Part shown: piece after piece, positions 1 through 44,091 of the stretch | Numbering within the stretch: the first letter of the stretch is position 1 | Layout of the letters: each line of letters opens with the position of its first letter | From: an uncultured Spirochaetaceae bacterium | GTDB lineage: Bacteria > Spirochaetota > Spirochaetia > Sphaerochaetales > Sphaerochaetaceae | Assembly (NCBI GenBank): GCA_944392975.1 | Contig: CALXYN010000014.1 | Span: 1-44,091 of the forward strand | DNA length: 44,091 nucleotides | Direction of reading: 5' to 3' | Program-made: the position numbers and the translations under genes | The notes under the pieces: model-generated | Told to the model about the DNA's origin: nothing | Database searches by the model: none | Seen by the model: the letters and a program-made list of their open reading frames with translations, nothing else

Positions 1-1323
1 TCCTGCCTCATGCTCTATGTTCACGATGCCTTCATTTCCAGGAGCAACTGTGGCAGATATGACAGCAGGGGTTCCGAAGGAGGAGACGCCTCTGTCCATA
101 ACCGCAAGGCCATTGACGATTCCGACCTTTGCTCCGGAGAGAGAAATCACAATGTTTCCCGTTCTTATATCATTGTTGATATCCTCTTCTGCAAGAGAGG
201 CATGCCAGTCTCTCTTGTAGAGTGTCGTTTCAACATCCTGTCCTGTTATTGAAGTGTGTTCATTATACATTGCAGTCAGATTTGCCTCATCTAGCAAATC
301 GCCGAGAAGTGAAAGCTCTGTAGTGAGTTTTTCCCTGTCTTCTGCAAGCCATGAGGAGTATCTGAGAATTTCTGTATATGCACTATTCTCTACCGGCAGG
401 AATTCTTTGCCAGCAGCTTTGAGATAGCTGACAGTTCCTTCCATATTCTTTTCATTTCTTGGCATTGTATAATCGAATTCAGGTGAAATGCGGAAGTAAC
501 GGATGAATTTATCGTCCTTTTCGACGAGCTTGTTGTAAGTCGCTTCAGTGCCGATGAGTATGACCTTTGTCAGCAATGGAATAGGCTGGGGACGGACAGC
601 TCCTGTCATTTCTCCAGCTACTGATGATGAAGAAAGTGAACGCTGTGTCATCTCAATGTATCTTCTGAGTGTTTTCCACAGTTCTTCATCTTCAGAGACT
701 TCCTCTGCGTTCATGACAAGAAAACCACCTGCCGCTTTCTGATACGATCCTGTCCTGATGGACAAGTGCGGAGCCTTGTCCTTTTCCATCGTGCCGAAAA
801 GCGATTCTCGAGAGGGGTGTGTCTCGATGATTGTCTTCCTTTCTTTGTCATTGCTGTGCTCAAGCACTATATTGATCATGTAAGCTTCAGGACATTTCTC
901 GTATGAAGGGAGTGTTGATAGAAATGATGCTATTGCCGGATCCGGCCATTTGTTTTTCATTGCTTCATCATCAAGTTCTCCGCAGCCATATCTGATAAGG
1001 TCTTCCTGAAATGCTCTGGCTTCACCACATCTGAAAAGAAGCAGTCCGATGTTCTCATCCCTGGACCATACGTAAGCTGCATCCCTGATCATTTCAGGTT
1101 TTTCCTTTAGCTTGGATATTTCCTCCATCACGGCAGTAAGACGTCCTGATCCATCGTTTCCTGAGAGATAGATGTTGTAACCTACACGGTCTATTGATAA
1201 TCCAAGACGGAGCAGGCTGATCGCTTTCTCCTGTCCAATAATTGCAGTTCCCGCCTCAATTCTGGCAAAGGAAGAGACAGGAGCGGTAAGTTTCAGTTCT
1301 TCTGTGGTGAGTTCCCTTATCAT
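1..1323 (-). CDS. Lon-like ATP-dependent protease (LonH/YcbZ-type, AAA_32 family), 3' end outside window
   Basis: The minus-strand reading frame is open from the ATG at 1323 to the window edge (441 codons, incomplete). Early residues contain a degenerate P-loop (GYNIYLSGNDGSGR), as in the AAA_32 Lon-like family. Near the edge the frame enters the start of an S16 Lon protease domain (VGIVNGLAV, SFGTPAVISATVAPG, VNIEHEA). In complete relatives the catalytic Ser-Lys dyad lies further on, so it cannot be seen here. The expected role is ATP-dependent degradation of cytosolic proteins; substrates are unknown. There is no Shine-Dalgarno sequence before the ATG, only a TATAAT box nine bases upstream. 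The gene diverges from the nif3-lspA operon. Family assignment is fairly sure; the exact subfamily is not. Confidence 0.8.
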   Translation of the reverse strand, partial: MIRELTTEELKLTAPVSSFARIEAGTAIIGQEKAISLLRLGLSIDRVGYNIYLSGNDGSGRLTAVMEEISKLKEKPEMIRDAAYVWSRDENIGLLLFRCGEARAFQEDLIRYGCGELDDEAMKNKWPDPAIASFLSTLPSYEKCPEAYMINIVLEHSNDKERKTIIETHPSRESLFGTMEKDKAPHLSIRTGSYQKAAGGFLVMNAEEVSEDEELWKTLRRYIEMTQRSLSSSSVAGEMTGAVRPQPIPLLTKVILIGTEATYNKLVEKDDKFIRYFRISPEFDYTMPRNEKNMEGTVSYLKAAGKEFLPVENSAYTEILRYSSWLAEDREKLTTELSLLGDLLDEANLTAMYNEHTSITGQDVETTLYKRDWHASLAEEDINNDIRTGNIVISLSGAKVGIVNGLAVMDRGVSSFGTPAVISATVAPGNEGIVNIEHEAG

Positions 1324-1332
1324 TGATATTGG

Positions 1333-1395
1333 ATTATATCAAAGAAAGAGAAGTATGTATTGATGTGGATGCTGCGAGCAGAAACGGATTATACT
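1333..1395. promoter_or_regulatory. Divergent -10 elements close to both start codons
   Basis: On the minus strand TATAAT (1333-1338) ends nine bases before the ATG at 1323. On the plus strand TATACT (1390-1395) ends six bases before the ATG at 1402. Neither start has a Shine-Dalgarno match and neither box has a good -35 at the usual spacing. Both transcripts would have almost no leader. Confidence 0.45.
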
Positions 1396-1401
1396 TTCCA
1401 T

Positions 1402-2160
1402 ATGTTTGTAAAAGAATATACAGATGATCTTTCAAAGAGATTGATGATAGATTCCTTTCCTTTCGATTACTCCCTCAATGGTGTGCAGATCGGTGCGCCT
1501 GACAGGGAACTGAAGAAGGTCGCATTTTCCGTCGATGCCTCTTTTGACACCATCAACATGGCCGCAGAAGGGGGTGCTGATGTGCTTGTCGTGCACCATG
1601 GCCTTTTCTGGGGTTCTCCGATTGCAATAACAGGTACTCATTACAGGAGAGTGAAGAGGGCTATAGACAGCGGACTTACGCTTTTTGCCGCACATCTTCC
1701 TCTCGATGCTCATCCTATGTATGGCAATAATGCACAGATGGCCTTGACGCTGGGGATGAGGGAGTTTGATCCGTTTGGAGACTACAAGGGTATAAAGATA
1801 GGCTTTAAGGGGAAACTTCCATTCCCGATGACGATTCCGGAAATTGCACGTCTTCTCGGCTTTTCTGATGAAGGAGGAATGCAGGTCATCAAATTCGGGC
1901 GTGACATGATAGAAAGCGTGGGAATCATTTCCGGTGGTGCCGGAGATGATGTTGATCAGGCTATTAGGGCAAACCTTGATCTTTTCATTACAGGAACAGC
2001 TCCTCATGAAGTTTTCCATACAGTGAAAGAGAATGGTACGAATCTTCTTGCTGGAGGCCATTACAGAAGCGAGGTTTTCGGCGTGAAGGCTCTGATGAGA
2101 CTTACGGAGAAGGAGATGGGCATTGAATCCTTCTTCATCGATGCGGAGACAGGACTTTGA
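1402..2160 (+). CDS. Nif3-like dinuclear metal centre protein (DUF34)
   Basis: This 252-residue protein belongs to the NIF3/YbgI family, whose hexameric toroids hold a dinuclear metal site. The expected metal ligands are visible: HHGLFWG near residue 60, HLPLDAH near residue 100, and the C-terminal GGHYRSEVFG motif. The biochemical role of the family is unsettled; metal-dependent hydrolase and metallochaperone roles have been proposed. An in-frame TTG/ATG pair at 1360-1365 would add 14 residues of poor quality. I prefer the ATG at 1402 because homologues begin there and a TATACT box lies six bases upstream, which would place transcription initiation at the ATG. It is the first gene of an operon; its stop overlaps the TTG start of lspA. 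Confidence 0.88.
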   Translation: MFVKEYTDDLSKRLMIDSFPFDYSLNGVQIGAPDRELKKVAFSVDASFDTINMAAEGGADVLVVHHGLFWGSPIAITGTHYRRVKRAIDSGLTLFAAHLPLDAHPMYGNNAQMALTLGMREFDPFGDYKGIKIGFKGKLPFPMTIPEIARLLGFSDEGGMQVIKFGRDMIESVGIISGGAGDDVDQAIRANLDLFITGTAPHEVFHTVKENGTNLLAGGHYRSEVFGVKALMRLTEKEMGIESFFIDAETGL

Positions 2161-2687
2161 GAGAACGAAGATTCCTTCCTTTCCTGCTTTCTGGTTTCAT
2201 CATATTGCTTGATCAGATCTCAAAGGCTCTGATAGTCCATTTCATACCTGAAAGTTCTATAGGAGCGAGGTTCTTTGGAGACTTTCTATGGATTTGCCAT
2301 GTACGTAATGATGCGGTGGCATTTTCCCTTGGCTCTGAACTCCCAATGGCTTTGAAGTATGTTCTGTTCATTGGTCTTCCTGCTGTGCTGATGATTATGC
2401 TTTCATACGGCATTGCAGGAAAGAAGCCTTATAAGGAATTCAGCGCGGCAGAGCGCTGGTGTATGGCTGGTATTGTCGGTGGTGGAATTGGAAATCTTAT
2501 AGATAGAATATTCCGCTCTTTGCGGGTCGTTGACTGGATCAGTACCAACAATTATGGCTGGTTCGGCATGGAACGGTTCCCGACATATAATATTGCGGAT
2601 GCCTCGGTTGTCATCTCTGTGATAATCCTGGCAATAGCCGTGATTGTTGATGATAGGAGGAAAAAACACATTGAACAAGAAAGGTAA
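2157..2687 (+). CDS. lspA: Lipoprotein signal peptidase II
   Basis: LspA (176 aa) is the inner-membrane aspartic protease that removes the signal peptide of prolipoproteins after lipidation. Four hydrophobic segments are visible. Conserved blocks are RNDAVAFSL, GGGIGNLIDR (first catalytic Asp region), VVDWI, and FPTYNIADASV (second catalytic Asp). The start is TTG at 2157, inside a TTGA overlap with the upstream stop, preceded by GGAG at 2145-2148. The window encodes at least two apparent substrates, the lipoproteins at 5986 and 27035. Translation is likely coupled to the upstream gene. Confidence 0.95.
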   Translation: MRERRFLPFLLSGFIILLDQISKALIVHFIPESSIGARFFGDFLWICHVRNDAVAFSLGSELPMALKYVLFIGLPAVLMIMLSYGIAGKKPYKEFSAAERWCMAGIVGGGIGNLIDRIFRSLRVVDWISTNNYGWFGMERFPTYNIADASVVISVIILAIAVIVDDRRKKHIEQER

Positions 2688-2979
2688 AACGGTTGTTTTC
2701 ATGATTCTGGCAACAATACTCAATCTTATTCTGCTTGGAGTATTCTTTTTGTTGCTGTTCCTTATTCTCTTCGGACTCATTCCATCGCTTATTCCATCTG
2801 TGATGGAAATCTCCGCGATGAGCTTTGTGCTTCCATTGTTGTGGTTCGGTGGATCAATCTTCCTTTCTTTCTTCGTATATTCGAAGATAATCAAATGGGT
2901 ATCTGCAAAGTATGATCTTGAGGATAAGCTTGATCCGATTTTCACTCCAAAGAGAAATAGAAGGGTAAGGGGAGAATAA
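2671..2979 (+). CDS. Small two-helix membrane protein downstream of lspA
   Basis: About 102 residues. A TTG at 2671 lies ten bases after a perfect AGGAGG (2655-2660) and overlaps the 3' end of lspA by 17 bases. Two long hydrophobic segments (roughly residues 7-35 and 45-70) are followed by a short charged C-terminal tail rich in Arg and Lys. I recognise no enzyme motif. Some spirochaete annotations call a small protein in this position a leader peptide processing protein, but nothing in the sequence supports a protease function. Tight packing with lspA suggests an envelope role. It is clearly translated, judging by the ribosome binding site and operon geometry; function is unknown. Confidence 0.7.
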   Translation: MNKKGKTVVFMILATILNLILLGVFFLLLFLILFGLIPSLIPSVMEISAMSFVLPLLWFGGSIFLSFFVYSKIIKWVSAKYDLEDKLDPIFTPKRNRRVRGE

Positions 2980-2982
2980 GCA

Positions 2983-3951
2983 TTGCGCTTTGTTCCTGTA
3001 CGTTCTCTTGATGATCTCTACTGGTATTCTTTCAATGATGAACCGATAGCTGCCGGGAATCCTTATCTGACCCCAAGGCTATCAGATCCGTCTTTCCTTC
3101 TTCCAGATGAATCTCCGGACGCGCTCTGGCATCTCTTTGCTCATACCTGGAAAGGGGTAGAGCATTATACTTCCACCTCCGGTCTCGAATGGAAGAGGGA
3201 GCATATAGTGTTCTTTCAGTGCAGCTCTCCATTCATTTACAAAGAAGGCAACGTCTATTACATGCTTTTTGAGACGCACTCCCGTCTTGTGCGTTCCCAT
3301 GGAGAGAGCTCTGATTCCTCGAGAATTATGCTTTCAAGTTCATCAGATCTCGCGCTCTGGTCTGAACCCAGAAAAGTCCTTGATAGCGCAGATATTCCTT
3401 TGTCCTCATGGCGTGGCGGACGGAAATGGATTACCAGGCCTCAGCTTATTCAATGGGAAGGGCGGTACAGGCTTTATTTTGGCGCAGGAGAGGCCAGAAT
3501 GTATGATACTAACGAGAGAACACCAGCAAGGCTGATGTGTGCTGAATCATATTATATTGAAGGCCCTTATGAGTGCCTAGAAGAACCTGTCATGGATCTG
3601 GATCCTGAAGGAAGATATCGTAATCTTGCTGTAGGTTCTGTGAGAATCCTGCCATGTTCTGATGCTGTTGCCGCTGTATGCTGTACCCGTTTTTATGACA
3701 GGAAGAATAAGCGCTCCTCTTCTGTGATGCTGCTTTCAAGAAGCTCGGATGGAATTGTTTTTGAAGATGCTGATGTAATGCATTCAAGTCCTCAGTCCGG
3801 ATGGGCTTCCGGCTATATTACATCCTGTGATCTGAAATACAAGGAAAATGAGGATACCTGGTACTGCTATTATGCAGCAGATGGATATCCTGATGAGAAA
3901 CTTCCTTTCAGGAGAGAAGCTCTGGGGCTTCTTCTAGGTAAGAAACGATGA
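2983..3951 (+). CDS. GH43/GH32-like five-bladed beta-propeller protein
   Basis: A 322-residue cytosolic protein without a signal peptide. Repeated blade-like stretches resemble glycoside hydrolase clan F/J propellers: DALWHLFAHTW, SPFIYKEGNVYYMLFE, RPQLIQWEGRYRLYFGAG, and a late SGYITSCDLKYKENEDTWYC. The catalytic acidic residues of GH43 (one per blade start) cannot be assigned with confidence, so the substrate is unknown and it could be a phosphorylase or a binding propeller. The start is TTG at 2983, eight bases after AGGGGAG (2968-2974), the third TTG start in a row in this operon. The stop overlaps the ATG of the dipeptidase gene (ATGA). Confidence 0.7.
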   Translation: MRFVPVRSLDDLYWYSFNDEPIAAGNPYLTPRLSDPSFLLPDESPDALWHLFAHTWKGVEHYTSTSGLEWKREHIVFFQCSSPFIYKEGNVYYMLFETHSRLVRSHGESSDSSRIMLSSSSDLALWSEPRKVLDSADIPLSSWRGGRKWITRPQLIQWEGRYRLYFGAGEARMYDTNERTPARLMCAESYYIEGPYECLEEPVMDLDPEGRYRNLAVGSVRILPCSDAVAAVCCTRFYDRKNKRSSSVMLLSRSSDGIVFEDADVMHSSPQSGWASGYITSCDLKYKENEDTWYCYYAADGYPDEKLPFRREALGLLLGKKR

Positions 3952-4910
3952 TAGATCTTCACTGTGATACAATCTGGAAAATCTGGCAGAGCGATGGGAA
4001 AGAACACCTGAGAAAGAACAATTTCAGCGTTGATTATGCCAAGCTTGCTGATGGTAATGTCAGGGGGCAGTGCTTTGCACTCTTTACTCCCATGCATGAC
4101 CTCGTGCCGGAGAACAAGAGAAATCTTTCTCCATGGGAAATTGCTTCTGAACTATATGCTGTCTTCCAAAGAGAGATTGAAGATGCGGCAATTCCTCAGA
4201 TGCACCTTGTTTCAGACTTGGATTCACAATGTCCTCATGCTATCCTCACGACGGAGGAAGGAGGACTTCTGGAAGGTGATATTTCCAGACTCTCCATTCT
4301 CAAAGATTGGGGTGTTAAGATCTTCGGTCTTACATGGAACTGGGAAAATGAGCTTGCTTATCCTAATTCAAAGGATCCGGAAGTGATGTCTAGAGGGCTG
4401 AAGGAAAAGGGAATTGAAGCGGTAGAGGAGTGTGGACGGCTGGGAATCATTATTGATGTGTCCCATCTCAGCGACGGAGGCTTTTATGATGTTGCAAAAT
4501 ACTCGAAGCTCCCTTTTGTTGCCACTCATTCCAATGCACGATGTGTCACTGATGTGACAAGAAATCTTTCCGATGACATGCTGCGGCTGCTTGCCTCCTG
4601 TGGCGGGGTATGTGGTCTCAACCTCTGTCCTGCATTTCTTCACGAGGAGAAAGCTGAGAGAAAAGAAGATGCAGAGAGCCGCATTGAAGATATGGTAAGA
4701 CATGTTCTTCATGTTTATGAGACAGCAGGGGAAGATGTCCTTGCAATCGGGACTGATTTCGATGGAATTGAAGGAAAGCTTGAGATTCCTTCTTCTGATA
4801 AATTGTATTTGCTCTATGATGCTCTTGAAAAGAAGGGGATGAAACCTTCTGTTCTTGATAAGATGTGGTATAAGAATGCAGAGAGGGTATTGCTCTCTGC
4901 GGAGGTGTGA
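3948..4910 (+). CDS. Membrane dipeptidase-like metallopeptidase (family M19)
   Basis: A 320-residue renal-dipeptidase-type zinc peptidase. Metal ligands are visible: DLHCDT at the N terminus (HxD), the bridging Glu in TTEEGG near residue 103, His in DVSHLSD, His in ATHSNAR, and Asp in GTDFDGIE near the C terminus. Family members hydrolyse dipeptides, often with D-residues at the second position. There is no signal peptide, so the enzyme should act in the cytosol. The start codon overlaps the previous stop (ATGA), implying coupled translation with the propeller protein. The family call is firm; the substrate is not. Confidence 0.9.
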   Translation: MIDLHCDTIWKIWQSDGKEHLRKNNFSVDYAKLADGNVRGQCFALFTPMHDLVPENKRNLSPWEIASELYAVFQREIEDAAIPQMHLVSDLDSQCPHAILTTEEGGLLEGDISRLSILKDWGVKIFGLTWNWENELAYPNSKDPEVMSRGLKEKGIEAVEECGRLGIIIDVSHLSDGGFYDVAKYSKLPFVATHSNARCVTDVTRNLSDDMLRLLASCGGVCGLNLCPAFLHEEKAERKEDAESRIEDMVRHVLHVYETAGEDVLAIGTDFDGIEGKLEIPSSDKLYLLYDALEKKGMKPSVLDKMWYKNAERVLLSAEV

Positions 4911-4911
4911 T

Positions 4912-5400
4912 ATGAAAAGGATTGTTGCAATTCTTGTTGTAGCTCTTGTTTCCATTGGCGCTGTTTTTGCAAGTGTCGATATGAAACTTGCTCTTGGTGG
5001 ACAGTCAAATGGAAACATTGAGATTTCGGAGCGCAGTACTCAGTTCGACTTTACAGTAGATGCCGAGTTTGACATGGATTTCAATCGAGGACACGGGATG
5101 CTTATTGGTTTAGAGCTTACAAAAAGTGATATTGCACTGAGTGTAGGTTATGCATATCAGACAGATATAAGCTCATCATGTGATTTCATCCTTGGCGCAG
5201 GTGCTACTGTTGTAATCAAGAGCCCAGCAGAGCTTAATTACTTCCTCACTGCGGATTTTGATTTCAATGTCTCGCAGAATATGTTTGTCAGAGTTGGAAC
5301 AGGCGTTCTCCTCAATCTTGGTGCCCTTAATGAGAACTATGGAAAGGACTGGTCAATTACAGTACCTCTTCCGGCACTTGCAATTGGCTGGCATTTCTGA
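4912..5400 (+). CDS. Small outer-membrane beta-barrel protein
   Basis: 162 residues starting with a clear Sec signal peptide (MKRIVAILVVALVSIGAVFA, then SVD). The mature part alternates polar and hydrophobic residues, as in an eight-strand barrel, and ends with Phe (AIGWHF), the usual C-terminal signature recognised by the Bam machinery. The ATG at 4912 lies six bases after GGAGG (4901-4905) and one base after the dipeptidase stop. An upstream in-frame ATG at 4855 would add a non-hydrophobic extension inside the previous gene and is rejected. It is the last gene of the operon. Role unknown (porin-like or structural). Confidence 0.8.
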   Translation: MKRIVAILVVALVSIGAVFASVDMKLALGGQSNGNIEISERSTQFDFTVDAEFDMDFNRGHGMLIGLELTKSDIALSVGYAYQTDISSSCDFILGAGATVVIKSPAELNYFLTADFDFNVSQNMFVRVGTGVLLNLGALNENYGKDWSITVPLPALAIGWHF

Positions 5401-5421
5401 AATAAGGCATTGGGATAATAA

Positions 5422-5450
5422 TTGCATTTCTGATTCTTTGTTGATATATT
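5422..5450 (+). promoter_or_regulatory. Promoter of tRNA-Ala(CGC)
   Basis: TTGCAT (5422-5427), a 17-base spacer and TATATT (5445-5450) lie 13 bases before the first base of the tRNA. The same layout occurs before the second tRNA-Ala gene, which supports the call. Confidence 0.8.
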
Positions 5451-5463
5451 CCGATGCGTATAT

Positions 5464-5536
5464 GGGGCCGTAGCTCATCTGGTAGAGCGTCAGGTTCGCA
5501 ATCTGAAAGTGGCGAGTTCGAGTCTCGTCGGCTCCA
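5464..5536 (+). tRNA. tRNA-Ala, anticodon CGC
   Basis: A complete 73-base cloverleaf. The acceptor stem GGGGCCG pairs with CGGCTCC and contains the G3:U70 wobble that marks alanine tRNAs. The D arm is GCTC/GAGC, the seven-base anticodon loop is TTCGCAA with CGC at 5497-5499 (reads GCG), the T loop starts TTCGAGT, and A73 is the discriminator. CCA is not encoded. Confidence 0.95.
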
Positions 5537-5564
5537 AAAACATTGGATATTCACTCGTGTCGAT

Positions 5565-5810
5565 CGACAACTTTGTCGTTATGATACAACTCTTCTCGTT
5601 ATCTTCGTGTGTTTTTGAGACGGGAAGGGTTCATTTTTGTCTTTGGAATCGACAACTTTCTCGTTATTCTTCGTTTGATATACAACTTTCTCGTTATCAT
5701 CCTTCGATTTCTGGCCGTCATTTGAGAGTGGCAACGACAACTTTGTCATTATCATTACTTAGTTTCTGCCGGCATCATGGATATCGCAGCGACAACTTTC
5801 CCATTATCAT
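5565..5810 (+). repeat. Six dispersed copies of a 21-base repeat downstream of tRNA-Ala
   Basis: Copies related to CGACAACTTTCTCGTTATCA occur at about 5565, 5584 (divergent), 5650, 5680, 5735 and 5790, all in the same orientation. The first contains a perfect palindrome, CGACAA-CT-TTGTCG. The spacing between the last three copies is about 55 bases. No gene is present. Multiple subterminal copies of a transposase-binding motif are typical of IS21-type ends, so this may be an insertion-sequence scar. No transposase gene or matching opposite end is seen. Confidence 0.65.
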
Positions 5811-5843
5811 TTCGGTTGATTGCATATGATATTTTCCTTCTTT

Positions 5844-5963
5844 ATTCATTTTTTGCAAAAAAAAACAGAATTGCGGATCTCCTGATTTTAAATCAGCAAT
5901 GGGATCCCTGATTCACAGATAATGACCACTTAAATTCATTTTTTGCAAAAATAAGTGGTCATT
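5844..5963. repeat. Nested palindromes and a direct repeat between tRNA-Ala and the lipoprotein gene
   Basis: ATTCATTTTTTGCAAAA occurs twice (5844-5860 and 5934-5950). The second copy sits in the loop of a perfect 12-base inverted repeat, AATGACCACTTA (5921-5932) with TAAGTGGTCATT (5952-5963). The loop itself contains the palindrome TTTTTGCAAAAA. A smaller inverted repeat, CTGATTT/AAATCAG, lies at 5882-5896. No U-tract follows the stem on either strand, so it is not an ordinary intrinsic terminator. Confidence 0.6.
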
Positions 5964-5985
5964 AGACTATTTCTGAAGAATTACA

Positions 5986-7956
5986 TCATATGGACCTGAT
6001 TTTTTCGCTTTCGATTGTTACATACCTGTCAATTGAGATGTTATCAGTTGCTTCCTGAGATATAGTCAAGCCCGAAATAATGGCAGGATCAAGTGCATTT
6101 CCATGAATCCTGATTTGTTTCTCTGAATTAAGGTTGGTGCTTACTGACCATGCTCCTGATAGATAGATATTGATATTATCATCATCTGTAGTATTCAGGA
6201 AATCAATCAGAGCATTTCCATCTTTAAGGATTTTTGTTTTATAAGCCGTTGAGACAAGGATGCCTTCTGCAGGAATAGCCATATATGAAAGGCTGTCGAT
6301 ATCATAAGTTTCAGCTCCGGCAGGACGGCCTGGAAGTTCTGGGACATGGAGATTCGTTTTCGTCTCAACGATGAATTCTCCAAGGATGTAATCATCTGGT
6401 TTTGATATTTCGAGATTATCCCATGCCAGAATCTCTCCAGTATTATTTTCTAAATCCTCGATAGCACCTTCTATCTCATTTCCTGATGAATCATATACTG
6501 CAGATATATTCTGAATATTGCCTAGCATCAATTTCTTTTGAGGTCCTGTGTCGCCAATTCTGAAATCTGTACTGAAAATCAGATCAGTTGACGATGAGAT
6601 ATCCATGCTATTGCCTGCTGGAGAATAATCATTATCGAAGTAATATATTGAGAATAGATTCTGTCCAGCATACTTATTGTGAGCTTCTATTCTTCCGCCG
6701 TTTACATTTATAGAACACTTTGAAGAGCTATCAACAGCTAAAGTTGAGCCTGTATATGCTTGATCTCTTTCACATGATGTTCCTATCAAAGTCGTATTAT
6801 TCAGTATCGAATCAATATTCTGGGAATCAGATTGAATATAATATGCATACCAACCACTTAAAATCGAATCATTGATGGTAACGATACTCTTTGTGTCTGT
6901 AGTGTTTTTTCCACATCCATATAGTCTGAAGCCATATCCATGGCCATCTTCTATAATTGAGCTATTAGAAATATCGATATTCACTGTATCTGCAGATTCT
7001 ATATTGATTCCGATGCCATAAGCTCCTCCCGAAGAGTTATCTACAAAGATTGTTGAATTCTCAATTGTAAGATTCAATTCTGAATTCTCATCACCGGAAT
7101 TCATTACGAAATTCATACCAATCCGATATTCTTTAGAAGATTCCTCTACTAAAATATATGAATTTCTTAAAGTCACATCAGCGCTTTCAGGACCTGAATA
7201 TACCTGAATGCCTCTTACATCAATAGGTGGTATAATCGCACTGTTTTCTACAAGGAGATCAAAATGATCTAGTCCGGTAGCATTTTCTATTGATAATGAG
7301 TCAGAGCCATTTGTTTTTGTTATATAGACATTTTTGATTGCCACCCTTTCTTCTGTATCTATAGTGAGGTCTGCGTCAATGACTGTAGCGCCTGTAGCTG
7401 TATATGAAGCAGCACGTCCGTCAGTAAATGAAACAGGAGAAGAGCCTCCTCCGATTATCGTCATGCCATGATTTATCGTGAAATCATTAGTTGGGGAATC
7501 ATTAGTATTGTCAAATGATCCTGAGGGAAGATATAGAACGCTTATTTCTTCGTTTTTCAATATATTCTGGAGAGATGATTGTGTTTCATCTGCCGGGTCA
7601 TATATTATAGTTGAGGAATCAGCCGCTATATATTTTGCGGTCAATACCATATTCTTGCGGACTCTGCTCCCTTCATTTACTTCGTTGTTATCCTCATCAA
7701 ACCAGCCTAATGCTTTCAGGCCTTCCATCTGAGGAATTTCAGGAATTCTTGTAGATGAAATGGTATCATACACATATGGTTCATAATCCTGAATCTTTAT
7801 CTTCAGAGTCAGAACATATAAATTATCTGTGACTGGAGGGAACGGAACAACAATTACCTCCCTGCAGGACGAAAGCGCAAACAGAAGAAGCAGGAAAAAG
7901 ATAGGAATCCTGAAATTTAACCTCTGTTTCTCTCTCTCTCTCTTATTGGAAATCAT
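5986..7956 (-). CDS. Large surface lipoprotein with right-handed beta-helix repeats
   Basis: 656 residues. A charged N terminus and hydrophobic stretch end in a lipobox (ALSSC, Cys near residue 31), so LspA processing and lipid anchoring are expected. Residues about 70-110 resemble a Listeria-Bacteroides (InlB B-type) repeat: LGWFDEDNNEV, GSRVRKNMVLTAKY. The remainder is rich in Asn, Ser, Ile and Asp with recurring short strands (IENST, ITKTNGSDSLSIENA, TINDSIL), typical of a parallel beta-helix. A predicted adhesin or glycan-binding protein; no catalytic residues are recognised. The ATG at 7956 follows AGAGGTGA, and CATAAT at 7976-7981 (minus strand) is a plausible -10. It is monocistronic and flanked by repeat-rich DNA. 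Confidence 0.78.
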   Translation of the reverse strand: MISNKREREKQRLNFRIPIFFLLLLFALSSCREVIVVPFPPVTDNLYVLTLKIKIQDYEPYVYDTISSTRIPEIPQMEGLKALGWFDEDNNEVNEGSRVRKNMVLTAKYIAADSSTIIYDPADETQSSLQNILKNEEISVLYLPSGSFDNTNDSPTNDFTINHGMTIIGGGSSPVSFTDGRAASYTATGATVIDADLTIDTEERVAIKNVYITKTNGSDSLSIENATGLDHFDLLVENSAIIPPIDVRGIQVYSGPESADVTLRNSYILVEESSKEYRIGMNFVMNSGDENSELNLTIENSTIFVDNSSGGAYGIGINIESADTVNIDISNSSIIEDGHGYGFRLYGCGKNTTDTKSIVTINDSILSGWYAYYIQSDSQNIDSILNNTTLIGTSCERDQAYTGSTLAVDSSSKCSINVNGGRIEAHNKYAGQNLFSIYYFDNDYSPAGNSMDISSSTDLIFSTDFRIGDTGPQKKLMLGNIQNISAVYDSSGNEIEGAIEDLENNTGEILAWDNLEISKPDDYILGEFIVETKTNLHVPELPGRPAGAETYDIDSLSYMAIPAEGILVSTAYKTKILKDGNALIDFLNTTDDDNINIYLSGAWSVSTNLNSEKQIRIHGNALDPAIISGLTISQEATDNISIDRYVTIESEKIRSI

Positions 7957-8043
7957 TTTATTTCACCTCTTGGTAATTATGCCGCAAATTAATAAAAATA
8001 GAAAAGTTTTTGACTGCGGATAAATAAATATTCTTCTTTTTGC

Positions 8044-8059
8044 GGAATAAGCATATTCC
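8044..8059. repeat. Short palindrome GGAATA-AGCA-TATTCC upstream of the lipoprotein gene
   Basis: A perfect 6-base inverted repeat with a 4-base loop about 90 bases upstream of the beta-helix lipoprotein start. It could be an operator. Otherwise 7957-8122 shows only AT-rich DNA. Confidence 0.35.
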
Positions 8060-8122
8060 ATTCTCTGAATCATCAGATTTGTTTGAATGCATGGCTTTTT
8101 ATTTTTCATGGTATATGGTTAG

Positions 8123-8314
8123 AATCCTGAGAATATAGATGATGTGGGGGACTGGCAGAAAGCTAGATCTCAGATAATACAGTGGGTGCAGCATCTATGT
8201 GCAGGAAAAGGGAAAGAAGCAGTTGAACTGTATTTGAGGAATGTAAAGGGATTTTTCGCCGTGAAGAGAATCTATCGGTTTCTTGCTTTCTGCAAGATTA
8301 GCAATCCTGAGTAA
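8123..8314 (+). pseudogene. Decayed gene fragment (63 codons, no start)
   Basis: An open stretch from just after a TAG at 8120 to TAA at 8312 has a protein-like composition (DDVGDWQKARSQIIQW, GKGKEAVELYLRNVKG, FFAVKRIYRFLAFCK). It has no ATG start and no ribosome binding site. I do not recognise the family. It lies just outside the tRNA-bounded segment and is most simply the 3' remnant of a lost gene. Chance cannot be excluded for this length. Confidence 0.3.
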
Positions 8315-8435
8315 TTGTTCATTGAATTCATGGTTTGATAAAACTGAAAAGGCAGAGCTGCAATTTGCGGAGATTGTGCTTCATACAATCTGATTCCATC
8401 TATTGATATTGTGATATGATTCTGTAAAGCCTCTT

Positions 8436-8469
8436 AAAACAAAACAGCTCCCTGACTCTGAGGGAGTTG
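8436..8469 (-). terminator. Intrinsic terminator homologous to the tRNA-Ala(GGC) terminator
   Basis: Stem CAGCTCCCT (8445-8453) with AGGGAGTTG (8461-8469), including one G-U pair, and a 7-base loop. On the minus strand it is followed by TTTTGTTTT. It closely resembles the hairpin at 10738-10762 in arms, loop length and U-tract, and lies in the same position relative to the tRNA-derived 20-mer. It now terminates nothing obvious. Confidence 0.7.
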
Positions 8470-8476
8470 TTTGGAA

Positions 8477-8496
8477 TGGAGATGATCGGAATCGAA
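8477..8496 (-). repeat. 20-base copy of the tRNA-Ala(GGC) 3' end (att-like direct repeat)
   Basis: These 20 bases are identical to 10770-10789, which is the last 20 bases of tRNA-Ala(GGC) including the discriminator base, and lie in the same orientation. Similarity stops immediately inside the tRNA body. Duplicated tRNA 3' ends are the classic footprint of site-specific integration. No integrase gene is present in the 2.3 kb between the copies. The stretch 8497-8734 just inside this boundary holds nothing I can recognise. Confidence 0.65.
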
Positions 8497-8734
8497 TGGA
8501 TGTTGCACTCTCCGTGCTTTTATCAAACCTTTACAATTCTTTACATTACATGCAGATGTGTTGTATCAAACTTTGCGATTGTGTTCACTGCTGTGCAAAT
8601 TTGCCGATGGAGTACATTTTGCAAAACAATTCAGGAGAGCTCAAATCCTCTTGATCTGTGTATTGATTTGCAATTCTGAGAGTACATACGCTTAATGAAA
8701 ATGATAGTACTGATGACGGTGTGATTACTATACG

Positions 8735-8894
8735 AGCAAATGGCCAGCAAATGGCCAGCAAATGGCCAGCAAATGGCCAGCAAATGAAAATCGAGGTGCG
8801 ATGATCTCAAAACATGTATTTTGGGGCTTAAAATCAGCTTTTTCCATCCTAGATGAGTGACGATAGCAAATGGCCAGCAAATGGCCAGCAAATG
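8735..8894. repeat. 11-base minisatellite (AGCAAATGGCC) in two clusters
   Basis: Four full copies plus a partial one occupy 8735-8786, and two full plus a partial occupy 8865-8894. Both clusters end in AGCAAATGAAA. Because 11 is not a multiple of 3, every three units encode the same 11-residue peptide in any frame: SKWPANGQQMA on the plus strand and HLLAICWPFAG on the minus strand. The second cluster starts seven bases beyond the stop codon of the ATP-binding protein gene. Copy number is likely unstable. Confidence 0.85.
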
Positions 8895-8900
8895 AAATTG

Positions 8901-10358
8901 TCATGCCCAGGCGGGGATGTACCTGATGTATCTGTTTGAAGTCGAGTCATCCAGCGGTTTGATTATCTGTTCCTTCACTGCTTCTTTGATTAGCCTTGAG
9001 ATACTGGCTGAGTAGGTATCTGAAAGGCCGAATCTTTCCCTGAGGGACTTATTGGTCATGGCATCATTCTGGAGATACTTTATGCTCGCATGCTGATATA
9101 CGGCTCGGAGCTTTTCTTCTCTTGGAATCATGTTGAACGGCATGCGGGAATAGAGAATTACCCTTGTGCTATCCTCATATCTTATCATCTTCGGGGCAGG
9201 AAGCTGCATTGCTTCGGTTTCCGTGACAATCTTGTCCCAGCCTGTTCCAAGTTCCTCGCACAGGCTGAAACGTCTCATTAGCCTTGAGAGCTTCTCATTC
9301 CTCGATTTCGGAGGATTGTCGATGATCCTGTTTATATCAACGAGCGGAGTACCTGGATTTGTTATTTCAATCCTTGAATCGAATATTTCGATTGTTGTAC
9401 CAGCTCCTGTTACCGTCAGATCCTGATGGATCAAAGCATTTGCAAGGACTTCTCTGATGGCTGTAGGGGGATATGCGTACTCCGTTTCCCTGTAAGCTCC
9501 CTTTATATCCTCACTTGTTGGGGTCATTGCATAGATGTACGTCAGAGCTTCTTCCATGCAGACTGCATAGCCCTTATCCAGGGTAACTTCCTTCAGCATA
9601 CGTACTCTGCCTGATCCTTCATATTGAATGATCCTGATTGATTTCCTTTCAAGTCTGGGGAAGTATGACAGCTCCCTTGCCAGTGTTATCCCTCCAAGAT
9701 TTGTGATTGCGTATTTCCCATTGTCCTGGAGTGAGAGTATGTGCTCTTCAAGCAGGTAATGGGCAATTCCTTCGTTGTCAGAGGGGAGAGGAAGCCGTCT
9801 GAGCTTGAAGTATGTTGAGTAGTCAATGAGTCCAAATGCCTCATTAAGGGTGAGATTTTGCTTTGCGTATTGCATCTCGAAGTTTGTGTTGCGCAGTCTG
9901 TCCCATAACTGGGCTTTCATTGCTGGCAGATCTCGAAGTTTTCTGGTGTAGCTTCCGACCCTGATGTACTCTTCCTTTTTGAATGTGGATGGCTGCCCCA
10001 ATGGTTTTTGGATTTCTATTATTAAGACAGTTCTGCCATCATAATCTACAGAACGTGAAGAGAATTCAGTATTGGAAGAGAGCATATGCGTGAGCCAGTT
10101 TGACAGCTCTTCTTTTTCTCCCACCTTCACAGACTGGAGGTCTTCAGTTGTTCCGATAACGGAATGGGAGGAGTCATCAATGCCCCAGATCATGTAGCTG
10201 CATGATCTTTCTGCAAGAACAGCGCTGTTTGCAAGCGCTGAGATGTCTTCTCCAATCATGTCGGGCTTGAAGTTGTTGACCTTGAACTCGAGCCATGTTG
10301 TTTCATTTGGAAGTGCACATAGCGCATTGATTAGATCTTTGTCGTTATTGTTCTGCAT
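8901..10358 (-). CDS. ATP-binding protein with Schlafen AlbA_2 domain, GHKL-like domain and winged helix
   Basis: 485 residues from the ATG at 10358, chosen because AGGTGG lies five bases upstream; the GTG at 10367 has no ribosome binding site. Residues about 15-150 form an AlbA_2 domain (TTWLEFKVNN, ISALANSA, YMIWGIDD, GRTVLIIEI). The middle carries a GHKL-like HATPase_c_4 module (IREVLANALIHQD, TTIEIFDSRIEITNPG, RNEKLSRLMRR, EELGTGWDKI). The C terminus resembles a winged helix (NKSLRERFGLSDTYSASISRLIKEAV). Family members are putative regulators and common cargo of mobile islands; their biochemical role is poorly defined. The frame stays open for 87 codons beyond the TGA. The gene lies inside the segment bounded by tRNA-derived repeats. 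Confidence 0.85.
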   Translation of the reverse strand: MQNNNDKDLINALCALPNETTWLEFKVNNFKPDMIGEDISALANSAVLAERSCSYMIWGIDDSSHSVIGTTEDLQSVKVGEKEELSNWLTHMLSSNTEFSSRSVDYDGRTVLIIEIQKPLGQPSTFKKEEYIRVGSYTRKLRDLPAMKAQLWDRLRNTNFEMQYAKQNLTLNEAFGLIDYSTYFKLRRLPLPSDNEGIAHYLLEEHILSLQDNGKYAITNLGGITLARELSYFPRLERKSIRIIQYEGSGRVRMLKEVTLDKGYAVCMEEALTYIYAMTPTSEDIKGAYRETEYAYPPTAIREVLANALIHQDLTVTGAGTTIEIFDSRIEITNPGTPLVDINRIIDNPPKSRNEKLSRLMRRFSLCEELGTGWDKIVTETEAMQLPAPKMIRYEDSTRVILYSRMPFNMIPREEKLRAVYQHASIKYLQNDAMTNKSLRERFGLSDTYSASISRLIKEAVKEQIIKPLDDSTSNRYIRYIPAWA

Positions 10359-10385
10359 AACCGCCACCTATTTATATTCTACAAA

Positions 10386-10401
10386 CTGAACAAAAGTTCA
10401 G
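10386..10401. promoter_or_regulatory. Operator-like palindrome CTGAAC-AAAA-GTTCAG
   Basis: A perfect 6-base inverted repeat with a 4-base centre, 28 bases upstream of the ATP-binding protein start. A weak -10 (TATAAA) lies between it and the start codon, so it would overlap the -35 region. Autoregulation by the winged-helix domain of the neighbouring protein is possible. Confidence 0.45.
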
Positions 10402-10447
10402 CTACCCATATCCTTAACTTCATCTATTCCGTATGATAGGAGTATTG

Positions 10448-10708
10448 ATAGTGCAGCTTTTAACTGCTGCAGGAAGCGGGCCCCTTATAGGGGTATTGGA
10501 TACCACCGGCTCGGCTGGTGGTCATCATATCTGAATCAAGTTCGAAATGGCAGCTGACCAAATAACGCATGGAAAACGCAAGAGGAACGCATGATGTGTT
10601 GAGGTGACTAACAGGTATGGCTTAAAGCGTAATCAGCCGCGGTCTGATGATGAATATATGCAGCTGTAGCTTTTGATTTGAACTGCAAAAGGGGCTATTA
10701 GTTCAAAT
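10448..10708. other. Hairpin-rich non-coding stretch, possible structured RNA
   Basis: No gene fits 10402-10730. Successive strong hairpins can be drawn: TGCAGC/GCTGCA near 10452-10471, CCCC-TTATA-GGGG at about 10481-10493, and a 9-base stem with a TCG loop (ACCACCGGC/GCTGGTGGT) at 10502-10522. Next comes a block with three AACGCA units (about 10563-10590). Last is ATTTGAAC (10676-10683) with GTTCAAAT (10701-10708). The density of GC-rich stems and purine-rich joints looks like a functional RNA or an intron remnant, but it does not match tmRNA, RNase P or SRP RNA signatures that I know. Confidence 0.4.
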
Positions 10709-10729
10709 TGTTTCCGCAGATACCTTGGA

Positions 10730-10762
10730 AAATAAAACAACTCCCTAGCATTGAGGGAGTTG
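10730..10762 (-). terminator. Intrinsic terminator of tRNA-Ala(GGC)
   Basis: Perfect stem CAACTCCCT (10738-10746) with AGGGAGTTG (10754-10762) and a 7-base loop. On the minus strand a TTTTATTTT tract follows. It lies seven bases after the tRNA 3' end. Confidence 0.9.
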
Positions 10763-10769
10763 CTTTAAG

Positions 10770-10843
10770 TGGAGATGATCGGAATCGAACCGACTACCTA
10801 TTGAATGCCATTCAATCGCTCTAGCCAAGTGAGCTACATCCCC
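10770..10843 (-). tRNA. tRNA-Ala, anticodon GGC
   Basis: A 74-base cloverleaf on the minus strand. Acceptor GGGGATG pairs with CATCTCC and has G3:U70. The D stem is GCTC/GAGC, the anticodon stem ATTGA/TCAAT encloses GGC (reads GCC), and the T loop is TTCGATT. The discriminator is A and CCA is not encoded. The last 20 bases are duplicated at 8477-8496, marking this tRNA as a likely integration target. Confidence 0.95.
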
Positions 10844-10857
10844 AAAAACTGAATGAG

Positions 10858-10886
10858 AATATAGCAAGAAGAGACGATAATTGCAA
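10858..10886 (-). promoter_or_regulatory. Promoter of tRNA-Ala(GGC)
   Basis: Read on the minus strand: TTGCAA (10881-10886), a 17-base spacer and TATATT (10858-10863), 14 bases before the tRNA. The TTGCAA is palindromic and therefore also readable on the asd side. Confidence 0.8.
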
Positions 10887-10905
10887 CTCTTTATCTCTGA
10901 GAGTA

Positions 10906-10934
10906 TTGCAACAGGATTCGTTCAACTGTATTCT
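10906..10934 (+). promoter_or_regulatory. Promoter of asd
   Basis: TTGCAA (10906-10911), 17 bases, TATTCT (10929-10934), 30 bases before the asd start. It uses the same -35 sequence as the divergent tRNA promoter. Confidence 0.65.
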
Positions 10935-10964
10935 TCTCTCAATATTCCAAAAAAAGGCAGGGCA

Positions 10965-11987
10965 ATGATGGATAAGAAAATCAAGGTTGCTGTCATCGGT
11001 GCTACGGGAGCTGTTGGACAGGTTTTCATGTGGATGCTTTCCGATCATCCGTGGTTCGAACTGAGTTATGTTACTGCGTCGGCAGCGAGAGTAGGCCAGA
11101 AGTATGGTGCTACTGCTCACTGGGTTATGCCATTCGAGATGCCTGAATCAATTAAGGATATTGAGGTAAAGGAATTCAGTCTGCCAGAGATGTCCAAGGC
11201 AGGAGTACGCATCGTTTTTTCAGCACTTCCAGCTGCTGTTGCAAGAGAAGCTGAACCACAGCTTAGAGCTGAGGGATTCTATGTTTTCTCCAATGCTGCT
11301 GCAATGCGTTACGATGCTGATGTTCCTATTCTCATTCCTGAAACAAATATCGAGCAGCTTGATCTCATCAGGGAACAGGGCTATCCGCAGACAGGATTCT
11401 GTGTGACAAATGCAAACTGTGTTACAACAGGTCTTGCTATGGCACTTGCTCCATTAAGAAAATATGGCATCAAGACAATAACTATAAACAGTTATCAGAG
11501 TGTTTCCGGAGCAGGTTATCCAGGTCTTTCTTCTTTTGATATCACAGACAACTGTATTCCTTATATTGGCGGAGAAGAGGAGAAGATAGAGAAGGAAATC
11601 AAGAAGATTCTCTCCATCGATCCTGATGTCTATGCCTATACTGTCCGTGTTCCTGTAATGTTCGGACACCTTGAAACTGTATGGCTTGATTTTGAGAAAG
11701 AAGTGGAAATCGAGGATGTAATCAAAGACTGGGCAGATTTCAAAGTCGAGTCTGATTTACCTTCTTCTCCAGAACAGCCTGTTGTTTATTCAGATGCCCC
11801 GACATTCCCTCAGCCAAAGTATGCTTTCTGGGGAAATCCGAAAGGTATGGTTGTGTATACAGGACGCATCAAGAAGAAGAACGGCAAAATCGGATTCGTT
11901 CTTCTTGTGAACAATATCGTGAAGGGAGCTGCCGGTGGATCCATTCAGAATGCGGAAGCATTCGTTGCCCACTATGGCCTGAGATAA
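10965..11987 (+). CDS. asd: Aspartate-semialdehyde dehydrogenase (archaeal/fungal-type)
   Basis: Reduces aspartyl phosphate to aspartate semialdehyde with NADPH, the branch point to lysine/diaminopimelate, threonine and methionine. The 340-residue protein begins with a Rossmann motif (VAVIGATGAVGQVF). It has the catalytic Cys at about residue 152 in TNANCVTTG and the substrate-binding SVSGAGYPGLSSFD. The form of the active-site motif places it in the archaeal/fungal subgroup rather than the E. coli-type one. The start is the ATG at 10965 (AAGG seven bases upstream), with a second ATG immediately after. Monocistronic; it ends in a hairpin that lies inside the convergent U32 gene. Confidence 0.93.
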   Translation: MMDKKIKVAVIGATGAVGQVFMWMLSDHPWFELSYVTASAARVGQKYGATAHWVMPFEMPESIKDIEVKEFSLPEMSKAGVRIVFSALPAAVAREAEPQLRAEGFYVFSNAAAMRYDADVPILIPETNIEQLDLIREQGYPQTGFCVTNANCVTTGLAMALAPLRKYGIKTITINSYQSVSGAGYPGLSSFDITDNCIPYIGGEEEKIEKEIKKILSIDPDVYAYTVRVPVMFGHLETVWLDFEKEVEIEDVIKDWADFKVESDLPSSPEQPVVYSDAPTFPQPKYAFWGNPKGMVVYTGRIKKKNGKIGFVLLVNNIVKGAAGGSIQNAEAFVAHYGLR

Positions 11988-12009
11988 TCAGCAACGGCTT
12001 TTATTGCTA

Positions 12010-14076
12010 TTACTTAGCAGAGGGAACAGTCCATATTTTCTGTTCCCTTTTTTCTTCTCTCACGATAGTCGTGCAATCATCTGCATAGATAACGTAGTGC
12101 CTGCCATTCTGTTCTGCGTGGAATGTATTATGCCTTTTGCAATCTGTGCATGACAGTCCAAGTCCATCATGACGATAGCATGAGCGGGAAATGAAAAGAG
12201 GCGGACGATAGGTATTTGCTATCGTTGGCTTAATAGGCCATGGATTCTTATAGCTATCCCTTTCAATCCATAGATATCCTCCAATCAGGGATGGAACCGT
12301 TTCTTTTAGAAGTTTTGCTGCCTCTCTATTCGGAAGATACATGTAGATATCTGCAAAATAGCTGTATTCAGGGTGTGCGGAAGCGAAAATAAGATCTCCG
12401 ATGTTGTTGAGCCCGACAACAGGATTTTCAATCTTCTTTAGCCTTTCTTCCATCGCTCTGAAGATGCTTTTCTCGTCATAACGCACAGCAGGGAAGGAAA
12501 TGAAAGTCCTTCCATCAATCTTCACACCTTCCATATTCCATGGCGTGCGTTCTCCTTCGATTTTATAGCGGGGTGGAAGAATGATTGATTCCGACTCATC
12601 CGCCTCTTCAACATAATGCCTGTCATCATGAATTGAAGCAGATAGCTTTTCCAGAAAGTCTCTTCTAATTTTCTTCAATTCAGAAGGATTTATGTAACAT
12701 TTTCCGATGGAATTCTCAAGTTTTATCGGATTGAGCTGGATTGGCAATGCTCCTGATTGAGCGAATATTGTGTTGATTGCGTTATCTGGGGAGTTGTCGG
12801 AATCTTGTATTAGACATCCATACCTTTCAGATATACTTCCAGCTGTAATTGTGATTGATCCTTCTTCAATCGAAATTCTTGCCTCTATATTCTTTCTCAT
12901 AAGTGGCAACTCAGATTCAGATATTGCTTTCATGTTCAATGCACTGTCGGAAATCATATAGAGAGGAGTACCGGAAGGTATCTTCTCATCATCCGGCATG
13001 AAGAGTATTGCTCTGTTGTCCAGAGTCTCTCCGAGTTTTGCAGAGAATCTGTAAGGAACTGAGAGTCCCTTATCCTGAAGCAGAACCATCAAGCCATCAT
13101 ATGCTTTGATCTTCCTATCCGTTTCTACAAGAATCTTTCTTCCCCTCTGGTCAAGAATACGTCCGATTTTCTCTCCTCTGTGACCAGGAAATGTCCCTGT
13201 AGTCATTATCTGATGTCCTGGTTTCAAAGGAAGAAGGAAGCCTGGTCCTGATTTTCTCTGGAAAGATACGGAAACAGCATGCTGATATTTCCTTTCATCT
13301 TCGCCATCAATGATAGCCCTGTAATAGCGTGTGACGGCATCCACATATTCTGGACCTTTCAGTCGTCCCTCTACCTTCAGGCTGTCGATACCTATTTCCA
13401 TCAGCTTTCTTACAAGAAGCCCTGCATCGAGATCTTCAAGAGAGAAGGGGTAGTATCGTTTTCCTGTCTCTTCATCCCTGAACCATGAGCGGCATATCTG
13501 AGCACAGCTTCCTTCGTTTGCAGAGCGTCCTGTAATACAATGCGATGCCATGCAGAGTCCTGAGAAGCCATAGCAAAGAGCTCCATGTATGAATACCTTG
13601 ATTTCAATATCCGGGCAGTCTTTTCTAATACGTGCAATTTCATCAAGATTCAATTCTCTTGAAAGCACGACTCTCTCGAACCCCAGTTTCTGCAGAGCCT
13701 TGACTCCGCTTGTTGTGTGAACAGCAAGCTGTGTGGATCCATGAAGCGGAAGAGAAGGGAAGTCTTTACGTACAATTCTTGCAACTCCAAGGTCCTGGAC
13801 AATCAGGCCATCACAGCCATATGCATCTATCGTTTTCAGTGTCTCATACAGCTTTGGAAAATCGTTATCATCGATGAGTGTGTTTACTGTTATGTATATC
13901 TTTTTCCCATTCTCAAGAGCATATCTGCGGATTCTGGAGAGGTCTTCTTCTGAGAAATTCCCGGCACCTTTTCTGGCAGAAAAGTCCTTCATTCCGAAAT
14001 ATACGGCGTCAGCTCCGGCTTTGAACGCAGCAATAGCTTCCTTGATTGTTCCAGCGGGTAGTGCAAGTTCTATCAT
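12010..14076 (-). CDS. U32 family protein, RlhA-like (putative 23S rRNA hydroxylation factor)
   Basis: 688 residues. The N-terminal half is a canonical U32 domain: APAG-like start (LALPAGTIKEA), GADAVYFG, and the signature KVFIHGALCYGFSGLCMAS. A Cys cluster, HCITGRSANEGSCAQICR, is expected to bind an Fe-S centre. Length and the long C-terminal extension resemble RlhA (YdcP), needed for 5-hydroxycytidine in 23S rRNA, more than the shorter TrhP group; older annotations say collagenase-like peptidase. A further Cys pair (LSCTDCKRH) lies near the C terminus. The ATG at 14076 has GGAG only two bases away and TAAACT seven bases upstream. The 3' end doubles as the terminator region of asd. Confidence 0.85.
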   Translation of the reverse strand: MIELALPAGTIKEAIAAFKAGADAVYFGMKDFSARKGAGNFSEEDLSRIRRYALENGKKIYITVNTLIDDNDFPKLYETLKTIDAYGCDGLIVQDLGVARIVRKDFPSLPLHGSTQLAVHTTSGVKALQKLGFERVVLSRELNLDEIARIRKDCPDIEIKVFIHGALCYGFSGLCMASHCITGRSANEGSCAQICRSWFRDEETGKRYYPFSLEDLDAGLLVRKLMEIGIDSLKVEGRLKGPEYVDAVTRYYRAIIDGEDERKYQHAVSVSFQRKSGPGFLLPLKPGHQIMTTGTFPGHRGEKIGRILDQRGRKILVETDRKIKAYDGLMVLLQDKGLSVPYRFSAKLGETLDNRAILFMPDDEKIPSGTPLYMISDSALNMKAISESELPLMRKNIEARISIEEGSITITAGSISERYGCLIQDSDNSPDNAINTIFAQSGALPIQLNPIKLENSIGKCYINPSELKKIRRDFLEKLSASIHDDRHYVEEADESESIILPPRYKIEGERTPWNMEGVKIDGRTFISFPAVRYDEKSIFRAMEERLKKIENPVVGLNNIGDLIFASAHPEYSYFADIYMYLPNREAAKLLKETVPSLIGGYLWIERDSYKNPWPIKPTIANTYRPPLFISRSCYRHDGLGLSCTDCKRHNTFHAEQNGRHYVIYADDCTTIVREEKREQKIWTVPSAK
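12022..12053 (+). terminator. Intrinsic terminator of asd, inside the convergent U32 coding region
   Basis: GGGAACAG (12022-12029) pairs perfectly with CTGTTCCC (12040-12047), followed by six T. The hairpin is 35 bases after the asd stop and lies within the last 15 codons of the minus-strand gene. Confidence 0.88.
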
Positions 14077-14135
14077 ATCTCCGAGTTTAGTGGTTTGAGC
14101 GCATGTCTACTAGCCCCATCTTTTGCAGATGCTTG

Positions 14136-14164
14136 TTGCCAAATATCCTGATAGTAATTATCCT
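14136..14164 (+). promoter_or_regulatory. Candidate promoter of pckG
   Basis: TTGCCA (14136-14141), 17 bases, TATCCT (14159-14164), giving a leader of about 50 bases that ends in AAGGAG. Confidence 0.5.
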
Positions 14165-14221
14165 GTCTTATAGCATATAACTGCCTTACCGCAGATATGA
14201 AATAAGGATAAGGAGAAACCT

Positions 14222-16051
14222 ATGACAGTTAACGATCTCAAGCATTCAAAGCTTGTCCAGTGGATTAATGAGGTTGCTGCTCTTACAACACCTGATAACA
14301 TCGTTGTATGCGATGGTTCCCAGGCACAGTATGACGAGCTCATTGAACTCCAGGTTGAGCAGAAGCTTTGCGTACGTCTCAATCCTGAGAAGAAACCAGG
14401 CTGTGTGCTTTTCCACTCGGATCCTTCCGATGTAGCACGTGTAGAGAAGAGAACCTTCATCGCAGCAGAGAAAGAGGAGGATGCAGGTCCTACTAATAAC
14501 TGGATTGACCCGAAGGAACTCAAGAAAACAATGACGGACCTCTATCGTGGATGTATGAAGGGAAGGACCATGTATGTCATTCCTTTCTCCATGGGTCCGC
14601 TTGGTTCCCCAATGTCAAAGCTCGGTATTGAGCTCACAGATAGTGCATACGTTGTCTGCAACATGATGATCATGACAAGAGTCGGAGAGAAGGTTCTCGA
14701 AGAACTCGGAACAGATGGATATTTTGTTCCATGTCTCCATTCTGTAGGCAAGCCACTTCAGGCTGGCGAGTCAGACAATGGTCAGTGGCCATGTGCACCA
14801 ATGGAGCACAAGTACATTTCCCAGTTCCCAGAGACAAGAGAAATCTGGTCCTATGGTTCTGGCTACGGTGGAAACGCTCTTCTTGGAAAGAAGTGCTTTG
14901 CTCTCCGCATTGCTTCTGTTCTTGCTCGTGACGAGGGCTGGCTTGCTGAGCACATGCTCATCCTCAAGGTCACTAACCCAGAAGGAAAGGTCCGCTATGT
15001 AACTGGAGCATTCCCATCAGCTTGTGGAAAGACAAACCTCGCTATGCTTATTCCAACCATCCCAGGCTGGAAGGTCGAGACAATCGGCGACGATATTGCA
15101 TGGATGAAGCCGGGTAAGGATGGCAGACTTTATGCTATTAACCCAGAAGCAGGATTCTTCGGAGTTGCTCCTGGAACATCTGCAAAGTCTAACTATAATG
15201 CTCTTATGGCTGCTTCCAAGAACACCATCTTCACAAACGTTGCCCTTACAGAGGACAAGGATGTATGGTGGGAGGGAATCGGATACGATGCTCCTGGCAA
15301 GCTTACTGATTGGCACGGAAATGAGTGGGTACAGAACAAAGAGGATAAGTCTCAGGCACCTGCTGCTCACCCGAACTCAAGATTCACAGCACCTGCTGCA
15401 CAGTGCCCATGCATTGCACCAGAGTGGGAAGATCCTGCAGGAGTTCCAATTTCTGCAATTCTCTTCGGTGGAAGAAGACCTTCAACAATTCCTCTCGTAC
15501 ACATGTCACGCAACTGGAATCATGGTGTATTCCTTGGATCTATTGTTGGTTCTGAGGTTACAGCTGCTACACTCGATGTTAAGGCTGGAACAATCAGAAG
15601 AGATCCATTCGCTATGCTTCCATTCTGTGGATACAACATGGGCGACTACTTCCAGCACTGGATTGATGTTGGCGCAGCAGCTCCTTCACAGGATGTTCTT
15701 CCAAAGATCTTCTACGTCAACTGGTTCCGCAAGGATGCAGACGGCCACTTCATTTGGCCAGGCTATGGCGACAACAGCCGTGTTCTTAAGTGGATCTTCG
15801 AGTGCTGTGATGGAACAGCTAAGACAGTTGATACTCCAATCGGAATCATGCCGACAGTCGATGCTATCGACAGACCAGAAGGTGTATCTGAAGCTGATAT
15901 GGCAGAACTTCTCAAGGTTGACACAGAGGGTTGGCTCAGAGAGGTTGAGGACATCAGGACAAATCACTATCCGAAGTTCGGCAAGCACCTTCCGAAGGAG
16001 CTTTCTGACATGCTTGATACACTTGAGGCTAACCTTAAGGCATCAAAGTGA
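14222..16051 (+). CDS. pckG: Phosphoenolpyruvate carboxykinase (GTP)
   Basis: 609 residues, the normal length of the GTP-dependent family. The enzyme interconverts oxaloacetate plus GTP with PEP, CO2 and GDP. The kinase P-loop with the mobile Cys is clear ([14 protein letters not shown], near residue 265), preceded by [16 protein letters not shown] and followed by [22 protein letters not shown] is also diagnostic. The ATG at 14222 follows AAGGAG by six bases. Codon usage is strongly biased, as in highly expressed genes. In anaerobes that also have Na+-pumping oxaloacetate decarboxylase (oadGAB at 35715-39452), the enzyme often runs in the carboxylating direction; that is inference here. A strong terminator follows. 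Confidence 0.97.
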
Positions 16052-16073
16052 TAGCTTAAATGTTCATCTTTGT

Positions 16074-16101
16074 AGCCCTGGATTTTTCCAGGGCTTCTTT
16101 T
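16074..16101 (+). terminator. Intrinsic terminator of pckG
   Basis: AGCCCTGG (16074-16081) and CCAGGGCT (16088-16095) form a perfect 8-base stem with a 6-base loop, followed by TCTTTT. It lies 22 bases after the stop codon. Confidence 0.92.
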
Positions 16102-16226
16102 ATGCCGATTTATCGGATTAAACGTTGAATTTAGCAAAAAAATACTTGATATCTGACAATTTTTAGTGGAAACTTATGGGCGGAAAAAGGGTAGGAGCAG
16201 AAGGGGGTTTTGTTCCAGCCCGGGAT

Positions 16227-16248
16227 AAACGCTGTTTTTAAAGCGTTT
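16227..16248. promoter_or_regulatory. Inverted repeat AAACGCT/AGCGTTT upstream of the chaperone-usher operon
   Basis: A perfect 7-base inverted repeat with an 8-base spacer. A third AGCGTTT half-site overlaps the end of the TTGACA element (16338-16344). Repeated half-sites suggest a regulator binding site. It could also act as a weak terminator because TTTTCC follows. Confidence 0.45.
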
Positions 16249-16314
16249 TCCTTTCCTCCCAAATAAAATTTTTTGCTAGCTGTGAGATTTCGGGTAAACA
16301 TCAAAAAGCCTTAC

Positions 16315-16322
16315 GGGGGGGG
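16315..16322 (+). repeat. Homopolymeric tract of eight G upstream of the -35 element
   Basis: Eight consecutive G lie ten bases upstream of TTGACA at 16333. Poly-G tracts in this position are known to vary in length by slipped-strand mispairing and to switch transcription of surface-protein genes, for example tpr genes of Treponema pallidum. Only one allele is visible here, so variability is inferred. Confidence 0.6.
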
Positions 16323-16332
16323 TAAAGTTTTA

Positions 16333-16361
16333 TTGACAGCGTTTAGGGAAATATTTCATGT
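16333..16361 (+). promoter_or_regulatory. Promoter region of the chaperone-usher operon
   Basis: A perfect TTGACA (16333-16338) is the best -35 in the window. At 17-base spacing the -10 is poor (TCATGT); AATATT at 16350-16355 fits better but is too close. Dependence on an activator, or modulation by the adjacent G-tract, would be consistent. Confidence 0.5.
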
Positions 16362-16365
16362 CTTT

Positions 16366-16381
16366 GAAGTGCAAACACTTC
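16366..16381 (+). promoter_or_regulatory. Leader stem-loop just before the chaperone ribosome binding site
   Basis: GAAGTG-CAAA-CACTTC is a perfect 6-base hairpin ending four bases before GGGAGGAG. It may modulate ribosome access or mRNA stability. Confidence 0.4.
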
Positions 16382-16399
16382 GAAAGGGAGGAGACGTGT

Positions 16400-17137
16400 A
16401 TGTTCGCTAAACGAGTCTTGGCAGCGCTTTTGCTGTTGCTCATCTGTACATTCTCGCTTATGGCTTATCAGCTGTCGCCGTTGAATGTTACATATGATCC
16501 AACCGGTGCAGGCAGTGCCAAGGTCTATACAATAGTTAATGACTCTGATGCGCCAATTGCCATTGAAGTGAGAGCTGAGCAGAGAATTGTTGATATTGAT
16601 GGCAATGAAGCCAATCAGGATGGATCGGCATATTTTTCTATTCAGCCAAACCGTATGATTATCCGTCCGGATTCTACACAGCTTGTACGCGTGCAGTACA
16701 GAGGTCCGCAAACAGTTACAAGAGAACTTTCTTTCAGGATAATCTCTGAGCAGATTCCTATGCCTCGTGGAGCGCAGGAAGAAGAATCTGGACAGATGAT
16801 ATCCTTCCTCTTTGTATATTCAACAAGTGCATATGTCCGCCCATCAAGAATTGTCGAGAGTGTTACATCATCTGTGAATACGACAAGTGATAATAAGCTT
16901 GAAATAATTCTTGAAAACACAGGCAGCGTTCATCAGATGCTTAATGATCTTTCCATCACTCTTACAGGGGACGATGGAAGCACCTATACACTTTCAGAAG
17001 AAGAACTGCAGCCCCTCTTAGGACAGAATCTTCTCACGGATTCAAAGCTGAGGACAATTATTACAAAACCAGAAGTGCTTTCAGCTGCTACAGAAATATC
17101 TGCAGCAATAAGTTACGACTATACCTATTCAACCTGA
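16400..17137 (+). CDS. PapD-like periplasmic pilus chaperone
   Basis: 245 residues with a Sec signal peptide (MFAKRVLAALLLLLICTFSLMA). The mature protein is two Ig-like domains. Chaperone features are the N-domain strands around VTYDPTGAGSAKVYTIVN, SDAPIAIEVRAEQR, a conserved Tyr-Arg-Gly-Pro after VRVQ, and the motif LSFRIISEQIPMP (family pattern R-x-I/L-x-E-Q-L/I-P). Such chaperones complete the Ig fold of pilus subunits by donor-strand complementation and hand them to the usher. The start is the ATG at 16400, six bases after GGGAGGAG. First gene of the operon; the usher gene begins 46 bases downstream. The family assignment is strong; partners are inferred from context. Confidence 0.82.
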   Translation: MFAKRVLAALLLLLICTFSLMAYQLSPLNVTYDPTGAGSAKVYTIVNDSDAPIAIEVRAEQRIVDIDGNEANQDGSAYFSIQPNRMIIRPDSTQLVRVQYRGPQTVTRELSFRIISEQIPMPRGAQEEESGQMISFLFVYSTSAYVRPSRIVESVTSSVNTTSDNKLEIILENTGSVHQMLNDLSITLTGDDGSTYTLSEEELQPLLGQNLLTDSKLRTIITKPEVLSAATEISAAISYDYTYST

Positions 17138-17183
17138 ATCGGCTGATTAAGAGATTTTATTTATCAGGAAAAAGGAGACGGGT

Positions 17184-20100
17184 ATGGTTCGGCGTTTCGC
17201 TATTATTATCTTGTCGTCTCTGACGGCGGGTTGTACAGCGTATTTGGCCCTGTTTTCAAAGAACATGGGCCAGGGTCTTTCTGTGATTCTTGGTTATGCC
17301 ATTCTCTTGATGTCGTCGGTACTTATGAATCTATGCATTCATGGAAGTACTGACAGCACGAAGAGAACGGCTCTGCTTGTCTTCTCACTTGGAGTTCTAG
17401 TCTTCTTCCTTGGCGGAATAATTTACATACTTTTTACCTCCGAACAGTATAAGTATGTCTCTCCATCCCCTCCTGTGGAAAACCACAGCACGGAAAGCAA
17501 TGCCTCTGATGTAGCGAAAGCTACTGAGAATGAAGGGACAGATATCACCCCCACAAACACAGAGCCCTCTGTTTCAGAGCATAGCCTAACTGAAAGTCAG
17601 GAGCCGTTCTCCTCTTCTTCCGATATAGAAGAATACCATACAGATCTGTCTGTTCACCAGCCTTCAGCGCCATCAGTATTCAATACCATCACAGCCATTG
17701 ATACTGAAAGCATAATAATTGAAATAGAAGATACGGAAAAACAGGAATCTATTGTTTTGCCTGATGCCGATGAGAGCACAGAGTCTGTGATGGCTGATGC
17801 AATTCCATCGGAAATTTCTGAAGGTATTCCTCGCGATATGACAGCACAGGAGCATTTCGATGATTTCTGGGCAAGCTTCTATGTCCAAGGTGAAGATGAG
17901 TTCCTGCTTGAAGATGGCATTTATTACATGACGCTTGTCATAAACGGGAATGAAATTGGCGATATAACTGTGAATATCCAGGATGGGAAACCCTCCCTTT
18001 ATGCCAATGAGATAAAAACCTATGTTCAGGATACGATTACTGATGAAGCCGAATTAAGAATATTCGGCGGTAATGAGATGTATCTGACCATCGATGACTT
18101 CAATTCCCTTGGTGTCGAGACAGAATTTGACAGCCTTGGATATACAGTATTGATGCAGTTTAGCTCGGAAGATATGCCAGTACAGATACTCAGTATCCGC
18201 ACTCCGATGAGCAGATTTCTCGAAAAACCGCCTATCACAGATTCAATCTGGCTTGATCCTGCTGTTTTTGTGCTTTCCTCAAGATATTCCTTTACCGGAA
18301 ACTTCACGCTCAATCCAATCTCTCGTTTTACCGATACCTTGAATTTCAATTTGTCTGCATATAACACCGGACGTCTCTTTGATGTGAACTTCGATTTCAA
18401 TTATTCGATGCGTTTTGGTCTTGATTACTTTGATTTCAATTTCGGTTCCTATGAATTTAATTATGATTTTGAAGATGCAATGATTCGTCTCAGCTGGGGA
18501 AATATCTCGACCCATCTCTTGTCTCCTGCTGGCACGAATCTTGGAATCAGATTTGAGAAGAACCTTTCATACGGTCCTGTGAACGCGAGAGGTAAAAGCC
18601 ATATAGAGCAGATAATAACAATAGAGAAAGAATCCGAAATCCAGGTAATAAATGAAGGACGTGAGATTTTCCACAAGACTCTTCAGCCTGGAAATTACCG
18701 CTTGCAGGATTTTGTTCTCTATACAGGTGCGAACAGAATAAAAATCATTGTCACGCCAATCGACGGAAGTCCATCTTATGAGAAGGATATAGAGCTTTCA
18801 TACTCAAGCTCATTGCTTGCACCTGGAGAGATTTATTTTGGTGGTGCAATTGCAACGGGACGTAGAATCGTCAATTCATCCTCTTCTCAGATTGCTGGAA
18901 GCATAAGGCTTCCTCTTTGGAATAACAGGAGCCTTGAATATGATTGGCGCAATGTTGTGCTTTCGGGAAATATAAGAATGGGACTTTCAAAGAGTCTAAC
19001 GCTCGATGCTTCTTTTGCCCTGCAGAATGAAGTAAGCGATGAAGCTGTGTTCAGGCCACAGGGAAAGCTTGCCATGGAATTTACCCATGCCAACATACTT
19101 GGTACCAGTAGATACAATCTCAATGTAACTGCGGAGACTGATGATTACGGGGATTTCCTTCTTCCAGGTATTTATGCGCATTTTGGACACCAGGTTTATA
19201 CTGGATTCTCTCCTGTAAGCTCCGTCAATCTTGGTCTTACATATGAGACAGATGTTGGCGATATGTTCTCCGATCACAGATTCTCTCTGTCTACGAGCTT
19301 TTCCGGTGGCTACGGAATATTCAGCTGGGGCCTTTCGCTTTCCGGCTCTCTCCGGACAGAAAGACCTAGTGACATAATATGGTCAACATCAGCATCCGCA
19401 TCATTCTCGTTCTCCAGAAATTTCTATCTCAGCGCAAGTGCTTCGATGGGTGGGTTATCTGGGGATATGCAGTATATTAACGGAAGAGTCGGTGCGACGT
19501 TCAGGTTCAGCCCGGCAACTGTCAATGTAACTGCTTCCACATATGAAACATCTGCAGAAGTAAGTATAAGGGAATCTGGGCATTCATTCTCCGCCGAAGT
19601 CTCTACCGATGATATCACTACATTTGATTCCTATTCCCTCGATGCTGATTACTCCTATTCAGGCGATTATGTTAATGTCGGTTTTGGCCTTAATGCCAGC
19701 GATATATTCGACAGTGTTACTGGTTCCGTCTCGCTTTCAACGTCATCGGTGTTTGCGGATGGCTATATGGCGTTCAGTTCATACCTTCCATCGAATTTCA
19801 TGTTCATCGTACAGGAAGGAGGGCTGGAGGGAAATACTCTATCTGCCGGTGTTGCAGGACAATCTGCTTCTGTTGAGATACCCACATGGTTCAATGTTGG
19901 CTTGTACAGAAACATACCGAGAAACCGTGGAACATCCCTTTCACTTTTCAGCATGGGGGAGGGTTCCTTTGGCAGTATGCAGGACTTCGATGTATATATC
20001 CCTGCTTCAAAGACTGCGGGTTATGTTCTCCATATTGAAGCTGATAGGGTTTACACGATTGCGGGCTATGTCAGCCTACCTGATGGAAGTGTATGGAGCA

Positions 20101-20459
20101 ATGGCTCTTCTCCTGTATATCGCATGACAGTGGATGGTAAGGATGCCAATCTCGAACAGGTTGATGAATACATCTTCTCCGATAACGATGGACTCTTCGT
20201 TCTCTCAGGTCTTGCGCCGGGAAGATATGCTTTTGACATTAATACTGAGGATGGAAAATGGTTCCTTTGCTCTTTTGTTGTTGAGGATGCTCCTGATCAT
20301 ATCGGAGAGATGCAGTTTATCGATACTGTTGTTGAAGATCAGAGCATAGAAGTATCAGAACCATACGGCGGTACATACAGCTTCACAGGCAATCGGTATT
20401 TCATGACAGGTGATGAGTTCTGGGCAATGCTCTATCCGGAGTTTGAGGTGGCTGTATGA
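17184..20459 (+). CDS. Giant usher-like outer-membrane protein with an N-terminal triple-helix membrane anchor
   Basis: 1091 residues; the start ATG follows AAGGAG by six bases. Residues 5-24, 32-52 and 63-84 are three hydrophobic helices. Residues about 87-215 are an acidic Ser/Thr/Glu linker. From about 220 the protein looks like an usher: an N-terminal domain (IYYMTLVINGNEIGDITVNI), a long array of barrel strands (RYSFTGNFTLNP, FDFNYSMRFGLDYFDFNFG), and the characteristic usher stretch IQVINEGREIFHKTLQPGNY with LQDFVLY. Residues about 955-1045 form a carboxypeptidase-regulatory-like Ig domain (YTIAGYVSLPDGS, GLFVLSGLAPGRYAF). An usher secretes and assembles subunits at the outer membrane. 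A multi-helix N terminus instead of a cleavable signal is unusual. Its stop overlaps the first subunit gene (ATGA). Confidence 0.75.
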   Translation: MVRRFAIIILSSLTAGCTAYLALFSKNMGQGLSVILGYAILLMSSVLMNLCIHGSTDSTKRTALLVFSLGVLVFFLGGIIYILFTSEQYKYVSPSPPVENHSTESNASDVAKATENEGTDITPTNTEPSVSEHSLTESQEPFSSSSDIEEYHTDLSVHQPSAPSVFNTITAIDTESIIIEIEDTEKQESIVLPDADESTESVMADAIPSEISEGIPRDMTAQEHFDDFWASFYVQGEDEFLLEDGIYYMTLVINGNEIGDITVNIQDGKPSLYANEIKTYVQDTITDEAELRIFGGNEMYLTIDDFNSLGVETEFDSLGYTVLMQFSSEDMPVQILSIRTPMSRFLEKPPITDSIWLDPAVFVLSSRYSFTGNFTLNPISRFTDTLNFNLSAYNTGRLFDVNFDFNYSMRFGLDYFDFNFGSYEFNYDFEDAMIRLSWGNISTHLLSPAGTNLGIRFEKNLSYGPVNARGKSHIEQIITIEKESEIQVINEGREIFHKTLQPGNYRLQDFVLYTGANRIKIIVTPIDGSPSYEKDIELSYSSSLLAPGEIYFGGAIATGRRIVNSSSSQIAGSIRLPLWNNRSLEYDWRNVVLSGNIRMGLSKSLTLDASFALQNEVSDEAVFRPQGKLAMEFTHANILGTSRYNLNVTAETDDYGDFLLPGIYAHFGHQVYTGFSPVSSVNLGLTYETDVGDMFSDHRFSLSTSFSGGYGIFSWGLSLSGSLRTERPSDIIWSTSASASFSFSRNFYLSASASMGGLSGDMQYINGRVGATFRFSPATVNVTASTYETSAEVSIRESGHSFSAEVSTDDITTFDSYSLDADYSYSGDYVNVGFGLNASDIFDSVTGSVSLSTSSVFADGYMAFSSYLPSNFMFIVQEGGLEGNTLSAGVAGQSASVEIPTWFNVGLYRNIPRNRGTSLSLFSMGEGSFGSMQDFDVYIPASKTAGYVLHIEADRVYTIAGYVSLPDGSVWSNGSSPVYRMTVDGKDANLEQVDEYIFSDNDGLFVLSGLAPGRYAFDINTEDGKWFLCSFVVEDAPDHIGEMQFIDTVVEDQSIEVSEPYGGTYSFTGNRYFMTGDEFWAMLYPEFEVAV

Positions 20460-21211
20460 AGAGACTGATTGTACTGTTACTGACAATTTGCTTCATGCTT
20501 TCCCCCGTTATTTCTGAAGCGGAGGAAACTCTTACGATAAAAGCCTACAAAACAGGTGGAAGTAGTACTGAGCCTTATCTTGTGTTATACGCCATAGACT
20601 CTATAACAGATGGTTCACAGCTTGAGAATATTGATTCTGTACATTCAGGTATTGACCTCGATGAATTCGTAGATAATGGTAGTGGAAATCTGCTCGGCAC
20701 ACTGCCAAGTGGTACATCTTCCGATGGACTTGCTTATGGAAACATTGTCTTCTCATACAGGGCGGAGGGAAATTTTGAAGGTAAGTTCGAAGTCACAACT
20801 GATATTGAAAGTTTTGAATATACAGATGATCTCGGAAAATCTTATTACATCGATGCCTATTATGAGCCGAAGAACAAGAGCATAGGTTTCAATACCGGTA
20901 ACTCTCCTGCAACTATAACGGAATCTGGAGTCACCGTCTCACTATCTTCCAATCCATCGCATCAAATCTCAAGGTCACGTGCTGTAACTCCCGGAAAACG
21001 TACAGAGGGGCCTGTTGGTGTAACATTCTTATCTTCCTGGGAGGTCTCGGATGGTTCTAATTCGACGGAATACGGCTTGGTAGATGAGACCTGGATTGTC
21101 AGAGAAGCTATGTATCTGATTCTGAAGGAAAGTGGAGAGACTGGTAGCTTTGAATCAGCTCCCGATGGCACGTATAGAGCTCTTGTGACAATGAAACTGG
21201 AGGTAAAATGA
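20456..21211 (+). CDS. Secreted putative pilus subunit 1
   Basis: 251 residues with a Sec signal peptide (MKRLIVLLLTICFMLSPVISEA). The mature part is beta-rich with many Gly, Ser, Asp and Tyr and no Cys. It ends in a strand with Tyr twelve residues from the end (GTYRALVTMKLEVK), the pattern shared by all nine small genes of the operon. An internal segment, SRSRAVTPGKRTEGPVGVTF, resembles the region before the last strands in spore-coat-U or fimbrial proteins. The ATG overlaps the usher stop. No homologue is recognised by eye; the subunit role is inferred from position and architecture. Confidence 0.6.
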   Translation: MKRLIVLLLTICFMLSPVISEAEETLTIKAYKTGGSSTEPYLVLYAIDSITDGSQLENIDSVHSGIDLDEFVDNGSGNLLGTLPSGTSSDGLAYGNIVFSYRAEGNFEGKFEVTTDIESFEYTDDLGKSYYIDAYYEPKNKSIGFNTGNSPATITESGVTVSLSSNPSHQISRSRAVTPGKRTEGPVGVTFLSSWEVSDGSNSTEYGLVDETWIVREAMYLILKESGETGSFESAPDGTYRALVTMKLEVK

Positions 21212-21921
21212 TGAAGAGGGGAATTTTATCTGTACTGCTGATTCTCTTGCTATCCTTTAGTCTGTTCAGCTCCGCTGATTCCATTCATGAATTCACAAGA
21301 TCTTTTACTATCCAGGCTGGTCGTAGCGAGTTCTCCACCTTGGTTATTACCCCAATATCCTCACAGACCGAGAACTATCGAATCGGTATGCCTTTCAATA
21401 TCGAGGATGTGCAGGTCCAGAGCACGAACCTGACAACAGGAAGAACCATTGCGGAGTGGTCATTAATCTCAAATACAGAGTTCGACATACTTATAGATGC
21501 AAAACCTATGAAATACATCGGCAGCGAAGGTTCTTCCCCTGATATCCCTATCCCATATATGCTCACGTTTGATTGTGACCTTTCCTTGGCTTCTGGAGGA
21601 CAGGAGAATATCAGTTTCTATTTTGATATGGGAGAAACTGGAGAGTCCGATAACTGTGGAATTTCCCATGGCGACACACAAATAGATGCTGCCGAAGCAC
21701 TTGGCGATAGTCCAACTCATCCTGGAGCTAAATCATTCGAGTTCGATATTCTTTCAGGTCTTTCCTCCGGTCTTGCAGAAGGAGGTGCTTTTCTTGGTTC
21801 TTTGAATGGAACCATAGACTTCAAATTCACAAGAATTACCTCTGAAGAATTAGCAAGTTCTGACTATCCTGCAGGTCAGTATGAAGCTGAGGTGATTGTC
21901 ACACTAAGGGAGGTTGAATAA
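21211..21921 (+). CDS. Secreted putative pilus subunit 2
   Basis: 236 residues. The start is taken as the ATG at 21211, seven bases after GGAGG (21199-21203); the ATG at 21208 is only four bases away. A signal peptide (MKRGILSVLLILLLSFSLFSSA) precedes a beta-rich body. A Cys pair is possible (one in FDCDLSL, one in NCGISHG). The C terminus GQYEAEVIVTLREVE carries the shared Tyr strand. The body includes PTHPGAKSFEFDILSGLSSGLAEGG-like Gly/Ser-rich turns. The coding region overlaps the neighbours by single bases on both sides, which favours coordinated translation. Confidence 0.6.
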   Translation: MKRGILSVLLILLLSFSLFSSADSIHEFTRSFTIQAGRSEFSTLVITPISSQTENYRIGMPFNIEDVQVQSTNLTTGRTIAEWSLISNTEFDILIDAKPMKYIGSEGSSPDIPIPYMLTFDCDLSLASGGQENISFYFDMGETGESDNCGISHGDTQIDAAEALGDSPTHPGAKSFEFDILSGLSSGLAEGGAFLGSLNGTIDFKFTRITSEELASSDYPAGQYEAEVIVTLREVE

Positions 21922-23501
21922 TGAAACGTATACTCTTGTTGATTCTATCATTAATCATTCTTTCAGCTTCCATTGTGGCTGATGAGCCGGAAGAAGGAGA
22001 GAGAGAAGAAATATTGAGGATTCTGAATGACATACAGTCTGGAGTAGTTGTTGAAATAATGCCAGATACAGGTGCCTATGGCGTTAATATGCGTGACTCT
22101 CGTTATCCTGAGCGAGATGCAGGAGCACTACTTAGTTATAGTGACATAGACATCGATACACTCAGCCCCAGCAGCGATGATTTTAGAAAAATATATGTTC
22201 CTGCCCAGATGGTTCTGCTTGCAGGTGTAGAGAATGTTCCAACGGAAAGCTCCCTGATAACTTATAGAAGAGAATATACGACAAATAGTCCGTATATAAG
22301 AGAAGATGTTCCTGCTTTTCGGATTATTTTCGAAGATGATCCTAGAAATGAAAGTGGAATGTCTTCAGTTGATATTGATATAAGAAGTTCGACCGACTAT
22401 ATGTATGTCTCACAGTCAAATCCGATTTATCAGAGGCCATACAAGCTCTATGCATCACCAAGATACAATTTCTCCGATGGCACTGTGGATAACCAGGATA
22501 AAACTCATCACTCTGGAGAAAGCATTGAATTCTACAACGATCATATCAGCGATAACATAGATTTTCACCCAGATAAAGCCGGTGGATATTCTCATATGAA
22601 TACATGGTTTGATCTCATCCTTGCTCTCCCATATGACTCTTACAATGAATCTGGTGTTCTTTGGGATAATAAAGAATTTCCGCTAGCAGATAGCAATGAC
22701 TACTCGTCTGTTGTAACAATCACAATAGTGTGGGATCAGAAATATAGAATTGAATATAATGAAGGGAATTGGGAGTCTGTTTGGTGGGCTGGTTGGCGTT
22801 ATTGCTACGATTCTCCTCGGTGGGTCGATTACACATCAAAGCTTGGTGTATCCGGCGTCCTGAGAGTTGAAAAGACGCTTTCAATCCCTTTCTCCGGTTT
22901 CTCCTCAACCATTGAATCTGGTCCGCTTGATGATACAGGAAGCCTTGTAATCACACCATATCCAGCAGCATCGAACTTAAGTCTTGATGCGGAGGATACA
23001 GGAGGAGATGCAATACCTGTTGCCGAAATTCAGTTCATCATGACATATGGATCTACAAATTATGTGCTGAACCCGTCCACATCGAATACCTGGATATTCT
23101 TATCAGCAAGTCCAGATCCATATGCAAGTAATCCAAATGGATTTATGCTGGTGCATGATGAAGCTGGAAGCATTCTCACTTCATATAACAGTACACCTTA
23201 TACTGTTACAGTTACAGGGATAACTGCTAATTCTGATGGAGCTGGTGGAGATGAGGTTGTCTTTGACGGCAAGGAAAAAGCTGCGGATTTCTATCTCAAC
23301 CAGACTGGTCCTGACAGCTATATCCATACAGAGCCTAATTACAATCTGGAGCTTCCGCATACACATGGCAAGTACTCACATTACAGCGAGTATGAAGGAA
23401 TTGTAAGCGTTCAGATACCGAGAACACCTGTTGCCGCAGATGGAATGCGAGCCGGACGTTACACAAGTGAAATTTATATCCATGTGATGACGGAGAAGTA
23501 G
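21921..23501 (+). CDS. Large secreted protein of the pilus operon, candidate tip adhesin
   Basis: 526 residues, more than twice the size of the other subunits. A signal peptide (MKRILLLILSLIILSASIVA) is followed by an acidic stretch (EPEEGEREEI) and a long domain rich in Tyr, Ser, Asp and Asn. A Trp-rich patch lies near residues 285-300 (NWESVWWAGWRYCYDSPRW), typical of carbohydrate-facing surfaces. The last part has Ig-like strands and ends GRYTSEIYIHVMTEK, the shared terminal strand. In chaperone-usher systems, two-domain subunits with a C-terminal pilin domain are tip adhesins; that role is inferred. The start overlaps the previous stop by one base (TAATG), with GGGAGG seven bases upstream. 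Confidence 0.6.
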   Translation: MKRILLLILSLIILSASIVADEPEEGEREEILRILNDIQSGVVVEIMPDTGAYGVNMRDSRYPERDAGALLSYSDIDIDTLSPSSDDFRKIYVPAQMVLLAGVENVPTESSLITYRREYTTNSPYIREDVPAFRIIFEDDPRNESGMSSVDIDIRSSTDYMYVSQSNPIYQRPYKLYASPRYNFSDGTVDNQDKTHHSGESIEFYNDHISDNIDFHPDKAGGYSHMNTWFDLILALPYDSYNESGVLWDNKEFPLADSNDYSSVVTITIVWDQKYRIEYNEGNWESVWWAGWRYCYDSPRWVDYTSKLGVSGVLRVEKTLSIPFSGFSSTIESGPLDDTGSLVITPYPAASNLSLDAEDTGGDAIPVAEIQFIMTYGSTNYVLNPSTSNTWIFLSASPDPYASNPNGFMLVHDEAGSILTSYNSTPYTVTVTGITANSDGAGGDEVVFDGKEKAADFYLNQTGPDSYIHTEPNYNLELPHTHGKYSHYSEYEGIVSVQIPRTPVAADGMRAGRYTSEIYIHVMTEK

Positions 23502-23510
23502 GAGGAAGTG

Positions 23511-23975
23511 ATGATATCTAAGAAAGCATTATTACTGATTCTTATTCTTCTGCCAGTTCAGTTATTCTCCTCTGATACTTCATTCAAGTCATTCAGGGAG
23601 CTTCCTGAATCATACTCCTTTGGTGTTGAAGGAGGAGATGTCTTGGTTCTTTCCGAGAATGAAGAAGGGGTAGCATATGGTGGAGTCGATTTGCATTACC
23701 AGGCTGTAAATCCTGGAGATGTGGAGTTATATGTCAATTCATTCCCTATTAAAAATGCCTCGGATGATGACATAGATTACATCTATGCAATCAACAATAC
23801 GACTGGTTCCTTGATTTTCGGAACGACAGACGACGATGAAATGCTGATTCACCGCTACACTCCAGGGAGCCTCTCTGAAAGCGGGGAGATGACGATGCGA
23901 GTAAAAACTCTCGATAGTACCACAAGCGATGCAAGCTTGCCAGGTTACATGGTCCTGAAAGTGAGGAGCTTATGA
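23511..23975 (+). CDS. Secreted putative pilus subunit 4 (small)
   Basis: 154 residues, the shortest of the set. The ATG at 23511 lies five bases after GGAGG (23501-23505), which overlaps the previous stop codon. The signal peptide is MISKKALLLILILLPVQLFS. The mature protein is acidic with strands such as YGGVDLHYQAVNPGDVELYV and ends PGYMVLKVRSL, with Tyr nine residues from the end. Its small size would suit an adaptor or terminator subunit, but that is speculation. The stop overlaps the next ATG (ATGA). Confidence 0.58.
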   Translation: MISKKALLLILILLPVQLFSSDTSFKSFRELPESYSFGVEGGDVLVLSENEEGVAYGGVDLHYQAVNPGDVELYVNSFPIKNASDDDIDYIYAINNTTGSLIFGTTDDDEMLIHRYTPGSLSESGEMTMRVKTLDSTTSDASLPGYMVLKVRSL

Positions 23976-24547
23976 GAAAATTTCTTATCTTCATGATTCT
24001 CCTGATCTCCGTTTTTTCACTTTCCGCCGCCAGTAGCAGTCCTTTAGCCTTGGGCGCTGAATACGAAGGAGAGACGATTGAATCTGGGGCGAATGTAGCA
24101 GCGACTAATATAACGTTGGATTTATCAGGGCTTTTCCTTGCAAATATCTGGTTTGAATCTGAAGCGGAGACACCAATCCAGAATGGCGAAATCCGCCTTA
24201 TTTCTTCTACAGATGGAACTGCAATTGGGTATGTGAATCTATCATGGCTCGTCATCTCATCCAGCCCAATAACCCTCATTTTTTCTGCAGATGGAAAACT
24301 CGGAAAACCAGAAGGAATAGGAGGGGAAATAAACTGGGCTCTGTATAGGACTGAAAACAGCGAGGAGAAGCTGGTATTTGATACAGCGGGGACTATGTCC
24401 TCCGAGGAAATAGAAATCGGAATAGAAGAAGGGGAAGGTAAATCGAGTGGTAACATCCCATTGGTTATCAGGACAGCGCCTTATTCTTCTGCATCTTACG
24501 ATTATGATTACAGTGCAATTCTGAAGCTCAATGTAAGAGCTGATTGA
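23972..24547 (+). CDS. Secreted putative pilus subunit 5
   Basis: 191 residues with a signal peptide (MRKFLIFMILLISVFSLSAA). The body has alternating strands (ITLDLSGLFLANIWFESEAE, GYVNLSWLVISSSPITLIF) and a Glu/Gly-rich turn (EEIEIGIEEGEGKSSGN), and ends DYDYSAILKLNVRAD with Tyr twelve residues from the end. It shares with subunits 6 and 7 the layout of a hydrophobic central strand, a xxWxIxR/K-type stretch (INWALYRTENS here) and the terminal Tyr strand, which suggests these genes arose by duplication. AGGAG lies three bases before the start, which overlaps the upstream stop. Confidence 0.6.
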   Translation: MRKFLIFMILLISVFSLSAASSSPLALGAEYEGETIESGANVAATNITLDLSGLFLANIWFESEAETPIQNGEIRLISSTDGTAIGYVNLSWLVISSSPITLIFSADGKLGKPEGIGGEINWALYRTENSEEKLVFDTAGTMSSEEIEIGIEEGEGKSSGNIPLVIRTAPYSSASYDYDYSAILKLNVRAD

Positions 24548-24568
24548 TTGTACAAAGGAGAGAAAAGA

Positions 24569-25153
24569 ATGAAAAAAATTTTATTTGTTCTCATTATGCT
24601 GCTGGCAGTAGGTATGCTCTCAGCAGCTACGTCGGTTACTTTGGATGGCTCTACCAGGAATGGTGAAGCAACTCTTAAAGTTGTTCTTCCACTCAAATCT
24701 GGAGAATTCGAGTACATTACTGTAGGGTTTACAGATTCTGAAGTAGATACAGCAGAAACAGGAGCGTTTGCTGTTGTTACACCGTATGCATCAGGAGAAG
24801 TAAAACTTGATTCTGATGGAGATAACACGGCTTCTATTAAAAGTAATCTTTATGCTTACTGGCAGATTCGTACAAACAGTACTGTGACAGTTACTCTTTC
24901 AAAAGATAAAGCTCTTACAGGCGAAAGCGTTAGCGATACAATCGACTGGAAGATTGTTGCCGATAGTAAAACTCAGGATATGAACGACTATGATACAACA
25001 AATGCAATTACTCTTGTAAATGCTTGGAAGGCAGCGGGAGGTTCAACAATCAATCAGGGAAGCGCTCAGATTACCATCGATACAGAGGATTATTCTGGTA
25101 AACCGACTGATGACTACTCTGCAAATCTTGTACTTAATGTAGCAGCGGTTTGA
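24569..25153 (+). CDS. Secreted putative major pilus subunit (subunit 6)
   Basis: 194 residues. The ATG at 24569 follows AAGGAG by eight bases and, unlike most subunits here, the gene stands free with short spacers on both sides. Signal peptide MKKILFVLIMLLAVGMLSAA. The mature protein is rich in Thr, Ala, Ser and Val, the usual composition of major pilins, with strands TSVTLDGSTRNGEATLKVVL, YAYWQIRTNSTVTVTLSKD and SDTIDWKIVADSK, and ends DDYSANLVLNVAAV. The hairpin at 25166-25194 immediately downstream could stabilise its mRNA or reduce downstream expression. Together these points make it the best candidate for the shaft protein; no direct proof. Confidence 0.62.
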   Translation: MKKILFVLIMLLAVGMLSAATSVTLDGSTRNGEATLKVVLPLKSGEFEYITVGFTDSEVDTAETGAFAVVTPYASGEVKLDSDGDNTASIKSNLYAYWQIRTNSTVTVTLSKDKALTGESVSDTIDWKIVADSKTQDMNDYDTTNAITLVNAWKAAGGSTINQGSAQITIDTEDYSGKPTDDYSANLVLNVAAV

Positions 25154-25165
25154 GTAAAACTGACA

Positions 25166-25194
25166 GCTGCACTATGTAGTGGGGATAGTGCAGC
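25166..25194 (+). promoter_or_regulatory. Intercistronic stem-loop after the putative major subunit gene
   Basis: GCTGCACTAT (25166-25175) pairs perfectly with ATAGTGCAGC (25185-25194) across a 9-base loop. It starts 13 bases after the stop codon. There is no T-tract, so it is more likely an mRNA-stability or processing element than a full terminator. Confidence 0.75.
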
Positions 25195-25214
25195 AATTTA
25201 CCTTGGGGTGAATG

Positions 25215-25844
25215 ATGAAGAGAATTGCGATTTTGATGATTATTCTATTAATTACAGGTTTTTGCTTTGCATCTGGGACGGAAACATCTGTGACGATTCA
25301 GTATGATGCAGATTCTCCGTTCGAAAGTGCGGAAGTATCTGCTGTCCTGTCTTTGAAGCCTTCTTCATCATTCAGCTATAAGGTTGGGTTCACAACATCA
25401 GGATCCTCTTATAATTCACCTGTCGCGACAATTCCTTTGACGCCTGCAATAGATACAGAGCAGAGTACATTTACTTTTGAACCTCTTACGGAGATTTATG
25501 TTTATTGGGATATATTCGGAACAGATCCATTTCGTCTTATGCTTGGTGCAACAGGACCTCTGACGACGGAGAACAGCGAGAGTTTTATAGGATGGAAAAT
25601 CAGTAGGCTGGATGGAGAGGGAACGACAATAACCTGGGATTCGATTCCGGAAGATTGGGAAAGTGCTGTTGATTCAAAGACGATTGAAATAATGCGATAT
25701 ACCTATTCCGGCCGGGGGCTTCCCGTGGAACAGAATAACAGACAGCTGAGGATTGAGCCTACTCTGCCGTCAAATAAAATTTCGGGTTATACCGCTACGA
25801 CATATAATGCATATCTTGTGCTGTCCTTGGAGACGATAGAATGA
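25215..25844 (+). CDS. Secreted putative pilus subunit 7
   Basis: 209 residues. The second of two adjacent ATGs (25215) is chosen because GGGG/GGTGA sits six bases upstream. Signal peptide MKRIAILMIILLITGFCFAS. Strands such as TSVTIQYDADSPFESAEVSA, IYVYWDIFGTDPFRLMLGAT and SFIGWKISRLDGE parallel subunit 6 in order and spacing; the terminal strand is TTYNAYLVLSLETIE. It is probably a paralogue of subunit 6. It follows the intercistronic hairpin, so it should be made in smaller amounts. The stop overlaps the next start (ATGA). Confidence 0.6.
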   Translation: MKRIAILMIILLITGFCFASGTETSVTIQYDADSPFESAEVSAVLSLKPSSSFSYKVGFTTSGSSYNSPVATIPLTPAIDTEQSTFTFEPLTEIYVYWDIFGTDPFRLMLGATGPLTTENSESFIGWKISRLDGEGTTITWDSIPEDWESAVDSKTIEIMRYTYSGRGLPVEQNNRQLRIEPTLPSNKISGYTATTYNAYLVLSLETIE

Positions 25845-26386
25845 TTAGAAAGGTTTTTATTGTAATCCTGTTTTTTGTTTCCATTTCATCATCTTTTGCT
25901 GTGCAGATTGACCCGATTTCCATGGACGTCTCGTTTACATCTGGTCTTGTCGCGAATTTTGGGTTTTCCACGTATCCTCCAGATTCTGCGATTAAACCTG
26001 AGTCATCTGTCCCTTCTGTGATTGAATTCACTTACAATGATAGAACGGGTAACTTCGAGACTCCGACATATTATATCTATTACCAGGTTTTCACTCCGGT
26101 TAATGCGCCTTTGAAGGTTAGTGTTGTTGCTACTGGGCTTAGAAACATTAATGACAGTAATGATATTCTTGTGTGGAATGACCGCGAGGGGAATATTAAG
26201 TGTATCGAAAATCCCGATGCTTTTGATAACCCTAGTCCACATAAAACACCAATCGAATCCAATCTCACTATCGACAGGGAACCTGCAAATTACGACTCCA
26301 AGGCATTTAAGCTTGAAGTCAATGCCAGTGAAGTGAATTACGATGCCGCATACCGCGGTCAGATTACAGTTTATATCGAGTCATGA
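25841..26386 (+). CDS. Secreted putative pilus subunit 8
   Basis: 181 residues with a signal peptide (MIRKVFIVILFFVSISSSFA). The mature part begins VQIDPISMDVSFTSG and contains YYIYYQVFTPVNAPLKVSVV, comparable to the central YWxIxG strands of subunits 6 and 7. One Cys (IKCIEN). The C terminus AAYRGQITVYIES has Tyr eleven residues from the end. The ATG overlaps the previous stop. No external family is recognised. Confidence 0.58.
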   Translation: MIRKVFIVILFFVSISSSFAVQIDPISMDVSFTSGLVANFGFSTYPPDSAIKPESSVPSVIEFTYNDRTGNFETPTYYIYYQVFTPVNAPLKVSVVATGLRNINDSNDILVWNDREGNIKCIENPDAFDNPSPHKTPIESNLTIDREPANYDSKAFKLEVNASEVNYDAAYRGQITVYIES

Positions 26387-26387
26387 T

Positions 26388-27038
26388 ATGAAAAGATGCC
26401 TTTTTATTCTGCTATGTTTGCTATCAGTATTTGCTATCAACGCGGTAGAGACTCTGCCTGTGCCTGATGAAATTAAATTTGAAATGTATTTCAGGAAAGA
26501 GAATCAGCCGACATTCTGCTTTGTTGAAGAGGAGCCTTCAACAATTCCTGTAGAAGGAACAATTGCTGATATCTCTCAGATTGCTTTTCCTACAGTATAT
26601 TCTCAGGCAGATTCTGATTATAGTTCCGATAAGGTAGCAGCGATTGCATTGTATTGGGATGTATATGGAACATCTCTGACGATTGATCTCATGTTCTCCG
26701 GCTCCCAATCAACCGATACGGGGACTTGTTATATGCTTTCAAATACACAGGGAGGAAATGGATACAACTATAATGTTGAGATTACGTCGAAGCATGAAAG
26801 CATTGATCAGGAAAGAATTAGTTTATTTACGGAGAGCGAGATGAGTTCTGAATCATTTCATTCCCCATTGGATGGGACTTCTCGTAGTTTGAGCCTTATC
26901 TCTAATGAGAGCATCCTTGATGGTAGAGCTTCCGGTAGCGTGACTCTTGATATGACACTACCATTTCCAACTGAGACAGGCTTTGCGATGGGGCAGTACA
27001 CCGGAACGATAACCGCGAGTATTATTGTGGAAGACTAA
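26388..27038 (+). CDS. Secreted putative pilus subunit 9 (last gene of operon)
   Basis: 216 residues. The ATG at 26388 lies one base after the previous stop and has no clear ribosome binding site, so translation is probably coupled; the upstream in-frame ATG at 26343 would bury the signal peptide. Signal peptide MKRCLFILLCLLSVFAINA. The body includes AAIALYWDVYGTSLTIDLMFSG, again the YWDxxGT strand of subunit 7, and two Cys residues (FCFVEE and TCYMLS). The terminal strand is GQYTGTITASIIVED. The last codons overlap by four bases with the convergent lipoprotein gene, leaving no space for a terminator between them. Confidence 0.58.
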   Translation: MKRCLFILLCLLSVFAINAVETLPVPDEIKFEMYFRKENQPTFCFVEEEPSTIPVEGTIADISQIAFPTVYSQADSDYSSDKVAAIALYWDVYGTSLTIDLMFSGSQSTDTGTCYMLSNTQGGNGYNYNVEITSKHESIDQERISLFTESEMSSESFHSPLDGTSRSLSLISNESILDGRASGSVTLDMTLPFPTETGFAMGQYTGTITASIIVED

Positions 27039-27388
27039 TTGATACGGATTAACGTCAGTGATGAATCATCCCTGCTTGCTGTGAATAGAATGGAATTATT
27101 GGAGACATATTCAAATGTCATGTATGCATCGTAGCTTAGATACAGCGTGTAAGTAATCTCTGTTGCATTTGTCCAGCCTCCGCGTTGGTAAACATATTCA
27201 AGAAGGTCAAAATTATCCTGGATTTCTATCTGTCCTTTTTTTATGTTGCAGATACCAATGTAGTTGCCGTTGTCGTACATCTCCCATTCTCCGAGCATCC
27301 AATCTGGAATAGTTGTGTTTCCTGGTATGTTGCCACAGGATGCAAGAAGAATAATGATAGTCAGTACAATGGTTAGAGCTTGCTTCAT
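27035..27388 (-). CDS. Small lipoprotein
   Basis: 117 residues from the ATG at 27388 (MKQALTIVLTIIILLASC). The lipobox LLASC places the acylated Cys at residue 18. The mature domain has recurring aromatic strands (WMLGEWEMYDNGNYIGIC, FDLLEYVYQRGGW), resembling small lipocalin-like or META-type domains in which a WxGxW motif opens the first strand. Function unknown. Upstream in-frame ATGs at 27433 and 27415 are rejected because they displace the signal peptide. There is no Shine-Dalgarno; TATTAT lies nine bases before the ATG. It converges on and overlaps the pilus operon by four bases. Confidence 0.65.
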   Translation of the reverse strand: MKQALTIVLTIIILLASCGNIPGNTTIPDWMLGEWEMYDNGNYIGICNIKKGQIEIQDNFDLLEYVYQRGGWTNATEITYTLYLSYDAYMTFEYVSNNSILFTASRDDSSLTLIRIN

Positions 27389-27433
27389 ATCAAGATGATA
27401 ATATGTAATCATCATTTTTCCCATAAATATCAT

Positions 27434-27709
27434 TTACTGTAATGGACTTATCGGGTAGCTTTGTATTGAAAACATATCTACTGGAAGAGGCGAATCTTAT
27501 CTTTGAGACTGTATTTCCCTGATGTTTTGAATTTTATCAAATACATTCCAAATTTCATCAGATTTGACAGTAATTTTACTTCCCGGATTCCAGATGTTTC
27601 ATCAGCCAATTTTATCGCACAGCTTCATTTCTCGTTATGTTTTTCTATGCGGATATGATGGAGAGTAAGTCGCTATTTATCTTGTTCATATAGGAAAACC
27701 TCCGAACTG
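27434..27709. other. Gene-free stretch with relic-like DNA
   Basis: No convincing gene. Short open pieces on the plus strand (for example DVLNFIKYIPNFIRFDSNFTS around 27520-27650) are interrupted by stops and lack starts. Together with the truncated gene at 27721 this suggests decay. Confidence 0.35.
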
Positions 27710-27720
27710 TTGAATCTCTT

Positions 27721-28050
27721 TTACTGTTTGACTGCATTTGCAATTTTACTGACTTCTGTGACAGGCATACCAGTTGCAATTGCGATATCATTATCAGAGA
27801 GGATTCCCATTGATATAAGATTCTTCACAATCTGTTCTTTTTCCTCCTGTCTGCTTATTGCAGCATATTTCTCCATAATCTCATCAAATTTGCTGTATGT
27901 TTCTCCCATTATGATCTCGCTCCCTTTTACTCTTCTGATGATGCTTTTCATCATCTCGTTCTTCATAGAACTATAGTCCCTTTCTGCTATGTCCTTGTAT
28001 ATCGTACCAAGCTCCTCATCCATTTTACCATTACATGTCAGGTTGGCCAC
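27721..28050 (-). pseudogene. C-terminal fragment of an Rpn-family (PD-(D/E)XK nuclease/transposase-like) protein
   Basis: 109 codons. The tail EEKEQIVKNLISMGILSDNDIAIATGMPVTEVSKI is typical of Rpn-family recombination-promoting nuclease-like proteins, which normally have about 300 residues with the catalytic domain at the N terminus. That domain is absent here: upstream of the GTG at 28050 the frame soon hits stops, and no ribosome binding site is visible. It is best read as a remnant; a short stand-alone protein cannot be excluded. Confidence 0.5.
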
Positions 28051-28236
28051 AACAAGCGTACAGAGAGCATCTCATCATCCTTCATTTTTATTGCGGAAAC
28101 GTGTATTTATTGACACCGTTCAGCTTTTAGAATGAGTGTTTGCATAGAGGCGAAAACATGAAAATACAGGTGGTAAATAAGGGAGTTTTCCATTAATTAT
28201 AGTGAGGCTGAGAGAATTATCTTGTTCTTGGTCATG

Positions 28237-28254
28237 GTTCTAAATGATTAGAAC
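28237..28254. promoter_or_regulatory. Palindrome GTTCTAA-ATGA-TTAGAAC upstream of the RNase D gene
   Basis: A perfect 7-base inverted repeat ending 20 bases before the ATG at 28274. It lies where the -35 of the putative promoter would be (TAGATT at 28262-28267 as -10), so it may be an operator. The surrounding 28051-28236 shows no gene. Confidence 0.45.
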
Positions 28255-28273
28255 TTTGTGATAGATTTTCAGT

Positions 28274-29161
28274 ATGAACTATGAATACATTGATTCAGAT
28301 GAGAAGATAGAAAAGGCTGTAAAGAGATTTGAGAAACTTGAAAGAATTGCAGTGGATTTCGAGTGCGAATTCAACCTCCATATTTATGGAGAACATCTTT
28401 GCCTTATCCAGATATTCGATGGCTTATCATATTATCTTATTGATCCAAGAGCAGAGGGTGTCACAAAGAAAGGCCTGTCTTTTTTCTTTTCATCCTCTGT
28501 GAAGAAACTCTGGTTTGATTGTCAGTCTGATGCCTCTCTTGTATTCAAGGTTTATGGACTTACGATTACTAATATCTTTGATGTCAGAGTGTTGGCAGAA
28601 CTTCTAGGATTTCATGGAAACCTGAAAGCTCTTGAAGCAGAGTATCTGCATATCGAGAGCACAATGAATAAGAAAAAGAACCAGCAAGCAAACTGGCTCA
28701 AGCGGCCGCTTCCAGAGGAGCAGATTGAATATGCTTTGGAAGATGTATCGCATTTGATGGATCTTGAGGATGTGCTTGTTCCTCTTATTCACGAAAGAAA
28801 TCTCGATAAAGCAGCACTTAGTTCGATGAAGAAAGCAACAACACCCAAGAAACCTCTTCCTGGATGGACACGTCTGGGTGGTTGGAAACGGCTTACAAAG
28901 GAAGAGAAAATCTATGCAAAACACATCTATATTGCCCGCGATAAAATCGCGAGACGTTTCAATGTGCCTGCTGCAAGGGTGATGGATAAGCATCTGATTA
29001 TTGAAATTGCAAAAAACAGGCCTCTTTCAAAGGCCCGTCTTGCTGCAATGCTGGAAAATGAAAGTGAGAGATTCCGTGCTTTCATCATTCCTGCACTCTG
29101 GGATGCCATTGTCTCTGGAGATAAAGAGGCAAAAGGTCAGTCAATTAACGCTGAGATGTAG
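28274..29161 (+). CDS. rnd: Ribonuclease D-like 3'-5' exoribonuclease with HRDC domain
   Basis: 295 residues. The DEDDy nuclease motifs are present: VDFECEF (Asp and Glu of ExoI), WFDCQSDASLVF (ExoII), and YALEDVSHL (ExoIII Tyr and Asp). The C-terminal part around residues 205-285 fits an HRDC nucleic-acid-binding domain. The family trims tRNA and other small RNA 3' ends. The ATG at 28274 has no Shine-Dalgarno; TAGATT ends six bases before it. Its final 25 bases overlap the convergent M20 peptidase gene. Confidence 0.88.
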   Translation: MNYEYIDSDEKIEKAVKRFEKLERIAVDFECEFNLHIYGEHLCLIQIFDGLSYYLIDPRAEGVTKKGLSFFFSSSVKKLWFDCQSDASLVFKVYGLTITNIFDVRVLAELLGFHGNLKALEAEYLHIESTMNKKKNQQANWLKRPLPEEQIEYALEDVSHLMDLEDVLVPLIHERNLDKAALSSMKKATTPKKPLPGWTRLGGWKRLTKEEKIYAKHIYIARDKIARRFNVPAARVMDKHLIIEIAKNRPLSKARLAAMLENESERFRAFIIPALWDAIVSGDKEAKGQSINAEM

Positions 29162-30186
29162 CTTACAAGCGCTTCCATCTCGCTCTTTCTTATCCTTTCA
29201 TTCACGCTATGTGCATTCTCGTATCCAATACACAGTGTGATGGCATCGAGCCCCAGACGGCGGAGATTATTTGCATCACTTCCTCCTGATGTCGGTTTCG
29301 TCTTTCCGTCTCTTCCTATGGTTTCAGTTGCTTCCATTGCCCTTACGAGAGCCCTGTCGCTTTCCTCAAGAATATAAGGCGTATACATTTCGATAAGTTC
29401 AGTTTTGCATTCTGCGCCAGTTTTTTCCGCCGCTTTCCTTGCATTGGCGATTATGGTTTCAGAGACGTTTTTCCGTTTTTCATCAGATAATGACCTTACT
29501 TCATAGATAACAGTGGCTTTATCTGGAACGATGTTTGTAGACCCCGGCGCCATGAATGAACCCACGTTACAGGTTGTCTCTTCATCAATACGGCCTGTTG
29601 GAGAAGAGGCTACGGCCATAGCTGCTGCTTTGATAGCATTGATTCCTTTTTCTGGACTGAACCCGGCATGTGCCGTGCGTCCAAGCATGGTTATCTCGAT
29701 TCGGTTCTTTCCAGGGGCTGAGATTATAGCGGTTCCTACGTCCCCAGCTGCATCGAGTATATATGCAGCTTCGATATCAAAAGGAAGGAAGAATTTCTTC
29801 TCAATCTTGCCGGAACCCTGAAGTCCCAGTTCTTCTGCTCTTGTGAACAAAAAGAGTGCATCCGGATATTTCTCTGCCACGGTAAGAACTGCAGCTATTC
29901 CTGCTTTATCATCAGCACCGAGAGCTGTATGTCCATCTGTGAAGAAATACTCTTCATCTTCAAGCATGTGAGCTTCGACAGCTCTTTCGACGGTATCCAT
30001 ATGGCAGACCATCATGACTTTGCTGCCTTCAGGATTTTTCCAGAAAAGCAGATTCCCTTCGTCATCATCGCGGAAGAAATAGCCAAACTCAGTCATCCTG
30101 CCGATGATATAAGAACTGATTCCATCCTCCTTCCAAGAAGGGGAAGGTATTGATACCAGATTCCTGAAATGCTCAAAGACGTTCAT
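29137..30186 (-). CDS. M20 family metallopeptidase (peptidase T-like)
   Basis: 349 residues. Zinc ligands and catalytic residues appear in order: MVCHMDTV (His/Asp), TALGADDKAG (bridging Asp), RAEELGLQGS (catalytic Glu and Glu ligand), the dimerisation lid with GRTAHAGFSPEKG, and a C-terminal AHSVNERI (His ligand). It is probably a cytosolic tripeptidase or related aminoacyl-peptidase; PepT itself is longer (about 408 aa), so the substrate is open. The ATG at 30186 has no close ribosome binding site; TATATT ends seven bases upstream. Confidence 0.87.
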   Translation of the reverse strand: MNVFEHFRNLVSIPSPSWKEDGISSYIIGRMTEFGYFFRDDDEGNLLFWKNPEGSKVMMVCHMDTVERAVEAHMLEDEEYFFTDGHTALGADDKAGIAAVLTVAEKYPDALFLFTRAEELGLQGSGKIEKKFFLPFDIEAAYILDAAGDVGTAIISAPGKNRIEITMLGRTAHAGFSPEKGINAIKAAAMAVASSPTGRIDEETTCNVGSFMAPGSTNIVPDKATVIYEVRSLSDEKRKNVSETIIANARKAAEKTGAECKTELIEMYTPYILEESDRALVRAMEATETIGRDGKTKPTSGGSDANNLRRLGLDAITLCIGYENAHSVNERIRKSEMEALVSYISALID

Positions 30187-30275
30187 AAATCAGAATATAG
30201 TCCTCTTTCCCCTTTTGTACCATAACCAGGAGCTGGGGAAATATTAAAAAATAAGGCGGAAAATTTAAAAAATAT

Positions 30276-30303
30276 TTGCGGGAAATATGAAAAGCATTAA
30301 TAT
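30276..30303 (+). promoter_or_regulatory. Promoter giving a likely leaderless transcript of the AAA ATPase gene
   Basis: TTGCGG (30276-30281), 16 bases, TAATAT (30298-30303), then six bases to the ATG at 30310. No Shine-Dalgarno is present in between. Confidence 0.5.
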
Positions 30304-30309
30304 TATCAT

Positions 30310-31530
30310 ATGATTGAACGGACAATTTCACGGAGAATACTTTCACTTTCAGATGATTTCAAGGTTCTGCTAGTCACTGGGGCTCGGCAGGTAGGGAAGA
30401 CAACGCTTCTTAAAATGCTCTGTGAGAATGGTAGAACATACATTACGCTTGATGACAAATCATCGCTTGATCTTGCAAAGACCGATCCTGAAGCCTTTTT
30501 CCTTCTTAACCCTGTTCCTTGCATGATTGATGAGGTTCAGCGTGCTCCCGAGCTAATGATCAAAATAAAAGAAATTGTCGATTCAGATAATCGTAAAAAT
30601 CAGATATGGCTTACAGGAAGCCAGAAACCACGGTTGATAAGACACATTTCAGAAACACTGGCAGGAAGAGTTGCAGAGATAGATGTATTTCCATTATCAC
30701 AGGCCGAGAAGCAAGGAGACCCATACAGATTATCTTTTTATCCATCTTTTGATGGCAGAGAGGCAGCGCTATGGGACTATAAAGAGACAATAGAAAATGT
30801 CGTCCTCGGAGGATATCCAGAACTTCAGTACATTAAGAAGGCAAACCGTGCCGACTGGTTTCACTCCTACATTAGCACGTATTTGCTAGGTGATATCCTT
30901 TACGAAGAAGGAGACATCGGAATTGGCATTACAGACTTCAGACATTTCCTGATGATTTTGGCTGCAAGAACCGCTGAGCCTGTGAATTACTCAGCGATTG
31001 CCGCAGAATCAGGGCTTACTGCCTACAAGGCAAAGATCCTTGTTTCTCTTCTTGTTTCATATGGAATAATCTACTTGCTTCCTGCCTATGCGGGAAATAC
31101 GCTGAAATCCCTTACGAAAACTCCTCGTATGCATTTTACAGATACAGGACTATGTTGCAACCTTCTTGGAATTGAGGATGTTGATGGTTTTATAAAACAT
31201 CCATTATCTGGAAGAATATTCGAATCATATGTTGTGGGAGAGGTTGTCCGGAACGCTGTAAACAATGCGGATTTTGCCAGTTTCTATTACTATAGAGAAG
31301 AGACAAAGGGGAAGGGGAGCGGTCAAGCAGAGATAGATCTTCTTAAGGAAAAGAACGGTATTATTTACCCAATTGAAATCAAGATGAATGCCTCTCCTGT
31401 GAGCAGAATGGCAAAATGGTTCAGCTCAATACCGGAAGATAGGAGAGGCATGGGAACGATTATCTGCATGAACAAGGAGAAGACCCTTCTTGGAAAAGAT
31501 CTTCTCGTTCTCCCTGCATCGATGATTTAA
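30310..31530 (+). CDS. AAA_14/DUF4143 family ATPase
   Basis: 406 residues. The N-terminal AAA domain shows Walker A (VTGARQVGKTT), Walker B (PCMIDEVQRAP), a sensor-like WLTGSQKP, and LAGRVAEIDVFPLS. The C-terminal DUF4143 half contains FESYVVGEVVRNA and a nuclease-fold-like AEIDLL...YPIEIKM. Such proteins are common in genomes rich in mobile DNA; some are linked to toxin-antitoxin-like or defence roles, but no function is established. The gene ends one base from the convergent Mo-hydroxylase gene. Confidence 0.9.
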   Translation: MIERTISRRILSLSDDFKVLLVTGARQVGKTTLLKMLCENGRTYITLDDKSSLDLAKTDPEAFFLLNPVPCMIDEVQRAPELMIKIKEIVDSDNRKNQIWLTGSQKPRLIRHISETLAGRVAEIDVFPLSQAEKQGDPYRLSFYPSFDGREAALWDYKETIENVVLGGYPELQYIKKANRADWFHSYISTYLLGDILYEEGDIGIGITDFRHFLMILAARTAEPVNYSAIAAESGLTAYKAKILVSLLVSYGIIYLLPAYAGNTLKSLTKTPRMHFTDTGLCCNLLGIEDVDGFIKHPLSGRIFESYVVGEVVRNAVNNADFASFYYYREETKGKGSGQAEIDLLKEKNGIIYPIEIKMNASPVSRMAKWFSSIPEDRRGMGTIICMNKEKTLLGKDLLVLPASMI

Positions 31531-31531
31531 C

Positions 31532-34084
31532 TTATTTCTTCCTGCTGTATGGTGTATCTGAGAGAGGAAGGCTGTACCTTTCCTTTCCATCCAGACGGCG
31601 GTATGCATTAGCTATTGCCGGCGCTGTTGGGATTGTACATAGTTCTCCGACTCCTTTTGCACCATAGGAGGATGCCAGCTTACCCTCAGCCTGCACAAGT
31701 ATTGTCTCTATTTCTGGACGATCCGTTGTCCTCAAGAGCCCAAGCGTTGCGTATCTGGATTTGACAAGGCCATTTTCAGTGATGAAATCCTCTGTAAGCG
31801 CATAGCCCATACCCATTAGCACGCCACCTTCAATCTGTCCTTCAATCGCTTTTCTGTTAATGACAGTACCTGCATCGCAGGCTGCGGTTATTCTCTTCAC
31901 TTTACCTTCTTCGTCGAGCTCTGCGACCTGGGCAGAATAAGAGTAGGCAAGGTGAGAGACAGGGTTTTCCTTTGTGCTGGTGATAGGATCTGTTTTGAAA
32001 TTGAACTCGGCACTGAATTCCTGTCCTTCAAGCTTTTCGATGCTTTGGGTGCTGAGAGCCTCTTTCAGACGAAGGGACGCAAGGCGTACGGCTTCTCCTG
32101 TGAACGCAGTCTGCCTTGAGGCTGTAGATGTTCCGCTGTCAGGAGTGCGGGAAGTATCAGGTGCCTCTACAATGAAAAACTCGCTTTTCATGCCCAGTGT
32201 TTCTGCAGCTATCTGAAGCATTACAGTTCCGATTCCCTGTCCCATGCAGGATGCAGAGGAACGGATATGAATCTTTCCATTTTCGACAGAGAGTATGCAT
32301 CTTCCGATGTCTGGAACACCGACGCCCACTCCGCTGTTCTTCATAGCCAGAGCTATGCCCGTCTTCTTAGAGCCATAGTAGGTTGATCTGACAGCTTCAA
32401 GACATTCTCTGATACCAGTATCAGGACCTGCAATCTGCCCGTTTGGCATTACATCCCCTGGCCTGAGAGCATTCAGCATCCTGATTTCAAATGGATCAAG
32501 ACCGACAAGTGTCGCCATCTCATCCATAGCACTTTCCATTGCGAAGCATGATTGCGTGACTCCAAACCCTCTGAAAGCTCCTGCAGGTACATTATTTGTG
32601 TACAGCGCCTTTCCATCGACTTCAAAGTTCTGGAAATTGTAAGGGCCGGATGCGTGTGTACAGGCTCTCTGTAAAACAGGTCCTCCGAGAGACGCATATG
32701 CTCCTGTATCTGCAATTATCTCAGCCTTCATGCCTTTAAGCCGCCCTTTGCCATCAGCTCCCAGGCGGATATGTATTTTCATTGGATGGCGTTTTGGATG
32801 AACTTCAAGGCTTTCCTGTCTTGTCAGCTTGACCTTTACCGGACGTTTGAGAAGATAGGCTGCAAGTGCCGCATGATGCTGCACGGACATATCCTCTTTA
32901 CCGCCAAACCCACCACCGACGAGAGTTGCTCTTACACGGACCTTCTCTTCAGGAAGCTTCAGCATCCTTGCTATCTCGCGCTGGTCATCATATACGGACT
33001 GGTCGGATGCATAGACAAAGACACCATCTCCATCTGGCAATGCTACAGCACACTCTGGTTCCATGAATGCATGCTCTGTAAATGGAGTAGAGTAGGTTTT
33101 ATCTACGATGTATGCACTTTCACTGAGAGCTTTCTCCGCATTTCCGCGGGATATATGCTCATGATCCATGATATTTGAGTGTCCTTCATGAACCTGTATT
33201 TTCTCTTTCAGCGCATCTTCTGGAGTATAAACACCCTCAAGTTCCTCATAGTCAATTTTTATTTTGTCCCTGATTCTCTTCAGTGCATCTTCAGTTTCAG
33301 CCACCGCGATACAGAGCGCATCTCCGATATATGCTGTTGTCTCTCCGCATTTGATGATGACGGGCCAGTCAGTAATCAGATGTCCGTGAATATTGTTCGG
33401 GACATCTTCTGCTTTTATGACAGCGATGAATCCTTCTTCCTTTTCCGCCTCTGCTGTATCTATGGAAAGCAGTCTGATCCTCGGTTTTGGAGAACGGATT
33501 GCCGTGGCGTAGACCATTCCATCGAGGAAGATATCATCGGTATAGATACCAGTACCAAGAGCCTTTTCGTGGGCATCTATTCGAGCCATATTCCCCGAGA
33601 GTGCTGGATTAAGGTCCTCTTCCGGAATGCCTCTGTTATTTCTGAGTATTTCAGAAGCGAGAAGGACTGCGTTCTCAATCTTTACATAGCCTGTGCATCT
33701 GCAGATGTTTCCCCTTAAGACTTTCTTTACATCATCCCTTGTAGGAGATGGATTTGTATCCAGCAGAGCTTTTGCGGCTATTATCATTCCCGGTGTACAG
33801 AAACCGCACTGTACAGCTCCAGCTTCTGTGAAGGCATAGGAATAGACAGCCTTTTCTCTGTCGGACAGTCCTTCAATAGTTATTATGCTAGCACCATCAA
33901 GTCTTGAAAGCTTCTGTGTACATGCTTTCCTGAGCTTTCCATTGATGATGACAGAACATGCACCGCATGCACCTTCTGAACAGCCGTCCTTAGTTCCAGT
34001 GAGGTGGAGGGTGTTTCTGAGATAATCGAGGAGGGTGGTATCCTTTTCCGGTGTATATGTCTTGTTATTAATAGTAATAGTCAT
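31532..34084 (-). CDS. Fused 2Fe-2S/molybdopterin hydroxylase, selenium-dependent xanthine dehydrogenase-like
   Basis: 850 residues from the ATG at 34084 (GGAG six bases upstream); a longer in-frame start at 34141 lacks support. Residues about 1-150 carry two 2Fe-2S clusters (GCSEGACGACS; QCGFCTPGM and GNICRCTGY). The stretch EGLSDREKAVYSYAFTEAGAVQCGFC is typical of the selenium-dependent XDH family. The Mo domains follow: VGGGFGGKED, AFRGFGVTQS, SCMGQGIGT, and the catalytic Glu in GAKGVGEL near the C terminus. There is no FAD subunit gene next to it, as usual for this fused type. It would oxidise purines or related heterocycles; the substrate is inferred. It follows the dCMP deaminase gene by 95 bases on the same strand. 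Confidence 0.85.
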   Translation of the reverse strand: MTITINNKTYTPEKDTTLLDYLRNTLHLTGTKDGCSEGACGACSVIINGKLRKACTQKLSRLDGASIITIEGLSDREKAVYSYAFTEAGAVQCGFCTPGMIIAAKALLDTNPSPTRDDVKKVLRGNICRCTGYVKIENAVLLASEILRNNRGIPEEDLNPALSGNMARIDAHEKALGTGIYTDDIFLDGMVYATAIRSPKPRIRLLSIDTAEAEKEEGFIAVIKAEDVPNNIHGHLITDWPVIIKCGETTAYIGDALCIAVAETEDALKRIRDKIKIDYEELEGVYTPEDALKEKIQVHEGHSNIMDHEHISRGNAEKALSESAYIVDKTYSTPFTEHAFMEPECAVALPDGDGVFVYASDQSVYDDQREIARMLKLPEEKVRVRATLVGGGFGGKEDMSVQHHAALAAYLLKRPVKVKLTRQESLEVHPKRHPMKIHIRLGADGKGRLKGMKAEIIADTGAYASLGGPVLQRACTHASGPYNFQNFEVDGKALYTNNVPAGAFRGFGVTQSCFAMESAMDEMATLVGLDPFEIRMLNALRPGDVMPNGQIAGPDTGIRECLEAVRSTYYGSKKTGIALAMKNSGVGVGVPDIGRCILSVENGKIHIRSSASCMGQGIGTVMLQIAAETLGMKSEFFIVEAPDTSRTPDSGTSTASRQTAFTGEAVRLASLRLKEALSTQSIEKLEGQEFSAEFNFKTDPITSTKENPVSHLAYSYSAQVAELDEEGKVKRITAACDAGTVINRKAIEGQIEGGVLMGMGYALTEDFITENGLVKSRYATLGLLRTTDRPEIETILVQAEGKLASSYGAKGVGELCTIPTAPAIANAYRRLDGKERYSLPLSDTPYSRKK

Positions 34085-34179
34085 GGCGTCTCCAGCGTGT
34101 TGTTTTCGGTTTGGCCGCTGAGCCACTGGCCGTGATACCAATCCTTATTTCTCTATTTTCCAGCTGCCTCTAATACTCG

Positions 34180-34671
34180 TCAAGCCTGTAATGAAAGTAC
34201 CAGTTCCTTTCTGCCTGTATTCAGAGGTTCAAACTGAACACCGGCTTCTTTCAGCATTTTTTTGCTGGCTAGTGTCGAGTCAGAAGTCTCATATTTATCT
34301 GAAAGATATATCACTTTTTTGATTCCAGACTGGATGATGGCTTTTGCACATTCATTGCAAGGGAAAAGGGCGACATAGAGGGTTGCACCTTTGAGATTTG
34401 CTATTGTGGAATTGAGTATGGCATTCAATTCAGCATGGCATACATATGGATATTTTGTCTCCAGCCACTCTCCCTCTCTTTCCCAAGGGAGATCATCATC
34501 GGAGCACCCGGTTGGAAAGCCATTGTAGCCGACTCCTACGATTTTCTTATCAGGGGAGACGATACAGGCTCCTACCTGCGTGTTTGGGTCTTTTGAACGC
34601 AATGATGAAAGCACTGCGATTCCCATGAAATACTCATCCCATGAAATATGATTCTCTCTCTTCCCTGACAT
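34180..34671 (-). CDS. Deoxycytidylate (dCMP) deaminase family protein
   Basis: 163 residues of the ComEB/dCMP deaminase family, converting dCMP to dUMP for thymidylate synthesis. Zinc site residues are CHAELNAI (HAE) and PCNEC (CxxC); the N-terminal block SWDEYFMGIAVLSSLRSKDP is conserved in the family. The ATG at 34671 follows AAGGAG by six bases, and TATAAT lies at 34690-34695 on the minus strand. It may be co-transcribed with the Mo hydroxylase gene downstream. Confidence 0.93.
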   Translation of the reverse strand: MSGKRENHISWDEYFMGIAVLSSLRSKDPNTQVGACIVSPDKKIVGVGYNGFPTGCSDDDLPWEREGEWLETKYPYVCHAELNAILNSTIANLKGATLYVALFPCNECAKAIIQSGIKKVIYLSDKYETSDSTLASKKMLKEAGVQFEPLNTGRKELVLSLQA

Positions 34672-34735
34672 AAATAACTCCTTCTGGAGATTATAGCATG
34701 AGTTGTCATGTCTTGGGAGAAAGAGAGCTGAGATT

Positions 34736-35635
34736 CTATTTTATTTTAAAGAACGAGATGATTTTATCCATCAGGCTTTTCTGTATTGACTTATACATCA
34801 GCAGGGCATGGTGAGTATGCCGATACTCGTCACTCATCTCTGTTTCGATGAATTCGGCTTCGGTTTTTATTTCTCTTCTTATAATCTGCTGGTTGGCGAA
34901 AGGCACGGTTTTGTCCCCTCTGTCATGTATCGATAAGACAGGCACCTTTATTTTATTAAGATCCTTTCTGATTGATTTAAGATTCCAGACAAGGGAAGCT
35001 CCTTGCTTTGGAAACAGCCCTTTATAGCCTTTCCAGTCCTCGTTGCCATCATTTGAATCCGGACGTGATGTGACAATGCCCGCTCCGATGGATGGTGTGA
35101 ATATACCTATGATTCTGGCAATGTATGATGGCCAGGATGTTACTACATGGTCTCGGAAAAATGAGTTGTACACAACAGGAGCACCAATTATCGCGATGGC
35201 TGCAGGATTATGGTTTTCTGCGAGTTTCAGCGTCATTGCACCGCCCATTGAAATACCTATGATGAACACATTCTCGTATTCCTTTTCAAGATTTTCATAA
35301 TACTCTTCAATCCATCCATACCATGACGAGAACGATGTTTTCTGAAAATCGTGCCAGTCTGCTCCGAATGTCGGAATCAGAGGGGCATATACATCATAGC
35401 CTTCTTCTTTCATTCTTTTTGCAGCATATGCATACATTGCCGGTGTTGTAGGATAGCCATGAATCATGAGAACGGCTTTCCTTGAGCCTTGTCTGAGGAT
35501 TATTGATTTACAGGATGGGTCAAAGCATTTTGATTCATCAGAGTAAAGTTTTTCAGTTCTTTCTTTGTAGAAGAGCAGGCATGAGGACCATAGATATATG
35601 AAAATGACAATCAGTATGAGAATGAGCCAAAGCAT
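34736..35635 (-). CDS. Membrane-anchored alpha/beta hydrolase (esterase/lysophospholipase-like)
   Basis: 299 residues. Residues 2-21 are one hydrophobic helix (an uncleaved anchor), so the catalytic domain probably faces the periplasm or the membrane surface. Catalytic features: oxyanion loop VLMIHGYP, nucleophile Ser in IIGISMGGA, Asp in HDRGDKTVPF, and His in HTHHALLM. The family includes monoacylglycerol lipase/Est30-like esterases; the substrate is unknown. The ATG at 35635 has no Shine-Dalgarno but TAGAAT ends exactly six bases upstream. The start lies 23 bases past the end of the oad terminator A-tract. Confidence 0.85.
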   Translation of the reverse strand: MLWLILILIVIFIYLWSSCLLFYKERTEKLYSDESKCFDPSCKSIILRQGSRKAVLMIHGYPTTPAMYAYAAKRMKEEGYDVYAPLIPTFGADWHDFQKTSFSSWYGWIEEYYENLEKEYENVFIIGISMGGAMTLKLAENHNPAAIAIIGAPVVYNSFFRDHVVTSWPSYIARIIGIFTPSIGAGIVTSRPDSNDGNEDWKGYKGLFPKQGASLVWNLKSIRKDLNKIKVPVLSIHDRGDKTVPFANQQIIRREIKTEAEFIETEMSDEYRHTHHALLMYKSIQKSLMDKIISFFKIK

Positions 35636-35658
35636 GGGAGTATTCTACAGCAGGTAAT

Positions 35659-35695
35659 GAAAAAGAAAAACAGGACCACATTCCTGCGGTCCTGT
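35659..35695 (-). terminator. Intrinsic terminator of the oadGAB operon
   Basis: On the minus strand ACAGGACC and GGTCCTGT (35688-35695 and 35670-35677) form a perfect 8-base stem with a 10-base loop, followed by TTTTTCTTTTTC. It is located 20 bases after the oadB stop. Confidence 0.92.
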
Positions 35696-35714
35696 CTGTA
35701 GATTCTGATGTTTA

Positions 35715-36908
35715 TCAGAGAGCGCTCATCATTGTTGGAACAACAGCAATCAGAACGCCGGCTGCAACTGCAGATCCGATAACACCTGATACGTTTGGTC
35801 CCATAGCATGCATGAGGAGGAAGTTCTGGGAATCTTCCTTCTGTCCTTCCTTGCTGGAAACACGAGCTGCCATTGGAACTGCGGAAACACCTGCAGATCC
35901 GATGAGCGGGTTCACCGGGTGCTTCGGGTCAAGCTTATTCATGAGCTTTGCAATCAGAACGCCACCTGCTGTACCAAATCCAAATGCAACCATTCCGAGC
36001 AGGAGAATGCCAAGTGTTTCAAGGTTAAGGAACACGTCCGCAGCCATCTTCGAGCCAACTGCCAGACCAAGGAAGATTGTGACTGTGTTCATGAGTGCAT
36101 TCTGCATTGTGTCAGAAAGTCTCTTCATGACACCGCATTCTGTTGCCAGGTTACCGAACATAAGGGCACCAATGAGTGAACATGCGGAAGGAAGGAGGAT
36201 TGCACAGACTGTGATTACCATGATTGGGAATACAATCTTCTCAGTCTTGGAAACAGGTCTGAGCTGTTCCATTCTGATAAGTCTTTCCTTCTTTGTAGTA
36301 AGTGCTCTCATGATAGGTGGCTGGATGATAGGAACAAGCGCCATGTATGAGTAAGCTGCAACAGCAATCGAACCAAGGTATTCAGGAGCAAGGCGGCTTG
36401 TTACATAGATTGATGTAGGACCGTCAGCTCCACCGATGATACCGATTGAGGAAGCTACGTTGAGATCGAAATTGATTCCAGGGATGAATGACAGGAGAAG
36501 TGCTCCGATAAGCGCGGTGAAGATACCGAGCTGAGCAGCAGCTCCCATCAGGAGAGTCTTTGGATTTGCGATAAGTGGGCCGAAATCCGTCATAGCACCT
36601 ACACCCATGAAGATGAGGACCGGGAACAAGCCTGAATCAATACCTGCATCAAAGAGAACCCTGATGAATCCCGCATCGCCAGAAGTCGGATCGACAGAAG
36701 CGATGTATGCGTATGGGATGTTTGAAAGAATACATCCCATTGCGATTGGAACGAGAAGAAGTGGTTCGAATCCCTTCTTGATTCCAAGATACAGCAGCAG
36801 GAATCCCACGAGGATCATCAAGGCGTTTCCCCAGCCGCCTGGCTGGAGAAAACCATAGATGCCTGTAGTGAGAAGCAACTGCTGGAATCCATTTATAATT
36901 GCATCCAT
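35715..36908 (-). CDS. oadB: Sodium-pumping oxaloacetate decarboxylase, beta subunit
   Basis: 397 residues, very hydrophobic with about nine to eleven membrane segments. OadB decarboxylates carboxybiotin and couples this to Na+ export. The Na+-site motif [13 protein letters not shown] (the essential Asp) is present, as are the conserved [18 protein letters not shown] and [18 protein letters not shown] blocks. The ATG at 36908 follows AAGAGGTAA by about ten bases and lies 14 bases after oadA. It could also serve related Na+ decarboxylases, but the OadG-OadA neighbours favour oxaloacetate. Confidence 0.95.
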
Positions 36909-36922
36909 TTTTCTATTACCTC

Positions 36923-39127
36923 TTAGCCGATAACCATCAGCTTAGTACCAGACTGAAGCTGGTCGCCCTGGTTTACGAGAATCTGCTGTACTGTACCGTC
37001 GCATGGTGAGAAGATCTCGTTTTCCATCTTCATAGCTTCCATGACCATCAGAACCTGGTCCTTCTTTACTGTGTCGCCAACCTTTACGTTGAAGCGGAGT
37101 ACAAGACCTGGCATTGGTGCATTGATATCTGTTCCACCTGCAACTGGAGCGCTCTGGACCGGTGCTGGCTGGACAGGAGCTGCAGCTGGTGCTGGTGCTG
37201 CCTGTACAGGAGCTGGCTGTGGAGCTACTGGAGCTGCAGCAGGCTGTGCAGATACTACGCCTCCGATAGTCATAAGAAGGTCTCCAGACTGGAGCTGCTG
37301 TCCCTGTGCTACAGGAATTGAGGAGATGACACCATCGCATGGTGCATAGATTTCATTCTCCATCTTCATAGCTTCCATAACCATCAGGACCTGATCCTTC
37401 TTCACTGTATCGCCAACCTTTACGTTGATACGGAGAACGAGACCCGGCATTGGAGCCTTTACATCCTCTGATCCTACAACTGTCTGCTGTACAGGAGCTG
37501 CAGCTGGTGCTGGTGCAGCCTGGACAGGAGCTGCAGCTGGCTGTGCTGTGATTCCATCAGCAATTGTATAAGGATAAGCGACGCCATTGACAGTTGCTGT
37601 ACCGTTCTGGAGCTGGACGCCATATGTGTGTCCGTTGACAGAAACTGTATAGCTGCCATTTCCGCTTGATGCCTTTGGTGCTTCTGCTGCCTTCTTGGCT
37701 TCTTCAGCCTTCTTCATCTCGCTCTTGAGTCTTACGCCGTTGACCTTTGCGTTGCCTGTAAGATAGAGGATTCCTTTTTCCTTACATGCTGCTGCGATGA
37801 AGATGTTCTCATCTGTAATTGGAAGACCTGCGTCCTCAAGCATCTTCTTTGCTGCTGCAACACCTTTCTTCGGGTCGCGGTCGTTGATATCGACACACTT
37901 TTCCGTTGTTGGTTCAAGATGAAGCTGCTCTGAAGCAAGCTTTACAACTTCTGGATCTGGTGGACATGGAGTCTTTCCAAAGTATCCGAGAACCATCTTG
38001 CCATAGCCCTCTGCGAACTTCTTCCAAGGTCCGAACATGACGTTGTTGAATGCCTGCTGGAAGTAGAACTGTGAAACAGGTGTAACGGATGTTCCGAAAC
38101 CGCCCTTTGCAACTGTCTCGCCCATAGCCTCAACAATCTGCGGATACTTGTCCATCAGTCCGTTGTCTCTGAGCATCTGGGTATTAGCTGTAAGAGCTCC
38201 GCCTGGAAGTGGGAAGAATGGGATTTCAGGGTTGACTGCTGTAGCCTCTGGTGGGAGGAAGTAGTCAGACATGCACTCCTCGAATACCTTCTCAGCTTCA
38301 CGTACCTTGTTGATATCTACATCGAGTGTATAGTCTGTTCCTCTGAAAGCATGCCACATCGTGAGGATGTCTGGCTGGCATGTCCCACCGGAGCATGGAG
38401 ACATTGAAAGGTCAATTCCATCAGCTCCTGCATCAAGTGCTGACATGTACTGTGCAATGGAAACACCTGCAGTCTCATGTGAGTGGAATACGATCTTTAC
38501 ATTTGGTCCAAGAAGCTTTCTTGCTCTCTTGATAGTCTCATATACATTGTGCGGAGTGGAAGTTCCAGAAGCATCCTTGAAGCAGACAGAATCGAATGGA
38601 ATGCTTGCATCGAGGATTTCGCGAAGAATTCTCTCGTAGAAATCTGGAGTATGTGCGCCTGTAACGCCCTCTGGGAGGCTCATCATTGTAACAGTGACCT
38701 CATGCTTGAGACCTGCATCATGGATTGCTCTTCCGCTGTCGATGAGGTTGTTCACATCATTAAGAGCATCGAAGTTCCTGATTGTTGTCATTCCATGCTT
38801 CTTGAAAAGCTGTGCATGAAGCTTGATGATGTCTCTGGACTGAGAATCAAGACCTACAACATTAACGCCGCGAGCAAGTGTCTGGAGGTTTGCATCCGGA
38901 CCTGCAACACGTCTGAATTCATCCATCATCTCGAATGCATCTTCATTTGTATAGAAATAAAGTGACTGGAATCTTGCTCCGCCACCTGCTTCGAAATGAG
39001 TAATACCTGCTTCCTTTGCAGCTGCAACTGCTGGCATGAAGTCTTTTGTGAACACACGTGCGCCATAAACAGACTGGAAGCCGTCGCGGAACGCTGTGCA
39101 CATGAAGTCTACTTTCTTCTTGCTCAT
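36923..39127 (-). CDS. oadA: Oxaloacetate decarboxylase alpha subunit with two tandem biotinyl domains
   Basis: 734 residues; typical OadA has about 590 and one biotinyl domain. Residues 1-300 form the carboxyltransferase TIM barrel, which transfers CO2 from oxaloacetate to biotin ([46 protein letters not shown]); the first block diverges from the usual LRDAHQS version. A PYC_OADA domain follows to about residue 460. An Ala/Pro linker leads to biotinyl domain 1 (about 553-623) and, after another 40-residue Ala/Pro linker, biotinyl domain 2 (about 664-734). Both contain the biotin Lys motif EAMKMENE. The two DNA copies are very similar, indicating recent duplication. It lies 19 bases after oadG. 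Confidence 0.95.
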
Positions 39128-39146
39128 TTTTCTTTGAACCCCTTTT

Positions 39147-39452
39147 TCAATTCTTTGCTCTGTCGTATGCAGCGGCTATTGCTGCGGCGACTGCTGCTTC
39201 ATCTCCCTGAGGAGCTGTGGCAGCTCTCTGCTGTACCTGTGCCGATGCTGCCTGTACTGTAGCAGCTGCCGGTGCCTCGCTCTGGTGGCCTTTCTCCAGG
39301 TTCATGATGACCTTGCTCATCAGTTTGGAAGCAAAAATCAGGATGACGAGGAAGATGAAAACCGTACCCATTCCAAGCACCAGGAGCACAAGGCCATCGT
39401 AAATCTGTGCAACAAGCACATCTCTTGGCATATTTGTTAACATTGTCAACAT
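39147..39452 (-). CDS. oadG: Oxaloacetate decarboxylase gamma subunit
   Basis: 101 residues. One N-terminal membrane helix (LVLLVLGMGTVFIFLVILIFASKLM) is followed by a short Ala/Gln-rich cytosolic tail (AAATVQAASAQVQ) that in the family contacts OadA. The ATG at 39452 has AGGAG six bases upstream; a GTG at 39467 lacks a site. First gene of the oadGAB operon, in the usual order. Confidence 0.9.
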   Translation of the reverse strand: MLTMLTNMPRDVLVAQIYDGLVLLVLGMGTVFIFLVILIFASKLMSKVIMNLEKGHQSEAPAAATVQAASAQVQQRAATAPQGDEAAVAAAIAAAYDRAKN

Positions 39453-39494
39453 ATAACACTCCTGCACCTTATATTAATTAGGTTTCAATTTTAG

Positions 39495-39524
39495 AATATA
39501 TCAGAGATACCCTAGGCTCTTCAA
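39495..39524 (-). promoter_or_regulatory. Promoter of oadGAB
   Basis: On the minus strand TTGAAG (39519-39524), 18 bases, TATATT (39495-39500), leaving a leader of about 40 bases before the oadG ribosome binding site. Confidence 0.6.
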
Positions 39525-39561
39525 CTGTGGGAGGAAAATAGTTTCTTTCCATCTCTTTGCC

Positions 39562-39590
39562 TTGCAAAAAAACAGAGCAGAATGGAATAT
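39562..39590 (+). promoter_or_regulatory. Candidate promoter of the GH28-GH38 operon
   Basis: TTGCAA (39562-39567), 17 bases, GAATAT (39585-39590). The -35 equals that of the tRNA and asd promoters; the -10 is weak. Confidence 0.4.
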
Positions 39591-39621
39591 GTCTGTAAAA
39601 GCTGGCTATAAGGAGATTTCA

Positions 39622-40950
39622 ATGGATTATAACGTTTTTGACTACGGTGCAGTCGGAGATGGCAGAACTGATGATGTTCTTTGCATCCAGAAAGCAATAG
39701 ATGAAGCTTCGGAAGCAGGAGGGGGACGTGTCATCCTCGATGGGTGCAGAACCTATCTTTCTTCCTCCATTATATTGAAAAAAGGTGTGGACCTTCATGT
39801 TGTGAGAGGTTCAAAGCTTCTAGCAACTCCTGTTCTCGAAAACTATATGCACCCGAATGCCGGAAAGAAGGATGAAGGTGTTTCAATTGCAGGAACACCT
39901 GTGACACTTAAGCCATCCTATGCATTTATATACGCGCTCGATGCCGATGACATCGCCATTACAGGCGACGGTGAGATTGATGGCAACTGCTATGCTTTTG
40001 TTAAGCGCGTCTCAGAGTATTATGTCACCGGGGATTTCTACCCGCGCCCGACGATGATTTACATAGAGCATTGCAACCATGTCACAGTGAGGGATATCAC
40101 GCTGAGAAATGCTCCGTTCTGGACGCTGCATCCGGCAGGATGTTATGACGTATTGATCAGCAATATCCGTATTCTCAATCCTCTTGATGTTGCGAATTCG
40201 GATGGAATAGATCCTGATCATTCGTCAAATGTAAGGATTATTGGCTGCCATGTAGAGGCTGCTGATGATTGTATCTGTCTTAAGAGTTCTGCTGGTAATA
40301 TGGAGTATGGTCCTACTGAGAACATTGTGATTGCTGACTGTACTCTTAAATCCACATCGGCTGCACTCAAGATCGGAACCGAAGGAACGGGAAACTTCAA
40401 GAATATTGTGGTCCGTGGTGTGACAATCAGCGGCACAAACAGAGGAATTTCCATTCAGATAAGAGATCAGGGATGTGTGAAAAATGCAATTTTCTCAGAT
40501 ATCACAATTGAGACAAGACGCTTTGCTCCTTGCTGGTGGGGTACTGCAGAGCCTATTGCAATCACATCAATAAACAGAGTGGAAGGAAAGGAATCCGGCA
40601 CGATTGAGAATGTAGTATTTGAGAACATCTATGCCACTGGCGAAAATGGTGTATTCATCCACGGAAATCATAAAGTGAGAAACGTGAGAATGCGTAATGT
40701 GCGGATTGAAATGGCTACCACATCCAAATGGGAGAAGGGACTTTATGATTATCGTCCGGGAGAGGGAACAGAGGTTGTGAAAAAAGGATCATCTGCATTC
40801 TTCATCAATGGAGTGGATGGTCTTCTGCTTGAAGACTGCAGTGCTGCCATCAGTGACAAAGCAGAAGGAGATTTTGTGAGTGCCATTGAGATTGAGAACT
40901 CTGTGAACGTCGAGAATAGAAATTTTTCTGAGGAGGGATTTTCCCGATGA
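39622..40950 (+). CDS. GH28-like polygalacturonase family protein (cytosolic)
   Basis: 442 residues from the ATG at 39622, six bases after AAGGAG; upstream in-frame starts lack a site. It opens like GH28/pectate-lyase-fold enzymes (VFDYGAVGDGRTDD) and has a long right-handed beta-helix. The acidic catalytic motifs are there: ANSDGIDPD (NxD) and AADDCICLKS (DD). The usual Gly-His-Gly and Arg-Ile-Lys motifs are not evident; STSAALKIGTEGTG and SIQIRDQG occupy their places. No signal peptide, so it probably acts on imported oligosaccharides, perhaps with different chemistry. The stop overlaps the alpha-mannosidase start (ATGA). Confidence 0.82.
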   Translation: MDYNVFDYGAVGDGRTDDVLCIQKAIDEASEAGGGRVILDGCRTYLSSSIILKKGVDLHVVRGSKLLATPVLENYMHPNAGKKDEGVSIAGTPVTLKPSYAFIYALDADDIAITGDGEIDGNCYAFVKRVSEYYVTGDFYPRPTMIYIEHCNHVTVRDITLRNAPFWTLHPAGCYDVLISNIRILNPLDVANSDGIDPDHSSNVRIIGCHVEAADDCICLKSSAGNMEYGPTENIVIADCTLKSTSAALKIGTEGTGNFKNIVVRGVTISGTNRGISIQIRDQGCVKNAIFSDITIETRRFAPCWWGTAEPIAITSINRVEGKESGTIENVVFENIYATGENGVFIHGNHKVRNVRMRNVRIEMATTSKWEKGLYDYRPGEGTEVVKKGSSAFFINGVDGLLLEDCSAAISDKAEGDFVSAIEIENSVNVENRNFSEEGFSR

Positions 40951-43900
40951 CGGATAGAAGAAACCGCATCCTTGCAATTCTTAACTATCTCGAGAAGAAT
41001 CTTTACTCTTCCTCTACTTCTGTCAGTGGTATCGAAATAGCCACGGCTACTTACAGCATTCCGGAGATATTCCCGACAGACGAAGTATCATGGAGACATT
41101 TCGCTACTGATGAGACCTGGGGAGGAATGGACAGTCATTTCCTTTTTCGTGCGTCTGTGAAAGGCGAGAAGGATAAGCCTGTTGCTGTCCTGTTGCAGAC
41201 AGATTCGCGTGTCAGATGGAGTACGGATAACCCTCAGATTCTTGTGTATCTGAACGGCTCCCTCAGAGGTACGATGGATATGAACCATCAGCTGATCGTG
41301 CTTTCAGAAAAATGCGAGGGCGATGAAATTTTCTCTTTGGGATTCTATGCCTATGCAAACAGCCGAGGGAGAACTAATTTCTTCAATCTGCATCGTGTTG
41401 TTCCTTCATGGAATGTAATGAGCTTGTATTTCGATATGAAGAACATCTTCGAGGCCGCAGTTCTTCTTCCCTCTGATGACCTGGAGCGGATAAAGGCATT
41501 TGCCGCGCTTGAGAAGGCAATAGATGTCCTTGATACACGTTCTTCAGACCTTCTTGCTGGAAGTGCAGATTCCAGCAGGAAGATTCTGGGAAATTACCTC
41601 GAGTCTAGAGCAGAATCGTCTGTCGTTGTATCTTCTGTCGGCAGTACTCATATAGATGTTGCATGGAAATGGCCTCTGAGGCAGACAAGGCAGAAGGCCG
41701 TACGAAGTGCACTTACTGCTTTGAACTTGATGGATCATTATCCTGCATTCAGTTTTCTTCTGACTCAGCCACAGGTTTATGAGTTTATAAGAGAAGAGAG
41801 ACCGGATGTTTTCAATCGCATCAAGGAGAGGATAAAAGAGGGAAGATGGGAAGCAGAGGGTGGAATGTGGCTTGAAAGCGACTGCAACCTTGCAAGCGGA
41901 GAGTCCCTTGTCCGCCAGCTCATCCATGGAAAAAGATATATAGAGAATGTGCTTGGAGCTCCTGAATCAAAAATACTCTGGCTTCCTGATGCTTTTGGCT
42001 TCAATGGCAATTTACCGCAGATCATGAAGAAAGCAGGAATTGAGTATTTCATGACAACAAAAATCAGCTGGAGCGATACCCATATTTTCCCATATGACAT
42101 CTTCTCGTGGCGCGGTATTGATGGCAGTGAAGTGCTTTCATACTTCATATCAACAAGGGATTATGGAAGCGATGGCCGGCATACTGATTACCATACTACC
42201 TATAATGGAGTTCAGAATGCTTCGCAGATCATGGGTACATGGAGTCGTTTCCAGGATAAGGACATTTTGGAGAATGTTCTCACATGCTATGGATATGGAG
42301 ATGGTGGCGGAGGCCCGACATTTGAGATGCTTGAAAACTCAAAGCGGCTCTCTCATTCTATTGCACGATGTCCTAAAACAGTGCATACAAGTGCAAGAGC
42401 ATACTTTGAATCGCTTAAGGAGAACATAAAAAAGCCTCTTCCGCGCTGGACTGGTGAACTCTATTTTGAATATCACCGAGGGGTGATGACGAGTATTTCA
42501 GAAGAAAAGAAATGGAATAGGAAAATAGAGAATCTTACCCATGATGCGGAGTTCCTTTCTGTTCTTGCCCACAAAAGTTTCGCCCGCGAATTTGATAGCA
42601 TCTGGAAGACGATACTTCTTAATCAGTTCCATGATATTCTCCCAGGTTCAGCTATTGATGAGGTCTATGATGAGGCTTTCAGGGAGTATGGAGAAGCTGC
42701 AGAGAAAGATAAAGCAATCATCGAAGAATCTCTTAGTGCACTTTTTGGAGACAAAGGTTCTGCTCTCCTTGCTGTAAATACAACAGGACATGAAAGAACG
42801 TCTCTGCTTGTTCTTAATGATTGTCCAGAAGGCGTCTATTCTGAAAAAACTTTCAATGGAAAATACCTTGTACTTGCAGAGAATGTACCTGCATATGGAG
42901 CTCGTACGATTTCATCAATGAATATTCCCTCTCTTTCTGTTGCAGATGGAAATCCGGAAGATTTCGAAACTCCTTTCTACAAGGTAATGATAGATCCAAA
43001 TGGTTGTATATCATCACTTTTTGATAAGGAATCGAACAGAGAGGTTATCAAAACAGGGGAAGCTGGTAATAAGATAATCTCCTATGAAGATCGTCCTCTC
43101 CGTTTTGATAACTGGAATACGGAAGAGTATTACAGGGAGAAACCTTATCCATGGAAGAGATCTGGGAATATACGCTTTGTAGAAAACGGGAAGCTGAGGG
43201 CTGTGCTTGAAGTCAATTACGAATCGCTGTCTTCGAAAATGACTGAGCATATTGTTTTCTACCGCCATACAAAACGCATCGATTTCATCTCTTCCCTTGA
43301 CTGGGATGGCGATCACCTTCTTGTCAAGGCTGAATTCCCTGTCTCTGTTTTGTCGCACAGCGCGGATTATGAGATACAGTTTGGTTCTATAACCCGTTCT
43401 ACAACTACCAATACTGATTGGGATAGAGCTGCATTCGAGGTTCCTGCACTTCGTTGGAGTGATATTTCAGAGCCCGGATTTGGTGTTTCACTGATCACAG
43501 ACAGCCGTTATGGATACAGTGTACGGGATGGTGTAATGACTGTTTCACTGCTTAAATCCGGAACAGAACCTGCAGAGAATGCGGACAGGGGACATCATGA
43601 GTTTACATACTCCGTTTATCCTCATGAAGGTACCTGGCGAGATGGTGGCACTGTACTTGAAGCAGAGGATTTGAATAAGCCCCTTATAGCTTTTCATTCG
43701 GATTGCGAAGTATCTATGTCATTTGCTTGTAGCAGCAAGAATAATGTCGTTATAGATACCATCAAGGAAGCAGAGGATGGAAAGGGGATTGTAATAAGGG
43801 CTTACGAAGCGTATGGAATGAGGACTGAGGCTGAGCTTAAGTTTGCAGAAAGCTATCGAATCCATGAAACAGATCTGCTTGAGAGAAAAATCTCAGAAGA

Positions 43901-43970
43901 AATTGAAGGCTCTTCTGTAAAGCGCACGTTCATGCCTTATGAAATCGTGACTTTCTATCTGCAGAGATGA
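40947..43970 (+). CDS. Alpha-mannosidase, glycoside hydrolase family 38
   Basis: 1007 residues, normal for class II GH38 enzymes. Family signatures: zinc-binding STHIDVAWKWPLRQTRQKA, EAEGGMWLESDCNL, the nucleophile Asp in ILWLPDAFGFNGNLPQI, and the later NQFHDILPGSAIDEVYD (zinc His and Asp region). The C-terminal half forms the usual beta-sandwich domains. There is no signal peptide; cytosolic hydrolysis of alpha-mannosides from N-glycans or plant glycans is likely. The overlapping start (ATGA) and an AGGAGGG upstream tie it to the GH28-like gene. A 5-base-stem hairpin with a T7 run overlaps the stop. Confidence 0.95.
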   Translation: MTDRRNRILAILNYLEKNLYSSSTSVSGIEIATATYSIPEIFPTDEVSWRHFATDETWGGMDSHFLFRASVKGEKDKPVAVLLQTDSRVRWSTDNPQILVYLNGSLRGTMDMNHQLIVLSEKCEGDEIFSLGFYAYANSRGRTNFFNLHRVVPSWNVMSLYFDMKNIFEAAVLLPSDDLERIKAFAALEKAIDVLDTRSSDLLAGSADSSRKILGNYLESRAESSVVVSSVGSTHIDVAWKWPLRQTRQKAVRSALTALNLMDHYPAFSFLLTQPQVYEFIREERPDVFNRIKERIKEGRWEAEGGMWLESDCNLASGESLVRQLIHGKRYIENVLGAPESKILWLPDAFGFNGNLPQIMKKAGIEYFMTTKISWSDTHIFPYDIFSWRGIDGSEVLSYFISTRDYGSDGRHTDYHTTYNGVQNASQIMGTWSRFQDKDILENVLTCYGYGDGGGGPTFEMLENSKRLSHSIARCPKTVHTSARAYFESLKENIKKPLPRWTGELYFEYHRGVMTSISEEKKWNRKIENLTHDAEFLSVLAHKSFAREFDSIWKTILLNQFHDILPGSAIDEVYDEAFREYGEAAEKDKAIIEESLSALFGDKGSALLAVNTTGHERTSLLVLNDCPEGVYSEKTFNGKYLVLAENVPAYGARTISSMNIPSLSVADGNPEDFETPFYKVMIDPNGCISSLFDKESNREVIKTGEAGNKIISYEDRPLRFDNWNTEEYYREKPYPWKRSGNIRFVENGKLRAVLEVNYESLSSKMTEHIVFYRHTKRIDFISSLDWDGDHLLVKAEFPVSVLSHSADYEIQFGSITRSTTTNTDWDRAAFEVPALRWSDISEPGFGVSLITDSRYGYSVRDGVMTVSLLKSGTEPAENADRGHHEFTYSVYPHEGTWRDGGTVLEAEDLNKPLIAFHSDCEVSMSFACSSKNNVVIDTIKEAEDGKGIVIRAYEAYGMRTEAELKFAESYRIHETDLLERKISEEIEGSSVKRTFMPYEIVTFYLQR

Positions 43971-43987
43971 AAGGAGAGCCTTTTTTT
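43970..43987 (+). terminator. Short intrinsic terminator after the alpha-mannosidase gene
   Basis: AAAGG-AGAG-CCTTT followed by further T residues. The stem is only five bases and overlaps the stop codon, so it is weak. Confidence 0.4.
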
Positions 43988-43994
43988 CTTTGCT

Positions 43995-44091
43995 GTGCTA
44001 TATTCACTAGGAGGAGAATATGATTGGCTGAATGAATATGAGGATTATGCAAGCAATTTGCTACAATATAAGAAAGCTATTGATGATTATA
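43995..44091 (+). CDS. Possible start of a further gene, cut by the window edge
   Basis: TATATT (43999-44004) and a strong AGGAGGAG (44009-44016) precede an ATG at 44020, but that ATG reads only three codons before TGA. A different frame, open from a GTG at 43995, has the more protein-like sequence EYDWLNEYEDYASNLLQYKK up to the edge. A reinitiation ATG directly follows the TGA (44032). I cannot decide which frame is used. Confidence 0.25.
   Translation, partial: MLYSLGGEYDWLNEYEDYASNLLQYKKAIDDY

Follow-up and report, generated by a model that had tools for sequence, protein, structure and literature searches.

It is generally assumed that an usher is freed from the inner membrane before its insertion by BAM, and, to our knowledge, every outer-membrane usher other than those discussed here loses its signal sequence. 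Archaic chaperone-usher pili have been described in Proteobacteria, Cyanobacteria, and Deinococcus-Thermus, not in spirochaetes, and a conserved proline together with a super-conserved arginine in domain 1 are hallmarks of archaic or alternative chaperones (PMC4654587). PelB, the Pel polysaccharide exporter of Pseudomonas aeruginosa, is an outer-membrane barrel that keeps a hydrophobic helix at its N-terminus, and this uncleaved helix may lie in the inner membrane, so bridging the two (PMC12141448). In the open-licence literature, we found no papers on Sphaerochaeta or spirochaete ushers, in agreement with a preliminary description of the present locus that knew of no characterised spirochaete example, and no description of a PelB-like tethered architecture for ushers.

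The window, that is, the whole stretch of DNA analysed here (44,091 nucleotides from an uncultured Spirochaetaceae bacterium), had been described as carrying an eleven-gene, one-strand, chaperone-usher-like operon with nine secreted subunits in a spirochaete-like genome. Open reading frames, Pfam, fold matching, and profiles all bear this out, and the genome belongs to a Sphaerochaetaceae-like family (Table 1). The best explanation of the locus as a whole, to which we give a probability of roughly 0.8, is a non-classical chaperone-usher operon that builds a heteropolymeric fibre and whose usher runs from an inner-membrane anchor to the outer-membrane pore. The gene content, the family membership, the usher and pilin folds, and the anchor and linker with their conservation are read from sequence or prediction.

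Table 1. Features of the chaperone-usher operon, in positions of the window.
Feature	Position	Strand	Basis
Terminator-like hairpin	16074..16095	+	consensus scan, by itself no functional evidence; 3' of the upstream PEPCK-like gene
PapD-like periplasmic pilus chaperone with signal peptide and two Ig domains	16400..17137 (ORF open from 16358)	+	Pfam, 38-member alignment, EcpB
Usher (1091 aa), including the membrane anchor and linker at its N-terminus	17184..20459	+	predicted fold matches FimD, PapC
Usher anchor (residues 1-84), uncleaved, with three transmembrane helices predicted at 2-24, 30-54, and 58-84	17184..17435	+	hydropathy and model; no signal-peptidase site
Disordered acidic S/T/E/P linker, usher residues 85-224 (disordered stretch 85-240 in model)	17436..17855	+	pLDDT mostly ~23-32; composition
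Usher N-terminal domain, expected chaperone-subunit docking site	17856..18173	+	conserved block from near FWASFYVQGED; modelled strands/helices 245-325
Usher beta-barrel, residues 362-865, ~24 strands	18267..19778	+	predicted model, fold match
Usher plug, residues 477-539, between barrel strands 6 and 7	18612..18800	+	predicted model
Usher C-terminal domains, including carboxypeptidase-regulatory-like Ig domain	19791..20459	+	predicted model
Subunit 1, always first in related operons	20456..21211	+	operon comparison
Subunit 2, always second	21208..21921	+	operon comparison
Subunit 3, 526 aa, always third; candidate tip adhesin	21921..23501	+	operon comparison; C-terminal motif
Subunit 4, minor pilin, shortest; without the C-terminal motif as written	23508..23975	+	iterated profile; motif
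Subunit 5, minor pilin, tandem-expanded set	23972..24547	+	profile, operon comparison
Subunit 6, pilin with predicted structure	24569..25153	+	pLDDT 84.1; Foldseek CsuA/B rank 1
Subunit 7, minor pilin, tandem-expanded set	25212..25844	+	profile, operon comparison
Subunit 8, penultimate	25841..26386	+	profile, operon comparison
Subunit 9, last	26388..27038	+	profile, operon comparison

Eleven plus-strand reading frames, from 16358/16400 to 27038 with no gene in between, encode the chaperone, the usher, and nine secreted subunits (S1 to S9), with 46 bp separating chaperone and usher. The subunit genes had been described as mostly joined by ATGA or one-base overlaps, which holds for five of the nine junctions downstream of the usher start: 4-bp overlaps of the ATGA type join usher-S1, S1-S2, S4-S5, and S7-S8, a 1-bp overlap joins S2-S3, and the others are gapped (S3-S4 6 bp, S5-S6 21 bp, S6-S7 58 bp, S8-S9 1 bp, with the start of S6 put at the internal ATG of position 24569 and that of S9 at 26388). 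Upstream, a PEPCK-like gene is followed by a terminator-like hairpin, and the gene beyond S9 is convergent, so that the operon is bounded on both sides. Another 11 loci show the same gene order, each with 9 to 14 subunits, so that the arrangement is not due to chance; the subunit set is as unusually large as first supposed, with tandem expansion. In Pfam and NCBIfam scans of the 11 products, none besides the chaperone scored above cut-off, so family-based annotation alone would leave 10 of the 11 genes nameless.

The product of the gene at 16400 is PapD-like, as the preliminary description had it, matching Pfam PapD_N (PF00345) at 33.1 bits against a cut-off of 23, and the alignment of its family (38 members) spans both Ig domains. 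A PF00345 search of the source genome returned nothing, its loose first pass having missed this protein, and we treat absences from that kind of search as weak evidence. Its nearest relative of solved structure by profile is EcpB, a weak match (E 0.039). Pro83 and Arg113 (alignment A5 numbering) are invariant in 20 chaperone sequences and align to the region of EcpB with the corresponding proline and arginine, whereas neither the A1 nor the G1 strand region, placed by motif comparison rather than structure, has a conserved arginine or lysine in the 38 chaperones where the classical (FGL/FGS) basic pair would lie. Judged by these residues, the chaperone therefore belongs with the non-classical, archaic or alternative, branch.

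The 1,091-residue protein is, on its predicted fold, an usher, with an N-terminal domain, a barrel of about 24 strands, a plug, and C-terminal domains. The structure, predicted from the window protein and 20 relatives, is of moderate quality (pLDDT 70.9, pTM 0.52), yet Foldseek ranked FimD first (E 1.1e-29), with PapC at 1.7e-25, and VIA-align gave Z 21.3 to FimD against 15.5 for the best non-usher; the barrel on which the preliminary description had staked its reading is thus present in the model. The plug occupies what we take to be the same site as in FimD and PapC. Recognition by the Pfam usher family PF00577 was divided, with no match in the window usher and matches in 5 of 22 orthologues (best E 6.3e-6), which together with the fold support the assignment; a weak CarboxypepD_reg match appeared in 10 of the 22. 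Searches of the PDB with single proteins (phmmer) returned chance matches only, and matches of the usher profile to ZipA, ATP synthase b, and calnexin were discarded as reflecting linker composition only. Weak HlyIII Pfam matches in the anchor (E 0.02-0.08) were not accepted as homology.

Instead of the cleaved signal peptide that directly precedes the N-terminal domain in ushers generally, this usher has an anchor followed by a linker of about 150 residues and lacks the ordinary signal peptide of its neighbours. The anchor helices are modelled with scores of only ~50-60, and hydropathy places a hydrophobic N-terminal anchor in 49 of 49 family ushers examined: a single helix in 19 (one with a second weak stretch) and several in 30, usually 3-7 and in a few cases two. 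A linker (median 149 residues) follows in all 22 aligned ushers, with proline plus glutamate making up 16-53% of it versus 7-11% of the rest of the protein. We scored cleavage sites with a home-made matrix, trained on chaperones and subunits of the same genomes and not equivalent to a dedicated signal-peptide predictor; held-out means were 11.3 for chaperones and 6.3 for subunits, whereas ushers averaged 1.3 (single-helix) and 2.1 (multi-helix) and a scrambled control 1.8. A mis-called start codon was discarded as an explanation, there being no other hydrophobic export signal between anchor and usher domain. Several single-helix ushers have a cysteine just past the hydrophobic stretch, which we do not read as a lipoprotein site, the -1/-3 residues being a misfit to the lipobox and several orthologues lacking the cysteine; a non-canonical lipoprotein signal in some of them is conceivable, if unlikely. 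We conclude that the usher of the Sphaerochaetaceae-like family probably has its anchor in the inner membrane and extends by way of the linker to the outer membrane; about 150 extended residues would reach ~40 nm by our own estimate at 0.3 nm per residue.

All nine small proteins have a hydrophobic N-terminal segment, and an iterated profile started from subunit 6 links 118 of the 122 subunits found in the window and the 11 related operons, with none of the window's nine left out. A C-terminal strand motif occurs in 116 of the 122, compared with 41 of 517 other long reading frames at the same loci, a contrast that is descriptive since the motif was written after inspecting these sequences. The earlier view of the small proteins as incomplete Ig-like folds finds direct backing in one case, subunit 6, whose model is Ig-like, lacks the last strand, and ends at the C-terminal strand, strand F; the others are assigned to this fold by profile. 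By Foldseek, subunit 6 comes closest to CsuA/B, the CfaE pilin domain, the Csu pilus, CS17, and CfaB, though the match is individually weak (E 4e-3), and the VIA top 50 are mostly chaperone-usher pilins at Z 7.2 or less, mixed with unrelated sandwiches of similar Z, so that the pilin assignment draws on context. Nearly every related operon has orthologues of subunits 1, 2, and 3 in place, and a fourth position seen elsewhere is missing from the window; the middle genes (5-7 and relatives) form a tandem-expanded, fast-diverging set whose number varies per operon, and the two final positions recur as a rule. Subunit 3, in which a pilin-like region (368-525) stands behind ~340 extra residues, is likely the tip adhesin, by analogy with the two-part long form.

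Across the window's family, the usher was found in 105 of 139 genomes by single-sequence search and in 104 by profile, most of these genomes, including that of the window, being fragmented assemblies and many metagenome-derived. Among named records, the usher occurs in Sphaerochaeta, in uncultured Spirochaetales, and in one entry labelled Phocaeicola, probably in error. Within the family, the other genera that we examined have the chaperone-usher pair without subunits, mostly adjoining the same conserved genes; many of the genomes tested have their pilin genes at other sites, frequently in tandem, although some of these genes are supported by weak matches only. The preliminary description had mentioned neither the anchor and linker nor the usual separation of the chaperone-usher pair from subunit genes across the family. 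In a sample of the phylum, ushers of conventional size (786-893 aa open frames) occur in 7 genomes of 5 other families, mostly in compact pilin-chaperone-usher-tip operons, one of which (L110) has an SCPU domain in its tip protein; their hydrophobic start mostly directly precedes the usher domain with no linker, the start codon being uncertain for two. A tree of usher domains (FastTree, moderate support) places multi-helix ushers in one clade nested among single-helix ones, and the sequences favour an anchor that was ancestrally one helix and is usually 3-7 in the window's genus. The extra usher copies of genomes G013 and G008 (another genus) fall at separate places within the multi-helix clade, which suggests that the operon has been transferred.

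The window's genus also stands out in its cell-wall genes, with a PBP transpeptidase match in 0 of 25 genomes (90% complete or more) compared with 46 of 56 other family genomes, and 0-2 weak Mur-ligase matches compared with typically 4-6, the best strong, in most other genera. A diverged FtsW/RodA homologue is present. By its gene content, the genus is probably without ordinary peptidoglycan.

We propose that all nine exported subunits are pilins with an incomplete Ig-like fold. In the periplasm, the chaperone would keep hold of each of them by contributing a strand and by grasping the C-terminus of the subunit. The usher N-terminal domain would receive the chaperone-subunit complexes, and the plug-gated barrel would assemble the subunits into a heteropolymeric surface fibre and export it, subunit 3 being the likely adhesin at the tip. 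With its anchor (three helices here) retained and a disordered linker of sufficient length to span the periplasm, one polypeptide would connect the inner membrane with the pore in the outer membrane, grounding the fibre mechanically on the inner membrane and holding the assembly site near the export machinery, an arrangement that may matter in a genus seemingly lacking peptidoglycan. From these features we infer fibre formation, the tip role, the double-membrane topology in cells, and the mechanical role. A bolder version, in which the helix bundle, periplasm-spanning linker, and pore not only ground the pilus but, in the window's genus of diderm cells without peptidoglycan, double as an inner-to-outer-membrane strut, is offered tentatively, as an idea we are inclined to doubt.

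The pilus may instead be real and its usher ordinary, if signal peptidase or a later protease acting in the linker removed the N-terminus and left a free outer-membrane usher with a floppy tail. Signal-sequence loss is the rule in other known ushers, the linker would be an easy protease target, and 4 of 19 single-helix ushers exceed the tenth percentile of true signal peptides on our crude matrix. On average, however, no cleavage site is recognisable, the hydrophobic stretch is longer (median 20 versus 16.5-18), ushers of the window's genus would retain further helices even without the first, and anchor and linker are kept across a family with the usher in about 100 genomes; we therefore consider removal distinctly unlikely.

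What the anchored usher serves can be questioned on two sides. The operon might build no single fibre and instead encode alternative surface proteins as a repertoire, be they short fibres or individual adhesins, varied by tandem duplication and sharing one usher, as the expansion, rapid divergence, and changing number of subunits 5-7 and relatives would allow and the scattered subunit clusters away from the usher in other genera would suit. The orthology of the first three positions in nearly every operon and the recurrence of the last two are nevertheless what a defined tip and base would be expected to leave, and only subunit 3 is long and built in two parts, as a tip adhesin would be, which makes a pure repertoire unlikely, if a serious contender. 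The tethered protein could also be mainly an inner-to-outer-membrane strut of the envelope, with pilus assembly secondary or lost; a linker of ~150 residues could cross the periplasm in one chain, the chaperone-usher pair stands alone beside housekeeping-like genes in many genera, and the window's genus is without transpeptidase and clear Mur-ligase genes. We find this improbable, since conservation extends to the usher domains, the plug, and the chaperone, many tested genomes have pilin-like genes at other loci (some by weak matches only), and genera that keep cell-wall genes carry the tether too; the last point also leads us to reject an origin of the tether solely as a replacement for lost peptidoglycan.

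The operon, with its probably anchored usher, extends chaperone-usher pili to spirochaetes, where they would be family-wide in Sphaerochaetaceae-like bacteria and present as compact operons in several other families. The tethered architecture, new for ushers in the open-licence literature searched, breaks the assumption of release before BAM insertion. If the tether is real, two questions become testable: how a 24-strand barrel reaches the outer membrane while anchored, and what keeps a pilus in place under load when the cell may lack a wall.

Compared with known systems, the locus shares most with archaic (sigma) pili such as Csu of Acinetobacter baumannii, namely the chaperone-usher-pilin logic, a subunit 6 fold nearest CsuA/B, a chaperone with the non-classical proline/arginine pair, and the C-terminal strand motif, and the compact operons of other spirochaetes, including the one with an SCPU tip, are likewise archaic-like. 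Csu, however, has four subunits rather than nine or more, archaic pilins carry the SCPU domain (PF05229, spore coat U), for which a Pfam scan of the window subunits gave no match, and archaic ushers differ from the anchored and linked usher of the window's family. To alternative (alpha) pili, CFA/I and the E. coli common pilus, the locus is related through EcpB as nearest chaperone and a subunit 6 fold near CfaE and CfaB, whereas gene set, usher anchor, and subunit number differ, and no window protein matched a member Pfam or NCBIfam family above cut-off. Classical type 1 and P pili have the same usher architecture in FimD and PapC, but the basic pair of their chaperone strands is without conserved counterpart here and the usher N-terminus differs. 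PelB offers the parallel of a single chain that may bridge both membranes, with the difference that PelB uses a TPR scaffold for polysaccharide export, whereas here a disordered linker is joined to a pilus usher.

The expanded operon, or near relatives of it, also occurs in two genomes of another genus (locus L014 in genome G013 and locus L022 in G008), and in G008 the genome's own chaperone-usher pair was observed alongside it. Because the ushers of these two loci nest at different places inside the genus of the window, horizontal transfer of the expanded operon is suggested. The operon was additionally encountered on a contig filed as Candidatus Phocaeicola faecipullorum (Bacteroidota; L052), with an usher 63% identical; the contig most likely comes from a spirochaete and was mis-binned or mislabelled.

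In the window's genus (genome G000 and 24 relatives), neither a PBP transpeptidase nor any clear MurC-F ligase was found, and FtsW/RodA is present but diverged. Members of this genus are probably diderm spirochaetes without a cell wall; the cell-wall gene picture looks similar in genera g3, g18, g21 and g22.

Within the window, two further regions were recorded, the second of which is a possible pair for glycan degradation.

Other genes in the window
Position	Strand	Description
5986-7956	-	Secreted protein of 656 aa, lipoprotein-like; its sequence is repetitive and beta-helix-like
39562-43970		Neighbouring polygalacturonase-type glycosidase-like and alpha-mannosidase-like genes (judged by eye)

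In genera other than the window's, the pair of chaperone and usher genes (L031-L049, L063-L076) lies mostly at one conserved place, adjoining a run of housekeeping-like genes. Other spirochaete families (L109-L115) carry compact archaic-like chaperone-usher operons, with two chaperone genes in L109.

Follow-up and report, generated by a model that had tools for sequence, protein, structure and literature searches.

An uncultured Spirochaetaceae bacterium encodes the usher of a putative, divergent chaperone-usher pilus as what is probably one envelope-spanning chain that ties the outer to the inner membrane, a reading to which a probability of roughly two in three (0.68) is assigned. The usher fold, the conserved N-terminal helices, the presence of a linker in every homologue, the restriction of this architecture to one family, and the wall losses in that family are supported by sequence, fold, and comparative computation. 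The window, i.e., the whole stretch of DNA analyzed, comprises 44,091 nt of contig CALXYN010000014.1, and all coordinates are window positions.

The usher gene and its locus

The usher gene encodes three transmembrane (TM) helices, a linker, and a complete set of usher domains:

17172..17177, + strand: AAGGAG ribosome-binding site, 6 bases before the usher ATG at 17184 (sequence)
17184..20459, + strand: usher gene with putative inner-membrane anchor, 1091 aa, stop included in the coordinates (ORF; AlphaFold2 model; fold match to FimD/PapC)
17187..17255, + strand: TM helix 1, residues 2-24; N-terminus with 2 K/R, predicted to be cytoplasmic by the positive-inside rule (hydropathy, AlphaFold2)
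17271..17339, + strand: TM helix 2, residues 30-52 (hydropathy, AlphaFold2)
17352..17435, + strand: TM helix 3, residues 57-84 (hydropathy, AlphaFold2)
17436..17846, + strand: disordered acidic Ser/Thr/Glu linker, residues 85-221, with one PSAPSVF stretch resembling the family linker motif (pLDDT, composition, motif enrichment)
17847..18203, + strand: conserved DDFWASFYVQGED tail followed by the N-terminal domain of the usher, residues 222-340 (alignment, pattern, AlphaFold2)
18261..19763, + strand: usher beta-barrel with inserted plug (plug ~460-545), residues ~360-860 (VIA alignment to PapC/FimD pores, model residues 364-858)
19791..20456, + strand: usher C-terminal domains, residues ~870-1091 (AlphaFold2 strands; VIA alignment to FimD/PapC up to residue 1051-1063)

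An earlier, sequence-only reading had placed three hydrophobic helices at about residues 5-24, 32-52, and 63-84, followed by a long acidic Glu/Ser/Thr-rich stretch ahead of an usher N-domain. A full-length AlphaFold2 model, built from an alignment of 41 homologues (mean pLDDT 76.6), accommodates three helices, a disordered linker, and an usher fold in one chain; its helices at 2-24, 30-52, and 57-84, which are also found as strong helices by hydropathy, agree with the earlier limits, and the acidic stretch is indeed disordered over ~137 residues. Disorder extends over residues 83-219 (block pLDDT ~23-42), with order from ~221 on. By composition, the linker of 135-137 residues contains 30 D+E, 4 K+R, 36 S+T, 11 P, and no Cys. 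At its end, just before the N-domain, resides the tail motif DDFWASFYxxGED, a pattern matching 55/63 homologues from the family.

The designation of the core as an usher, also made from the letters alone, called for verification in view of the negative PF00577 result: the usher models of Pfam and NCBIfam do not significantly match the window protein, and a PF00577 search of the genome it comes from was likewise negative. This miss is read as sequence divergence and not as a test of fold. The designation was borne out at the level of structure. With the usher model as query, FimD and PapC structures take all of the top 19 places among Foldseek matches in the PDB (best E 1.5e-28), and in VIA-align 15 usher chains lead (Z 18.5-21.7, the best over 632 residues), the next non-usher following at Z 15.5. 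Model residues 231-1063 align to FimD/PapC with N-domain, plugged barrel, and C-terminal domains all present. A profile of the whole protein run against PDB sequences was rejected, its only matches being low-complexity ones from helices and linker.

The usher is flanked by genes for a chaperone and a series of secreted proteins:

16400..17137, + strand: cognate periplasmic chaperone of the PapD type; its signal peptide, ...TFSLMA/YQL, is an ordinary one (PapD_N 33.4 bits, cut-off 23; signal peptide)
20456..21211, + strand: secreted subunit-like protein 1 with pilin-like C-terminal strand (ORF, C-terminal strand)
21208..21921, + strand: secreted subunit-like protein 2, homologues of which adjoin ushers in many relatives; weak EcpA match (ORF, C-terminal strand)
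21921..23501, + strand: large secreted protein, 526 aa, possibly a tip adhesin (ORF, secretion/C-terminal scan)
23508..23975, + strand: secreted protein, 155 aa (ORF, secretion/C-terminal scan)
23972..24547, + strand: secreted subunit-like protein with pilin-like C-terminal strand (ORF, C-terminal strand)
24569..25153, + strand: pilin-like subunit, modelled fold nearest CsuA/B, CfaB, CfaE, and FimG, weakly (C-terminal strand, model, fold matches)
25212..25844, + strand: pilin-like subunit (C-terminal strand)
25841..26386, + strand: pilin-like subunit (C-terminal strand)
26388..27038, + strand: pilin-like subunit (C-terminal strand)

As in pilus subunits, a Y-x-[AGS]-x-hydrophobic strand ends 8/9 small secreted proteins downstream of the usher; the one subunit that was modelled has pilus subunits as its top matches, although these are weak (E >= 0.0045, Z <= 7.0). 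A homologue of the chaperone was found in 80 examined loci. Given the usher fold, the PapD-type chaperone, and the pilin-like proteins, the locus is read as a divergent chaperone-usher pilus operon, which presumably gives rise to a pilus.

Distribution of the N-terminal extension

Homologues were sought by searching related genomes with the window protein and by running a profile over 394 Spirochaetia. Usher homologues occur in 46/100 related genomes, and a search of a genome-contig collection for related loci yielded one relative only. The family to which the window belongs (f1) provided a homologue set of 63 ushers with a readable N-terminus, all of which carry an N-terminal hydrophobic anchor and, after it, a 92- to 424-residue linker; this linker is net negative in every case, and no usher of this set lacks the extension. 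Family linkers are enriched in a [VI]P[SA]xP-like motif (90 seen versus 14.3 expected after shuffling). The number of helices is three, five, or seven in the genus of the window (g1) and one in the other genera of the family, two transferred cases excepted. Among the 21 ushers examined from other Spirochaetia families, a few of which have ambiguous starts, none bears an extension of TM helices plus acidic linker; most possess a signal peptide, ending for example in AFA/Q or LFA/Q, with the usher domain close behind, and two (L083 and L085) contain an extra non-acidic domain of ~160 residues.

Phylogenetic analysis of the usher cores separates the signal-peptide group from the rest (support 100), with the one-helix forms basal in the family and the forms with three, five, or seven helices constituting one clade (support 100). 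Nested inside this genus g1 clade are three-helix ushers of two genomes of genus g12 (G058:C10 and G305:C6), the first of which also has a one-helix usher of its own. This nesting, together with the retained one-helix usher, indicates transfer of the gene along with its anchor, and the g12 three-helix ushers were thus probably acquired horizontally.

Two proteins deviate from the general pattern. L014 from genome G028, with an ambiguous start, is the only usher homologue with two predicted helices, or with a single signal-like helix if an inner ATG is used. L046 (G036:C5), a 316 aa protein encoded near a feoB-like gene, represents a stand-alone three-helix module with a VPSAP-type linker and no usher.

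Lasting anchor or cleaved leader

The first helix of the window usher looks unlike a normal cleaved signal: no signal-peptidase-like site was found after it. First helices of the family ushers contain uncharged runs of mostly 19-26 residues. The window usher does not start with a single cleaved signal peptide followed by a mature chain beginning at the tail and, because of its three helices and 137-residue linker, is not filed as a canonical, wholly outer-membrane usher. Positive charges reside on the N-terminus and loop 2 of the helix module, which predicts a periplasmic linker. The helix number is odd in 60/63 homologues under one rule, with up to 15/63 appearing even under stricter rules, which makes parity soft evidence for an anchor. 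Lipoprotein anchoring of the one-helix ushers was considered and rejected since the residue before the post-helix cysteines inspected is T, I, or Q, unlike in a lipobox. Pfam matches of the membrane module (HlyIII, ZIP, DUF4153, and others) were likewise rejected, all being below cut-off and inconsistent.

Conservation is the strongest point for an anchor over a leader. Relative to four near relatives (L003-L005/L013), the three-helix module is 71-78% identical and the usher barrel region 45-52%; relative to eight other homologues, the values are 46-51% and 41-64%, and linker identity in the same comparisons is only 12-38%. The chaperone displays the opposite pattern, its signal peptide being 36-67% identical and its mature part 70-85%. 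The membrane module is therefore under selection as a lasting domain. These numbers bear directly on the possibility that the helices serve as an export signal only, a protease cutting the exposed linker and thereby freeing a normal outer-membrane usher. In favour of this possibility, a disordered linker is an easy protease target, ordinary ushers have no inner-membrane attachment, and L014 has a signal-like helix. Yet three to seven helices are unnecessary for export, for which the chaperone and BamA of the same genome use ordinary signal peptides; the module is conserved as much as the usher or more, unlike the signal peptide of the chaperone, and the divergent linkers contain no common cut site noticeable by eye. 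Removal of the helices during or after export is therefore unlikely. The sequence-only reading had proposed either a tether across the periplasm or cleavage after sensing or export; the tether is the half best supported, by conserved helices, long linkers, and a fitting topology, while no support was found for the cleavage half.

The constraint on TM1-3 exceeds the needs of an inert anchor, and the helix number rose from one to three, five, and seven within one clade, which suggests that the membrane part may bind a partner as well. In its strong form, this idea makes the module a sensor or docking domain for Sec, a protease, or a regulator, which reports on pilus assembly or loads complexes near Sec, with the tether being secondary; the stand-alone three-helix-plus-linker gene in G036 fits such a role. 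Against it, the module has no cytoplasmic domain and loops of only a few residues and matches no named family above cut-off, no partner membrane gene was seen in the window's cluster, and a single helix suffices in the rest of the family. A primary sensing or docking function is accordingly rated as quite unlikely.

A long linker would let the tethered barrel reach the outer membrane. The shortest family linker, 92 residues, spans ~31 nm when extended, and the E. coli periplasm measures 24 +/- 5 nm (PMC13067283), so every family linker is long enough to cross an E. coli-like periplasm. Since the N-domain of an usher faces the periplasm, the extension can reach the inner membrane without topological conflict. 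The length is meaningful in view of the failure, in E. coli, of a barrel with a direct inner-membrane attachment: LamB(A23D), tethered by its uncleaved signal, is toxic, stays at the inner membrane, and fails to assemble into the outer membrane (PMC4817254). The same mutant could be taken to indicate that the whole window protein resides in the inner membrane or periplasm and has no role as an outer-membrane pore (PMC4817254). This is very improbable given that the usher domains are intact, plug and C-terminal part included, that a chaperone and pilin-like subunits are encoded next door, that the linkers are invariably long, and that such a pore would do harm in the inner membrane. Finally, a gene-model or assembly artefact, i.e., a true start further downstream or a fusion of two genes, could be imagined in a draft genome of 109 contigs but is already refuted, with a negligible residual chance, because homologues in dozens of independent assemblies, single-contig genomes among them, have the identical architecture, anchor and linker occurring in all 63 family homologues, and because the ATG at 17184 has a good Shine-Dalgarno sequence and the next start codons have none as good.

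In the envelope-spanning model, the chain would enter via Sec and its three helices would remain in the inner membrane, with the N-terminus cytoplasmic and the C-terminal side periplasmic. The acidic 137-residue linker would then span the periplasm up to the usher tail, its length permitting the tethered barrel still to reach the outer membrane and to be inserted there. In FimD, residues 1-24 recruit chaperone-subunit complexes (PMC11459180); by homology, the tail would receive such complexes where the tether ends, the barrel would export the pili, and the anchor would connect the inner membrane and the cell body with the pilus base and, through it, the outer membrane. Non-cleavage of the helices, the outer-membrane location of the barrel, and the load-bearing role of the tether are inferred. 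The model is weakened by the exceptional L014, by the threshold dependence of helix parity, by the failure of the linkerless LamB(A23D) in E. coli, and by the prospect of an unusual protease removing the helices.

Envelope setting and known systems

The family of the window (f1), a group of round gut bacteria related to the spirochaetes, is probably the Sphaerochaetaceae, in line with the absence of flagellin from 49/49 family genomes searched. Cultured Sphaerochaetaceae are spherical and lack penicillin-binding proteins (PBP) 1a, 2, and C (PMC7738495). OmpA-type wall-binding domains were detected in none of 29 family genomes, whereas four outgroup genomes have 5-8 apiece; the usual tether between outer membrane and wall has therefore been lost in the lineage. 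None of 14 genomes of genus g1 has a PBP transpeptidase domain, and Mur_ligase_M gives 0-2 weak matches (probably FolC) in this genus versus 5-6 in walled relatives, so genus g1 has apparently lost peptidoglycan synthesis. L,D-transpeptidase proved uninformative as a wall marker, being absent from all 27 genomes tested, outgroup included. Genera g7, g8, g50, and g51 present a wall-gene picture like that of g1. Conserved one-helix proteins with LysM repeats (L121, L122, L123, L124, and L127; MGR[YD]SYDDM...) occur mostly in a genus apparently without a wall, and their M23-like domain seems to lack the catalytic histidines.

Because the family has no OmpA domains and the genus also no penicillin-binding proteins, the tether may replace wall anchoring. 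Anchor type and wall loss do not coincide throughout: genus g8 lacks PBP but has one helix, and two g12 genomes with PBP have three helices (by transfer), so the correlation is based on very few independent events. It is thus proposed tentatively, at somewhat less than an even chance, that a wall-poor, OmpA-less diderm family replaced wall-mediated anchoring by single-chain export-pore bridges (the usher and, in one genus, TpsB); in the genus that apparently lacks peptidoglycan synthesis, these bridges could take up load from the envelope or from adhesion.

The TpsB case is found in genome G055 of the same family, where two ShlB/FhaC-type pores (L150:535-2928 and L125) carry an uncut-looking N-terminal helix and linkers of ~150 and ~280 residues ahead of the POTRA domain; the L150 linker is built of KAEVLETDKQQYEI-type repeats. 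In addition, a 485 aa frame of genus g1 (L120, genome G042) combines one helix, an acidic linker, and a small C-terminal barrel, its relatives mostly having signal peptides. L120 also holds a domain of which other g1 proteins contain tandem copies. General anchoring of outer-membrane proteins in the genus was rejected, as BamA and most L120 relatives have signal peptides; the helix-linker-barrel design appears to be kept for the usher, the TpsB pores of G055, and L120. The BamA frames of genomes G001 (L185) and G014 (L190) are 1270 and 1224 aa long, ~380 more than their relatives, possibly owing to extra POTRA domains, and the same two genomes have the seven-helix ushers.

In the literature searched, a limited library, no report of an inner-membrane-anchored usher was found; the usher family itself is known, but ushers or other outer-membrane barrels keeping inner-membrane helices family-wide were not encountered there. 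A recent review describes all outer-membrane barrel proteins as exported by signal peptide (PMC13067283). If the present reading holds, a pilus pore keeps its anchor in every homologue examined, implying that a barrel can assemble while tethered, given a long linker. It would offer a one-protein system for measuring intermembrane tethering and one answer to how diderms without wall tethers hold their membranes together and bear the pulling force on adhesive pili.

With FimD and PapC, the window usher shares the N-domain, plugged barrel, and C-terminal domains as well as a neighbouring PapD-type chaperone and pilin-like subunits. Canonical ushers, in contrast, have a cleaved signal peptide and neither membrane helices nor linker, whereas the window usher features three helices and 137 linker residues. 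TonB-type periplasm-spanning proteins likewise combine an inner-membrane helix with a proline-rich or acidic periplasmic linker, but TonB only contacts outer-membrane proteins while in the window usher the barrel belongs to the same chain. As to the pilus, the one subunit modelled is nearest, weakly, to CsuA/B, CfaB, and CfaE of the archaic and alternative pili (Csu, CFA/I), the archaic ones having been reported from Proteobacteria, Cyanobacteria, and Deinococcus-Thermus (PMC4654587). In LamB(A23D), an uncut N-terminal helix keeps a barrel attached to the inner membrane, as proposed for the usher; this toxic, unassembled mutant has no linker, in contrast to the family ushers with linkers of at least 92 residues (PMC4817254). 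VirB10 of type IV secretion, finally, possesses an N-terminal inner-membrane helix and a C-terminal outer-membrane channel part in a single chain, as proposed here, but assembles as a 14-mer whose outer-membrane cap is helical, within an ATP-driven machine, and no homology is claimed (PMC4182333). The fold of the window protein is that of an usher, and type IV secretion genes were not recognized among the ORFs of the window. Among known single chains residing in both membranes, VirB10, with its different fold, comes closest.
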